From IMG/VR virus record IMGVR_UViG_3300021378_002906, positions 1 to 49,869 of that record: a stretch of 49,869 nt of DNA. One strand, given 5' to 3'. The position numbers were made by a program, and so were the translations under genes. The DNA comes from a virus. Positions 1-49,869 of the stretch are shown piece after piece; the stretch's first letter is position 1, and each line of letters starts with the position of its first letter. The notes beneath the pieces were generated by a model. It did not search any database and had not been told where the DNA came from. It worked only from the letters and a program-made list of their open reading frames with translations.

Positions 1-2110
1 ATAATAAAGTTTCGGGAAAGCTTATACTTTTTAAAGATGCACAATTATAAAAAGCTTGATATGAGATTTCAGATAAGCCTTCGTTTAATACTAAACTTTT
101 CACTCCACATGTTCTAAATGCGTTTTCTCCAAAATCTGTTACTGTTCCTGGTATAGTAACAGAATCAAAAGATGAACAAGCCGAAAAAGCTTCGTCCCCG
201 ATTGTTTCTAAAGTATCATAAAAGACAGGATCTAGCAAGCTTGTGCATCCATTAAAAGATCTATAACCTAAACTTTGCAATCCTGAACTCCATTTAAAAT
301 TAGTTAATGAAGTGCAACTTTTAAAACTATTATCTCCTAATGTTAATACAGAATCCGACAAACTTACTTCTTCTAGAGAAGAACAGCCTTCGAAAGTATG
401 TACACTTATATTTTGCAAAGAATCACACCCAGAAAGATTTGCTTTCATTAAAGAAGAGCAATTTTGAAAAGCGTAAGATCCAAGGCCACTTAATCCTTTA
501 CTAAAATAAAATTCAGTTAAGCTTGAATCGTACCTAAAACACTGATCTCCTATTTCTGTTATAGAATCTGCAGTGTTTACTGTTTTTAATTCATTGCAGC
601 CATAAAAAGATCTACTCGGAAGTTTTGGAAGTCCGTCTCCAACCACAAGATAATCAATATCTGTGTTTTCAAAAACTCTCGTTCCAATACCAGTAAGATT
701 CTTTGTTAAATACAATTCTCCTGTTGCCTTTATGTTTCGAAAAGCCTCATCACCAATATATTCAGTAGACCCTCCAGGAGCAATTCTTTTTATGAAATCT
801 AAATTTCCCCATATAGGGTTAAAACTGGGGAAAATCAATGCATTATACTTCCATTGGTCATCTACGTCACCAATTTGAAAGTCTAAAAGTATGTTACTTT
901 CGCCACTAAAGACTCCCTGCTCGAGATAAGCAGCGGATCCAGAATAATCATAGCCGTAGACTCTGGTTGGATAGTAATCGTTGTCATCTTCTCTTTCTTC
1001 GTTATCTCTATCTGAAGCTCCACTACAAAGTATCCCTATAGAGTTATCATCTGGATTACCTATTTCGACCTCAAAAGTAAGATCAACAGATTTGTTTGGT
1101 CCGATATTAGAAGAGAAATTTTCTGATAATAAATCAGGATTTTTAAGCCGCCATATAATAGCATTTTCTTTATCGCAATCTTTAGCCAATATAGATATAT
1201 CATTATTTAAAGATTTGTTGATACAAGCCCTTACGGATTCAGCAAGATCTACAACTTCAGTATTGCTAACTATAGAGTTTACACTTAAAGTAGCCTTTGT
1301 AGGATAATCAAGAACTCTTGCATACGCGCCTTTCGAACCTAATCTTTTTAGTTCAGATCTAGACAATGGAATAGATAAGTTAGCACTTTGTAAATGGAAA
1401 GAACCATTACCACTAATGGTCGATAAACTTTCAGAATCGAAACCTTCAAAATTTATTGTTATGTCGCCAGGTCTTAATGCCGTAGGTATATTTTCTATGT
1501 CACCTTTAGGTGCAATGATTTTTATCTTCTTGTCGTAAGGTTTTCCTTTATCTAGATCTATAGCTGCACTATCCCCACTTAACTGAGTAAGCCAAAAGCC
1601 TTCGCCTTCTACCACCCCGTGAATTGAATTTATATTTGAACATTCGTATTGCAGATCAACCTTAGCCAAAGAACCTACAGACATGTCTACAGAATAGTTT
1701 GTCAAAAAAGCATTACCTATACCTATTAAAGTATAAGGATCTCCGACCTCTAAAGATTTTGAATCAACACCTTCTTCAGAAGTTAATACATAGAAATTTT
1801 TCCCACTATTATTTTCTAAATGAGATTTTGCAAATTGATAACCTTCTTTAATATCAAAACCTAAAACGGACTCATTGTAACCATTGCCCAATAAGTAAGA
1901 CATATCAAAATTAACAGTAGGCAGTTCTAAATTTATATGATCTATTCTACTGCTTTTTCCATACTGATTGACATCTGTTTTATTCATGGAGAAACCATAA
2001 CTAGCTTCTTGTATTCTTGCTACTTCAGCGTGTTCCCAAACGTCAGTAGAATCTAAGTTATTGCTAACGAAAACTGATTCAGATTGGTATATAGTTCTGT
2101 TTCTTGACAT
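1..2110 (-). CDS. Tail-tube-domain protein fused to BspA-type LRRs (partial, runs off left edge)
   Basis: The open frame starts at the ATG complementary to 2108-2110 and continues past base 1, so the C-terminus is missing; about 703 codons are visible. The first ~370 residues are clearly paralogous to the two plus-strand tube-like proteins at 29927 and 31101: same MSRNR-IYQSE start, DVNQYG, PTVNFD, IGIGNAFLTNYSVD, SVGSL and LSIPLSRSELKRLGSK blocks. After a linker containing a GDVDDQW element, BspA-type LRRs (pattern IGDxAFxNCSSL) begin near residue 440 and continue to the edge. It lies 5 nt after the giant LRR gene and is probably co-transcribed with it. Seen: the two-part architecture. Inferred: a tail-tube-like domain anchors an LRR adhesin on the tail. 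No Shine-Dalgarno sequence is visible. Confidence 0.8.
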   Translation of the reverse strand, partial: MSRNRTIYQSESVFVSNNLDSTDVWEHAEVARIQEASYGFSMNKTDVNQYGKSSRIDHINLELPTVNFDMSYLLGNGYNESVLGFDIKEGYQFAKSHLENNSGKNFYVLTSEEGVDSKSLEVGDPYTLIGIGNAFLTNYSVDMSVGSLAKVDLQYECSNINSIHGVVEGEGFWLTQLSGDSAAIDLDKGKPYDKKIKIIAPKGDIENIPTALRPGDITINFEGFDSESLSTISGNGSFHLQSANLSIPLSRSELKRLGSKGAYARVLDYPTKATLSVNSIVSNTEVVDLAESVRACINKSLNNDISILAKDCDKENAIIWRLKNPDLLSENFSSNIGPNKSVDLTFEVEIGNPDDNSIGILCSGASDRDNEEREDDNDYYPTRVYGYDYSGSAAYLEQGVFSGESNILLDFQIGDVDDQWKYNALIFPSFNPIWGNLDFIKRIAPGGSTEYIGDEAFRNIKATGELYLTKNLTGIGTRVFENTDIDYLVVGDGLPKLPSRSFYGCNELKTVNTADSITEIGDQCFRYDSSLTEFYFSKGLSGLGSYAFQNCSSLMKANLSGCDSLQNISVHTFEGCSSLEEVSLSDSVLTLGDNSFKSCTSLTNFKWSSGLQSLGYRSFNGCTSLLDPVFYDTLETIGDEAFSACSSFDSVTIPGTVTDFGENAFRTCGVKSLVLNEGLSEISYQAFYNCASLKSISFPETLL

Positions 2111-2115
2111 TTTTA

Positions 2116-5100
2116 TTAAGGTGTGTAGGATTGTATCGTAGCTCCATTTGGTACTTTTTGATCTCCACTCCAAATTGTATCATAACCAGCTGCATGAATT
2201 GAATTAACATAAATTATCATATCTGATTTAGATTGATTAAAATTATCTAAACCTTGCCAACAAGATGCTGGACAATCAATTTGAATGGTTGACAATAAAT
2301 TCAAGTCTGTGAAATTACCACTTCCTATGGACATATTAGAATCTGTAGTTTTTATTAGAAGTTCACTCATTTGGTTACACAAATTCCAGTTAAGATCCCC
2401 TATTGAACCAGAAAAACCTTCATCTATCCTAAGTCTTTGTATTCCGTCTGATCTTTCCCAGTTTGAATTTCCTATGCTTTCAATACCACTTGGAAGGCTA
2501 AACACAGGAGGATTCCCCTCTCCCCAAGGATCAAAAGTCGAACCCTGACAATCATAAAAATTAGAATCTCCCAACACCTTCAATCCAGTAGGCAGTTTTA
2601 AAGTATTAAGGTTAATTTCTTTGAAGTTTTCATCCCCAATTATCTGTAAGCTATCTGGCAAATTCATAGCAAATATAGTTTTTATATTAGTATCTTCTAT
2701 GAAGTTTCTGCTCCCCATTTCTATTAAAGAGCTGTTTGATAAATCAACAAAAGCAAGACCAGAACAGTTTCTGAAGTTTTCGTCGCCCATGTATTCTAAA
2801 GATGTCGGGAAAGTTACTTCTTCTATTAAATTACTATCTTTGAAGTTGCTATTCCCAATGACCTGTAAAGAATTAGGTAAAACAATACCAGTGATAGAAT
2901 CACAATTCATGAAGTTTTCATTTCCAATTCCAGTAAGAGAATTACATAAAGAAAAGTTTAAGCCACTAAGGTTGGGTGAGTCTTTGAATGTAGTGTTCGC
3001 TAAACCGCTAAGTGATGTAGGAATAAATATACCACTTAAAGGTGTTTGATTAAATACACTATCTTCAAAGGTCACTACTCCATTGGGTAACCCATCAAAA
3101 GGATCTGGTCCAAATATTGCATTTTGGAATACACCCTCTTTAACTACTATGGTTGTTTGCGGCAAGGATAAATCGCCTATAGTAGCCCCGTTAAACAAGA
3201 ATGGATCTAAAACGGTAGTATTAACATCGTAATCTAATACATTTATGTTTGCATTTAAAAATAAATTACTTCCTACTGTTGTGATTGTGTTGCATATATA
3301 AAGATTGTCAATACTTGTGCAATTTTCAAAAACATTATCACCCAATGTAGTAATATTTCCGTTGCACAATTCAATATCAGTCAAATTAACGCAGTCCTTA
3401 AACACTGAGTCGCCCAAACTTTCTATCTGTGTCAATATAATATCAAACTCCAGAAGAGATGGACAATTCTCAAAACAGCTATCACCAATTGATGTAAGTT
3501 CTGTATTGAAAACAACACCAGACAAGCTAGCTAAATTTGAAAATGTTCCTGCAGATAAGTTTGTTAAATTAGGAGAACTTTGAAATACAACCTGTTCAAG
3601 TCTATTTGCTCCAAAAAACACCTCGATACCAAGACTATTAACTTCTGGCAAGGTCATAGTTCCATCAGCCCAGCTTCTTCTAAAGCATCCTTCCCCGAAA
3701 TCAACAGCACCGCTTACTCTAGAAAAATCAAACCCCTCTATACATCTGTGCTCTTTATATACTCCATAGTAATAATGGTTCGGTATTTTTTTTCCAGCAA
3801 ATACAGGATCTTCTGGTATTCCATCAGTAGCAAAAGAATATGACCCCAAGTTACTCAAGCCTGATCCAAATTCAAAAATGAACTTCCCAGCTCCTGACTC
3901 ACAATTAAACCCATTAAAAGTTTTATAGCCAAATTCTTTAACTCCTAACGGAGAATCAAAATTGTTATGATCCATTATAGTAAATTCATCGAACATGAAT
4001 CGGTCAGCTATTTCCATAGATTGAGATAATTTTAATTTTCTCAACTGCGCTTTAGAAAAACAATAATCCTTTGTCCCCGCCGTATTTCTGTCATAAAGCA
4101 CACCATTAGACCTATTTCTTATTTGCAAGTCTGTTCTATTACCAGTGAAATCATCGCTAAAGATTATATCTAAATTCCTACCTCTTATATTTTTGAAAGC
4201 ATTTCTGCCCAAATAAGATAATCCGCTAGGGATTATAAATTCGCCAGTTATGTTCGTTTCTTCGTTAGTCCAGAATACAGAGTTAACGTGGCGTGGGCCA
4301 TATTCATAACCAATACCACCAGCATAGGACGCTTGAAAAAGTTTTCCACAGGAATCAAAAGCATTGTCGCCTATAATCAATCCAGATTCAGTTCCTGAAA
4401 AATTTAATCCATTAGTCCAAAGTGTGTTTTGAAAAGAACTTGTGTCAACTAGCACAAGACCACTAGGCAAATTAATTATTGAATTTGGTGGCGATGGAGA
4501 ATCCCCATCATATATACCCCGCAAGCTGGTATTTTGGAAAGCATATTGGTCGATCCCGCTCAAATTTGGTGAGAAGTTATCTGCTACAAACTTAAGAGAC
4601 CAGTTAGTTTTGAACATGTTTTGTGAAAAATAATTAGTTCCGCTTGCACTAAACCCTGTCGTGTTGTTATTAACATAACCATTTGAGAATCCCGCAAATT
4701 GACCACCCCGCCAATCGATATCTGAATCGTCTCTTTGACCTTCAAGAGTAATATATTTTATATATTGGTGCGATACAAAGCACTCTTTACGTAAGTAAGG
4801 TTTTTCTGGGATAACTAAATTATCCATTCTGAGGTTTATTGGGTAGCGGTAATCTCTAGAAAAAGCCTGTTCACCTATATAATCCATATGATCAAATCCA
4901 GATACGCTATCTATAAGAGCGCCGTAAAACGACCGATAGTTTATATTTGGCAATGATGTTGGGAAGACTATATGACCAGTAAGCCTTGCAAATTCAAATG
5001 CGCTATTGCTTATATTCGATAAAGATGAAGAGGCGTTAATGCCCTTTAACTCACCAGCAGCATTAACATTAAATGAATCACCGAAAGAATAAAAAGCTTG

Positions 5101-8100
5101 TTCACCGATGGTTTCTAATGTACTAGGTAATTCTAAAGAAGCTCCTGTCCCTCCAGCCTGATAAAAACCATAACCTTCGATATTTAACAGGCCCTCATTT
5201 AGTTTGAATGTTTTATTTAAAGCTGCATTTCCGAAACTATGAAACGCGTTCCCGCTAATTCCAGTTAAGGAAGTACCAGTTAAAGTCAAATTACCAGCTT
5301 TATACATAAGCTGGAAAGCGCTTGGTTTTATGTTCTGCATTGTTTCTGGCAGATTTATGTCGCTAAAAACATTGGTGCAGCCATAAAAAGCTCTACTTTC
5401 TACATCTCTCAAACCGAAAGAATCAAAAGTTAATCCCTCTAAGCTATTACAATTTTCAAAAGCCGAGTCGCCAATACTATCTACAGACCCTGGGAAGAAA
5501 ACATCTCCTCTTAAAAGCCTTCTATTTTTAAATGCTCCAGTTGATATACTGTCGCACAAGCCGCCAACGTCTAACCAACAATTTTGTTGCTGCGTATTTA
5601 TGTTTTGGTAATTAGGGTCTGAAGTAAGACCCTCCTTCCAGTTGTCTGGTATGGCATATGGTTGAAAGTTTTGTGATGTTAATCTACCATTATTAGTATC
5701 TTCAAGCTTATTAGACTCGTTTTCATCAACGCCTGTATAAAACACGGTATCGTCAGCTACCTGTCCACTTATCTTTATTCCTTGGAAATAATATTCTCCA
5801 GCTATTTCAATTGTTCTAGAATCAAGCTGATAATCTTGATATATCAACGGAGATAATTGCATAACTCCCTGCACTCCAGAGAAAGCATTGTCGCCATCAA
5901 ATACAGTAGGAGGCAATGTGGTTACTAAAACTCCACTTAATCCTATTGCATTAAGAAAAGCGCCGCTTCCAATATTTGTAATATTAGATGTCAGCTCTAT
6001 TTCTCCATTTAAAGTAAGGCAATTAGCAAATGCTTCTTCTCCTATAGTCTCTGTGGATATAGAAAATCTTGGTGTGCCAACTAAGCTCTTACAGTTTTTG
6101 AAAGCCTTAGCTCCTATATCTACTATTGATTCGGGGAATGAAAAAGAACCATAAAAACCGCTACAATCTTCAAAAGCTCCAGACCCTATATCTCTTACGG
6201 TAGATGGTATGCTTAATGGACCCTCAAGTAAATCGTTTTGATAAAAAGCGTTATCACCTATGCCCGATAATGATGTTGGTAAAAGTAAACCTCCACTAAA
6301 ATTATAATCAGCGAATGCACCACTGCCTATATATTTTAGGTTGGGTGATGAATTATAATCTTCAAATTTAAGAGTTATTATATCCTGTTTGAAATAATCA
6401 TAATCTTGATATTGAACCTCTTCAAGAAACTTAGGTATAACTAAACCTTTAAAATCAGTACCTTCGAATGCTTGTGTTCCTATGCTTGCGTCTGGACCTA
6501 TTTGTAAATCGCAATCAAGACCAGAGCAACCTTGGAAAGCATATCTAGAAATTAAAGCTACAACCTCTGGTATTTTAAATACACCATCATAGCACGTAAG
6601 TTGAGAACAATCTTTAAAGGCCCCTTCTGGTATTACAGACGTTGTTTGATTTAAAATCAAAAATCCATTTAAAGAACTATTATTCAAGAAAGAATATTCA
6701 CCGTAAGAAACTCCATCTGGAATAACTAGATTGCCCGTCCAGCTTTCGCAATTTGCAAAAGCGTAGTCGCCTATACTTGTTAAACTACTATTAGAACCAA
6801 AGTTTGTTTGCCCAGTGAAATTATTTGGAAGAGGAGCTAGAGAAAATTGCCCATCAAAGCCAGAGCAGTTCTCAAAAGCTTTTTCGCCTATAGTTTCTAA
6901 ATTTTCATAAAGGTAAAGTCCTCCAATTAAATTAGACAGATTAGCAAAAGAAGCGCTTCCAATAGTTTCTAAATTTTTAGGAAGATCTAATAATCCAACT
7001 AAATTATATCCAGAAAAAGCTTTTTGATTTATATATCTTGTTTCTGATGTTGGGGAATTATAATTTTCGAAAGTAAGCTGAAAAGTTTTATCTTTGAAAT
7101 ACAAGTAATCCCCAGAATCTATAGAAACCTGATAATCAGGAACGCTCAAACTTCCAAAAGTAAATGGCTCAAAAGAATTTATCCCTATGTCAACTCCACC
7201 TTTTATTCTTAATGTCCCTAAGAGAAGATTAAAGCAGTTAAAGAATGCCTCGTCACCTATATAATCTACAGGTCTTGGTATTTCAAATAAATTATTGGTT
7301 ATGCTTGTTAGATTAAAACAGCTATCGAATACAGAAGCTCCTATTCCAGTAACAGAATCAGGTATCTCAAAATCATCCGAAGCAGACTGGCAATTTTTAA
7401 ATGTTCTGTCCTCTAAATATTCAATACCGTTACCTATAGATATGCTACCATCAAAACCAGAACAGTTAAGGAAAGCCTCCTCTCCTAGTGTCGTACATGA
7501 ATCTGGGATAATAATTGATCCTGTAAAGCTGTTGCAGTTTGCAAAAGCATTGTTTCCAATACTTAACGTTCCGCCGCCTATAAGTAAACCCTGATCAAAT
7601 CCAGAACAATTTTCAAAAGCATGATTCCCTATTGTTTCCAATTGAGAGAGAGCTAAAGAACCGTCAAACAAATCGCAACCTTTAAATCCAGAAGCACCGA
7701 TAAATTCTAATGATGCGGGTGTATTTAAAGATCCTGTAAATCTGTAATTTAAGAATGCTTTATCTTCTATACCAGAAACGTTAGATATGGCTTCAAATTC
7801 CAAACCAATAGACAAAGGTTTAAAGTATTCGTAGTCCCCATCTCCTATTACCTCTTCGTAATTAGGCACAATTAAATTATCAAAGTCTTGGCCAAAAAAA
7901 GCATCTGTTCCTATTATTGGAGCCACTCCTATTTTTATATCACCACCAAGCAAGTTTAAACAATTGTAAAAAGCCTCAGTCTCTATAGAGGTTACAACTC
8001 TTGGTATTGTTAATGTTTGACCTTCATAATGGCCTATCTGTGTACATCCTTTAAAAGCTCCTTCTGGTATTATCTCAGTGGTGTCATTAAGTATTAAGAA

Positions 8101-11100
8101 TCCATCAAGAGAGCTATTATTAAGAAAGCTAAATTTTCCATAATTAACTCCATCTGGAATTACCAAATTACCAGTCCAGTTTTCACAATTTGCAAAAGCG
8201 TATTCTCCTATCCCTGATAATAATGTAAACAAATCACTTTCTCCATTATAGGAAAAAGGTAAATTGACCAATGAAAAACCTCCATCAAAACCAGAACAAT
8301 TTCTAAACGCACTATCACCTATAGCTTCTGTATTTGAAGGCACGGAAAATGATCCATTTAGCAAGTCGCAATTCAAAAACCCAGAAGATCCTATATAATC
8401 AGTGCTATCTGGCAAGAATAAATTACCCGTTAATCTATAATTATCGAAAGCGAGATCGCCTAATATTCTGAATGCGCTGTCTGACTGTTCAAATATTAAT
8501 CTTAATTCTGTATTTTGGAATGTGTCATAATCGCCATCTAAAATAGCAACCGTACCTTTAGGTACTAGTAACCCGTTAAAGTTAGTCCCAAAGAAGGCGT
8601 CGGTTAAAATAGTTACACCAGGCTTTAATCTCAACACACAATCCAAAGAGGAACAGTTGTAGAAAGCTTCAGCGCCTATTAACGAAACATTTTCAGGTAT
8701 CCTAAACAAACCATCATAGCAATTTAAACCAGAGCAATTTTTAAATATACCTTCTGGTATACTGTCAACTCCGCTTCCTAACATTAAGAAGCCGTCTAGT
8801 GAAGACATGTTTAAGAAGGCGTATTCCCCCCAAGATGTAGTAGTATCTGGTATTACAAGATTTCCAGACAGGTTTGAGTTGTTAGCAAAAGCATAATCCC
8901 CAAAATATTTCAAAGATGTTGTTACAAACTCTTCAAATTCAACTGTGTATGAACCTGATTCACCTTCTATGAATTCATATTTTGACAAATCACCACTAAA
9001 ATTACTAGGTAATTCGCAAAGCGAAAACTCACCATCTAAACTACTCATTGCAGAAAACGAGTAGTCCCCGATTCCGCTTAAACTTTCCCCTACAAACAAA
9101 TCTCCGCTGAGATTAAAACAGTTATAAAAAGCATAATCATCTACTTCATTTAAGGTAAAAGGATTTATTGTAAATCTTCCGTCAAAACTACTGCATTCAG
9201 CAAACGAAGCGTACCCTATAAATTCAGAATTTATATCAAGGTCGCCAATAAAACTATTCCCAGAAAAGGCATAGTCACCAATCATCTCTGAGTTCTCACT
9301 GATGGTTAATGTATCAGCAAATGAGAAGTTGTCTACAAATGCATAGTCTCCGACATCCAAGACAGAAGGCTCTAGAAGTAATGCGCCAACAAAAGCATCA
9401 AAAGAATCAAATTCTCCATCTTCTATTATTAAGTCTGATGATGTAGCTCTTAACTCGTCAAAGTTAGTCCCTGCAAAAACATTTATGTAAGATGAGATAG
9501 CAGAGGCGGTAAGATCAGATATCCTTATGTAACCGTCAAGACTTGAGCAATCGACAAAAGCTCCATCTCCTATATTAGTCATTCTATTTGGTATAATCAA
9601 ATTACCAGAAAGATTACTGCATGATCTGAATGCATTTGTGCCTATTCCAGATACATTATTTGGTATAGTTAAAGGGCCATAAAGACCACCGCAATTTTGA
9701 AAAGCACTAATTCCAATACCCGTAAGAGATGATGGTAAATTGACCTCGCTGACAAAACTATAATTATCGAAGGCATTGTCTAAAATTCCACTTAGGTTTT
9801 TCCCGAACACAACCTCAATAGGTCTTGTCGAAAAATAATCAAATTCACCGTTTTCTATATTAACAACTGAATCACTAATTATCAACGTAGAGAAGGGGGA
9901 GTCGTCAAACGCATTGGAACCAACCAAAGTCGATGCACAAACGTCTGTGATCGTTATATCGCCACTAAGGCTACTACACCCTAAGAATGCTTCTTGCTCT
10001 ATTCCTGATATGTAATCATGGATAACAAGATCGCCGCTTAATAGAGAGCAGTTCTTAAAAGTGCCAGTTTTTATTATATTGTAATCTGCATTATTAGGTA
10101 GCGTTAGCGTACCACTCAAAGAAGAACAATTTAAAAATGCAAACTGTCCCAAATAACTTATGCCGTCTGGCAATGTCAAATCACCTATAGCATTTGAGCA
10201 ATTTGCAAAAGCATATTCTCCTATGCCTGAAGTAACATCCCCGAAATTAATGTAACCATCAATAGAGGAATTGTTAAAGAAAGCTCCATCTCCTACATAA
10301 CCAACATTAGGAACATCTATGTTACCATTTATTAAATCTAAATCATAAAAAGCGTAATTACCAATGTATTCAATATTGGACTCTTCGAAAATATATGTAC
10401 CACCGAATTCACAACCAGAAAAAGCGGCTTCGCCTACATATTTCAATGTTAACGGCATTTCAAGGTCTCCAACAAAAGAGTAATTAGAAAAAGAATAGTC
10501 GTCAACTACCGTTAACCCTTCTTGCATAGTTAGATACAAAGGATCATTTTTAAAATAATCAAAGTCATATTGACTAACTGTTCTTACTGAGTCGCTAATT
10601 ATTAATTCTGAGAATTGTATAGGAGTGTTGAAAGCGTCAACCCCTATGTTTCTTGCAGCTATATTTGTTAAAGTTATACTTTCAGTTAAAAGTGCGCATC
10701 CAAGAAAAGCCCTATCACCTATAAACTGAACAGAATCTGGTATAACTAAAAAGCCCAGAAGCCCAGAACAACCAAAGAATGATTCTTCGTTTATTTCATT
10801 AATCTGAGTTTGTGTTAAATCAATCTGTGTATTTAATCCTCTGCAGTTTTTGAAAGCCCCACTACCTATATAAGTAACAGAAGATTGCAACAATAGAGCA
10901 CCAGCAACTAAAGAGCAGTCTTGGAAAGCATAATTACCTATGTAGGCAAGATTTACAGCTTCATTAATACTGAAGACTCCATCTAAACTAGAGCAGTTGT
11001 AAAAAGCATAATCTCCGATATAAGTTACTCCTTCTGGTATTTCTAAATCTCCAGTTGCATTTTCGCAATTATAAAAAGCGTAATCACCAATATAAGCTAA

Positions 11101-13872
11101 GGAAGCTCCAAGGAAAATATCTCCAGATACACTACTGCAATTATAAAAAGCTTCTTCTCCTACACTTGTGACTTCAGAACCTAAAATTATATCACTGTTT
11201 ATGCTAGAACAATTTTTAAAAGTCTTACTTTTTATTTCTTTTATTCCGTCCCCTATCAATAAAATATCATTAAAGCCACTACAGTTTTCAAAAGCCCCGC
11301 TACCTAAATATTCTACAGTGTCTGGAATCACCAGCTCTCCTTCGAAACCGCATCCCCTAAAGGCAAAATCTCCTATTGTTTCAAGTTCATCTGGAACAAC
11401 AAAAAGACCCTCTAAACCATAACTACCATCAAAAGCTCCTGATTCTATATTTTTGCAGGTTGACCCTATAACAAGCAAAGAATCTCTACTTTGATTAGAA
11501 TACCAATTAGAAGGTATATCTCCTCTTTTAAATTTTATTATTTCTGCTGTATTGGCATCGAAAACTATCGTATCTAGAGATCCATAACAAACAGGCATTC
11601 CCTGGTATAACCCATCGACAGTATTTTGAGCGTAACCGTTGTAATAAAAAGGCGTTACATACATACAACCTCTAATTTCAGCAAAAGCTTCTTCTCCTTG
11701 GAATACATCAAAAGGAAAATTTACATATACATCTTCTATTCCAGAGCAACCAGAAAAAGATCTATCTCCTATAGATTGTATTCCGCTAGGTATGGTCAGA
11801 GAGTAACCTAATGAGTCGCAACCCATAAAAGCGTTATCGCCTATTGTTGAAATGCCAGAAGCAAAACTTAGTTTACCAGTCAAGCTAGAGCATCCTGAAA
11901 AAGCATTGGCAGCTATAATTTCCACACCAGGTAAAGATATTTCCTTATCAAATCCAGAACAACCTTCAAAAGCCGATAGCCCTATCTCAATAACATTATC
12001 TGGAATATTTAAATAACCATTTAAAGAGTTACATCCATAAAAAACATAGTCCTCTATTTCAGATAAGCCCGAACTTAAAATTAATTCACCATCAAAACCT
12101 TCGCAACCATAAAAAGCTTCAATACCAATACTAAGAACATTATCTGGTATTGTTAAGTCGAAAGACAAAAGTTTAGCATTTTTAAATGTCTTGTCTTCAA
12201 TTCTTGTCAGCGATTTACTTATGTATAAACCGCCTTCCATTCCGCTGCAGTTCTCGAACGCGCTCTGCCCCAAGCCAGACAATGAATCTGGCAAATAGAG
12301 ACTTTCAGAAAGTCCAGAGCAATTAAAAAATGCTCTTTCTCCTATAGTTTCGACATCCGCTAAAAAAAGATCTACAGCAGAAAAACAACCCATAAAACAC
12401 TCTTGCTTTACCTCTTGCAATCTTATTGGTAAAATTATTTCCTCTAAAGAAGAACAGTCTTTAAAAGCTCTCTCTCCAAAACTAGGTATTCGACATGTAG
12501 AATCAGAGTAAAAATCAGGTAAATTTGTACACCCATTAAAAACATCATCTCCGAAAGAGTTAATCTGCTCTGGCAAAAAAACAGGTTTATCTATATTAGC
12601 GCAGTCAGCAAAAGCCCCATCAAGAACATTGTAATTAGAAAACTCCCCAAAAGCTACCTTATAACCATTTAAATCTCCAGATTGCCAATACGCAATAACT
12701 TCCCCACGTATAGACTCATAAACTTCATTGTTATCATCTATAAATCTAGTATCTCTTATATCCTGCTCTGTGACAGCTGTCTTAAAGCCTTTCTCATCTG
12801 TTATTTGGAAAGAAAACTCAAGATTGTAATTTGTTTGCTCGTTTACTAATGTTTGATAATCTACATTTTCTAATTTTATATCTTCAAAATAGAACTGAGA
12901 AGTCACTTTTTTCTCGCAATCAGTAGAGATTATTCTAAGGTTTGATATCTGATCTCCCTTAACTAATCCGCTTATAAAACCAGCCTCTAAATTTGTGACC
13001 AAAGAGGATATAGATAATGTAGCATTTATTGGGTAATTTAATTTTCTAGAACATACATAATCTGACCCAAGCCTGTAAGAATTAGATCTTTTTATTGGCA
13101 AACTTACAGAAAATTGATTTATCCTATGATTACTTAACTCTAGCTTCTGGCCTCCTATAGATAAATTATCCATCTGGAAATTTATATCCGAAGGCAATAT
13201 GGTCTCTACCTTAGTTCTGTCCAGATTATATAAACCACCGAACTTATTAGGTTCATAATAATTAGTATCTAATATATTTACAGATCCTACCCCAACATTG
13301 TTTCCAGACTCTAAATTTATAGCTGGACTCTCTATGAATTCAGAAAAATAATTTTCAATTTTTATATTAGAACAATCAAACTCGACATCGACACTAGGGA
13401 CAGATCCTAGGGCAAAATTCATACTATAATTAGTCAAGTATGCATTACCGATAGAAACAATTTCTCCACCATTAGGGGAGGTTCCGTTTTTTATATACTC
13501 CAAAGCATCCTGTTCCTGCTCTGGATGGTTATAAAGATAAAAATTGTAAGAAGATTCTGTTAAATCTTTAATGATTGAAAATTTTGATTTAGCATCTAGG
13601 TTATAAACTAAACCCATAACTTCCTCATTGGCGAAAGTAGGGCTAAAACTATAACCCATCTTCAAGTTGACATCTGGGTGCCTTATAATATTTTCATCAT
13701 AAAAATCTTGAGATCCTAACTGTTTACTATCAGCTCTTACATTGTTAAAACCATAAGACAAGGATCTCACCCCCGCAAATACAAAACCAGATTCATTTTC
13801 AGTTTTAAATGCAGGTGACTCTGATATTACAACTGCTGTATTAGCACTATTTAATGTTATCCTTTGGCTCAT
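2116..13872 (-). CDS. Giant tail protein: tube-like domain plus BspA-type LRR blocks (3918 aa)
   Basis: Residues ~1-390 resemble the phage's tube-like proteins (SIGNAYLTNYSMNFALGSVPSVDVEF, then SVSLPIKRSNSYRLGSD and LNYPINATLSISSLV). The rest is more than 100 BspA-type leucine-rich repeats of ~23-28 residues (LRR_5-like; IGxxAFxNCSSLxGxLxIPxxV). Three LRR blocks can be seen, roughly residues 400-735, 780-2670 and 2740-3885. Blocks 2 and 3 open with a GDIPxxW or IPDNW element; each block ends in a cap-like segment (MYVTPFYYNGY, MQLSPLIYQDY, MIIYVNSIHAAGY). Block 2 holds a second-order repeat of ~235 residues. The gene ends 3 nt before the next gene and 5 nt before the partial LRR gene. LRRs of this type mediate adhesion in bacteria and protists, so a host-binding tail fibre or adhesin role is likely but inferred. 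No signal peptide or membrane segment is evident. Confidence 0.85.
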   Translation of the reverse strand: MSQRITLNSANTAVVISESPAFKTENESGFVFAGVRSLSYGFNNVRADSKQLGSQDFYDENIIRHPDVNLKMGYSFSPTFANEEVMGLVYNLDAKSKFSIIKDLTESSYNFYLYNHPEQEQDALEYIKNGTSPNGGEIVSIGNAYLTNYSMNFALGSVPSVDVEFDCSNIKIENYFSEFIESPAINLESGNNVGVGSVNILDTNYYEPNKFGGLYNLDRTKVETILPSDINFQMDNLSIGGQKLELSNHRINQFSVSLPIKRSNSYRLGSDYVCSRKLNYPINATLSISSLVTNLEAGFISGLVKGDQISNLRIISTDCEKKVTSQFYFEDIKLENVDYQTLVNEQTNYNLEFSFQITDEKGFKTAVTEQDIRDTRFIDDNNEVYESIRGEVIAYWQSGDLNGYKVAFGEFSNYNVLDGAFADCANIDKPVFLPEQINSFGDDVFNGCTNLPDFYSDSTCRIPSFGERAFKDCSSLEEIILPIRLQEVKQECFMGCFSAVDLFLADVETIGERAFFNCSGLSESLYLPDSLSGLGQSAFENCSGMEGGLYISKSLTRIEDKTFKNAKLLSFDLTIPDNVLSIGIEAFYGCEGFDGELILSSGLSEIEDYVFYGCNSLNGYLNIPDNVIEIGLSAFEGCSGFDKEISLPGVEIIAANAFSGCSSLTGKLSFASGISTIGDNAFMGCDSLGYSLTIPSGIQSIGDRSFSGCSGIEDVYVNFPFDVFQGEEAFAEIRGCMYVTPFYYNGYAQNTVDGLYQGMPVCYGSLDTIVFDANTAEIIKFKRGDIPSNWYSNQSRDSLLVIGSTCKNIESGAFDGSYGLEGLFVVPDELETIGDFAFRGCGFEGELVIPDTVEYLGSGAFENCSGFNDILLIGDGIKEIKSKTFKNCSSINSDIILGSEVTSVGEEAFYNCSSVSGDIFLGASLAYIGDYAFYNCENATGDLEIPEGVTYIGDYAFYNCSSLDGVFSINEAVNLAYIGNYAFQDCSLVAGALLLQSSVTYIGSGAFKNCRGLNTQIDLTQTQINEINEESFFGCSGLLGFLVIPDSVQFIGDRAFLGCALLTESITLTNIAARNIGVDAFNTPIQFSELIISDSVRTVSQYDFDYFKNDPLYLTMQEGLTVVDDYSFSNYSFVGDLEMPLTLKYVGEAAFSGCEFGGTYIFEESNIEYIGNYAFYDLDLINGNIDVPNVGYVGDGAFFNNSSIDGYINFGDVTSGIGEYAFANCSNAIGDLTLPDGISYLGQFAFLNCSSLSGTLTLPNNADYNIIKTGTFKNCSLLSGDLVIHDYISGIEQEAFLGCSSLSGDITITDVCASTLVGSNAFDDSPFSTLIISDSVVNIENGEFDYFSTRPIEVVFGKNLSGILDNAFDNYSFVSEVNLPSSLTGIGISAFQNCGGLYGPLTIPNNVSGIGTNAFRSCSNLSGNLIIPNRMTNIGDGAFVDCSSLDGYIRISDLTASAISSYINVFAGTNFDELRATSSDLIIEDGEFDSFDAFVGALLLEPSVLDVGDYAFVDNFSFADTLTISENSEMIGDYAFSGNSFIGDLDINSEFIGYASFAECSSFDGRFTINPFTLNEVDDYAFYNCFNLSGDLFVGESLSGIGDYSFSAMSSLDGEFSLCELPSNFSGDLSKYEFIEGESGSYTVEFEEFVTTSLKYFGDYAFANNSNLSGNLVIPDTTTSWGEYAFLNMSSLDGFLMLGSGVDSIPEGIFKNCSGLNCYDGLFRIPENVSLIGAEAFYNCSSLDCVLRLKPGVTILTDAFFGTNFNGLLVPKGTVAILDGDYDTFQNTELRLIFEQSDSAFRILGDLAFDNYRLTGNLFLPDSTDYIGSSGFLNCDLLNGSFSVPSNTEAIGDSAFRNCSGFDGGFSLVNLPFSYNGESDLFTLLSGIGEYAFANCENWTGNLVIPDGVNYGKFSFLNNSSLDGFLILNDTTEIIPEGAFKGCTQIGHYEGQTLTIPRVVTSIETEAFYNCLNLLGGDIKIGVAPIIGTDAFFGQDFDNLIVPNYEEVIGDGDYEYFKPLSIGLEFEAISNVSGIEDKAFLNYRFTGSLNTPASLEFIGASGFKGCDLFDGSLALSQLETIGNHAFENCSGFDQGLLIGGGTLSIGNNAFANCNSFTGSIIIPDSCTTLGEEAFLNCSGFDGSISIGNGIEYLEDRTFKNCQSASDDFEIPDSVTGIGASVFDSCFNLTSITNNLFEIPRPVDYIGDEAFFNCFNLLLGTLRIKGGVDIGINSFEPFTFGSLSVPDYQVSIDSGDYLYFKDKTFQLTFENYNSPTSETRYINQKAFSGYNLVGLLDLPKNLETIGSASFANLSNLIGGLYLYENLETIGEKAFENCSGFDGQFSLAPLPNNFTGQTNFGSNSSLTSIGDYAFANCESWTGNLVIPDGVSYGEYSFLNNSSLNGFLILNQTTSVIPEGAFKDCSQLTCYDGVFKIPEVVALISRYAFQGCSGLDCDLQIGPDASIGTQAFEGTDFKGLVIPKFLEEVQYQDYDYFKQDIITLKFEDYNSSPNLKYIGSGAFADYNFSGGLLLPTSLSGIGDNAFYQNDLLEGPLSIPSTVRDIGSGAFEDCSGFYGSFSFPESIVDIGAKAFKNCKSLVGTPRFSISTETIGEEAFANCLTLNGEIELTSNITNIGSGAFLNAIGLSGVLVTTLPPTVFDGDNAFSGVQGVMQLSPLIYQDYQLDSRTIEIAGEYYFQGIKISGQVADDTVFYTGVDENESNKLEDTNNGRLTSQNFQPYAIPDNWKEGLTSDPNYQNINTQQQNCWLDVGGLCDSISTGAFKNRRLLRGDVFFPGSVDSIGDSAFENCNSLEGLTFDSFGLRDVESRAFYGCTNVFSDINLPETMQNIKPSAFQLMYKAGNLTLTGTSLTGISGNAFHSFGNAALNKTFKLNEGLLNIEGYGFYQAGGTGASLELPSTLETIGEQAFYSFGDSFNVNAAGELKGINASSSLSNISNSAFEFARLTGHIVFPTSLPNINYRSFYGALIDSVSGFDHMDYIGEQAFSRDYRYPINLRMDNLVIPEKPYLRKECFVSHQYIKYITLEGQRDDSDIDWRGGQFAGFSNGYVNNNTTGFSASGTNYFSQNMFKTNWSLKFVADNFSPNLSGIDQYAFQNTSLRGIYDGDSPSPPNSIINLPSGLVLVDTSSFQNTLWTNGLNFSGTESGLIIGDNAFDSCGKLFQASYAGGIGYEYGPRHVNSVFWTNEETNITGEFIIPSGLSYLGRNAFKNIRGRNLDIIFSDDFTGNRTDLQIRNRSNGVLYDRNTAGTKDYCFSKAQLRKLKLSQSMEIADRFMFDEFTIMDHNNFDSPLGVKEFGYKTFNGFNCESGAGKFIFEFGSGLSNLGSYSFATDGIPEDPVFAGKKIPNHYYYGVYKEHRCIEGFDFSRVSGAVDFGEGCFRRSWADGTMTLPEVNSLGIEVFFGANRLEQVVFQSSPNLTNLSAGTFSNLASLSGVVFNTELTSIGDSCFENCPSLLEFDIILTQIESLGDSVFKDCVNLTDIELCNGNITTLGDNVFENCTSIDNLYICNTITTVGSNLFLNANINVLDYDVNTTVLDPFLFNGATIGDLSLPQTTIVVKEGVFQNAIFGPDPFDGLPNGVVTFEDSVFNQTPLSGIFIPTSLSGLANTTFKDSPNLSGLNFSLCNSLTGIGNENFMNCDSITGIVLPNSLQVIGNSNFKDSNLIEEVTFPTSLEYMGDENFRNCSGLAFVDLSNSSLIEMGSRNFIEDTNIKTIFAMNLPDSLQIIGDENFKEINLNTLKLPTGLKVLGDSNFYDCQGSTFDPWGEGNPPVFSLPSGIESIGNSNWERSDGIQRLRIDEGFSGSIGDLNWNLCNQMSELLIKTTDSNMSIGSGNFTDLNLLSTIQIDCPASCWQGLDNFNQSKSDMIIYVNSIHAAGYDTIWSGDQKVPNGATIQSYTP
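6389..10570 (-). repeat. Higher-order (~700 nt) super-repeat inside the giant LRR gene
   Basis: A marker segment, (D/E)(F/Y)DYF-K-like followed by a beta-rich stretch and then AFxNYxFxGxLxLP, recurs seven times. The markers are near 10560, 9840, 9410, 8525, 7840, 7100 and 6400, mostly 685-885 nt apart, with one short interval of ~430 nt. Between markers the same order of LRR variants reappears: YAFANC, then NLVIPDG, YxFLNNSSLxGFLIL, IPEGAFKxCxxL, AFYNC, and AFFGxDFxxLxVP. This indicates that blocks of about 8-10 LRRs were duplicated as units, not only single repeats. Confidence 0.75.
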
Positions 13873-13874
13873 AA

Positions 13875-15722
13875 TCAGAGTGTAATGTCAAATACTAGTT
13901 TTCCTTCGTTCCTCTTGGCAACCCAATAAGGATCACTATAACCAACAGCAGATAAAGGAACATGAATTTTCTTTAGTCTTTCCATGCTTTGAGATGGAAA
14001 TGGATCCCCAAATATTATTGGCGCTACTGGAGCATTTATATAAACATTATACACGTATTTACATCCATAAAACGCATTATCTTCTATTGTTTTTATAGTT
14101 GGAGGTAGTGTTATATCCGTGCCTAATTTTGCACAAGTCCAAAAAGCCCCTTCTTCGATATGCTCAACCCCAGAAGGTATTTCTAAATCACCATAAAGTC
14201 TTCGACAATTCCTGAATGCCTCTCTAGATATTGTCTTTAATGTGCTAGGTATTTCTAATTTGCTTTTTAAGTAAAGGCAATTATAAAAAGCGCCAGTCCC
14301 GATACCAGTTAAAATCTTACCCAAAGACAATTCGCCATTTAAATTACTGCACCCATAGAAAGCTCTATTACCAATGTATTTTGTATTAGGTGGGATTTGA
14401 ATATTGTCAATAATTTCTGAACAATCCTTAAAAGCTTCTTCTCCTATATAATTTAAACCGCCACCTAACAATACAGATCCATTTAAAGCAGCACAAGTAT
14501 CAAAAGCATTACTTTCAATTCTTCTTACGTTTCCAGGTATGATTAAATCACCTCTTAAATTGACGCTGCCCTGAAAAGCCCCAGAACCAATCGTTTCACA
14601 AGCAGCTCCAATTTTAACTTGAAAAATGTCAGAGTTCATACTGGCCCAGTAATTAGGAATGTTGCCAGTAACCAAATCAACCAAATTTGAATTACCATCA
14701 AAAGTTCTAGTCGAAAGAGTCTCTTGACTATGAATTACTCTGTCTGGCATTATACCAAGAGGGTCTTCATCAAAAAATACCTCTAAATTGTGAGAGTCAA
14801 AAGTGTCCCACGTATGAACCCATCTTTTACATACAAAAACTTTAGGCCTATTATAGACAGTAGGGATCCTTTGCTTAAATCTCCTGTAACCACCTTGTGT
14901 TTCTAAAAAATGAAGCATACTCTTAAGCTGCTTCGTAGTTATTTTTGAAAAGTTATAACTAATAGGAAAAGATGCTGTGTTATATTTTGTCTTTCTTCTT
15001 AAAGGAAAGCCGTCTTTATCTCCAAATCTTTGAACGTCAAACTGCACGGTGTTGCTTTGTCCTACGTCTGGTTGCCAAAAAAAGTCCCTTGTCCAGTAAG
15101 GGCTGTCTTCAAGATTATCGTATGAGTCCGATGAAGAATCATGATCTTCTGTGCAATAGTAAAAATTATTTATTTTGTCTTGGTATTTAAACTCCAACCT
15201 CTGATCGTAAACGACATCATGTTTTAAATAAAGTCTGTTTTCTTGTTCATAATATAGACTTTCGTAATCAGGATTTAAAAAATTCAAAGAAGCCCAATTA
15301 AAACTACCAGGAGCTTCTGTTATTTCAAATTGTGAACTTATCGAAAATGAAGAAGGATCTAATTGATTAATACTGTAAGAATTGCAAAAACCATTTATTT
15401 TTTTGTATATAGTTGGATCTGAATCAAAAAAAACAGGTTCAACACCTCTTTTACTTTCTAAAAAATTAGCTAATTCCCTAGCCTCTTGTTCATCAACCTC
15501 ATAAACCATATTAAATTTAGCATAAAGATTGTTAATACCGACTGGCATTATATTTAGATAGTTATGATTCGTCGTTATAGCTTTATCCTTAGCTCTGAAC
15601 TCAACAGAAGAACCCTTGGTAGGGCAAGATATTTCTTCAATACTTTCAAAATCAATTATTCCAGAAAAATTTCGAGTCCTGTCGTAAATCAATTCTTCGT
15701 CTTGTATTTTAACGTAAGCCAT
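13875..15722 (-). CDS. Minor/distal tail protein with C-terminal BspA-type LRRs (615 aa)
   Basis: Residues ~1-340 form a non-repeat domain containing two similar halves. Each half has an 'xFxVxxxxxxELxxxLxxLExxxG' helix (ELANFLESKRGVEP and KQLKSMLHFLETQGGYRR) followed by a strand-rich segment. This resembles the layout of phage minor tail or distal tail proteins, but I do not recognise a specific family. After a GNIPNYW element (~residue 352) come about eight BspA-type LRRs (residues ~365-590) and a C-terminal cap, IHVPLSAVGYSDPYW. It sits between the tube-domain gene and the giant LRR gene, 2 nt from the latter, in one minus-strand run. The start is the ATG at 15722, preceded by a very AT-rich stretch with TATAAT four bases upstream and no Shine-Dalgarno sequence. 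Confidence 0.75.
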   Translation of the reverse strand: MAYVKIQDEELIYDRTRNFSGIIDFESIEEISCPTKGSSVEFRAKDKAITTNHNYLNIMPVGINNLYAKFNMVYEVDEQEARELANFLESKRGVEPVFFDSDPTIYKKINGFCNSYSINQLDPSSFSISSQFEITEAPGSFNWASLNFLNPDYESLYYEQENRLYLKHDVVYDQRLEFKYQDKINNFYYCTEDHDSSSDSYDNLEDSPYWTRDFFWQPDVGQSNTVQFDVQRFGDKDGFPLRRKTKYNTASFPISYNFSKITTKQLKSMLHFLETQGGYRRFKQRIPTVYNRPKVFVCKRWVHTWDTFDSHNLEVFFDEDPLGIMPDRVIHSQETLSTRTFDGNSNLVDLVTGNIPNYWASMNSDIFQVKIGAACETIGSGAFQGSVNLRGDLIIPGNVRRIESNAFDTCAALNGSVLLGGGLNYIGEEAFKDCSEIIDNIQIPPNTKYIGNRAFYGCSNLNGELSLGKILTGIGTGAFYNCLYLKSKLEIPSTLKTISREAFRNCRRLYGDLEIPSGVEHIEEGAFWTCAKLGTDITLPPTIKTIEDNAFYGCKYVYNVYINAPVAPIIFGDPFPSQSMERLKKIHVPLSAVGYSDPYWVAKRNEGKLVFDITL

Positions 15723-15757
15723 ATATATTATATTAAATTTATATAAAAAGTAAACAA

Positions 15758-16603
15758 TTAAGGTAAAATTTTATTGTCACCTCCTAAATGACCAACATAA
15801 GATAAATTCATAGCCATGGTTCCGTTTATGGACTGGCTTAAATTTCTAGCTACCAAACTAGCTTTTGGTATTTTTACTTGATTCAATTTGGTTCCGTTTT
15901 TACCTTCTATATTTATAGAAATATCTCTATTATCTCTTGAATTTAAAAAGTCAAAAGTTTCAACATTGTAGCTTTGGCTTAATTCTAATTGGACAGATGC
16001 AGTATACTTTATAGGTCTTTTTTCTTCTATTGCGAATGGGTTTACAGATCCTATTCCATAATAAACTTCATGATCTACTCCTACTGAGTAGTTAAAACCT
16101 ATAACCTTATTGTCCTGAAAATCTTCTGAAGTTATGTTCATAGTCTGTTGAGATGAAGCATCTGCAATCGGATGATTCTTTTTTCTCGGCCCCCGCCTAA
16201 TGTCTCCATTTTTCTTTCTATTGACGCCACTTGTTACCTCGTCCAGTATTCCCAAACTAGTATTGACCTTGGGTAATGATCCTACCGCACAATTTATTGA
16301 ATAACTTTTTATGTAACCGCTTTCAAAACCATAGTAAGAATTATTTTTCTCGTCATGAATTTGACCAGCAATAGTTTTATTTTTGCCTAAAACTTCATAA
16401 ATAGGATCCTGGTATATCAAAATCCTAGATAAATTCATAGACTGAGATGTTGGCCCTGAAGGTGTAGTTAAACCCATCTCTGTTCCTATAGGACTAGCAA
16501 TAGAGCTATTGTTTTTGGAAGAAATAGAAACAGAATTAACCCCTGTTAAATGAAAACCATCCAACAAAACAAAAGATTCGTGATCTAAAATAGCATTTAT
16601 CAT
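15758..16603 (-). CDS. Tail-tube-like domain protein, probably distal tail (281 aa)
   Basis: This stand-alone protein shares the arrangement of the phage's tube-like family: GYIKSYSINCAVGSLPKVNTSLGIL matches IGIGNAFLTDYALDLSVGSLPTATVSF, and later strands include KYTASVQLELSQSYN and an ASLVARNLSQSINGTMAMNLSYVGHLGG ending. It has no LRRs. It lies directly downstream of the tape measure gene, where siphophages usually encode distal tail proteins, so a tail-tip or tube-end role is likely. Its start codon is 1 nt after the tape measure stop codon, and a GGAGG lies inside the tape measure 3' end about 14 nt upstream, suggesting translational coupling. The family link is by pattern similarity only. 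Confidence 0.6.
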   Translation of the reverse strand: MINAILDHESFVLLDGFHLTGVNSVSISSKNNSSIASPIGTEMGLTTPSGPTSQSMNLSRILIYQDPIYEVLGKNKTIAGQIHDEKNNSYYGFESGYIKSYSINCAVGSLPKVNTSLGILDEVTSGVNRKKNGDIRRGPRKKNHPIADASSQQTMNITSEDFQDNKVIGFNYSVGVDHEVYYGIGSVNPFAIEEKRPIKYTASVQLELSQSYNVETFDFLNSRDNRDISINIEGKNGTKLNQVKIPKASLVARNLSQSINGTMAMNLSYVGHLGGDNKILP

Positions 16604-16604
16604 A

Positions 16605-19600
16605 TTATCTAAGCGAGCCTCCTAATCTTTTTTCTTCTCTAAGAACTTCTAAGACTTTAAGCTTGATAGCCTTGCCTAACTCTTCTCTAGCTCTAGAGCC
16701 CCCGTCGGACCCTTGACTTTCCGAACTTTCTTGACCTCTACCACTAGATCCTTGAGTTGCGCTGTTACCACCTCCATTGACGGTTATATTTATTTCTCCA
16801 GAATTTTCTCTGGTTGCAGCTAATAATTCGTCCAGCTTATCTACAATCTTTTCTGAATTTTCGGTGTCCCCGCCAGAGTTAAGGCTTTCAAGATTTTCTT
16901 GTCCTATTCTTTCTGTAGCAGCCTTGTTTAATACAAACTCCCCACCACTAAGCATAGCCATAACGCTGTCCACATCAGAAGAGCCTCCTGTAACGTAACC
17001 TCCTGTAGCGTAATTACTTCCATTTCTGTAACCATCCGCAACTTTACGATAATAACTTCCCTCTCCTGAAAAATTAGCAATACCGCCTGTTCCTCCAGAT
17101 CCTCCCCAGAAGCTCTTCAGGTAACCTCCATTGCTTTGGACGTTTGAATTAAATGAACCTCCAGTCGATCCATCGGCAGCTGATGCACCAGCCGCAGCAA
17201 TTCCAGATGCACCAGCCTGTGCTCCCATTGTAATTAAACTTATAGCTAAATTAGTTAATATTGCTTTCTTTCTTGCTTTCTCTTGTTCTTTGAGATCTTT
17301 CAGCAGTTGTTTGTATTCAGCAACTTGCTGTTTGTATTCCAGATTCAATCCAAATGCTTGCCCTTTAGCTTCTCTTGTCGCTGCCTGTAGAGGCGTCTCT
17401 CTTGTTCTTCCGAAGTTAGTAAGCCTAACACTTTCTGGTTCCAGGGATATGCCAGAAGCTCCAGCAAAGCTATTTGTAGAGTCACGATTGCCGCTAGTGA
17501 AAGCCTGTGTTGAAAAGTCTAATAAGTTTTGGTCTCCCGTTATGCTTCCTTCTCCGTATAAACCAGGAATTATATATCCTCCATTTCCTGTTTGTTTTCT
17601 CAAAGACCCTTTTCTGATCTCACTTCCAAATATATCTGTAGTTCGAAAATCCTCCTCTTCTCTAGCAAATGGAACTCCAGAAACCAAGCCTCCTTTTGCA
17701 AATTTTTGCAACTTACCTTGATTTAAGGCTTCTAAAAATGTTGTACCAAAAGACGATACCGAATCTTTGGACATAACAAATTCACCACCAGTTAATAAGG
17801 ATGGTACTTCATTCTTCTTTTCAGAACTGGCAACCTTTAAACGCGAAAGCCTCTCATCTAAAACACTACCGAGTTTTGGATCAAAAGATCTCTCAAGGCC
17901 AGATGCTGGTGTGGCATCTGATGCCAGTAGACCAGATTCAGATCTGAATTTAACATTATCTTCTGTTTTTTGTTTTTTCTCTTTTATGAAATTCTCATAA
18001 TCCGTCCATTTAGAAGCGAAAGATCCAGAGTCAGATCTTAATTCTCTGTTTCTTAATCTTTCATCTGGTTTATAGACTTCAGAAAAGTCAGCTTTAGGTG
18101 TGAATTTTGATGCAATCAGTCCAGACTGTGTTCTGTTCTCTTCTTTTTCGTCTTGTCTCTTATTGCTGACCACTCTTGTTGCGTCTGCTTGTGGAGTCCA
18201 ATCCGATGACTCGATTCCAGACTCAGTTCTAATTCTTACTCTATCTTCTGTTTTTTTCTTTTTTGCGTTTACGATGCTAGCCGCAACGGTCCATTTAGAA
18301 GCTACTATTCCAGATTCTGTTCTGTCATCTTGATCTATGGTTTTACCGTCTTCATCCTCTTTTGATCTTGATGCTTTTGGGGTCCAATCTGAAGCCAAGA
18401 TGCCAGACTGAGTTCTATCTCCTTCGTTAACACCTCTTCTGTATTTTGTGTATTCGTTTATTGGGTCATTCCCTCCACCAACCATTCCGCCAGCAGCGAA
18501 ACCAGGAAGCTTACCAGAGTTTATAGACTCCATCATTCCAGATCCATATTTCTGAACAGCACTTTTTCTCATGACAAATTCGCCGCCCATCAGAACAGCT
18601 GGTACGTCATCTTTCATTCCAGAACCTCCAGTTACCCTTCCACCTTCTGCAAGTCCCACAGCGCCTAAGATGGGGCCAAGGAAAGAACCAACTCCAGGTA
18701 TAAGGCCAGCTAAACTACCAATAGCTCCACCAAGAAAACCACCGCCACCAGTAGAGCCTTGTATACCGCCTCCGCCTCCGCCTCCGCCGCCATTAACGAC
18801 ATTAACAAAAACAGGGTTTGATTGAGAACCTTTTGGTCCACCGCTTTCGCCACCTAGACCCAATAAACCAGCTACACCACTTATATCTTGTCCAATAAGA
18901 CCGCTGAGGGCTTTAAGACCACCGCCTTTTATATCAATACCTCCACCTTCGCTTTCGCCACCTTCTGCCGTCAAACCCCCTTCGTCGGCTGATGTTACAA
19001 AAAGTGGGCTTGTTTTTGTAAGCCCTCTACTACTATTTACCAAGGTGGCTCCTGCAATAGAGCCTCCAACAGAGCCTGCTTTATCTTTATTGCCAAAGAT
19101 ATTTCCAAATATTCCTGGTAATCCAGTATCTCCACCACCGAACACAACGCCCCTTAGTAGATTATTTAAAGAAGTTTTTGCAAGTTCGTCGAGAAAGCCA
19201 GTAGCAGCCTCTCTTAAGGTATCTCTAAGAGATTCTCCCTTGCTTAAAGAGTCTACTAATCCATCTGATAATGTATCAACGAAATCGCTAGACGCACTAG
19301 CCAGAAGCTCTTTAATCTCTCTAGCTGAATCTTCTGGGCTCTTACCTTGTCTTTTGAATAGTTCTCCTATACTTGGGTTGTCTTTTTGAGATTCAAGAAC
19401 AGCAGCTTCATTTAAGATTGCTTCTTTTTCACCTGTGGTTTTTGCCTCATTAAGTTTTTCTCTTAAAGCTAATATTTTGAGATTTATTTGATATTCATAT
19501 TCAAGCTGAGACCTAGAAGCTGTACTTATATCTCTTAAAACGGCAAGCTCTTTTTCTCTACGTAAAACATATTCATTAGCTTGTCTTACTCTATCTACTT

Positions 19601-22600
19601 CAGTGCCTCCTGCATTCTGCAGAGTGTCTAACCTACCCTCGCTTGTTCCAGCAGATTGAAGAGTGCCAGCGTCAGCGGTTGTTAAAATATCAAAAGTATT
19701 CTGAGCTCTTTGCTCTCCAATATTTTCAAACTCAGACCTAATTAAACTAGCCAGTGTTTTAAGACTACCCGTAAAATTCTTAAGAGCTGCGTCTGCTTTT
19801 AGATTTGCTATAGTCTGTTTGTCTATAGCTTTTCGACTTAGATCTACTGCTTTTTGATAAGCATCTGTGTTTATTATTTCAGCTGCATCTTTGTCTTTTT
19901 GTGATAAAAATGGTGCAAATGATGGTGCCTCTTCTTTCTCTTTTCCTTTTAGTGGGGAGAAGAGATTACCAGCAGCACCAAGTTGAGGAGCTTTTGGAAT
20001 ACTAAATAAATTTGAAATGCTTGGAATTAATGTCAACATCGCCCTGTTTAAGGTTTCTGTTGAAGTTGTCAAATTTGTTTGACTTGTTTTTTGTCCTTCG
20101 TTTGCTGCTTTTAGATCACCTGAGGCCTTAGCAGCTTCATCTATATCTCCAGCAGTATTAACAGGTTCTTTAACCGCTAATTCCTTAAGTCTTTGTTGGA
20201 CTTGTAATTCTTCGCCTTTCAGTGTGGCTACTTGTTGTGAGAATGTTTGTATTTGAGTAAGAGCATTCTGAATTTGGCCTTCTTGTGCTTTTATTTCTGC
20301 TTTCTTACCTTCTATACTAGCTAGGATTCCTCCAGAACCTTGTGTCAAACTTGTAGCTCTTTGAGAATCTCCCCCAAAACCGTCAGGGCTTTGATTGATT
20401 AAATTATCTAATTCATTTTTTAACTCATTTAATTTTACTTTATTATCCTCCAGGTTTTTGTTAAATGTCGTTAAAGAACCTGCAGCTTTTTCAAATTCTT
20501 TATCTCTTGCTGGTCTTCTTGTTAATTCAGATTTTTCTATACCTGCTCTCTCTTTAGCTCTGGATTCCGAAACAACCTTGGCTACATATGCTCCAAACTT
20601 ATTAACATTAGATCCAAAAACATTAACATTAGCTCCGAATTCTGTTTTCAAACCCTCTGTTAAGGTTCTTCTTAAATCATCAATAAGCTTTTGGCTCTTC
20701 TTCGATTGATCCTCTGCGAGTTTCTTAGAGTCAGCTATTGATTGTTCTATCAACTTTCCAACCGAAACCTCTAAAGGAGCTAAATCTAATATGTCTTTAG
20801 TTCCAGTTATTTTATCTTCCAAACCCTTTCTTTTGGATGGGTCTATAACATCAGAAAAGGCTCTCAATTGAGATACAAGATCATCAGCTTTAGCTTCTGT
20901 TCCTGCTTTTCTATCCTTACGAATATCTAAATTCGTTTGTTTTATGTCCAATGCATTAGAAGACCTAACGTCTGAAGCTGTACCTTTTCTTCCAGCCGTC
21001 CTTACTTCAAGCCTAGCTCTTTCTATATCTATTTCTCTCTGCTCTGAATCAAGAGCGGAACTGCCGATATCTCTTTGTCTTTTAGTACGCCTATCACGAA
21101 TGTCACTAATTCTTTTCTCTTCTGCAGATTGAAGTTTTAATATTTTAAGTCTTGCATTTTGAAGGTCATTATCAGTTTTTGCTAATACCGCTCTCTTTGT
21201 TGCGTCTGTTATATTTTGCTTTATAATACCAATAACCTCTTTTTCTTTTCCTGCTATACCCTCTATACGAGAAAGCCTTTCTTCTGCAAACTTAACTATA
21301 TCTCCTTCAAACTTTCCAGTCTTTAATAGATTATCACTAATATTTAAAACAACATCTGCAACTTGCTGGTATGCTCTAGCATCTATAGTACCGCCAACAT
21401 CTGGTATGAAACTTGTCTTTAATCCTTCGTCTGACAATATTCCTTTAGTGTAAATATCCGATATCTCCTGTCGCAAATCTTTTTCTATATTTAGGTTCTG
21501 AATCCTCCGATCTAATTCGGCACCTTGTATATCATTTGTATCTGCAGAAGCTTTTAAAAGCTCAAGTCTGAATTGTTTTTCTGATTTTATTCCAGCTATT
21601 GTTTTTTGCTGTGCAACAACAGAATCCAAAGCTGAAAGAGCTGTATCTCTTAGCACTCTTCTAGAATCTTCCTCAATCTGTTTGAGTTTTTTCGCTGCGT
21701 CTGCAGCAGATTCCAATTTCTTTTCTATCTTACTTCTTACTGTTACTTCTTTTTCTAGGTCTTTCAGGAGTTGCTTTTCCTCTACGACCCTATTTTCATC
21801 GCCATCAATTTTTGCAATTTTCTCTCTCAACCTTATTTCCTCCTTGAGAGCGTCTTCTCTTCTCGATTGATCTTCTTTGCTTAATTTATTTTTCTGTTGC
21901 GATAAAAATTTCTTTACATCTTCTGGTTTTTCAAGAAGTTTTTGTTTATCTTCACCACTCAATGTAGAAATTAAAGAATTATCAGCTAAACCTCTAACCT
22001 TTTTTCCTATCCCGTCTTTCCTTCCCTCGTTTAAAACTTTCGTTATTATTTCTTTAGGGTCTGTTATTGTTTTTCCTTTTTCGTCTTCGATACCCCTTAT
22101 TTTTAATCTCAATTCTTTTAGTACTAAATCAGTAGGTGACTCACCCCCTTTATCAATACTTAAAGCCGCATCAAGAGAGGATTCCCTAAGTTTCTCTAGA
22201 GACTTTGCTGCCGCTTCCGCTGGCGTATCTACAAACCCTAGAAATCTACCGACACCCTTTAAAACATCACCCACTTTTGCAAACAGGTCTATATCAAGAA
22301 ACTTTTTAAATGCAAAATTAACCAGAGGCAGCACTGTGGCTATAGTCCCAATAATGGGAACAAGTCTCCCAAAATTAAGAGCCAATTTAGCTATTGGTAA
22401 TTTAGCAAGACCCCCTAAAGATTTAAAAGCTCCACCAACTCCTCCAGCCGCCCTACCAGCGGCTATTTGCCCCTTTGCTCCAATAACTTTTCGCCCCGTA
22501 GCAAAAGACTTACCTGCCTTTACTTTGCCCAAGCCAGGGGTTATTCCTACTGATTGAAGACCGAACAGAACAGAGGCTGCAGTTAAAGCGGCTTTAGAAA

Positions 22601-25600
22601 ATTCTGCTACAGCTTGTGAACTTCCTTCTGCTTCATTAGCCAATCCACCTAAAACACTCTGAGCTATAAAAAATATTCCAGAAGCCTTCAAATACGAAGC
22701 TGTTGATTTTTCTGAAGCTACTAATTGACCTTGACTTGCTTTAGTGAGGCCTTTAGAAGCTCGAGTTTGATCTTCAATTGCTTTCTGATTAGCTTTTCTT
22801 GCGCTAGAAGCCATCTCTTGCCCCACAAAATTAGGAACAAAGCCTCCAGAAGCATTCTTGGGCACAGCACCAGTAGGCTCATCCCTAGTATTAGTTACAG
22901 CAAGACCTTCTGGGTTTTGGCTGTTTCTTAATTTACCATCTTGGTTTATTCTTACTTGATTGATGGGAATACCAGCTTGTCTTTCTCTGCCGATGGCTTC
23001 TTCAAGTGGGCTTTGATTTTGTGCGAAGTTTGGGATATAACCAGAAGCAGATCTTTTCAATATACCGCTTTTGTCAGAAGTAAAAGACTGACCCTCTAAT
23101 CTACTTAAATCACCCTGTTTTACTGTATAAGTTCCATTAGGATACCTTCCATTGCGGCCTTTTTTTAGAAACCCTAATTCTTTTGCATCAGCATTTAATA
23201 GTTTTTTGCCTACAAGATCTACCTCATTGCCTTTTCTTCCGAATGCTGCTTTGCCACCAACTAATACATCAAAAAACTTTTTAGCGGCCGACTTCTGAAG
23301 TTCCTTGCCAGATGACCCCTTAACTTCGGCACCCGACTTGCCCTGGCCTGCTCCAACTCCAAAAGCGGTATATAAGCCATCAGACTTTGGCAAATCTATT
23401 AATGAGTTTTCTGTTCTTGATTCGTAATCCTTAAATCCAGCTCCATCTAATATAGAAGCTAAAGCAACCTCAAAAACACTTCCAGCTAAAGAATTTACCG
23501 CTCCCTTCTGGAATCTTCCTTTTAATTTATCAGCACTTTCAGACCTGACATTGATTGGGTTAGAAATACCCACAGCCGTTTTGACTGCTTGTTCGGCACC
23601 TAAATCTCTAATTTCAGTTTCTAATTTATCTATGTAAGAAGCACCCCCAGCATCACCTTTTGGCCTTTTTGCTTGAAACGTTGGTACATCTATCTTGGTA
23701 AGAAGTCTTTCACTAAAACCTTGTTGCCCCGCTGTCGCCACGGAGTCATAAATTCTTGTTTCATTTTTTTTATCTTTAACTCCATAAAATGAAGAATCGG
23801 CTTTATCTGAACCATAAGAACCTGTAAGCAAAACAAAATCTCTACCTCCCTCGTTTACGTATCCCTTTGCAAAATTAGGAATATAACCACCAGCCGCATT
23901 TATCTTCTTGGCTCCACTTGGCAACCCCATAGACTTAACCATGTCTTGGTTGAAGATGGCAGATCCACCACCAGCGTAGTTAGGAACAATATACTCACTA
24001 CTATTAGCGACCATAGTACCACTTTTGCCATTCCCAAACGCGAAGTTCGGGATAACAACTGGTTTAGCTCCGCTTGGAGCACCACCTACACCTTTTGAGA
24101 TGTCTTTTTGTTCCGCCCCAATTGGAAAATAACCTCCAGCAGCCCTTTTTGTTGCTCTGGCTGTAGGTGAAACTACACCAGGAGCTATACGAGCTGACAA
24201 AGCACTTAGCTGCGATGTAAGTTTAACTCTCTCCCTTAAAGCTACATTGAAAAATTCTGATTGCTGAAGTCTTTTTTGTTCAGCAGTTAAAGAAGAATTT
24301 TCTATCCTTAAAATATTTTCTCTAACACTTTTATCATTCAGTAGGGTCCCAACTATTTGTTGTTGAATACTCTTTAGTTTTTCCGCTTGCTTATTTAAAC
24401 CTAGGAATGTTTTAAAAGAATCGATTCCAAACTTCAAAAGCTGTTTAGATAACTGGAACAAAAGAACACCAAAAATAGCAAGCCCCCCTTTGACCAAAGC
24501 TCCACTTAATCCGCTTAAAAACCCTTTTGCAAACTTAGCACCAGGCCCCTCCCCATCTAAAAAATTATTTACAGAAGAAACAAAGTTGTTTACTATGTTT
24601 AAAAGTTCTTTAAACGTATCTGTTACCCCAAGCTCACCAAGATTGTTAGCAAGCTCTTTAACTGTTAAAGTAGTCCTGGTTATTGCGGCAGCTAACGTTT
24701 GATTAAGAATTATATTTTTCTGATAAGCTTGATCGGTAGCGCTCCTGAAAGCTTCAGTCGCCTGTATAGCTATCGATGTCTCACTACTGTAGTCAGACAA
24801 AGCTGCAATCAGCGGAGCTATCTGGAATCCACCGCCGATTTTCTCAGTGATAGATCTTATTTGAATATCATTTAAGTCTTGCAACTTGCCTGCTAAATTT
24901 TCTATTAACTTAGTCGCTGGTAAAATTTTACCTTCTACATCTGTTATTTGCACTCCAAGACTCTCCAAAAGCTTTAGGTTTCCAGCGCGACCAATACGAG
25001 TAAAGATTGTTTTAAATGAGTTGCCTATAACAGCTCCACCACGGGCTGTCTTTTGCTGCACAGCAGTTATAATTCCCCCAAGCTCATCAATACTAACGCC
25101 AGCTTGTTGAGCAACAGAGGCAGAACGTTTAAATCCTTCAATAAGATCTCTTTCAGAAACCGCAAACTTGTTTGCGGCATTACTAACTTTATTAAGAACC
25201 TCTCCAGTTGTTAAGCCTTCTTTAGAGAAACTGTTAACGGCAGCAGTCAATCCAGCTACAGCTTCTGCGGCATTTATACCTGAAAGCCTGGAAAGAATAA
25301 GTGCATCATTAAGTCTTTTGGTAACCTCTGTCGCATTTAAACCCTGCCTTGATAACTCGAGAGCAGCGTCAGCAACAGTATCAAAAGTTTGTTGCGTATT
25401 TCTTGCTATATCAAAAATTTTCCCTTTAAGCGCATCTAATCCAGATACAGTAGTGTTAAGTATAGAGTTTATTTTGCCAAGACTAGCCTCAACCTCGATG
25501 GTTGTGGTAACCAAACTCTTAAAGGATTGTACTACTGCATTAATAATACCAACAGAAGCACCGAAAGCAATGACACGGGCATTTGCCGCTTGCATGGACT

Positions 25601-25790
25601 TGCCAAACTCATCAGCTTGTCCAGTTATTCTTCCAAGAGGCTGTTCAAGAGATTTGATATCCTTGGCGTTAGTACCAAGATCAATTTTTAAGTTTCTTCC
25701 AGCTTTCTTTGCTACGCTAGCAACCTGCCTTTCAAGCTTCCTTTGATTTACTAGTCTTCCTTCTAACGGTAATTGTACTGATTCTGGCAT
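16605..25790 (-). CDS. Tail tape measure protein (3061 aa)
   Basis: Residues ~60-310 carry the TP901-type tape measure core (RVIAFGASVGIINAVVQSF, LEQ-rich helices, GGAVIGNSFKTIFTRIGR). Hydrophobic segments lie at ~431-452 and ~1131-1160. Six IPNFA-like motifs occur at ~552, 578, 600, 633, 915 and 980. A nuclease-like domain is inserted between the fourth and fifth. Long charged coiled coils follow (about 1200-1800), then a second amphipathic region, a polyglycine run near 18763-18793, three copies of a (S/M/T)GGEFVxxKxxxxxxG module (18563-18602, 17771-17801, 16931-16962) and six RTxSGI repeats. Tape measures set tail length at ~1.5 angstrom per residue, giving very roughly 400-460 nm. The ATG at 25790 has a purine-rich AAAGGAAAAAAGG upstream. 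Identification is firm. Confidence 0.93.
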   Translation of the reverse strand: MPESVQLPLEGRLVNQRKLERQVASVAKKAGRNLKIDLGTNAKDIKSLEQPLGRITGQADEFGKSMQAANARVIAFGASVGIINAVVQSFKSLVTTTIEVEASLGKINSILNTTVSGLDALKGKIFDIARNTQQTFDTVADAALELSRQGLNATEVTKRLNDALILSRLSGINAAEAVAGLTAAVNSFSKEGLTTGEVLNKVSNAANKFAVSERDLIEGFKRSASVAQQAGVSIDELGGIITAVQQKTARGGAVIGNSFKTIFTRIGRAGNLKLLESLGVQITDVEGKILPATKLIENLAGKLQDLNDIQIRSITEKIGGGFQIAPLIAALSDYSSETSIAIQATEAFRSATDQAYQKNIILNQTLAAAITRTTLTVKELANNLGELGVTDTFKELLNIVNNFVSSVNNFLDGEGPGAKFAKGFLSGLSGALVKGGLAIFGVLLFQLSKQLLKFGIDSFKTFLGLNKQAEKLKSIQQQIVGTLLNDKSVRENILRIENSSLTAEQKRLQQSEFFNVALRERVKLTSQLSALSARIAPGVVSPTARATKRAAGGYFPIGAEQKDISKGVGGAPSGAKPVVIPNFAFGNGKSGTMVANSSEYIVPNYAGGGSAIFNQDMVKSMGLPSGAKKINAAGGYIPNFAKGYVNEGGRDFVLLTGSYGSDKADSSFYGVKDKKNETRIYDSVATAGQQGFSERLLTKIDVPTFQAKRPKGDAGGASYIDKLETEIRDLGAEQAVKTAVGISNPINVRSESADKLKGRFQKGAVNSLAGSVFEVALASILDGAGFKDYESRTENSLIDLPKSDGLYTAFGVGAGQGKSGAEVKGSSGKELQKSAAKKFFDVLVGGKAAFGRKGNEVDLVGKKLLNADAKELGFLKKGRNGRYPNGTYTVKQGDLSRLEGQSFTSDKSGILKRSASGYIPNFAQNQSPLEEAIGRERQAGIPINQVRINQDGKLRNSQNPEGLAVTNTRDEPTGAVPKNASGGFVPNFVGQEMASSARKANQKAIEDQTRASKGLTKASQGQLVASEKSTASYLKASGIFFIAQSVLGGLANEAEGSSQAVAEFSKAALTAASVLFGLQSVGITPGLGKVKAGKSFATGRKVIGAKGQIAAGRAAGGVGGAFKSLGGLAKLPIAKLALNFGRLVPIIGTIATVLPLVNFAFKKFLDIDLFAKVGDVLKGVGRFLGFVDTPAEAAAKSLEKLRESSLDAALSIDKGGESPTDLVLKELRLKIRGIEDEKGKTITDPKEIITKVLNEGRKDGIGKKVRGLADNSLISTLSGEDKQKLLEKPEDVKKFLSQQKNKLSKEDQSRREDALKEEIRLREKIAKIDGDENRVVEEKQLLKDLEKEVTVRSKIEKKLESAADAAKKLKQIEEDSRRVLRDTALSALDSVVAQQKTIAGIKSEKQFRLELLKASADTNDIQGAELDRRIQNLNIEKDLRQEISDIYTKGILSDEGLKTSFIPDVGGTIDARAYQQVADVVLNISDNLLKTGKFEGDIVKFAEERLSRIEGIAGKEKEVIGIIKQNITDATKRAVLAKTDNDLQNARLKILKLQSAEEKRISDIRDRRTKRQRDIGSSALDSEQREIDIERARLEVRTAGRKGTASDVRSSNALDIKQTNLDIRKDRKAGTEAKADDLVSQLRAFSDVIDPSKRKGLEDKITGTKDILDLAPLEVSVGKLIEQSIADSKKLAEDQSKKSQKLIDDLRRTLTEGLKTEFGANVNVFGSNVNKFGAYVAKVVSESRAKERAGIEKSELTRRPARDKEFEKAAGSLTTFNKNLEDNKVKLNELKNELDNLINQSPDGFGGDSQRATSLTQGSGGILASIEGKKAEIKAQEGQIQNALTQIQTFSQQVATLKGEELQVQQRLKELAVKEPVNTAGDIDEAAKASGDLKAANEGQKTSQTNLTTSTETLNRAMLTLIPSISNLFSIPKAPQLGAAGNLFSPLKGKEKEEAPSFAPFLSQKDKDAAEIINTDAYQKAVDLSRKAIDKQTIANLKADAALKNFTGSLKTLASLIRSEFENIGEQRAQNTFDILTTADAGTLQSAGTSEGRLDTLQNAGGTEVDRVRQANEYVLRREKELAVLRDISTASRSQLEYEYQINLKILALREKLNEAKTTGEKEAILNEAAVLESQKDNPSIGELFKRQGKSPEDSAREIKELLASASSDFVDTLSDGLVDSLSKGESLRDTLREAATGFLDELAKTSLNNLLRGVVFGGGDTGLPGIFGNIFGNKDKAGSVGGSIAGATLVNSSRGLTKTSPLFVTSADEGGLTAEGGESEGGGIDIKGGGLKALSGLIGQDISGVAGLLGLGGESGGPKGSQSNPVFVNVVNGGGGGGGGGIQGSTGGGGFLGGAIGSLAGLIPGVGSFLGPILGAVGLAEGGRVTGGSGMKDDVPAVLMGGEFVMRKSAVQKYGSGMMESINSGKLPGFAAGGMVGGGNDPINEYTKYRRGVNEGDRTQSGILASDWTPKASRSKEDEDGKTIDQDDRTESGIVASKWTVAASIVNAKKKKTEDRVRIRTESGIESSDWTPQADATRVVSNKRQDEKEENRTQSGLIASKFTPKADFSEVYKPDERLRNRELRSDSGSFASKWTDYENFIKEKKQKTEDNVKFRSESGLLASDATPASGLERSFDPKLGSVLDERLSRLKVASSEKKNEVPSLLTGGEFVMSKDSVSSFGTTFLEALNQGKLQKFAKGGLVSGVPFAREEEDFRTTDIFGSEIRKGSLRKQTGNGGYIIPGLYGEGSITGDQNLLDFSTQAFTSGNRDSTNSFAGASGISLEPESVRLTNFGRTRETPLQAATREAKGQAFGLNLEYKQQVAEYKQLLKDLKEQEKARKKAILTNLAISLITMGAQAGASGIAAAGASAADGSTGGSFNSNVQSNGGYLKSFWGGSGGTGGIANFSGEGSYYRKVADGYRNGSNYATGGYVTGGSSDVDSVMAMLSGGEFVLNKAATERIGQENLESLNSGGDTENSEKIVDKLDELLAATRENSGEINITVNGGGNSATQGSSGRGQESSESQGSDGGSRAREELGKAIKLKVLEVLREEKRLGGSLR
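17898..18425 (-). repeat. Six tandem RTxSGIxASxWTP repeats in the tape measure gene
   Basis: Six copies of a unit of ~31-32 residues, each with a core R(T/S)(Q/E/D)SG followed by (I/L/S)xAS(D/K)(W/F/A)T and a lysine/glutamate-rich spacer. Core positions are near 18393-18419, 18294-18325, 18205-18235, 18108-18138, 18012-18043 and 17920-17951, so the period is 92-97 nt. The repeats sit between the first and second GGEFVM modules of the protein. The copies are diverged at the DNA level, so this is not a recent slippage array. Confidence 0.85.
23046..23873 (-). other. PD-(D/E)XK nuclease-like domain inserted in the tape measure protein
   Basis: Between two IPNFA motifs (residues ~640 and ~915) lies a ~275-residue segment that does not look like a tape measure. 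It contains an alpha-helix with a glutamate (AGSVFEVALASIL, E774), then D799 in NSLIDLP, and E822-x-K824 in GAEVKGSSG. That E, D, ExK order is the classic signature of PD-(D/E)XK (restriction-endonuclease-like) folds. The residue numbers are my own count. The function is inferred: it could be an active nuclease, a decayed one or a structural use of the fold. Confidence 0.5.
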
Positions 25791-25837
25791 AGTCGTGTAA
25801 CCTTTTTTCCTTTATATAGGATACACAAGAAGGTGAT
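25791..25837 (-). promoter_or_regulatory. Candidate promoter and ribosome binding site for the tape measure gene
   Basis: Reading the minus strand, the 47-nt gap contains GTGTAT (25826-25821), TATAAA (25816-25811), and AGGAAAAAAGG ending about 10 nt before the ATG at 25790. Unlike most starts in this phage, this one has a plausible Shine-Dalgarno sequence and a leader. The GTGTAT element also occurs upstream of other block-leading genes. Confidence 0.4.
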
Positions 25838-26821
25838 TTATTGACCAGCTAATTTCATCATTTGTTCCATATCAAGTTTGCCGCCAGCTTTCTTTATTTC
25901 GTCTGACAATGAAACACCTCGACTTCCGTCAACGTCAGCGAGATCTCTAACATCATCGCTAGTAGCTCCAAACACAGTTGATGCGGCAGAATCATCATCA
26001 ATAAACTTTTTAGCTTTACTACTGTCGCTTTTAGACTCTGAGAATGCAAGCAATCTTTCTGGATCGTCTCTTATGTCATCGGGTATATTCTCTACATTTT
26101 GAAATATACTATGAAAAACCCTACCAAACACACACATCTTGAGTTGGTAAACAGATAAGTTGATTAAAGAAATCCCGAAAAAATCTTTTGGGTTTTCACA
26201 AAAAGATAAATATAAAGTAAAAAATGGACGCAATATAGTTTTTTGAATATCTAACTCATTTAGTTTGGCAGAAATAGCATCATGCTGTGTCCTCAAATAG
26301 GAATACTCCAAGTCGTCCAGATTATCGAAATCTTCTTTAGAAAAGGCATTTTGATCTAAGTCTTTAGAATCATAAATAAAATACCTTATTATTTCTTGAG
26401 CTGCCATACCAGAAGCGTAATCTTCTGCGGTCTTACCTACAATCTCTTTTCTTTTTACCAAGAGATCCATCCACTCATTCTGCTTTTGATCTATTGTCTC
26501 TTGAACGGTTTTTTTCTGAGATCCTAACAATAAGCTTTCCTTTGTTTTTTTTAAATTTTGTATTTCTAAATCTAAATTAGATATTTTTAGGTCATCTTCG
26601 TCTGTCCAAAGATCGTCTTCTTTTACTCTTTTGAGTATCGCTTCTTCGCACTCTACTCCCTTGGCTTTTGCCTTATTTATATATTTTAAATAATACGTAT
26701 GAAGATTCCTCTGATCCTTTATACTCGTATGCTTAAAATACAAATCCCTACCATAAAAGTCAAACACACTGTAGCCGTCGAATATCTCGCCAGCTACAGA
26801 TATGTAAAACTCTTCATTCAC
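25838..26821 (-). CDS. Putative tail assembly chaperone, second ORF (GTG start, 327 aa)
   Basis: It lies directly upstream of the tape measure gene in transcription order, the place where tailed phages encode the G/GT-type tail assembly chaperone extension. The protein is acidic and helix-rich, with a coiled stretch ~residues 85-135 and a C-terminal KLDMEQMMKLAGQ tail; I recognise no family. The only in-frame start near the 5' end is a GTG (26821-26819) with no Shine-Dalgarno sequence. It is in the same frame as the upstream ORF, from which it is separated only by TAA and four codons. It may therefore be made by stop-codon readthrough as a C-terminal extension, or by reinitiation. The chaperone role is inferred from position. 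Confidence 0.6.
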   Translation of the reverse strand: MNEEFYISVAGEIFDGYSVFDFYGRDLYFKHTSIKDQRNLHTYYLKYINKAKAKGVECEEAILKRVKEDDLWTDEDDLKISNLDLEIQNLKKTKESLLLGSQKKTVQETIDQKQNEWMDLLVKRKEIVGKTAEDYASGMAAQEIIRYFIYDSKDLDQNAFSKEDFDNLDDLEYSYLRTQHDAISAKLNELDIQKTILRPFFTLYLSFCENPKDFFGISLINLSVYQLKMCVFGRVFHSIFQNVENIPDDIRDDPERLLAFSESKSDSSKAKKFIDDDSAASTVFGATSDDVRDLADVDGSRGVSLSDEIKKAGGKLDMEQMMKLAGQ

Positions 26822-26833
26822 AGAAATACGGCT

Positions 26834-27628
26834 TTATTTAGCTTTTTCTTTAAGCTCTTCTTCGACTTCTTCGACTTCTTCTCCCTCTTCCATTTCAAGC
26901 ATGAGGTTTTCAAACTCTTCTTGAGAAGACGCTTGATTAAAGAACCAAAAAGCCAATGTAGTAGAAGCCTTCTTGATGAGCTGGTTGTAAAAATCACTCT
27001 CTTCTTCTTCGAGGTCGTAATAATAAGAAGTCTTATCTTCGAATGTCTCTCCTACAAAGTAAGGAACAAACTTATCCAACTCATCATCATAAATAAATGT
27101 TAAATTAAGACAATACCATAGCAATACTTTGTTCTGAGCTTTTACGTCAGCCGTATGATCGAACAAAGATTGGAAGTTGGATTCAAAATCTACAATTTTC
27201 TTTCTGTTCGCAGCGACTAAGCCTTTAACTTTTTCAAATCTATTGTTTTGGGTTTCTGTTCTTTTCTTAACAGTATCCAACCTCAGATATTCGTTTTGAA
27301 GCTCAAGAGCGTCTTTATAAAGATCGCCATACTGGCTGGAGTCATCTTCACTAAAAAGACCTCCAGTATCGCTATATTTCTTACCAAGCATCGCTTTAGT
27401 AAGAATACCCTTCTTGATACACTTGCTCATTTCAACAGAGTATTCGAGTTCCGCTTCTTCCAGCTGCCTTCTACTTGGCCTTCTGATTTGAACCTCTACA
27501 GGCTCATTCTTTTTGACCTTTCTCTTAGTGATAGTTTCCTCACCAGTTTTTTTGTTTTTTCTGGTTGATTCGACTGTTTTTTCCACCTCGTTATCGATGG
27601 TAAACTTATATAGTATTTTTTGTTCCAT
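26834..27628 (-). CDS. Putative tail assembly chaperone, first ORF (264 aa)
   Basis: The N-terminus (KFTIDNEVEKTVE, then RKVKKNEPVEVQIRRPSRRQLEEAELEYSVEMSKCIKKGILTKAML) has the strand-then-helix pattern common to long-tailed-phage assembly chaperones. The C-terminus ends in a highly acidic glutamate/valine run (EGEEVEEVEEE) followed by LKEKAK and TAA. The next ORF continues in the same frame after 12 nt. It has a decent ribosome binding site (AAGGAAC before ATG 27628). No -1 slippery heptamer with a useful downstream frame is apparent. Role assigned from position and general architecture, not from a catalytic motif. Confidence 0.6.
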   Translation of the reverse strand: MEQKILYKFTIDNEVEKTVESTRKNKKTGEETITKRKVKKNEPVEVQIRRPSRRQLEEAELEYSVEMSKCIKKGILTKAMLGKKYSDTGGLFSEDDSSQYGDLYKDALELQNEYLRLDTVKKRTETQNNRFEKVKGLVAANRKKIVDFESNFQSLFDHTADVKAQNKVLLWYCLNLTFIYDDELDKFVPYFVGETFEDKTSYYYDLEEEESDFYNQLIKKASTTLAFWFFNQASSQEEFENLMLEMEEGEEVEEVEEELKEKAK

Positions 27629-27637
27629 GTTCCTTGT

Positions 27638-27925
27638 TTAATTAAATTTGAATGTTACTTTGAAATTTTCGATTTCTTTTTGCATGTTTCTTACTGATTC
27701 ATTACCATGGTCAAGAATTCTTTTTCTTATCCATGCTAATTTATCTGGAGTAAAATGGTCTGCGGCCCTAATGACTGAATGATACTCTTCTGGTATCTCA
27801 TCGTATAGCTTTTGATAGTGAAATATATGATCTTGGCGCATATCTTCAAGCAATAATAACATTGTTTTGAATAGCGATTTAATCTCTTTATCAGAGCTAT
27901 CGTTAAGAACTTTTTTAGCATTCAT
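27638..27925 (-). CDS. Small helical protein of unknown function (95 aa)
   Basis: First gene of the left minus-strand tail block. It is predicted mostly alpha-helical, with no cysteine pairs, signal peptide or membrane segment. I do not recognise a family. It is preceded by AAAGGATAAAGGT-ATG, a good purine-rich ribosome binding site, and by a TATAAT 13 nt upstream of the start, so it probably begins an operon leading to the chaperone and tape measure genes. It starts 45 nt from the divergent plus-strand gene at 27971. Confidence 0.65.
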   Translation of the reverse strand: MNAKKVLNDSSDKEIKSLFKTMLLLLEDMRQDHIFHYQKLYDEIPEEYHSVIRAADHFTPDKLAWIRKRILDHGNESVRNMQKEIENFKVTFKFN

Positions 27926-27970
27926 ACCTTTATCCTTTATTATAATACAAAAAAAAGTGTATTTTTCAAT
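27926..27970. promoter_or_regulatory. Divergent promoter region between tail and connector blocks
   Basis: A 45-nt AT-rich spacer between two outward-facing start codons. It contains TTATTATAATAC, giving TATAAT in both orientations. On the plus strand, GTGTATTTT (27957-27965) ends 5 nt before the ATG at 27971. On the minus strand, TATAAT is followed by AAAGGATAAAGGT and the ATG at 27925. Both operons therefore probably start here. Confidence 0.5.
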
Positions 27971-28432
27971 ATGGCAAGCTTTTTATCAACATCTCAAAAA
28001 ACAGAAATTGAAAAACTGTATAACAAACTGCATGAAACCTTTTCTCAAGAAATAACAGTTTATAAAAACGGTAAAAAAACTCTTATAGCACACGACCCTA
28101 AATACAACTCAGTTTACGGCAGAAATAATCTAGGGAAAAGAGACAGCGTTGAGTACGAAACTATTTCGGAAACATTTGGAGCGAGGATTTATTATATAAA
28201 AACAGAAGAAGAACTATTTAATAACGAGAACAGTCAAGTAAAAGTGATAATGCCAAAAGGTTCAGTCAAGGTCATTGTTAAAGAAGAAGGTTTTAAATTT
28301 ATAAAAGAATCAAGAAGGGTTGAGTTTGACGGAAGAAAATTCAGCATTCATACTGATGGATCACCATATGGTCTTACTGGAAATCTTTTTTATACATTTT
28401 ATTTAACCCCATTAGATGAATCAACAGATTAA
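27971..28432 (+). CDS. Putative head-tail connector/neck protein (153 aa)
   Basis: First gene of a plus-strand block that leads to the tail-tube genes. The protein starts with a helix (FLSTSQKTEIEKLYNKLHETFSQEITVYKNGKKTLIAHD) and continues with a beta-rich segment, a pattern seen in siphophage head-completion proteins. The family is not recognised from sequence. Its stop codon TAA overlaps the next ATG by one base (TAATG), implying coupled translation. The start has no Shine-Dalgarno sequence; a GTGTATTTT box sits 5 nt upstream. Confidence 0.45.
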   Translation: MASFLSTSQKTEIEKLYNKLHETFSQEITVYKNGKKTLIAHDPKYNSVYGRNNLGKRDSVEYETISETFGARIYYIKTEEELFNNENSQVKVIMPKGSVKVIVKEEGFKFIKESRRVEFDGRKFSIHTDGSPYGLTGNLFYTFYLTPLDESTD

Positions 28433-29010
28433 TGATTAAAATACCGAAAAGCGTAATTAAAGAGTTGGAAAGAAAATCTCAAAAAACAAAAAAAGCAGAT
28501 TATACTAAAACTTTTAAAAAAAACTTCGACAAAACTAAAGAAGAAATGATAGAAGAGTTTCTGTCTGATCCTGTTACGGTTGAATTACTTTCGGGACCTT
28601 CTGGTTCTAATATTAGCGGAACACTGAATGGAAATTCAAATCTGTTTGCCTTTATAGGGTTTCAATCTGGAGACAACCCTACAGAGCCTATATTGAGTTT
28701 ATTGAAAAATACGTCTTACAAAGATGCAGGAGAATCAAGAAAAGGGAGAAAGTTTAGCGTCATAATGCCTACAACTGATGATATATTTTCAGTTACACCA
28801 ATGCCTTGGGCTACAGGAAGAAGCTGGGCTAAAGGCATAGAGACTGGTATTTCTGGTCTTGGTTTCCTATTAAATAAATCAACTTCATCAAGCAGATCAG
28901 GTGTAGCTATACAAGCAAGGTCTAAAGTCAGGAGTGGTAAATTTAACAATAGACCCTATATTTCTGCTTTGCTTAAAAAATACAAAAAAAAGTTTAAAGA
29001 AATAAGATGA
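28432..29010 (+). CDS. Putative neck protein, HK97-gp10-like position (192 aa)
   Basis: A basic protein with a lysine-rich N-terminal helix, a central segment with a glycine-rich loop (ETGISGLGFLLNKS) and a basic C-terminus (ISALLKKYKKKFKEIR). Size, charge and position (second after the block start, just before the tail genes) fit HK97 gp10-type head-tail joining proteins, but sequence similarity is not obvious by eye. It overlaps the preceding gene by one base and the next gene by four (ATGA), so the three genes are translationally coupled. Confidence 0.45.
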   Translation: MIKIPKSVIKELERKSQKTKKADYTKTFKKNFDKTKEEMIEEFLSDPVTVELLSGPSGSNISGTLNGNSNLFAFIGFQSGDNPTEPILSLLKNTSYKDAGESRKGRKFSVIMPTTDDIFSVTPMPWATGRSWAKGIETGISGLGFLLNKSTSSSRSGVAIQARSKVRSGKFNNRPYISALLKKYKKKFKEIR

Positions 29011-29879
29011 TAGAACAATACCATCACAAGTTAACCAACTCATTTATGCTGTGGTTTGATAACTACCTTTTAACAAAAGGGCAAGCTTACACAAATCATA
29101 CTGGAGTTAAACTTGAACATTATTCTGACGATAGAATAGATTCTGCTTACAAAGCTTATGGAAGCCCCTATAAACAATGGGTGTTTGATTCCTCTGTAAG
29201 CGGAGCTGTAATTCCAGATGGAGTTACTGTTGGAAATACTCCTACTGGCTCCTACAACAGCCTAGTAAGTGGAAGAGAAGGAATGGCTTTAGATTTTGAC
29301 AACGGAAGAGCTTTGGTTGAAACCTCAAACGAAAATTACGAGGTAACAGCAGATTTTTCAGTAAAAGATTTCAATTTGTATTTCACTAACGAAACAGAGG
29401 AAGACTTGATCGTTGAAAATAAATATACTATAAACTCTAGAGTACCTTCTGCTGGTTTTGGCCCTATAGAGCCATATGATCAAGTTATACCAGCAGTCTT
29501 TTTCAACACCAATACATCAAACAATAAAGGATTTGCTTTCGGAGGTATGGAAGAAACCACTACGACAATAACTGCGACAGTAATGTCTGAAGATAGTTAC
29601 ATGCTAGATGGAGTTCTCTCTATATTCAATGATTCAAAAAACGAATCAATTGCACTAATACCAATATCAGAACATCCATTTAATGAGTTTAATGATTTAA
29701 AAGAAGGGTCATTCAACTACAAAGATTTGTCTGAAGCTCATAACAAGTGTGGTTCGTTATACATTAACAATGTCAATACGTCTAAGTTGACAGATAGAGC
29801 AAGAAAATCATTATCAAACAATATATTTGTTGGTTTTGTAGATTTCGAAATACAACAACATAGATTTAGGCACCAATAA
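29007..29879 (+). CDS. Putative tail completion/terminator-position protein (290 aa)
   Basis: Third gene of the coupled trio, starting in an ATGA overlap and followed by the two tail-tube-like genes. It has a helical N-terminus (HHKLTNSFMLWFDNYLLTKGQAY) and a long strand- and threonine-rich body. No enzymatic motif is visible. Genes immediately before tube genes in siphophages often encode tail terminators, which I infer here only from position; the length is larger than usual for that role. Confidence 0.4.
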   Translation: MIEQYHHKLTNSFMLWFDNYLLTKGQAYTNHTGVKLEHYSDDRIDSAYKAYGSPYKQWVFDSSVSGAVIPDGVTVGNTPTGSYNSLVSGREGMALDFDNGRALVETSNENYEVTADFSVKDFNLYFTNETEEDLIVENKYTINSRVPSAGFGPIEPYDQVIPAVFFNTNTSNNKGFAFGGMEETTTTITATVMSEDSYMLDGVLSIFNDSKNESIALIPISEHPFNEFNDLKEGSFNYKDLSEAHNKCGSLYINNVNTSKLTDRARKSLSNNIFVGFVDFEIQQHRFRHQ

Positions 29880-29926
29880 TTTCACAAACAACCAAAACAA
29901 CTGTAAACATTTAAAATAATAACGTC

Positions 29927-31075
29927 ATGTCAAGAAACAGAGTAATTTATCAATCAGAAGCTCTCTTTGTAAGTAAAGAGCACACATCCCAAAATGCCTC
30001 GGACCATGAGCAACTTCATCGAGTCCAAAGCGCTAATTACGGATTTTCAGTTAGCCGTCAAGATGTTAACCAGTTTGGAAACTTAGCCAGAATCGATTCT
30101 ATCATTCTGGAAGCTCCAACCGTTAACTTTGATGTAACCTACTATCCTACAAACGGCTTTAACGAAAAGGCTTTAGACTTTTTTGTTAGAGATGCCAATA
30201 CGCCAGCAAACACTTCAGGTCAATTTGCATCAGGTCACCTTGCTGCTGGTTCTGGAAAAAACTTCTACATTCTAACTACCCCAGAAGGAAGAGACGCCAA
30301 CCTAAACAGACAGGCTGGAGAAACCGACAATAGTATTATTGGAATTGGAAATGCATTTCTTACAGATTACGCCTTAGATCTTTCCGTAGGTTCACTACCA
30401 ACAGCCACTGTATCCTTCGAAGCTTCCAACATCATTGCTGACACTGCTGTATCAGGATCATCAACCTTATTTTCAGGTATTAGTTCTCCTGGTGTTGACC
30501 CTGAATTGGGACAGTCTTTAGGTCTTGGAATAGAAATCCCAGTAGCTTCTGGCAATGCTGGAGACAGTGATTCAGATCTTGTTTCAGCACTTCGTCCTGG
30601 AGACATTAAGGTTGACATTACAAGTTTCCAAGGAGAAACTTTGAGTAGCTTAATCGGAACCGACGGTATTCATGTTCAAAGCGCATCTCTATCTATCCCT
30701 CTTTCAAGATCCCCAATTGAAAGACTTGGATCTAAATTCCCATTTGCAAGAACTGTCGATTTCCCAGTCAACGCAACATTAAGCGTTAATGCTATTGTTA
30801 ATACAATGGAGGCTCAAAACCTAGCTAATGTTATCAGCGGCTGTGGAGAAACAAACAGAAGAGACGTATCACTAACTCTTGGAGAGTGTGGTGTTAATAA
30901 AACTGGAATGCAATTCTTGCTAAAAGGATGTACTGTAGATTCAGAAAGCTTCTCTTCCAGTATCGGATCAAACAAGAGTGTAGATATTACATTCTCAACC
31001 CAAATTGGAGGAACAAGAGACGCTAATAACGGCATCTTCGTAAGCGGAAGCAATACAACAGTTCCTTACGTATAA
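29927..31075 (+). CDS. Major tail tube-like protein, copy A (382 aa)
   Basis: Begins MSRNRVIYQSEALFVSKEH and is a close paralog of the next gene. Strand-rich throughout, with conserved blocks IGIGNAFLTDYALDLSVGSLPTATVSFEASNI, LSIPLSRSPIERLGSKFPFARTVDFPVNATLSVNAIV and SSSIGSNKSVDITFSTQIGG. Its coding sequence looks more G+C-rich and codon-restricted than its neighbours, as does the capsid gene, consistent with an abundant virion protein. The same N-terminal domain is fused to LRRs in two left-end genes. Identification as a tail tube protein is from position and from a beta-rich, enzyme-motif-free sequence; I did not match a named family. Confidence 0.65.
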   Translation: MSRNRVIYQSEALFVSKEHTSQNASDHEQLHRVQSANYGFSVSRQDVNQFGNLARIDSIILEAPTVNFDVTYYPTNGFNEKALDFFVRDANTPANTSGQFASGHLAAGSGKNFYILTTPEGRDANLNRQAGETDNSIIGIGNAFLTDYALDLSVGSLPTATVSFEASNIIADTAVSGSSTLFSGISSPGVDPELGQSLGLGIEIPVASGNAGDSDSDLVSALRPGDIKVDITSFQGETLSSLIGTDGIHVQSASLSIPLSRSPIERLGSKFPFARTVDFPVNATLSVNAIVNTMEAQNLANVISGCGETNRRDVSLTLGECGVNKTGMQFLLKGCTVDSESFSSSIGSNKSVDITFSTQIGGTRDANNGIFVSGSNTTVPYV

Positions 31076-31100
31076 AAATCAAAACAAAACAATCTAAACC

Positions 31101-32225
31101 ATGTCAAGAAATAGAGTAATTTATCAATCGGAGTCTCTTTATGTAAGTAAAGATGCATCATCCACATCAACTGTAGAGCACGAAGAACTAATTAGGGTTC
31201 AAAGTGCAAACTACGGATTTAACATCAATAGACAGGACGTAAACCAATATGGAAACCTTGCTCGTATTGATTCTTTGGTGCTCGAAGCCCCAACAGTCAA
31301 TTTCGACTTCTCCTACTATTTGGGCGACGGTTTCAACGAAAAAGCACTTGGCTTTGATATCACATCACTTGCCCAGTTCCCAAGCGGCTTCCTTGAAACA
31401 ACAAGCGGAAGAAACTTCTACATCGTAACTTCTGATGAAGGTCAGGATTCAGTTAACTTTTTGGCTGGAGATCCTTACAGTCTAATTGGTATCGGTAACG
31501 CTTTCCTTAGTGATTACAGCGTAGATCTTTCCGTCGGGTCTCTTCCAACAGCAACAGTTTCTTTTGAAGCTGCAAACATCAACTCAACTAACGGCTTTGT
31601 TTCAGGAACACTTCCTAGCAACTTCAACATGACGGGAGAAAGCCCTGCAATTGATATCGAGTTGGGAGTTCCTGTTGGAGAGACGGTGAGCATCCTTAAG
31701 CCTGCCAATACAGGTCAAGGAGGTCCAACAGCACTTCGTCCTGGAGATATTTATATAACCTTCCCAGGATTTACAGATGAAAACTCAGCCTTAACTAGAA
31801 TTAGCGGAGATGGCAAATTCAACCTTCAAAGTGCTTCTCTTTCTGTTCCTCTTTCTAGATCAGCTATTGAAAGACTAGGTTCTAAATTCCCATTTGCTAG
31901 GGTTGTTGACTTCCCAGTTAACGCTTCGATGTCTGTTAATGCCATTGTAAGTGAGCAAGAGACTAGAGACCTTTCGGCATTGATTTCTGGATGTTCCAGC
32001 TCAAATGGTAGTGTCCAAATCACAATGCAATCTTGCGAGGGTCAAGACGCCTTGATATGGAACCTCAAGGGTGCTACTCTTGATTCTGAATCATACTCAT
32101 CAAGCATTGGCTCCAATAAGTCAGTGGATTTAACATTCGGTGTTCAGCTTGGAGGCGTTGACGATATTGAAAACGGAATTATATGTAGCGGATCTGGTCA
32201 AGGTAGACCAATCTTTGACATCTAA
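31101..32225 (+). CDS. Major tail tube-like protein, copy B (374 aa)
   Basis: Paralog of the preceding gene, 25 nt downstream, sharing VQSANYGF, DVNQYGNLARIDS, APTVNFDF, SLIGIGNAFLSDYSVDLSVGSLPTATVSFEAANI, RSAIERLGSKFPFARVVDFPVNASMSVNAIV and SSSIGSNKSVDLTFGVQLGG. It is the closest relative of the tube domain in the partial LRR fusion at the left edge. A strong intrinsic terminator follows 16 nt after its stop. Two near-equal tube genes in tandem suggest a heteromeric tube or division of labour (for example tube and a decorated version). Confidence 0.65.
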   Translation: MSRNRVIYQSESLYVSKDASSTSTVEHEELIRVQSANYGFNINRQDVNQYGNLARIDSLVLEAPTVNFDFSYYLGDGFNEKALGFDITSLAQFPSGFLETTSGRNFYIVTSDEGQDSVNFLAGDPYSLIGIGNAFLSDYSVDLSVGSLPTATVSFEAANINSTNGFVSGTLPSNFNMTGESPAIDIELGVPVGETVSILKPANTGQGGPTALRPGDIYITFPGFTDENSALTRISGDGKFNLQSASLSVPLSRSAIERLGSKFPFARVVDFPVNASMSVNAIVSEQETRDLSALISGCSSSNGSVQITMQSCEGQDALIWNLKGATLDSESYSSSIGSNKSVDLTFGVQLGGVDDIENGIICSGSGQGRPIFDI

Positions 32226-32240
32226 ATCATTACTACGAAC

Positions 32241-32268
32241 AAAAGCCCCGCAATAGCGGGGCTTTTTT
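32241..32268 (+). terminator. Intrinsic terminator after the tail-tube genes
   Basis: A perfect hairpin: AAAAGCCCCGC, loop AATA, then GCGGGGC followed by TTTTTT. It has a G+C-rich 7-bp core within an AT-rich genome and ends 11 nt before the start of the kinase-fold gene, which would then need its own promoter or read-through. Confidence 0.93.
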
Positions 32269-32278
32269 AGTTTAAACC

Positions 32279-33265
32279 ATGCTCAGATACGAAGAAATAT
32301 TATATCTATCTCATAATTCAGCAATATTGAGACATGGAACTGTTATATATAAGCTTTACCCTACATGCAGAAACATAGACAAAGAGTATAACAATGCATT
32401 AATGATAAGAGACCTTCCGTTTAGGAAATCAAGGCTTTTAAGCAAGGCAAAATTCAAATCAAATGAAGCAATTTGTTATGAATACATAGAAGGAGACGAA
32501 AAGGACGTTGATATAGAAGTTTCTGTAGATAAATTAATATTTAAAGAAATAAATGGCGAAGAGATAGATGTTAATCTTTACGATAAATACGCTTTATATG
32601 CATCTTCTTTGCATAAAGATATATTTAAAAATAATTTACCAAAGGCTTCGTGTTACAAGGAAGACTTAAGAATGAGAATCCTTTGCAATCGCCAATTATC
32701 TAAGGAATCTATGGTGCAAGCAATAAAAGTTCTAGATAAACTGCCAACTGGCAATACTTTACTACATGGAGATTATACTATAAGTAACATAATCTTAAAA
32801 GAAGACAAGCCTTACGCTATTGATTTTGGTTCAACTTGCAGAGGGCCCAAAACATATGATATAGCCAAATTTGTTTACAAAACTTATTTTCACAACCCTT
32901 TGAATGAAGCCAATAGCTTTATAAAATTCAGCAGGGAATTTGAAAAAAAAGTAATAGAACCAATCTGGGCCCAAATTGTAGATGTTAAAAAGAAACAACG
33001 AAAACTCTTAGTCGAAGCCTACTTAAAGCAAATGGATTCTTCTTGGGAAGAAATTGAAGACTACCTTTTTTTATTAGAAATCACAGATGCCGACAACCAA
33101 AATGCTCACACTATGGAAGAGTTTAGGAAACACCTTCATAAATACTATCCAGTAATAGATCAAAGTTATTTTAACAACTTAGAAAATATAAATGGCACTT
33201 CACGCTTGTCATCAGATTATCATCTTCAGGCATCTAATCCAGACACTTGCCTAGGTTCAGATTGA
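32279..33265 (+). CDS. Aminoglycoside phosphotransferase-fold kinase (328 aa)
   Basis: Residues ~160-200 contain the APH/choline-kinase catalytic signature: L-L-HGDYTISNII (HGD 163-165, N170) and then YAIDFGSTCRGPKTYDIAKFVY (D182, F183, G184), the Brenner and metal-binding motifs. An N-terminal lysine in VIYKLYP (K25) would be the ATP-binding lysine. The family phosphorylates small molecules such as choline, homoserine, fructosamine or aminoglycosides; the substrate here is unknown. It follows a strong terminator, has no Shine-Dalgarno sequence (AAACC-ATG), and its 3' end overlaps the convergent gene at 33226 by 40 nt. This is a metabolic-type gene inside a structural region, so host-manipulation or modification of a phage product are both possible. 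Confidence 0.75.
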   Translation: MLRYEEILYLSHNSAILRHGTVIYKLYPTCRNIDKEYNNALMIRDLPFRKSRLLSKAKFKSNEAICYEYIEGDEKDVDIEVSVDKLIFKEINGEEIDVNLYDKYALYASSLHKDIFKNNLPKASCYKEDLRMRILCNRQLSKESMVQAIKVLDKLPTGNTLLHGDYTISNIILKEDKPYAIDFGSTCRGPKTYDIAKFVYKTYFHNPLNEANSFIKFSREFEKKVIEPIWAQIVDVKKKQRKLLVEAYLKQMDSSWEEIEDYLFLLEITDADNQNAHTMEEFRKHLHKYYPVIDQSYFNNLENINGTSRLSSDYHLQASNPDTCLGSD

Positions 33266-33672
33266 TACATGTTATACTTGTGGACTAATTCATCAACAGT
33301 ATTTTTTGCGTCATTTGCGAAAGCTCTAATTACTTTAGCTGATTCGTTCTTGTTTGTGAAAGAAACTCTACTTTCCCCATCGCTGATTGATGCTATCTCT
33401 CCCTCGGAACTCCCAGAAGTATCCATAATGCCACGTAGGGCGTTCCTAGCCTTCTTGGAGTAGTAATGATATAAGTATGCTTGCTTATAGATGGCTTGCG
33501 CCTCCTCGTCCATGTCTGGGCCATCCAGCTCATAACACTGATCAAGCAAGCCGTTGATCACACCAATGTTAGCCCTCATCCAAGAAAGAATGGACTGATT
33601 AGAATTAAGACAGGTATCCCCATCAAATTCATCTTGCATCAGCTCGTTAGCTAATTCTTCTAATACTTGCAT
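33226..33672 (-). CDS. Small acidic head-block protein of unknown function (148 aa)
   Basis: Last gene of the capsid cluster on the minus strand, read after 33676. The N-terminus is acidic and helical (QVLEELANELMQDEFDGD) and the rest is largely helical (QAIYKQAYLYHYYSKKARNALRG). Position just after capsid genes suits a head-tail adaptor, but no diagnostic motif is visible. Its 3' end overlaps the convergent kinase-fold gene by 40 nt, so the two coding strands share DNA. Confidence 0.55.
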   Translation of the reverse strand: MQVLEELANELMQDEFDGDTCLNSNQSILSWMRANIGVINGLLDQCYELDGPDMDEEAQAIYKQAYLYHYYSKKARNALRGIMDTSGSSEGEIASISDGESRVSFTNKNESAKVIRAFANDAKNTVDELVHKYNMYQSEPRQVSGLDA

Positions 33673-33675
33673 TCG

Positions 33676-34212
33676 TTAAATCTCTCCAATGATTTTTATT
33701 GTTTCTGCGTGATCAGGATTGTTTGGGTCTAACTTAATCGTTTCTACCTTAGTAGGCATTGAATTGCGCATGTTATTCCTATTATAACTCTTAAACTCAG
33801 CCTTGAGAACACCTTTAAGTTGAGGTCCAGGTATATATGGATTCAAACCAACCTTGTAAGCTAGGTCTTGCAAGTCAGAATTACTCATTCCTTTGAGCTT
33901 TCCTTCAAATACGTCAAGCTCATTTGTGCCGAATGGATTGATCTCATTAACACCCAAAATATTCTCAAGCTCACCCATTTTTTGAGCAAACTCAGGGGTT
34001 CTTGTTTCGTTGTTAGCTTTCATTTCATTAATTTCGCTAATTAGGCTAGGCTTCTTTGGGGCTTCTTCTCTTTTAGCTTCTACTTGAGTTTTAGCTTGAG
34101 CCATATTTGATTTTTTCTTTCCTTTTTTCATATTTTTAATTGTTTCGGCGGATTCACTATCGTTATCTACACCATAAGATACGTCTAATCTGTTTAAATT
34201 TTCATCTTGCAT
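33676..34212 (-). CDS. Head-block protein with a SAP-like segment, function unknown (178 aa)
   Basis: A lysine-rich disordered N-terminus (KKGKKKSNMAQAKTQVEAKREEAPKKPS) is followed by a helical segment and then a possible SAP-like helix-extended-loop-helix (KLKGMSNSDLQDLAYKVGLNPYIPGPQLKGVLKAEF). SAP-type motifs can bind DNA, but this match is only suggestive. The start ATG at 34212 lies 6 nt after a TATAAT and downstream of the capsid terminator, so this two-gene unit (with 33226) probably has its own promoter. Confidence 0.5.
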   Translation of the reverse strand: MQDENLNRLDVSYGVDNDSESAETIKNMKKGKKKSNMAQAKTQVEAKREEAPKKPSLISEINEMKANNETRTPEFAQKMGELENILGVNEINPFGTNELDVFEGKLKGMSNSDLQDLAYKVGLNPYIPGPQLKGVLKAEFKSYNRNNMRNSMPTKVETIKLDPNNPDHAETIKIIGEI

Positions 34213-34226
34213 ACTTATATTATAAG
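34213..34226 (-). promoter_or_regulatory. Candidate -10 box immediately upstream of the 33676-34212 gene
   Basis: Minus-strand CTTATAATATAAGT runs directly into the ATG at 34212. TATAAT (34224-34219) is 6 nt from the start codon, so a transcript from it would begin at or near the A of the ATG. It lies between the capsid terminator and this gene. Confidence 0.45.
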
Positions 34227-34249
34227 TTTGTTATGTAGTATTTACACAA

Positions 34250-34282
34250 AAAAAGGCCATCCCGTTAAGGATGACCTTTAAA
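34250..34282 (-). terminator. Intrinsic terminator after the major capsid gene
   Basis: On the minus strand: AAAGGTCATCC, loop TTAACG, then GGATGGCCTTT followed by TTTTG. One G-U pair sits in an 11-bp stem. It starts about 20 nt past the capsid stop codon and would isolate the highly expressed capsid unit from the following small genes. Confidence 0.85.
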
Positions 34283-34297
34283 TTTTTATTTTAGCTA

Positions 34298-35416
34298 TTA
34301 CAGTCCGTTACAGATGATTCCAGCAAGAGCACGATTGTCAAGAACCATACGGCCCTCTTCAAGTCCTCCAAACCAGCCAATCTTGTTCTGACGAATGCTA
34401 TACTGATCGTCAGCGGTAAGTTGGAACTCAGAACCATTCTCTTCGTCTACAGCAATTGCCTTGATGAGAGAGTCACGACCACGATCAAGACCAAGCATGA
34501 TTTCGTCGGCGGATCCGTTAAATACAGCGCCATTAGCACCTGCAGCATCAGAGTAAGATGTTGAAGCAGCAATAGTATCAAAGATAGTATTGAACTTTTG
34601 ACCTACACCGAGCTCGTTAGCTTCCATAATGGAAACGCCGTAGAAGTCAGGAAGACCACCACCAGCAGTGAATACTGACTCACGCATACCTTCTGTTCCA
34701 TAACCGTCATCATTACCTCTGGTATTGATTGGGTTGTAGGACATCTCACGGAGAGCTTTAACAGCCTCTGGAGAGACCATAAGGTCAGTGATGCCACGAC
34801 GACCACCTTCTGGAGTACCTTTGTTCCAAGCGGTATTAATGCGCTTTGCACGGGTAATCAAGTTGTTGAAGTCGTCAAGGAGGAATGCTCCATCGGTAGT
34901 AGCACGGAAAACGTGATCTTTACCATTCGTTTGTGCATTAGCAACTGCGCCCATGATAAGGTTAGCAGAAGTACGCTCTTGCTTAAGAAGGATCTCTTGA
35001 GCCATACGAGTGAATGTTTTGCTTACAACGTCCATGCGGCTCTTGGCTGCATAGCGACGATCAAAGCTTACTGCTGTGTCCAGGCTGTAGGTAGCGACCT
35101 TAAGCTCGGAAACGGTAGGTGTTACCTGATTCTGAGGAAGACCACCAGCAACACTGGTGCTATAAACGTTAACATAATCTTCGTCGGTAACATCATAGTA
35201 AAGATCCAACGGAATCGAAGGATTATCTTCTGAGTTATAACTAAGAGAAGTAAACAGGTTACTTAGTACTGGGGCATTATTAATGACCTCTGCGATTACA
35301 GGTCCAATAAATTGAGCTAAAGCTACTTGAGCCTCATAAGCAACCGAACGGTTCTTAGAAGCCATTGCTTTGATGAGCTCAACTTGTTCTGGAGTTCTTT
35401 TAAGTGAAATTTTCAT
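34298..35416 (-). CDS. Major capsid protein (372 aa)
   Basis: Typical HK97-fold major capsid features: an N-terminal helix-rich arm, a strand pair (EDNPSIPLDLYYDVTDEDYVNVYS), a long spine helix (KTFTRMAQEILLKQERTSANLIMGAV), a DLMVSPEAVKALREM segment and a C-terminal SIRQNKIGWFGG... stretch. Order and spacing after portal, protease-scaffold and decoration genes support it, and no other gene here fits the role. Codon use is visibly more restricted and G+C-richer than flanking genes, as for highly expressed capsid genes. A terminator follows. Upstream (35417-35448) a TATATATAACAAA runs into the ATG. Residues 263-269 (IMEANEL) are shared with the protease domain at 36081. Confidence 0.88.
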   Translation of the reverse strand: MKISLKRTPEQVELIKAMASKNRSVAYEAQVALAQFIGPVIAEVINNAPVLSNLFTSLSYNSEDNPSIPLDLYYDVTDEDYVNVYSTSVAGGLPQNQVTPTVSELKVATYSLDTAVSFDRRYAAKSRMDVVSKTFTRMAQEILLKQERTSANLIMGAVANAQTNGKDHVFRATTDGAFLLDDFNNLITRAKRINTAWNKGTPEGGRRGITDLMVSPEAVKALREMSYNPINTRGNDDGYGTEGMRESVFTAGGGLPDFYGVSIMEANELGVGQKFNTIFDTIAASTSYSDAAGANGAVFNGSADEIMLGLDRGRDSLIKAIAVDEENGSEFQLTADDQYSIRQNKIGWFGGLEEGRMVLDNRALAGIICNGL

Positions 35417-35448
35417 TTTGTTATATATATTTCTAGTTGATTGTTAAA

Positions 35449-36057
35449 TTACAGACCAAGAGCAATAACTGCGTAGTCACCTGCGAATGCGTCGGTAATA
35501 GTTCCGCTTGAGCGTGAACCAGTTCCGATTACAGTACCAACTTTTTCAGCTGCAGTTGCGGCACAAGCCTCAACTTTACCAGCAGTAGCGCTGAGTGCGA
35601 TACCGCCACCAACTACAAGAGCACCTTCATAACCGACAGCGGTAAGAGTGAAAACTCCGCGAGTTGCAACAGGGACAGCTTGTCCAGGCATAACGCATCC
35701 AAGCTCTTCTGCTTTAACTGGGTTATAAAGAAGCTTTTCGCCGTTCTCATCAAACTTTGCAGTCTGACGAAGAGTAAGACCAAGACATGCATCACCGCTT
35801 GCAGCAGGAGCACACTCAAGGTTTACCTTAGGGTATTGAGCTTTGATAAATGGGTAGTCGGTCTTACCGAGGTAAGAGTCGTCTGAGTATGAAACTGGAT
35901 CCTTGTCAAAATCTCCAGCGGAGACTTTTACAAAAACACCAGCATCGCCATCGCCTGAGTCCGTAGTGGCCTCGTTAGCGCTAGCACCGTCAAGGGCGAA
36001 GAGATTGATTACATCATTCTCGTCGTATTGTCTAAATGGTAGAATTCTTAGTGACAT
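35449..36057 (-). CDS. Putative capsid decoration/cement protein (202 aa)
   Basis: Located between the protease-scaffold and the capsid gene, the usual place for head decoration proteins. The sequence is strand-rich and alanine/glycine/threonine-rich, with a C-terminal beta-barrel-like pattern (VPVATRGVFTLTAVGYEGALVVGGGIALSATAGKVEACAATAAEKVGTVIG...) reminiscent of lambda gpD-type proteins. It shares the capsid gene's codon bias, fitting a high-copy virion component. Its start has no Shine-Dalgarno sequence, only AAAAAAATAAAAAC before the ATG. Confidence 0.65.
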   Translation of the reverse strand: MSLRILPFRQYDENDVINLFALDGASANEATTDSGDGDAGVFVKVSAGDFDKDPVSYSDDSYLGKTDYPFIKAQYPKVNLECAPAASGDACLGLTLRQTAKFDENGEKLLYNPVKAEELGCVMPGQAVPVATRGVFTLTAVGYEGALVVGGGIALSATAGKVEACAATAAEKVGTVIGTGSRSSGTITDAFAGDYAVIALGL

Positions 36058-36080
36058 GTTTTTATTTTTTTGTTAAATTT

Positions 36081-37607
36081 TTATGAAATTTCTATGTTGC
36101 TGCGATCAAAAGCTGCAGCGAACTTATCTTTAAATGTTTGCTCTTCTTTCGAGGATTCCTCGTTAGAGTTGCAGACAGCGGCTTCGGTAGTCTCAGCTCC
36201 ATCAAGAATTTCCTCATCAGTTTTGCTGGCAACAGCTTCCTGAGTAGGCTTTGAGATTCTCTTCTCAACTTCTTCTTGAATACGTGCTTCGATTTGCTTT
36301 TCGAATTCAATCTTAGCTTCTTTGCTCTTGTGTCTCCACAGAGTTTCCAATTTAGCTTCGAAAGAAGCGAAGGACTCTTCAGCTTCGTCAATTGACTTAA
36401 GCTCTTGAGCCAAAAACTCTTTATCTTGATCTTCAAGATCGAATTTTTGATCCAAAACGTCCATACGCTCGTTAAATCGTGCTACAGCTTGGTCTGCTTT
36501 AATTGCGGACTCATACTCAGCGATTTTGGTTTGGGCTTCTTCGAATTTAAGCTTCAAGTCCTCGACTGAAGTTTTAAGTTCTTCTTGCTCTGAGGCCATA
36601 GCCTCTTTTTCTTGCTTCTCTTTAGTAAGTTCTGCACGAAACTCTTCGTCTTTTTCTTTGATAGCATCTGCAAAGGTGCTGGTCATAGAAGCGACAGCTT
36701 CTTGCGAGAATTTCTTTTCATGAAGAAGATCCTTCAGTTCGTTAATAACTTTTTCAGTTTCCATAGAATTATTCTTTTTAAGGTTTACATTAGTTTTTTC
36801 ACTTTGTGAAATATTTTTATCTCTTTTATCTTTTATAATAATAGATTGTTTTTCGTCAGGCTTCATATAAATGCCCTTGACATCAGCCGCTGGATTGGTC
36901 GTATAACCAATACCTAAGGGGTAAATCTTGCCTTTTATTAGCCTGTTTATAGGTTCCCCTTTGTCTGTTTTTCCAGATCCTCCGTATGACCTCAAAGAAC
37001 CAACCATCTCTTCCATTTCATCAGGATCAGATATAATTCTAGCCTCGTCAAGATACTCACTTCCGACAGCTAAGACAAAATCGGAAAATCCGACTTCCCA
37101 ACTCGTTGAAATACTGTGGTAAGTAGAGTTTTTTGGATCTACTGAATTTTCTACGGCCTCGGCGAAAGTTGGGTTGGCTGATTTATAAATCAAAGCACCA
37201 AGAGCTATATTGAATGGCTTGTTATAGCCTTCGAGCTCGTTAGCTTCCATTATTCGACTAGTTCCATACTCACTCCAACCAGCGTTAGCTATGTGACCTA
37301 CGATGATTTCCTTATCGTGTTCAATATTAGTTGGCTTGTGTAAAAAGTTTTTTGTATACGCTATTGCGGTTTCAGAATCTATTCCGTCGCCGTTTTTATT
37401 AAATTTATTTACTACAGCAGCATTGAAAGCGACACCAAGAAGATCGATGTTATCTTCATAGTTCACTCCCTTTGGTAATAGGGATTCTAAATTATCGAGA
37501 GACGCTTTTGATATGAATGACTCACCACCCACACCGCAAGAGAAAATTTCAGCTTCGAAAGTCGCTGTGTATTTATAAGGATTTTTTTTGCTTTTACTTA
37601 GTTTCAT
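36081..37607 (-). CDS. Prohead protease-scaffold fusion (508 aa)
   Basis: Residues ~10-250 look like an HK97-type (S78-like) prohead protease: TNIEHDKEIIVGHI with a candidate catalytic histidine at 97, and STYHSISTSWEVGF with candidate nucleophile serines at 165-167 and a glutamate (E171). After a linker, residues ~280-460 are a long acidic/basic coiled coil typical of scaffolds. Fused protease-scaffold genes are known (lambda C with Nu3 nested in frame). An internal ATG at 36764 begins the coiled-coil part but has no clear ribosome binding site. It overlaps the portal gene by 14 nt (37594-37607). Which serine and histidine act is a guess. Confidence 0.78.
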   Translation of the reverse strand: MKLSKSKKNPYKYTATFEAEIFSCGVGGESFISKASLDNLESLLPKGVNYEDNIDLLGVAFNAAVVNKFNKNGDGIDSETAIAYTKNFLHKPTNIEHDKEIIVGHIANAGWSEYGTSRIMEANELEGYNKPFNIALGALIYKSANPTFAEAVENSVDPKNSTYHSISTSWEVGFSDFVLAVGSEYLDEARIISDPDEMEEMVGSLRSYGGSGKTDKGEPINRLIKGKIYPLGIGYTTNPAADVKGIYMKPDEKQSIIIKDKRDKNISQSEKTNVNLKKNNSMETEKVINELKDLLHEKKFSQEAVASMTSTFADAIKEKDEEFRAELTKEKQEKEAMASEQEELKTSVEDLKLKFEEAQTKIAEYESAIKADQAVARFNERMDVLDQKFDLEDQDKEFLAQELKSIDEAEESFASFEAKLETLWRHKSKEAKIEFEKQIEARIQEEVEKRISKPTQEAVASKTDEEILDGAETTEAAVCNSNEESSKEEQTFKDKFAAAFDRSNIEIS

Positions 37608-39561
37608 TACTATGATACAATATTGCTGCTGAATAATTATCTAGTTCATGTTTAGCTGACATATCAAGTATCTCAGGCAAAACATTTAAATTCTGTATGT
37701 CTTCCAAGTTAGATACACAAGAAACAGCTTTTTGCGTCCAATTTTCGATATCAGTAGAACAAACTATAGCTTCACACAAGCTGTCTAACATCTTATCGTT
37801 ATTCTTGGAGAATCTCTTTATGTTTAATTTGTCCCTCATTTCCTTCTTTATCTCTGCTCTAGCAGTTTCAAGATTCTGAATAGTTGTCTCTATATTTTTT
37901 CTTGAGTATTTTGCTTCTGATTTTTCTTGAGGAACTCCAGATGTGCCTACTGGTCTTCCTGGTTGTCCATTTGGGCCTTTGTTAACTTCGGTATTAGGAG
38001 CTTCAATAACTGGAACACCCCCGACAATAGGGTTGTAATAGCCATCCTCTCTTTCCTCTATGAATTTCTTTTGAGACGGCGCTAAGTCTTCTACTTTAGG
38101 GAACTTTCCAGTATGGAACATTTCCATGCCTTGTTGAGGTGTTATGATACCAAGCTCCATAAGCCTAGTTGCAACCTTCATTAATTGCGCTTCGTCCCTC
38201 ATGTCTACATCTTTAAATATAGCTGTTGGGTAAGACCTGAATCCTAGTTCTTTGGAAATTCTTTTCATTTCCTTTTGCAGGAAGTCTGCCAAGAAAGCGT
38301 TTCTAGCCTCCTTAAGTCTATCAATAAATATTTGAGCTTTGACTTGTGTCGCACCATATTTTTCTTCGCCTACAACAACGTTCTGTAAACCTTGTTTGAT
38401 ATCCTCGTTGAGAGTCTTGTATTTCTCTGAACCAAGCACTTTATTAAGGTCAGGGATGATGAATTCCGCTTTTGTAGTATAGTCGGAGACCAAAACACGG
38501 CCAACACTTTCATTTTTGAAAAGGTTTTGCATCGCATTAAGATTTTGTGCATTTATACCTCCCTTTTCAGGTTCAGCACCCATTGTGATCAAAAGAATAA
38601 CATTTTCGATGGTTCGTGTTATAGCCTGATCCATTTTCTTAAGCTCCATCTTCGCGTTTATATCCTCAAGCACTGGATATCCGAAAGGAATAGCAAATGG
38701 TTCGTAATCTTGTTTTTTATAAAACGAATGAGATACTTTGTCTGGGTCTAGTTTGATTTTTAAACCGTCCGTGTTGTAATTACCACGCTTTATACTTTCT
38801 TGAACGTCTTTAGGCAAAGCATCAAATGTTTCTTGATCCTCTTCTGTTGCTGGGTTCTGAAGTCTTGACATTTCATACTCAGAAAGTATTTTTTCATAAG
38901 CTCCCTCATTGAACGAAGCGGCTCTTGTCGCCACAATGTCATAAGGGTTCATTAAGATATATCTGACTGGTATTTTATTTTTAGCTATTCCAGTAGGAGC
39001 TATTGATTTAATCAATTCGGCAAAATCGTCCTCTTTAAACTTACCATCCAACCTATACAAAAATATATTACCACTCCTGTAATACTCTCTGAAATACTGG
39101 TCCTTTAAGTTGCTAAGGTTTATTTTTTTAAACCATTCCTCAAAGAATTCTCTGCTTTTCTTGGTGCCACCTTCTAAAAACAAATCAGTATTTGCAAATT
39201 CAGACATAATGTCCACAGCATTCCTGAAAACAGAAACATTAGCGTAAGCTTTTTGGCAAAGCTCTATAGCATCCCTTACATTAACTCCATCAGCGGAATA
39301 CTTGTATGGAAGCATACCACTTCTTATGCTAGAGAACCTATCCGCCTTTTTGTCTAGAGCTGCTCTATTAAATCTTGTGACACCGTTCTGAGCTGATGTT
39401 ACCCTAGAGGCTTTGGATGTATTATAAGAAGCCGAAGATGTGTAAAAAGCTTCACCCAGCATATCTGGTTGAAAATTAGCTGATTCACTAGCTATTGGTT
39501 CACTCTTCTCACTAAGCTTATCCCAATAATCAGATTTTTTTGTATATTTCCTTTTTGCCAT
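37594..39561 (-). CDS. Portal protein (655 aa)
   Basis: Length, position between terminase and protease, and sequence features (an N-terminal charged region, AYANVSVFRNAVDIMSEFANTDLF, RYILMNPYDIVATR, then a long clip/stem segment rich in helices and a C-terminal TPQQGMEMFHTGKFP) match phage portals, which form the dodecameric DNA gate and docking site for terminase. The C-terminal ~100 residues are helical and low-complexity. The start is ATG 39561, directly preceded by GTGTATAATATTTT. It overlaps the downstream protease-scaffold gene. Confidence 0.88.
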   Translation of the reverse strand: MAKRKYTKKSDYWDKLSEKSEPIASESANFQPDMLGEAFYTSSASYNTSKASRVTSAQNGVTRFNRAALDKKADRFSSIRSGMLPYKYSADGVNVRDAIELCQKAYANVSVFRNAVDIMSEFANTDLFLEGGTKKSREFFEEWFKKINLSNLKDQYFREYYRSGNIFLYRLDGKFKEDDFAELIKSIAPTGIAKNKIPVRYILMNPYDIVATRAASFNEGAYEKILSEYEMSRLQNPATEEDQETFDALPKDVQESIKRGNYNTDGLKIKLDPDKVSHSFYKKQDYEPFAIPFGYPVLEDINAKMELKKMDQAITRTIENVILLITMGAEPEKGGINAQNLNAMQNLFKNESVGRVLVSDYTTKAEFIIPDLNKVLGSEKYKTLNEDIKQGLQNVVVGEEKYGATQVKAQIFIDRLKEARNAFLADFLQKEMKRISKELGFRSYPTAIFKDVDMRDEAQLMKVATRLMELGIITPQQGMEMFHTGKFPKVEDLAPSQKKFIEEREDGYYNPIVGGVPVIEAPNTEVNKGPNGQPGRPVGTSGVPQEKSEAKYSRKNIETTIQNLETARAEIKKEMRDKLNIKRFSKNNDKMLDSLCEAIVCSTDIENWTQKAVSCVSNLEDIQNLNVLPEILDMSAKHELDNYSAAILYHSNETK

Positions 39562-39577
39562 AAAATATTATACACGG
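39562..39577 (-). promoter_or_regulatory. Candidate promoter box abutting the portal start
   Basis: Minus-strand CCGTGTATAATATTTT runs into the ATG at 39561. TATAAT (39572-39567) lies 5 nt before the start. Together with the ~60-nt gap before the hydroxylase genes it suggests that the head operon starts here, with little or no 5' leader. Confidence 0.45.
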
Positions 39578-39622
39578 AAAAGTATAAAGTTAAACTTTTA
39601 ACTTTGAAAAGTAACTTTTAAA

Positions 39623-40141
39623 TTAAGGTATAAAATCTATCATCAAAATAGTTCTTCTTTTCCTGCTTTTATTCCAAGCATGGTGAAGTTTTCTATCATC
39701 GAAAATAAAAGACTCTCTGTCCTTCCACCTGTATATTTTGCCCTCTGTGCTAAGTCCAATATTACCAGTCGGACAATCAATCCCTAGGTGATATCTAAGA
39801 TGAGGCGTTTTATATCCATAGTGAGGTTTTAAAATTGCTCCAGGTTCCATCCTAGAGAATCCACAAGCTCCATGAGTCGGTATGTGTTCTTTTATTAGAG
39901 ATGTCGTAATTGGTATCATAGGTTGAAAAGTCTTCTCAATGTCACAGCCAACTCTTTCACCTATACTTTCTGTTCTTCTGTCAAATACAGGAAATAGAGT
40001 CCAAGTGTCGCCTTTGTTTATGTAAGTTGCTGGCCAAGCGGAAAATTTTTCTGCTATATTATCATATTCAGCCCTTATGTCTTCCCACCTATCTTCTAGG
40101 GGTTTAAATCTTTCCTTCAGTTTTTCGAAATCGTATTCCAT
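39623..40141 (-). CDS. Aspartyl/asparaginyl beta-hydroxylase-like protein, copy 2 (172 aa)
   Basis: C-terminal ~75 residues match the AspH fold of Fe(II)/2-oxoglutarate oxygenases: KPHYGYKTPHLRYHLGI, GKIYRWKDRESFIFDDRKLHHAWNKSRKRRTILMIDF. H107 and H153 would bind iron, with G109 in place of a carboxylate ligand as in human AspH, and R163 would hold 2-oxoglutarate. Such enzymes hydroxylate Asp/Asn side chains in proteins; the substrate here is unknown. It is a tandem paralog of the adjacent 40147 gene, 5 nt apart, located between portal and terminase. Numbering is my count. Confidence 0.78.
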   Translation of the reverse strand: MEYDFEKLKERFKPLEDRWEDIRAEYDNIAEKFSAWPATYINKGDTWTLFPVFDRRTESIGERVGCDIEKTFQPMIPITTSLIKEHIPTHGACGFSRMEPGAILKPHYGYKTPHLRYHLGIDCPTGNIGLSTEGKIYRWKDRESFIFDDRKLHHAWNKSRKRRTILMIDFIP

Positions 40142-40146
40142 TTTTT

Positions 40147-40617
40147 TTATTCTGTAAAATCTATTATTAATATAACTCTGTCTTTTTTGCTTTTATTCCA
40201 AGCTGAATGAACTTTCCTATCATCAAATACAAAAGACTTTCCATTCTCCCATCTGTAAACCTTGCCTTCTGACCTTAAACCACAATTACCTTCATGCACA
40301 TCAACACCTAAGTGATATCTCAAACAGTTTCCTTGATGACCTTTATGTGGTTTTATATTAGTCTTAGGCAGCAATCTTGAAAATGACGCTGATTTGTGAT
40401 TAGGTACGTATTTTTTTATAAGTTCTGTTGTTTCGGGCATGAATTTAGCAGTCTCAACTATGATGTCTCCAGATGGCCAGTCAAAAATAGGAAAAACCTC
40501 CCACCCCGCATTGTTATAAAGATCTGTTTCTGGATAATTCAACATCTTGTCTTTTATCTGTTCGTATTCTTTTTTAATGGTGCTGAAATTAGCCTCTAAG
40601 GATTTAAAATCTTGCAT
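40147..40617 (-). CDS. Aspartyl/asparaginyl beta-hydroxylase-like protein, copy 1 (156 aa)
   Basis: Same fold and motif order as the neighbouring 39623 gene: KPHKGHQGNCLRYHLGVD (H91, G93), GKVYRWENGKSFVFDDRKVHSAWNKSKKDRVILIIDF (H137, R147). The helical N-terminal ~40 residues, probably a lid or a substrate-recognition part, differ more between the two copies. The start codon is 2 nt after the terminase stop, so translation is probably coupled to it. A virion or packaging protein target is possible but untested. Confidence 0.78.
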   Translation of the reverse strand: MQDFKSLEANFSTIKKEYEQIKDKMLNYPETDLYNNAGWEVFPIFDWPSGDIIVETAKFMPETTELIKKYVPNHKSASFSRLLPKTNIKPHKGHQGNCLRYHLGVDVHEGNCGLRSEGKVYRWENGKSFVFDDRKVHSAWNKSKKDRVILIIDFTE

Positions 40618-40619
40618 AT

Positions 40620-42479
40620 CTAGTCTATAAACATGGGTGTAAAAGTGCCTTGGCTGGAATCAATTTTATCATCCGTCATATCGTAATACACATTCATCAT
40701 CCAATTTCCCAGTATCATGGCAGAATAAGAGTCTTTTCTGGCTTTGTCCGCTCCGCTTTGTTTTCTTAAATTCAAAGGTAGGTCAAAACTTTGAGTACCC
40801 TGAGCAGATGTATTGACTTGTATCAAAGCACACTCGACTTTAATTAAATCCATCATGTCTTTTTGATGCTCCACAAAATCAATCATTTTTGAGGGTTCAG
40901 AGTTGTTTTCGTAATTAGGCAGAAAGCTTAAATTTTTAATAGGTATGTTGGCCTTTCTTTGCTTGTTGTAATCGTCGTTCATTGCTGCACCAGCGAAAAA
41001 CATTCTCTTATGGTCGAAAGAAGCTTGCAACAATTCATTAGCATACCTTATCCATTTAGATGTTGGCTTTCTTAAGATCACGTAAGTACTAGTGTCTTTA
41101 TTGTATTGCCTCTTTAAGCTCCGCAGTCCTTTGTCATATTCTTGATGGTTATCAAGGTCTGCATCTATTATATTTAGTTTTAATTTTTTACTTTTAAATA
41201 TGCTGCTCTCATTACAAGAGTTTAAAAACTGTACACCTCCATTATAGTCGCCCACTACAGCCACAATATTAAAATGAGTCAAAAGATAAGACATATATAT
41301 TATATGCTTCTTTAGGTTGGCTCCTGGTAAAGCATAACTGTGGACTACAGTGCCTTTTTTAGTTTCTTTGTTTAGCTTTATAAGCATGATTGCAAAATCA
41401 TCGGACGATTCACTCTCAGACCAAGACGGGTCAAATGCCAATATGTATTCATCCCCTGGCTGACCTTTTACTTCTATACATTGACCTTCCCCATCTGGTA
41501 TTGTGCATCCAGCCATCTTACTTACTTTAAAGTAACCAGAACTATCGTCTGTGAATACAGCCATAAACTCTCGATCAAATTGAGATTGGCTCATAGTAGC
41601 TTTTGCTTGATCAATAAGGTTTTGATCATAAAGTTGTTGAGGCGCACAATCATAACTAAAGTGCATTATAGTTCTGTGAGCCTTATCCTGTTCGTTTTCG
41701 TTTAAAATTAAACTCTCATACTGAGAATACATTTTGTATAGGTGTTCAAACTTATATGATGCAGAAGATAAACCAATAATCTTGTTGTTCGGCCACTTAT
41801 GACGGTCTTCCTCTTTAAGTTTGCCTTGCTTAATCATCTCAGTTTCTAGATCATAAGTCTCCTGCCTTTCTGTAGGGTTTTTGATAACAGAAAGGAATGG
41901 CATAATAACCTCATTCAAAACTTTCTCAGGCATCAGTAAAAGCTCATCAATAATCATTCTCTCAAAACGGAAACCACGGAGCTTCTCGCCATCTCCTAAA
42001 GGCAAAGCAGTAATTTTGCTAGATCCGATCTCCATGACCCATTGGTCATTAGCTTTAGACACCCTAGTTATACATTGAGATAAAAATTCAGCCTTTGGGC
42101 TTTGAGCTATCTCTTCCATCTTAGTAAAGATCATTTTTGACTGTCGAAATGACTTAGATATGATTCCTATGTGGACACCCTGATTCATAATAGCGTCTAA
42201 CAGCGCAAAAACGGCCGTAGAGAAGCTTTTGGACATTCCGCGACTCCATATCCCCAAAAAGTAATCGGTCTCCATCATGCCCTTAATAGCCATGTGCTGG
42301 AAAGGGAACAATCTGACCCCAGTTATAAACTCTGCAGCAAAGGAAGGGTTCTGTCGTAGAAATTTATAAAACAATATTCTTGCTTCGTCCTCTTCTAGGT
42401 AACCTTCTATTTCTAAAAGCTCTTTATTTATATCGGGGAACCTATTTCTTGACTCCTGTATTCCTTTTATCCAACTCAT
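40620..42479 (-). CDS. terL: Terminase large subunit (619 aa)
   Basis: ATPase part: Walker A-like WSRGMSKSFS (residues ~78-87) and Walker B MIIDELLL (D178, E179), with the coupling region following. Nuclease part: LAFDPSWSESESSDDFAIML (D350 first metal-binding acidic residue) and VVGDYNGGVQFLN, as in RNase H-like terminase nucleases. Together they pump and cut genomic DNA into the prohead at the portal. Start ATG 42479 lies inside a 4-nt overlap with the upstream nuclease gene. Identification is firm; numbering is my count. Confidence 0.93.
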   Translation of the reverse strand: MSWIKGIQESRNRFPDINKELLEIEGYLEEDEARILFYKFLRQNPSFAAEFITGVRLFPFQHMAIKGMMETDYFLGIWSRGMSKSFSTAVFALLDAIMNQGVHIGIISKSFRQSKMIFTKMEEIAQSPKAEFLSQCITRVSKANDQWVMEIGSSKITALPLGDGEKLRGFRFERMIIDELLLMPEKVLNEVIMPFLSVIKNPTERQETYDLETEMIKQGKLKEEDRHKWPNNKIIGLSSASYKFEHLYKMYSQYESLILNENEQDKAHRTIMHFSYDCAPQQLYDQNLIDQAKATMSQSQFDREFMAVFTDDSSGYFKVSKMAGCTIPDGEGQCIEVKGQPGDEYILAFDPSWSESESSDDFAIMLIKLNKETKKGTVVHSYALPGANLKKHIIYMSYLLTHFNIVAVVGDYNGGVQFLNSCNESSIFKSKKLKLNIIDADLDNHQEYDKGLRSLKRQYNKDTSTYVILRKPTSKWIRYANELLQASFDHKRMFFAGAAMNDDYNKQRKANIPIKNLSFLPNYENNSEPSKMIDFVEHQKDMMDLIKVECALIQVNTSAQGTQSFDLPLNLRKQSGADKARKDSYSAMILGNWMMNVYYDMTDDKIDSSQGTFTPMFID

Positions 42480-43396
42480 GATTCATTTAAATGTTTAGAC
42501 CAAAAATAATTTATATCGGTCTTCCAAGATTGCTTACCGCAAACAAGCAGTTTAGGAATAAGCTCTTCACTTAACTCTCTAGATCCAGCAAACACAAATT
42601 GGCAACAGTCTTTATATTGCTTTTGTATTTCACGCATATTATGAAGAACATAATCAAGTTTATACTTCTTGTAGCTTTTGTAATTGCACTCATCCATACC
42701 TTCGAATGAGAACTCCATTACCACAAACAAGTAAGCCCCCAAAGACCTGCATCGATCAAGCTCTTTACAAAAACGAGAATATCCTACTGTCGTTGTTCCG
42801 CAAAAATCACCAAATGACTTCCTATCCACATAAGTATAGTCGTAGTCTTTAGCAGTAACACCATAATCGCCCACATCTAATTTAAAAGACTCTGAGTTTT
42901 TGAAAGAAAGAGGTTGCTGCTCTCTAGTATCAATTAATATTTTGACATCAGAATAATCATTAAAGAATTCTTTTGGCAATTTACTCCCTAGTAATGGCAT
43001 TACGCCAGCCTTATCACACGCATATGTGTAACTGCCAAAATACTCTTTGTAAACCTCAATTGATGGTAATCCAGCTGATCTTAGCTCCAACTCCGTTGGG
43101 CCATAGCCCATATCTTTATTAAATACTCTCTTTTGTAGTATTTCAATTAAGTATTCCCTCACCTCTTGTGCTGGAGACTTATTCACCCACTCCATAAGCT
43201 GGTGTGGTTGAGAGAAATCTTTCGAGAAGTAATCCTTGTAGTTCTTAAAGGGCAGAAGATCTCCTGTAAGCTTGTTTTTACGTGCGTAATGCTTTACATA
43301 GTAGTCACCAAGAAACATGCTATGTTTCTTTATGTGTGTATGTAGACCTCTTTGAGCTTCGAAGTCTTCGCCGCACTCTTTACACTTAAATGACAT
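42476..43396 (-). CDS. C2H2 zinc-finger protein with ERCC4-type nuclease domain (306 aa)
   Basis: N-terminus KCKECGEDFEAQRG-LHTHIKKH is a C2H2 finger (C5, C8, H21, H25). Residues ~150-270 carry the ERCC4/XPF nuclease motif: VKILIDTREQQPL (D156), LDVGDYGV (G176-D177) and YVDRKSFGDF (D191-R192-K193), followed by RFCKELDRC and FVVMEFSF. These nucleases cut branched DNA. The gene overlaps both neighbours (11 nt with 43386, 4 nt with terminase), placing it in the packaging operon. It could resolve branched replicative DNA before packaging; that is an inference. Confidence 0.78.
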   Translation of the reverse strand: MSFKCKECGEDFEAQRGLHTHIKKHSMFLGDYYVKHYARKNKLTGDLLPFKNYKDYFSKDFSQPHQLMEWVNKSPAQEVREYLIEILQKRVFNKDMGYGPTELELRSAGLPSIEVYKEYFGSYTYACDKAGVMPLLGSKLPKEFFNDYSDVKILIDTREQQPLSFKNSESFKLDVGDYGVTAKDYDYTYVDRKSFGDFCGTTTVGYSRFCKELDRCRSLGAYLFVVMEFSFEGMDECNYKSYKKYKLDYVLHNMREIQKQYKDCCQFVFAGSRELSEELIPKLLVCGKQSWKTDINYFWSKHLNES

Positions 43397-44435
43397 CGTC
43401 TTGACTTATACCTAGTATCCTAGCTTTCCATTCGGCCATTCCCTCAAGTCTTTCGGCCTCCTTTTTAACTGTTTCTTTTTGCATTTCAGCAATCCTTACC
43501 ATGTTGTCTCTTTCTTCTTTCTCTTGGAACATCTGAACAATAGATAATATAGAGGCATTCTCTTTTTTCTTATTTTTCATTCTGTCTGACCTGTCACCTT
43601 GTAACTTTTTAGTCAGATTCTCTATTCTACCTTCGCACTGATGGTACTCGGAGCTTTTAGCCTTGATGATTTCGGCAAGTCTAACAGACATCTCGGTCTG
43701 ATCATCTGCGATATCAAACATATCATTAAGTTTGTTCAAATGCTTACTGACGACCTCTAGGTTTATGATTTCCTTACATACATTCAGGTAAAGGTTTATT
43801 TCGTCAGCAGATAAATCGGGTTTGTCCCAAGTGAGTCGTATGAACTCCTGCTCAAATAAGTCTCTGTCGCTTACGTCTAAGTAGTTATTCATTATTTTTA
43901 AAAAACGAGAATTATTTAAATTAATACCTAACCTCTCGACACATATTTGATATTGCCTATTGATTTTTGACTCCTCAAGGTTTAGCCCCGTCGCCTCGTT
44001 TATTTTCTTGACTATTCGACTAGTCGCTTTGGGAGCAATATAAGAATTCAATGCCCCACTATCTTTGGACGGTATAATGTCTGGGTTAACATCTCTAATA
44101 ATATCTAAGACACCCCTTTGTTCCAAGCTTAGTGGGTTAACCCGCTTATCAGGAAACAATAATTTAGCTATCTCCAATGAAGACAACCCATCTTCGGCTT
44201 GCTGGATTATAAACTCCTTCTGTTCTTTACTAAATTTAATTGGTTCTTGTTTACCTTTGAATTGAGTATTGAACTTTATGTCATTTTCAATCAAAAACTT
44301 CCTGACAGACCTACCTTCTTTGGTCCTGCCGTCTAAATCATCATTTTGAAAGCATTTTTGAGTTAAAACATTTAAATCTTGATATTTTTTACTATTTTTC
44401 TGTAAAAAGTCTACTTGTTCGTCTGTTAATTTCAT
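43386..44435 (-). CDS. HTH-containing protein, possible terminase small subunit (349 aa)
   Basis: N-terminal part contains a likely helix-turn-helix (KEFIIQQAEDGLSSLEIAKLLFPD, residues ~72-95); the rest is helical with a charged coiled coil near the C-terminus (residues ~250-340). It sits upstream of the nuclease and TerL genes and overlaps its neighbours at both ends (4 nt with the sigma gene). Position and DNA-binding N-terminus suit a terminase small subunit, but the length is greater than usual and no diagnostic signature is visible. Confidence 0.45.
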   Translation of the reverse strand: MKLTDEQVDFLQKNSKKYQDLNVLTQKCFQNDDLDGRTKEGRSVRKFLIENDIKFNTQFKGKQEPIKFSKEQKEFIIQQAEDGLSSLEIAKLLFPDKRVNPLSLEQRGVLDIIRDVNPDIIPSKDSGALNSYIAPKATSRIVKKINEATGLNLEESKINRQYQICVERLGINLNNSRFLKIMNNYLDVSDRDLFEQEFIRLTWDKPDLSADEINLYLNVCKEIINLEVVSKHLNKLNDMFDIADDQTEMSVRLAEIIKAKSSEYHQCEGRIENLTKKLQGDRSDRMKNKKKENASILSIVQMFQEKEERDNMVRIAEMQKETVKKEAERLEGMAEWKARILGISQDDVI

Positions 44436-45151
44436 TCCGCTTCTCCTTCTCCACTAATTATTATGTCATTATCCCTCATTATCTTCTCTGCTTTTTGCGC
44501 AAATATCTTTTTAAGGTTTTTCACCTGTCTGTAACCAGCTTTTCTCTTTTTCTCGTTGGTTTTGTAACCCATTAAATTAGCTACGTCTTCCTCTGTGCTA
44601 TCATCTTGAAAATACAACATCTTATAAGCCTTGTAGTGCATCTCGCTTAGTTCTTTCTTCATTTCGATATTAAGACGCTTAACGGAGTTATGAAAAAAAA
44701 CATTATCTTCGCTTTCTGCAGATCCTATTTCATACATATGCTCATCAGCGGAAACTGCCACTCTCAAGCTAAATGCAGACTTCTTTGTCTTCTCCCACTT
44801 AGCAAATTTATCACATTCTCTGTTTTGAACTTTTTGAGATGTGAATGAACAAGCATTATCGCCCATATTAAACTCACAACTTGCGCAGGGCTTAACATAA
44901 TTACCATAATGGTTTCTAACTAAGTTTTTTATCTGGTTGGACACGATAATGTTGATCCAAGGCTCTAAAGGCCTTTTTTGATCCCACATATCCCACTTTT
45001 TGTAAATGTGGATCTTGATGACCTGCTCCACATCCTCAAAATCAAACCAACTAATGCAATCTAAACGCCACCTGCTTCTCTGCTTCCTTATGGCGTTCTC
45101 TATTACATCAATACAATCCTCAAACTTCCTTTCAGTCTCTTCTGCCATCAA
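44432..45151 (-). CDS. Phage RNA polymerase sigma factor with a cysteine-rich insert (239 aa)
   Basis: Residues ~35-82 look like sigma region 2: WFDFEDVEQVIKIHIYKKWDMWD...PLEPWINIIVSNQIKNLVRNHYG. This is followed by a Cys cluster (C89, C92, C101, C113), probably a zinc-binding insert, and then a region-4-like HTH near the C-terminus (DSTEEDVANLMGYKTNEKKRKAGYRQVKNLKKIF). It would redirect host RNA polymerase to phage (late) promoters. The gene overlaps the zinc ribbon gene by 20 nt and the next gene by 4. The first ATG is followed by a second ATG in tandem (MM). Confidence 0.75.
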   Translation of the reverse strand: MMAEETERKFEDCIDVIENAIRKQRSRWRLDCISWFDFEDVEQVIKIHIYKKWDMWDQKRPLEPWINIIVSNQIKNLVRNHYGNYVKPCASCEFNMGDNACSFTSQKVQNRECDKFAKWEKTKKSAFSLRVAVSADEHMYEIGSAESEDNVFFHNSVKRLNIEMKKELSEMHYKAYKMLYFQDDSTEEDVANLMGYKTNEKKRKAGYRQVKNLKKIFAQKAEKIMRDNDIIISGEGEAE

Positions 45152-45461
45152 TAAAGTCGTTTATGTTAACACTTCTTTTTCTGGCTGTTTTCGGTGCGTC
45201 TTTCTCTCCCATTAAAGACTCTAAAGAAAAAACATTGTTCCCATATGACTCTATATCAACGGCAAGGCCATTACGAAGCTCGGGAACATCTTCGGAATCA
45301 GTCTCGTCTTCCGCTAGAGGCTCTGATTCTTTATTTTTTTTGAAATTTTCTTTGTTTTCACCTACTCCGCCAAAACCTGACCCACAACTAGAACAGAATT
45401 TTGGTTTGGAATATGTGTATTCAACCTTCTTTCCACATTCTGTGCAATAAATATGATTCAT
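45132..45461 (-). CDS. Zinc ribbon protein (109 aa)
   Basis: N-terminus YCTECGKKVEYTYSKPKFCSSCG has two CxxC knuckles (C6/C9 and C22/C25, by count), a classic zinc ribbon. The middle is acidic and low-complexity; the C-terminus is basic (KTARKRSVNINDFIDGRRD). It could be a transcription-related accessory, since its 3' end overlaps the sigma factor start by 20 nt, but no specific function is recognised. The start ATG at 45461 is preceded by TGTATATTATAGTGT, with a -10-like box 5-7 nt upstream. Confidence 0.65.
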   Translation of the reverse strand: MNHIYCTECGKKVEYTYSKPKFCSSCGSGFGGVGENKENFKKNKESEPLAEDETDSEDVPELRNGLAVDIESYGNNVFSLESLMGEKDAPKTARKRSVNINDFIDGRRD

Positions 45462-45625
45462 ACACTATAATATACAGGAAAATTAAATATTTTCAAAATA
45501 AATCAAGAATTATTAAAACTTATGTAAAAAAAACTTTTCGCAGTTTGGGCGTATTTTATTGAAGTCTTGATTCACTATAAATACACTAAAGCAACTATAA
45601 TAGTTACTCAAATAACGTTATATAT
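45462..45625. promoter_or_regulatory. 164-nt intergenic spacer before the sigma/packaging operon
   Basis: Noncoding and AT-rich. It holds the candidate -10 (TATATT/TATTAT, 45474-45467) of the zinc ribbon gene, a TATAAATA at 45576-45583 on the plus strand, and two small palindromes, AACTAT-A-ATAGTT (45593-45605) and ATAACGTTAT (45612-45621), just after the stop of the 45626 gene. No T-run follows, so they are not clear terminators. Confidence 0.4.
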
Positions 45626-46615
45626 TTATAATATTCCCTGAGAAATTACCATCTCTGTCTCCAGAGCGTCACCACCTGCTATAGAGTAACGTTGGCTTGT
45701 GACATATGAACCGCTGCCCATATTCATAGCTCCATCAACATTGTAAGAGTTTAAATTAAAAGGCACTGTTTGAGGTCTAACACCACTGCAGTCTTTCATG
45801 ATAACTCCTATGTCGCCAGAGGTTCTTATTCCTTGTGCCGATATTATCTCTTTAAAACCAGTTGATTTTATAATCATTTTATTTTCTATACTCTTGACCA
45901 AAGACTTTCTTGGAATCTGTTCCCCTAAACAATAAATATCTTTGCGACCATAATTTCTACTGAAATTTAACTGATAAACAGAATTAACATTAGTTAAATT
46001 CGTTATCCAACCGCTTAATTGACAATTATGACCATAAATAAAATTATCGCTGTTCATTAAATAATTATTACTCCTCTCATCTCTTTGGGCCGTATGGACT
46101 CCTTCCAAAAGCTCACCGCTAGGAGGAGCAGTCGATCTGAAACTAGCTTTGCAAACAACAGGAGCAAAGGGGTTTATATCTATAGTTAAACTTTCCAAAA
46201 AACATTTGTTATATATATTTTTACCTATTGTAATAGGGAAGAAGTTCTGACCGCTACCATTCCCCCCATCTATATCGTCCCTCATAAACAAATAAGGATC
46301 TCTAAACCCACTGCCCTGATAATGATTATTAGATATGTAGTATTCTACATTTATCTTGCAACTCAGAGGGTCTGTTTGCTTGTACATCTGGTCTATATCA
46401 ATTAAACCAGCTTTTCTGTTGACTTCTGCTGCCATATCAAGGCTAACTGATAATGAATTAGCATATAAAGCTCTTGCCCCCAATATATAGTTAAAACCAC
46501 CTGGGGTGCTGCCTATTTCATTAGGCTCGTTAGGAGCATAGTCATAATCAATTGCCCAATCTTCTATTTCCTGATTAGCCTTACCTATAGTGATGGCCAT
46601 ACTCTCGTCCGTCAT
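45626..46615 (-). CDS. Tail-tube-like domain protein away from the tail block (329 aa)
   Basis: Weakly but recognisably related to the phage's tube-like proteins: an N-terminal strand series containing PGGFNYILGARALYANSLSVSLDMAAEVN, DPLSCKINVEYYISN, an ITIGKNIYNKCFLESLTIDINPFAPVVCKASF segment that mirrors IGIGNAFLTDY..SVGSLPTATVSF, and a C-terminal MNMGSGSYVTSQRYSIAGGDALETEMVIS part. It has no LRRs. It is separated from the tail genes by the packaging and head blocks. GTGTATAAA (46629-46621) sits 5 nt before its ATG. Function is inferred only as a tube- or spike-related virion protein. Confidence 0.5.
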   Translation of the reverse strand: MTDESMAITIGKANQEIEDWAIDYDYAPNEPNEIGSTPGGFNYILGARALYANSLSVSLDMAAEVNRKAGLIDIDQMYKQTDPLSCKINVEYYISNNHYQGSGFRDPYLFMRDDIDGGNGSGQNFFPITIGKNIYNKCFLESLTIDINPFAPVVCKASFRSTAPPSGELLEGVHTAQRDERSNNYLMNSDNFIYGHNCQLSGWITNLTNVNSVYQLNFSRNYGRKDIYCLGEQIPRKSLVKSIENKMIIKSTGFKEIISAQGIRTSGDIGVIMKDCSGVRPQTVPFNLNSYNVDGAMNMGSGSYVTSQRYSIAGGDALETEMVISQGIL

Positions 46616-46631
46616 AACAATTTATACACTA
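46616..46631 (-). promoter_or_regulatory. Candidate promoter box upstream of the 45626-46615 gene
   Basis: Minus-strand TAGTGTATAAATTGTT runs into ATG 46615. TATAAA (46626-46621) is 5 nt from the start codon, and TATAAAT resembles the T4-type late box. It is the clearest case of the GTGTATAWW motif. Confidence 0.45.
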
Positions 46632-46636
46632 TTTTG

Positions 46637-46936
46637 TTACGCAGTGCGCTTCAATAACCTTTTTAAGCAATTAGGGGAGATATCATACAGCCATAACCCG
46701 AAATTTATCATTTTTACCAACTTTTTTGGTATTTTGTACCTCCTAAGTAGTTTTATAAAACTTTTTCTGTTATGCTTGGCAGTGTTAGGGTACTTGTAAG
46801 TCAAATAATCATGAAATTTACCGCCACGATCAATCAAAGCCATAGTTTCTTCGCCGTATTTCTTCAAAATCCACTTTCTGAAGAATTTAGGTAGCGTAGC
46901 TCCATCGCTTTTGTCATAACTTTCCCACTCAGCCAT
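46637..46936 (-). CDS. Small basic protein, unknown (99 aa from the preferred start)
   Basis: The open frame extends up to 47035, but that longer version would overlap the HNH gene at 46956 by 80 nt. The ATG at 46936 (MAEWESYDKSDGATLPKF), 19 nt after the HNH stop, is the more economical start; the longer version would add 33 residues. The protein is lysine/arginine-rich with helical stretches; no family is recognised. It could bind nucleic acid. Confidence 0.5.
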   Translation of the reverse strand: MAEWESYDKSDGATLPKFFRKWILKKYGEETMALIDRGGKFHDYLTYKYPNTAKHNRKSFIKLLRRYKIPKKLVKMINFGLWLYDISPNCLKRLLKRTA

Positions 46937-46955
46937 AATTGCGTAAATTATTACA

Positions 46956-47576
46956 CTATTTGGCAGCTTTTCTCTCTTTAAAATATGTCTGAAGCTCTTT
47001 AGGACAGTATTTGTCGCCTTTAGCCTCGTTTTCATGACTCCACATTGGACGAAGATTGGTATAATGACATAACATTATTATTTCATCCTCATTACCTTTG
47101 GCGGCAGCTAAAGGTAAAATATGATCAACATGCCACTTACCTTTTCCAACACCCCTATTATTTAACGTCATGCCGTCTTCAAACTGAGATTTAAGATGCT
47201 CTTGAAGATACTCTAAAGAACAACCAAGATATTTTAATTTACCTCTTTTGTTTCCTGATAATGCTCTATTTATAGAACTATAATATAACATCTTTAGTCT
47301 ATGAATAGGGTCGTTGTGGTATCGATCATTTTCATATTTTCTTTTATATTCATTCTTTTTATCCCTGTTTTCAGTCCTCCACCTTTTTGATAGGGATATT
47401 TCTTTAGCTCTATACTCTGGGTCTTCAATCCTCCTAACCTTTCTTCTTGTGTTTGCCTTTTTATTGGAACACTCTTTGCATATGGATATGTAACCGCTTT
47501 TTATTCTTTTGGTTTTACTAAAACATTCAAGAAGTTTTTCTTCAAAGCATTTTGTACATTTCTTTTTCATAATCAC
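46956..47576 (-). CDS. HNH endonuclease (206 aa)
   Basis: Two CxxC pairs (C7, C10 and C33, C36) form a likely zinc finger, and residues ~149-190 carry the HNH core: WHVDHILPLA, then HYTNLRPMWSHENEAKGDK (H149, D151, H152, N174, H181, N183). The middle is basic and helical, suited to DNA binding. The frame opens with GTG at 47576; ATG at 47570, just past the TGA of the upstream gene, is an alternative start. Tandem with another HNH protein at the rightmost end of the minus-strand genome block. It may be a homing-type or packaging-linked nuclease. Confidence 0.8.
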   Translation of the reverse strand: MIMKKKCTKCFEEKLLECFSKTKRIKSGYISICKECSNKKANTRRKVRRIEDPEYRAKEISLSKRWRTENRDKKNEYKRKYENDRYHNDPIHRLKMLYYSSINRALSGNKRGKLKYLGCSLEYLQEHLKSQFEDGMTLNNRGVGKGKWHVDHILPLAAAKGNEDEIIMLCHYTNLRPMWSHENEAKGDKYCPKELQTYFKERKAAK

Positions 47577-47944
47577 TTTTTATAGATTTCTTTTTTGACT
47601 CTTTGTACTGTAGATACTCCCTTTTTGGTTATTTCCGCAGTTTTCCTTATCGACACCCCTTGGTTGAGATGTTGCACGATATCATCGTGCTTTTTGAGAA
47701 ACTCCTCTCTTGAATAAAACTTACCTACTGGTCTCCCAAATACGGCTCCATTCTTTTTAGCTTTTTCAAACCCCGCTTTAATTAAACTCGCATGATCCAT
47801 TGACCTATTCATGTTATGTGCCATGCCGTGACACGAACCGCATAACGGAACTGTTTTTTTACCACCGTAAACTCTGGGTATTGGATGGTGATTTTCTGTG
47901 GCTGGATTCTTCTCACATTCCCAGCACATAATTGTTTCTTTCAT
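47573..47944 (-). CDS. HNH-type zinc protein with a resolvase-like HTH tail (123 aa)
   Basis: N-terminus MCWECEKNPATENHHPIPRVYGGKKTVPLCGSCHGMAH is a compact HNH-type zinc motif (C7, C10, H19-H20, C35, C38, H43). The C-terminal ~55 residues read GAVFGRPVGKFYSREEF...HLNQGVSIRKTAEITKKGVSTVQRVKKE, matching the DNA-binding helix-turn-helix of serine recombinases/invertases, but no serine recombinase catalytic domain is present. The start ATG at 47944 follows a TACTTTATT stretch, and an 18-bp repeat lies immediately upstream. Its stop overlaps the next gene's GTG start. Confidence 0.7.
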   Translation of the reverse strand: MKETIMCWECEKNPATENHHPIPRVYGGKKTVPLCGSCHGMAHNMNRSMDHASLIKAGFEKAKKNGAVFGRPVGKFYSREEFLKKHDDIVQHLNQGVSIRKTAEITKKGVSTVQRVKKEIYKK

Positions 47945-47947
47945 AAT

Positions 47948-48048
47948 AAAGTAATCGCGGCATATTAATTATTTAATCTTATTCTTGCCTAAAGCTTATT
48001 ATATTTTATTTTTTATTATTGTCAAGACTCAAAGTAATCGCGGCATAT
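47948..48048. repeat. Two 18-bp direct repeats (AAAGTAATCGCGGCATAT) in the divergence region
   Basis: Exact copies at 47948-47965 and 48031-48048, start-to-start distance 83 nt. One copy abuts the HNH gene start at 47944 (reverse complement reading ATATGCCGCGATTACTTT toward it). They contain a CGCG core and may be regulatory operator or promoter elements. Confidence 0.85.
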
Positions 48049-48332
48049 GAGTTATTATATATTCCTTTTTTTAAAATGGCCGATCCGATTTTTTTCCACT
48101 TAACGATTTTATGTATTTTTTTTATATATTTTTTCTGATTAATAGGGGGGAGGGGCACAGCCCCAATAACTTATACTGAATCGTTGTTGATAAACTGAAG
48201 AAGTAGTCCCCCCTGCGAATTCTAACAGTTATCCAACACTTTTTTTCACTTAATGGGGGTGGGGTCTGTTAGATGCTATTAGGCAATAAAAACTCTCTTG
48301 TTTTTGCTTTTTTCGGAGTTTATCACTATTCT

Positions 48333-48358
48333 GTGGAACATTTTCCGTGGAACATTTT
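48333..48358. repeat. Tandem 12-bp repeat GTGGAACATTTT (period 14)
   Basis: Two exact copies at 48333-48344 and 48347-48358, separated by CC. They lie about 85 nt before the rightward gene start; possible regulator or initiator binding site. Confidence 0.85.
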
Positions 48359-48428
48359 AACTCGTTGATACTCAGTCGATTAGAATGTGAAAATAAATGA
48401 TGTTTATGCTTCCATTTTTCGGCTCTGG

Positions 48429-48443
48429 TGGTATAATACAACC
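48429..48443 (+). promoter_or_regulatory. Extended -10 promoter directly before the 48444 start
   Basis: TGGTATAAT (48429-48437) is a perfect TGnTATAAT. The following ACAACC ends at the ATG at 48444, so the normal +1 falls on or next to the start codon, which would give a leaderless or near-leaderless message. No clear -35 box is visible. Confidence 0.55.
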
Positions 48444-48653
48444 ATGCAAGAGAGAAACACTACATCACTATCACCTGTTCCTAATCCAAACGTCCAGCAG
48501 ATCCTCACTGAGATGGTCGCCAACGCTAACAAGAATCTTGAGCGTCAGCAGGAGCGTCAGCGTCAGTTCGAGATCAAGCGTGAGCGTGAGATGGTAATGA
48601 AAGCAAAAAGAGATGCTGAAAATAAGTGTCGAAACATCTTGCAAGGTCACTAA
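48444..48653 (+). CDS. Small charged helical protein (69 aa)
   Basis: Begins MQERNTTSLSPVPN; residues ~20-60 are a charged helix (QQILTEMVANANKNLERQQERQRQFEIKREREMVMKAKRDAENK) that looks like a coiled coil. The in-frame ORF could extend to 48387, but the ATG at 48444 follows a strong extended -10 by 6 nt and is preferred. Function not recognised. First of four rightward genes with higher G+C than the late genes. Confidence 0.6.
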   Translation: MQERNTTSLSPVPNPNVQQILTEMVANANKNLERQQERQRQFEIKREREMVMKAKRDAENKCRNILQGH

Positions 48654-48688
48654 AAATATCGTAAAATATAACCAGAAAGAAAATCACT

Positions 48689-49018
48689 ATGAAAGCATAC
48701 ACTACACCACCACTCAATCCCTGCTCACTACGCATCAACAGCCTAACAGCTTTTGACTTCCGCAGCTACCCTACCTTCTCACATGTAGAGAAGACAATCC
48801 ATGACGACAAGGCTGGATGGTCTGTGACTGTCTACTTCAAATCTGGTAGCTTCTCCGCTGTCTCATGTCGTGGATACGATGTGACCATCAACGGCACACC
48901 CTTCACACATGGCGACATCAATCGTGCGGTTGTCGATTCTGCTGGTGAGCCAACTAGCTGGTCTGATCTCAGAGAGAACCACAAGCACCTAATCCCTACT
49001 TACTTACCTAACCACTAA
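48689..49018 (+). CDS. Small protein of unknown function (109 aa)
   Basis: No recognised domain. It is compact, contains aromatic and beta-rich segments (WSVTVYFKSGSFSAVSCRGYDVTINGTPFTHGD) and ends in a proline/leucine stretch. It starts after AGAAAGAAAATCACT-ATG; the next gene starts after the similar AGAATAATATCACT-ATG, so the ATCACT-ATG leader is shared. Codon use is richer in G+C than the minus-strand genes. Confidence 0.55.
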   Translation: MKAYTTPPLNPCSLRINSLTAFDFRSYPTFSHVEKTIHDDKAGWSVTVYFKSGSFSAVSCRGYDVTINGTPFTHGDINRAVVDSAGEPTSWSDLRENHKHLIPTYLPNH

Positions 49019-49033
49019 CAGAATAATATCACT

Positions 49034-49276
49034 ATGAACACTAATATACTAACAGGAACACAGTTCCAATTCAATTGCTCCGAGCGTGGAGCTTATACCG
49101 CACAGATCTCTAACATCGAAATCGATGGACTCGATACGCGTGACTATCCCGATTTTGTCGATGCCTTCATCTGTGATGCCCATGTAGATGGCAAACAAGC
49201 TACTGATGATCAGCTTGACCAGATGAATGATGACGGCATGTTCCGTTATGAAGCAGTCGAAGCAAGCCTATACTAA
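49034..49276 (+). CDS. Small acidic protein of unknown function (80 aa)
   Basis: Acidic (many Asp) with an N-terminal strand-like stretch and a helical C-terminus (DDQLDQMNDDGMFRYEAVEASLY). It is 15 nt after the preceding gene, following the repeated TAACAGAATA and an ATCACT-ATG leader. No family recognised. Confidence 0.55.
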   Translation: MNTNILTGTQFQFNCSERGAYTAQISNIEIDGLDTRDYPDFVDAFICDAHVDGKQATDDQLDQMNDDGMFRYEAVEASLY

Positions 49277-49297
49277 CATCTAACAGAATAGATACTA

Positions 49298-49786
49298 ATG
49301 GATACTAGAATGGATACTAGAACAAAGACATACCGTAAGAACTTCACGCCTAAGGCTAGGGTATACCGCTATGCACTAGATCACGTTATCACTAAGCATG
49401 AGGATGATGTGTTAGACTTTGGATGTGGTAAGGATAACTACTGGTCTAACAGACTAAGCCCACAAGAGTATAGCATCGATGGCTATGATCTATCAATAGA
49501 TGAATACATGATAGAAAAGAAATACTCAGTGATCCTTGTGTCTAACGTGTTGAATGTCCAAGAGACAGAGGATCAGTTAGAGGATACGCTAGACAGCATC
49601 ATGCGCTTCGCTCAGTCAGGCACAATCATAGTGTGGAACTACCCAAGCGGACCGAGGAAGATGAGCCTCGACATGGACGCACTGCATGAATACGTTAAGG
49701 TAGCAGCAGACGACAATGGCTATACCACTCTAACAGATTGCCTCAAGGGTGAGCATCAAGGGCTATACGTCACCACGCTCATCTAA
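49298..49786 (+). CDS. Small class I methyltransferase-like protein (162 aa)
   Basis: Residues ~37-48 VLDFGCGKDNY are the class I SAM-binding motif I (DxGxG), and the segment IDGYDLSIDEYM...YSVILVSNVLNV fits motifs II-IV of such a fold. The protein is shorter than most stand-alone methyltransferases, and the substrate cannot be inferred. The start is unusual: ATGGATACTAGA is duplicated in tandem (49298-49321), so either of two in-frame ATGs may be used (49298 or 49310). Confidence 0.65.
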   Translation: MDTRMDTRTKTYRKNFTPKARVYRYALDHVITKHEDDVLDFGCGKDNYWSNRLSPQEYSIDGYDLSIDEYMIEKKYSVILVSNVLNVQETEDQLEDTLDSIMRFAQSGTIIVWNYPSGPRKMSLDMDALHEYVKVAADDNGYTTLTDCLKGEHQGLYVTTLI

Positions 49787-49869
49787 CATCTAACAGCTTT
49801 TTCATAGTGCAGTAGTGTGCATAGTGTGCCTCGTCCCTAGTAGTGTGGGGGCGGGGCTATGCTCTAACA
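49787..49869. other. Right-edge noncoding stretch with a G-rich motif
   Basis: 83 nt with a second CATCTAACAG, repeated AGTGTGC-like words and GGGGGCGGGG at 49847-49856, the third occurrence of the GGGGG-N-GGGG type tract seen in the divergence region. It ends in GCTCTAACA. It is not evidently coding; it may be the spacer before a further gene outside the window. Confidence 0.4.

Follow-up and report, generated by a model that had tools for sequence, protein, structure and literature searches.

Phages usually bind their receptors by trimeric fibres or by small carbohydrate-binding modules, and LRR repeats form a fold that serves specific recognition in organisms ranging from bacteria to animals. 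In phage T5, p140 is a tube paralog that forms a ring in the tail tip and anchors the p132 collar and the side fibres; p140 is decoration-less, pb6 carries an Ig-like domain, and the two share 9% (PMC10038345). In the lactococcal 936 phages, carbohydrate-binding modules are present on Dit, tail and neck proteins, and some bound cells (PMC6669499).

We analysed a 49,869-base fragment of a long-tailed phage (the window), whose source is an uncultured marine virus of bacteria. The tape measure protein (TMP), which also matches the annotated tape measure proteins of isolates, is followed downstream by four tightly packed minus-strand genes, A, B, C and D in that order, and three of these (B, C and D) run on from their tail domains into BspA-type LRRs:

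2..2110, minus strand: gene D, tail-tube domain, linker and BspA-type LRR arm; 3' end missing
1019..2110, minus strand: D residues 1-364, doubled tail-tube fold (AlphaFold model)
791..1006, minus strand: D residues 369-440, predicted disordered linker (pLDDT <50)
2..790, minus strand: D residues 441-703, LRR solenoid
2116..13872, minus strand: gene C, 3918 aa, tail-tube domain and ~145 LRR units
12781..13872, minus strand: C residues 1-364, doubled tail-tube fold (AlphaFold, Foldseek, structural alignment)
2263..12645, minus strand: C LRR array with a 24-aa period, ending in an LRR-type cap (LRR_5 matches 2278-12480, autocorrelation)
13875..15722, minus strand: gene B, 615 aa, two lambda gpM-like domains (residues 1-328) and ~10 LRR units
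15758..16603, minus strand: gene A, 281 aa, bare in the window, distant tube-family member
16605..25790, minus strand: TMP, 3061 aa (PF10145, 100 bits)
29927..31075, plus strand: stand-alone tube protein MTP1 (family A4; conserved in relatives)
31101..32225, plus strand: stand-alone tube protein MTP2, nearest kin of the D domain
40620-42479: terminase large subunit

Two adjacent paralogs matching phrog_25472 (39623-40141 and 40147-40617) lie beside the terminase gene and by eye are like aspartyl/asparaginyl beta-hydroxylases. A further protein that appeared tube-like by eye (45626-46615) has no BLASTP or hhalign support.

Genes C and D are each one uninterrupted ORF. The preliminary description had recognized LRR fusions in these two genes, and both stand, although the count was too low, B (13875-15722) being fused as well. 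Against the curated LRR_5 (PF13306) cut-off of 27.7 bits, C scores 1139 bits in 28 stretches, with repeats beginning near residue 410, the D fragment 216 bits, and B 133 bits; autocorrelation gives a repeat period of 23 aa in D. Gene D had been described as opening with a close paralog of the stand-alone tube-like proteins and C with a more diverged version, and the comparisons bear this out. The protein encoded at 31101-32225 shares 53% identity, along its full length, with D residues 1-365 (E 8e-125), and 30% identity with C residues 35-322 (E 4e-26); the C N-terminus matches the tube family by profile-profile comparison at 99.9% (E 3e-32). These E values, taken with the fold Z scores given below, rule out chance similarity as the source of the match, and together with the LRR_5 bit scores they put the fusions of tube domain and LRRs far beyond chance.

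Gene D starts with an ATG at 2110 and runs for 703 aa before the window ends. Its complete homologue, 1569 aa long, is encoded in contig L200, within a stretch that has 90.7% DNA identity to the left end of the window, and full-length D has ~49 LRR repeats. The giant C ORF is not an assembly artefact, since counterparts of 4393 and 3172 aa are found at the same place in two further contigs. There is no sign of recent homogenisation of the LRR units, whose repeated DNA is 60–80% alike. A Pfam scan of the whole C protein recovered no domain beyond LRR_5 and no carbohydrate-binding module, and neither the C nor the D arm has an extra terminal domain.

A fold comparison of both N-terminal parts had been set beforehand as the refuting test, and for both a tail-tube fold is predicted, homologous to the stand-alone proteins. 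C residues 1-364 were modelled with AlphaFold2 from 48 aligned proteins of the window and IMG/VR (mean pLDDT 82.3, pTM 0.83), and a Foldseek search of the PDB with this model gave as its top match the major tail protein of SH-Ab15497 (8xan, E 8e-12), with T5 tail-tip core proteins and the P74-26 tail tube among the other top matches. By VIA-align the C model superimposes on 8xan (Z 19.9, rmsd 5.4, 288 aligned), 8ed0 (Z 18.6, rmsd 5.6, 290 aligned), 7qg9_A (Z 17.2, rmsd 5.6, 297 aligned) and 9iny (Z 17.1, rmsd 5.4, 293 aligned), and it also matches the T5 tail-tip chain 9ioz_A (Z 15.9, rmsd 5.3, 265 aligned). Residues 3-364 give Z 15.8–19.9 across 8xan, 8ed0, 9iny and 5ngj, and every listed structural match at Z ≥8 is a tail, neck or baseplate protein. 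The tube part of the D model (703 aa, mean pLDDT 73) gives Z 17.2–19.3 overall, matching the P74-26 tube 8ed0 (Z 19.3, rmsd 4.5, 301 aligned), 8xan (Z 19.0) and the T5 tube 9iny (Z 18.9). The switch to LRRs that had been placed near residue 440 of D is seen in the model as well, with pLDDT below 50 at residues 369-440 and a solenoid thereafter to residue 703 that resembles the Bacteroides surface protein 4fd0 (Z 27.7, rmsd 2.7, 269 aligned). A flexible linker followed by a solenoid, as modelled in D, would fit an arm tethered outside a ring.

The fold predicted for the N-terminal parts of C and D corresponds over its full length to T5 pb6, the P74-26 tube and the SH-Ab15497 major tail protein, and the genes likewise lie in a tail gene cluster; however, a profile search of PDB sequences picked up no similarity to these tubes, and here it is extra paralogs that bear LRR arms rather than, for example, an Ig-like domain. 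Gene C resembles T5 p140 in being a tip-dedicated tube paralog, the third gene after the TMP and outside the major tail protein (MTP) clade, but p140 is decoration-less and works with a separate collar, whereas the C chain itself continues into a giant LRR arm, and C occurs bare in relatives. The arms share LRR_5, a 23–24 aa period and a solenoid like 4fd0 with the BspA-type LRR surface proteins of Bacteroides and others (PF13306). Those bacterial proteins have a secretion signal and a surface anchor; in contrast, B, C and D begin straight at their tail domains without the secretion signal and cell-surface anchor of bacterial adhesins, and a phage tail-tube domain takes the place of the anchor.

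Gene B was not supported by sequence as a member of the tube family and is instead gpM-like: it matches PF05939 in two stretches (56.3 bits, cut-off 39), and the best PDB match of its profile is the lambda tail tip protein M (8iyk_M, E 0.028). The B N-terminus and lambda M belong to a common family, and B is the second gene after the TMP, but B doubles the domain within one chain and then continues into an LRR arm. Gene A matches the tube family by hhalign at 92% (E 5e-7). A profile search of PDB sequences with the tube alignment returned only spurious PDZ-LIM matches, and neither the tube protein nor A had a relative in INPHARED. Most LRR matches in INPHARED come from gut-phage fragments without annotation; the single complete, annotated genome examined there has its LRR gene outside any tail module.

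Relatives were drawn from IMG/VR for the tube protein (24 loci), C (24 loci), A (the best 80 of 175 loci) and B (the best 80 of 106 loci). A tube domain and LRR_5 in one chain, sought in other phages as the preliminary description had proposed, are present in related IMG/VR contigs. The order TMP-A-B-C is conserved in most relatives, with all three proteins bare (~263, 317 and 365 aa). Extensions of more than 100 aa are carried by 2 of 92 distinct full-length A proteins, 6 of 103 B, 12 of 88 C and 2 of 34 tube proteins, and many of these extensions are LRR, although this gives no more than a rough guide to how many phages bear LRRs, because the relatives of A and B are the best 80 of 175 and of 106 loci. 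The carrier differs between phages. LRR arms are on B, C and D in the window and in phages G002 and G003, on A alone in G010 (B and C being bare), on C alone in G015 and G016, and on A and B in G017, where C has a weak LRR match; the LRR-fused A homologues of G010 and G017 are 1733 and 2671 aa long, and in L199, which is more distantly related, a C of 2072 aa bears LRRs. Since the carrier varies in this way, the LRR arm is an optional add-on of the tail-tip ring proteins that has been repeatedly gained, lost or moved. Together with the bare forms of A, B and C that follow the TMP in most relatives, this lends independent support to the preliminary proposal that a tube-like domain would let the LRR part be built into the tail.

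Other modules occupy C in some relatives. A C-type lectin (PF00059, Lectin_C) is inserted within the C tube-like domain in L153 (11020-13275, E 7e-7) and L155 (11023-13092, E 5e-6). Four distinct C proteins (L179 10950-12914, L059 9950-11932, L156 6831-8801 and L183 1421-3385) have a 300-aa C-terminal extension in which H, D and GDSGNP are invariant, a pattern shared with trypsin-like proteases; Pfam and PDB profile searches of the extension (L179/L059) did not confirm a protease, so that this reading rests on the invariant H, D and GDSGNP. The extension of gene C in G017 (L039 16992-20000) contains an AGS_C match, a SMODS/CBASS-type sensor domain, at residues 758-799 (E 6e-9). In G020 a 903-aa fn3 and LRR_5 protein (L041 10088-12799) is encoded amid head genes, between protease-like and portal genes, and so lies in a structural region without being fused to a tail ring.

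Short LRR proteins (211–397 aa) are found next to DUF4376/phrog_10508 tail-fibre genes and a GHTHSEY-repeat protein in G002 (L033 8409-11238, at ~93-96 kb) and G015 (L037 2222-6494). Their position beside fibre genes is a separate sign of LRR use in the tail fibres of this group, where LRRs seem to form fibre tips as well, and they might be donors for the big arms. A search of genome contigs for relatives of C gave only two MAG contigs, one assigned to Lokiarchaeota (L204, JABXKB010000009.1) and one alphaproteobacterial (L203, CAKZQZ010000032.1); these are probably misbinned viral contigs, yet they offer a lead on hosts.

The C and D paralogs appear to differ in age. In a tree of the family, D forms one clade (100/100) within the MTP2 branch, although support for this placement is moderate (86/99 and 83/89) and the G003 member is long-branched. 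This position suggests that D arose by duplication of the major tail protein and acquired its LRR arm within this subgroup; as an extra paralog it is present only in the window, G002, G003 and L200. Gene C, present across the group and outside the MTP clade, is an old and separate tail-tip paralog. The proposal that a virion scaffold domain was recombined with LRRs is supported, with the amendment that C is an older tail-tip paralog and not a recent fusion of a major tail protein. In G003, gene D (L034 13658-18135) is split into ORFs of 528 and 964 aa with a 4-base overlap, such that the tube part and most of the LRRs may be separate proteins, or else a frameshift may be involved.

The LRR parts evolve faster than the tube parts. 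Between the window and G002, dN/dS is 0.05–0.09 in the ring domains of B, C and D (~0.07 in the C tube domain), and 0.18 in the LRR part of B, 0.10–0.28 in that of C and 0.43 in that of D, with the highest value in gene D, 0.81, in the linker; no value exceeds 1, and all are approximate because synonymous sites are near saturation in several genes. Blocks of 182, 49 and 246 aa distinguish the C arms of these two phages; the G003 arm lacks ~800 aa. Relative to G002, synonymous divergence is ~1.2 where C begins and drops to 0.2 in D (other tail genes, 0.7–2), and this drop suggests that the D end (left end) of the cluster was recently exchanged.

We propose that A, B, C and D are ring proteins of the distal tail, in which the C and D rings would be stacked near the tip beside A and B. 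The doubled tail-tube fold shared with T5 pb6 and p140 suggests, by analogy, that the N-terminal domains of C and D form trimeric, pseudo-sixfold rings, with a BspA-type LRR arm facing outward from the C-terminus of every B, C and D subunit. Threefold ring symmetry would give three arms per ring. An LRR repeat adds roughly 0.5 nm, and with ~145 repeats the C arm would reach ~70 nm if extended. The arms would then serve as tail fibres that bind the host surface. We put the probability of this reading, tail-tip rings of A–D with outward LRR arms acting as host-binding tail fibres, at about 0.72. Within it, display of the arms on the virion is strongly indicated, and we infer the trimer symmetry, the outward orientation, the arm length and the binding and recognition of the host. 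It is also possible, though we offer this more tentatively, that the four ring proteins, drawn from at least two fold families (tube-type A, C and D; gpM-type B), make up a general socket system in which each of them may acquire or shed interchangeable modules (LRR arms of up to ~4000 aa, a C-type lectin and a trypsin-like enzyme), and that the LRR arms are the main host-recognition fibres, replacing trimeric fibres.

The main rival is that the displayed arms bind particles, extracellular polysaccharide, mucus-like gels or other virions rather than a specific receptor, and so hold the phage in places where its hosts occur. Adhesion in general is what BspA-type LRRs are used for, the arms are an option that most relatives lack, and the fibre cassette of G002 and G015 could hold the true receptor-binding proteins; however, that cassette itself uses LRR modules, and the lectin and protease-like modules that occupy the same socket in relatives suggest dealings with the cell surface, so that we consider such non-specific adhesion unlikely. 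Since LRR arms are missing from most relatives, infection across the group as a whole cannot depend on them, and the conventional fibre cassette also present in G002 and G015 means that they may be accessory.

Two further explanations give the arms a different role altogether. They could be mainly structural, serving as long side-fibre stalks or as a collar that anchors further proteins while a separate tip protein recognizes the host, much as in T5, where the p132 collar and the side fibres are held by the p140 ring (PMC10038345). Yet the arms are covalent and highly variable in length, those of C and D end without an added domain, and the bare relatives indicate that the ring works without them, which makes this improbable. 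Alternatively, the fusions could be non-virion proteins made in the infected cell (e.g. for exclusion of other phages) in which the tube domain is a relic, and the confinement of the extra paralog D to the window, G002, G003 and L200 would suit such a role. We regard this as scarcely credible: C keeps its place in a tail-tip gene order that is conserved across the group, its tube domain is under strong purifying selection (dN/dS ~0.07), and the proteins start right at the tube domain with no visible secretion signal. Our best reading remains that the tail-tip ring proteins are sockets for exchangeable adhesion arms.

The principle is already known as the 'evolved' tail-protein strategy: the evolved Dit and extended major tail proteins of the 936 phages likewise place an optional adhesion module on several tail proteins (PMC6669499). 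In the 936 phages the module is a small carbohydrate-binding one, whereas here it is a BspA LRR solenoid of up to ~4000 aa, and the novelty lies in the kind of module, in how large it is, and in its distribution over as many as four ring proteins from two families. A literature search of limited scope found no description of LRR arms on tail-tube proteins, nor of BspA-LRR arms this large on rings. LRR arms would here be built directly into several tail-tip rings at once, with C outsizing the tape measure protein, and the bare, LRR-, lectin- and enzyme-like forms of one ring protein point to tail-tip rings as exchangeable sockets. Other phages can be screened for the socket pattern, and virions can be used to test it; for a group without an isolate found here, it would offer a handle on host recognition in abundant marine phages.
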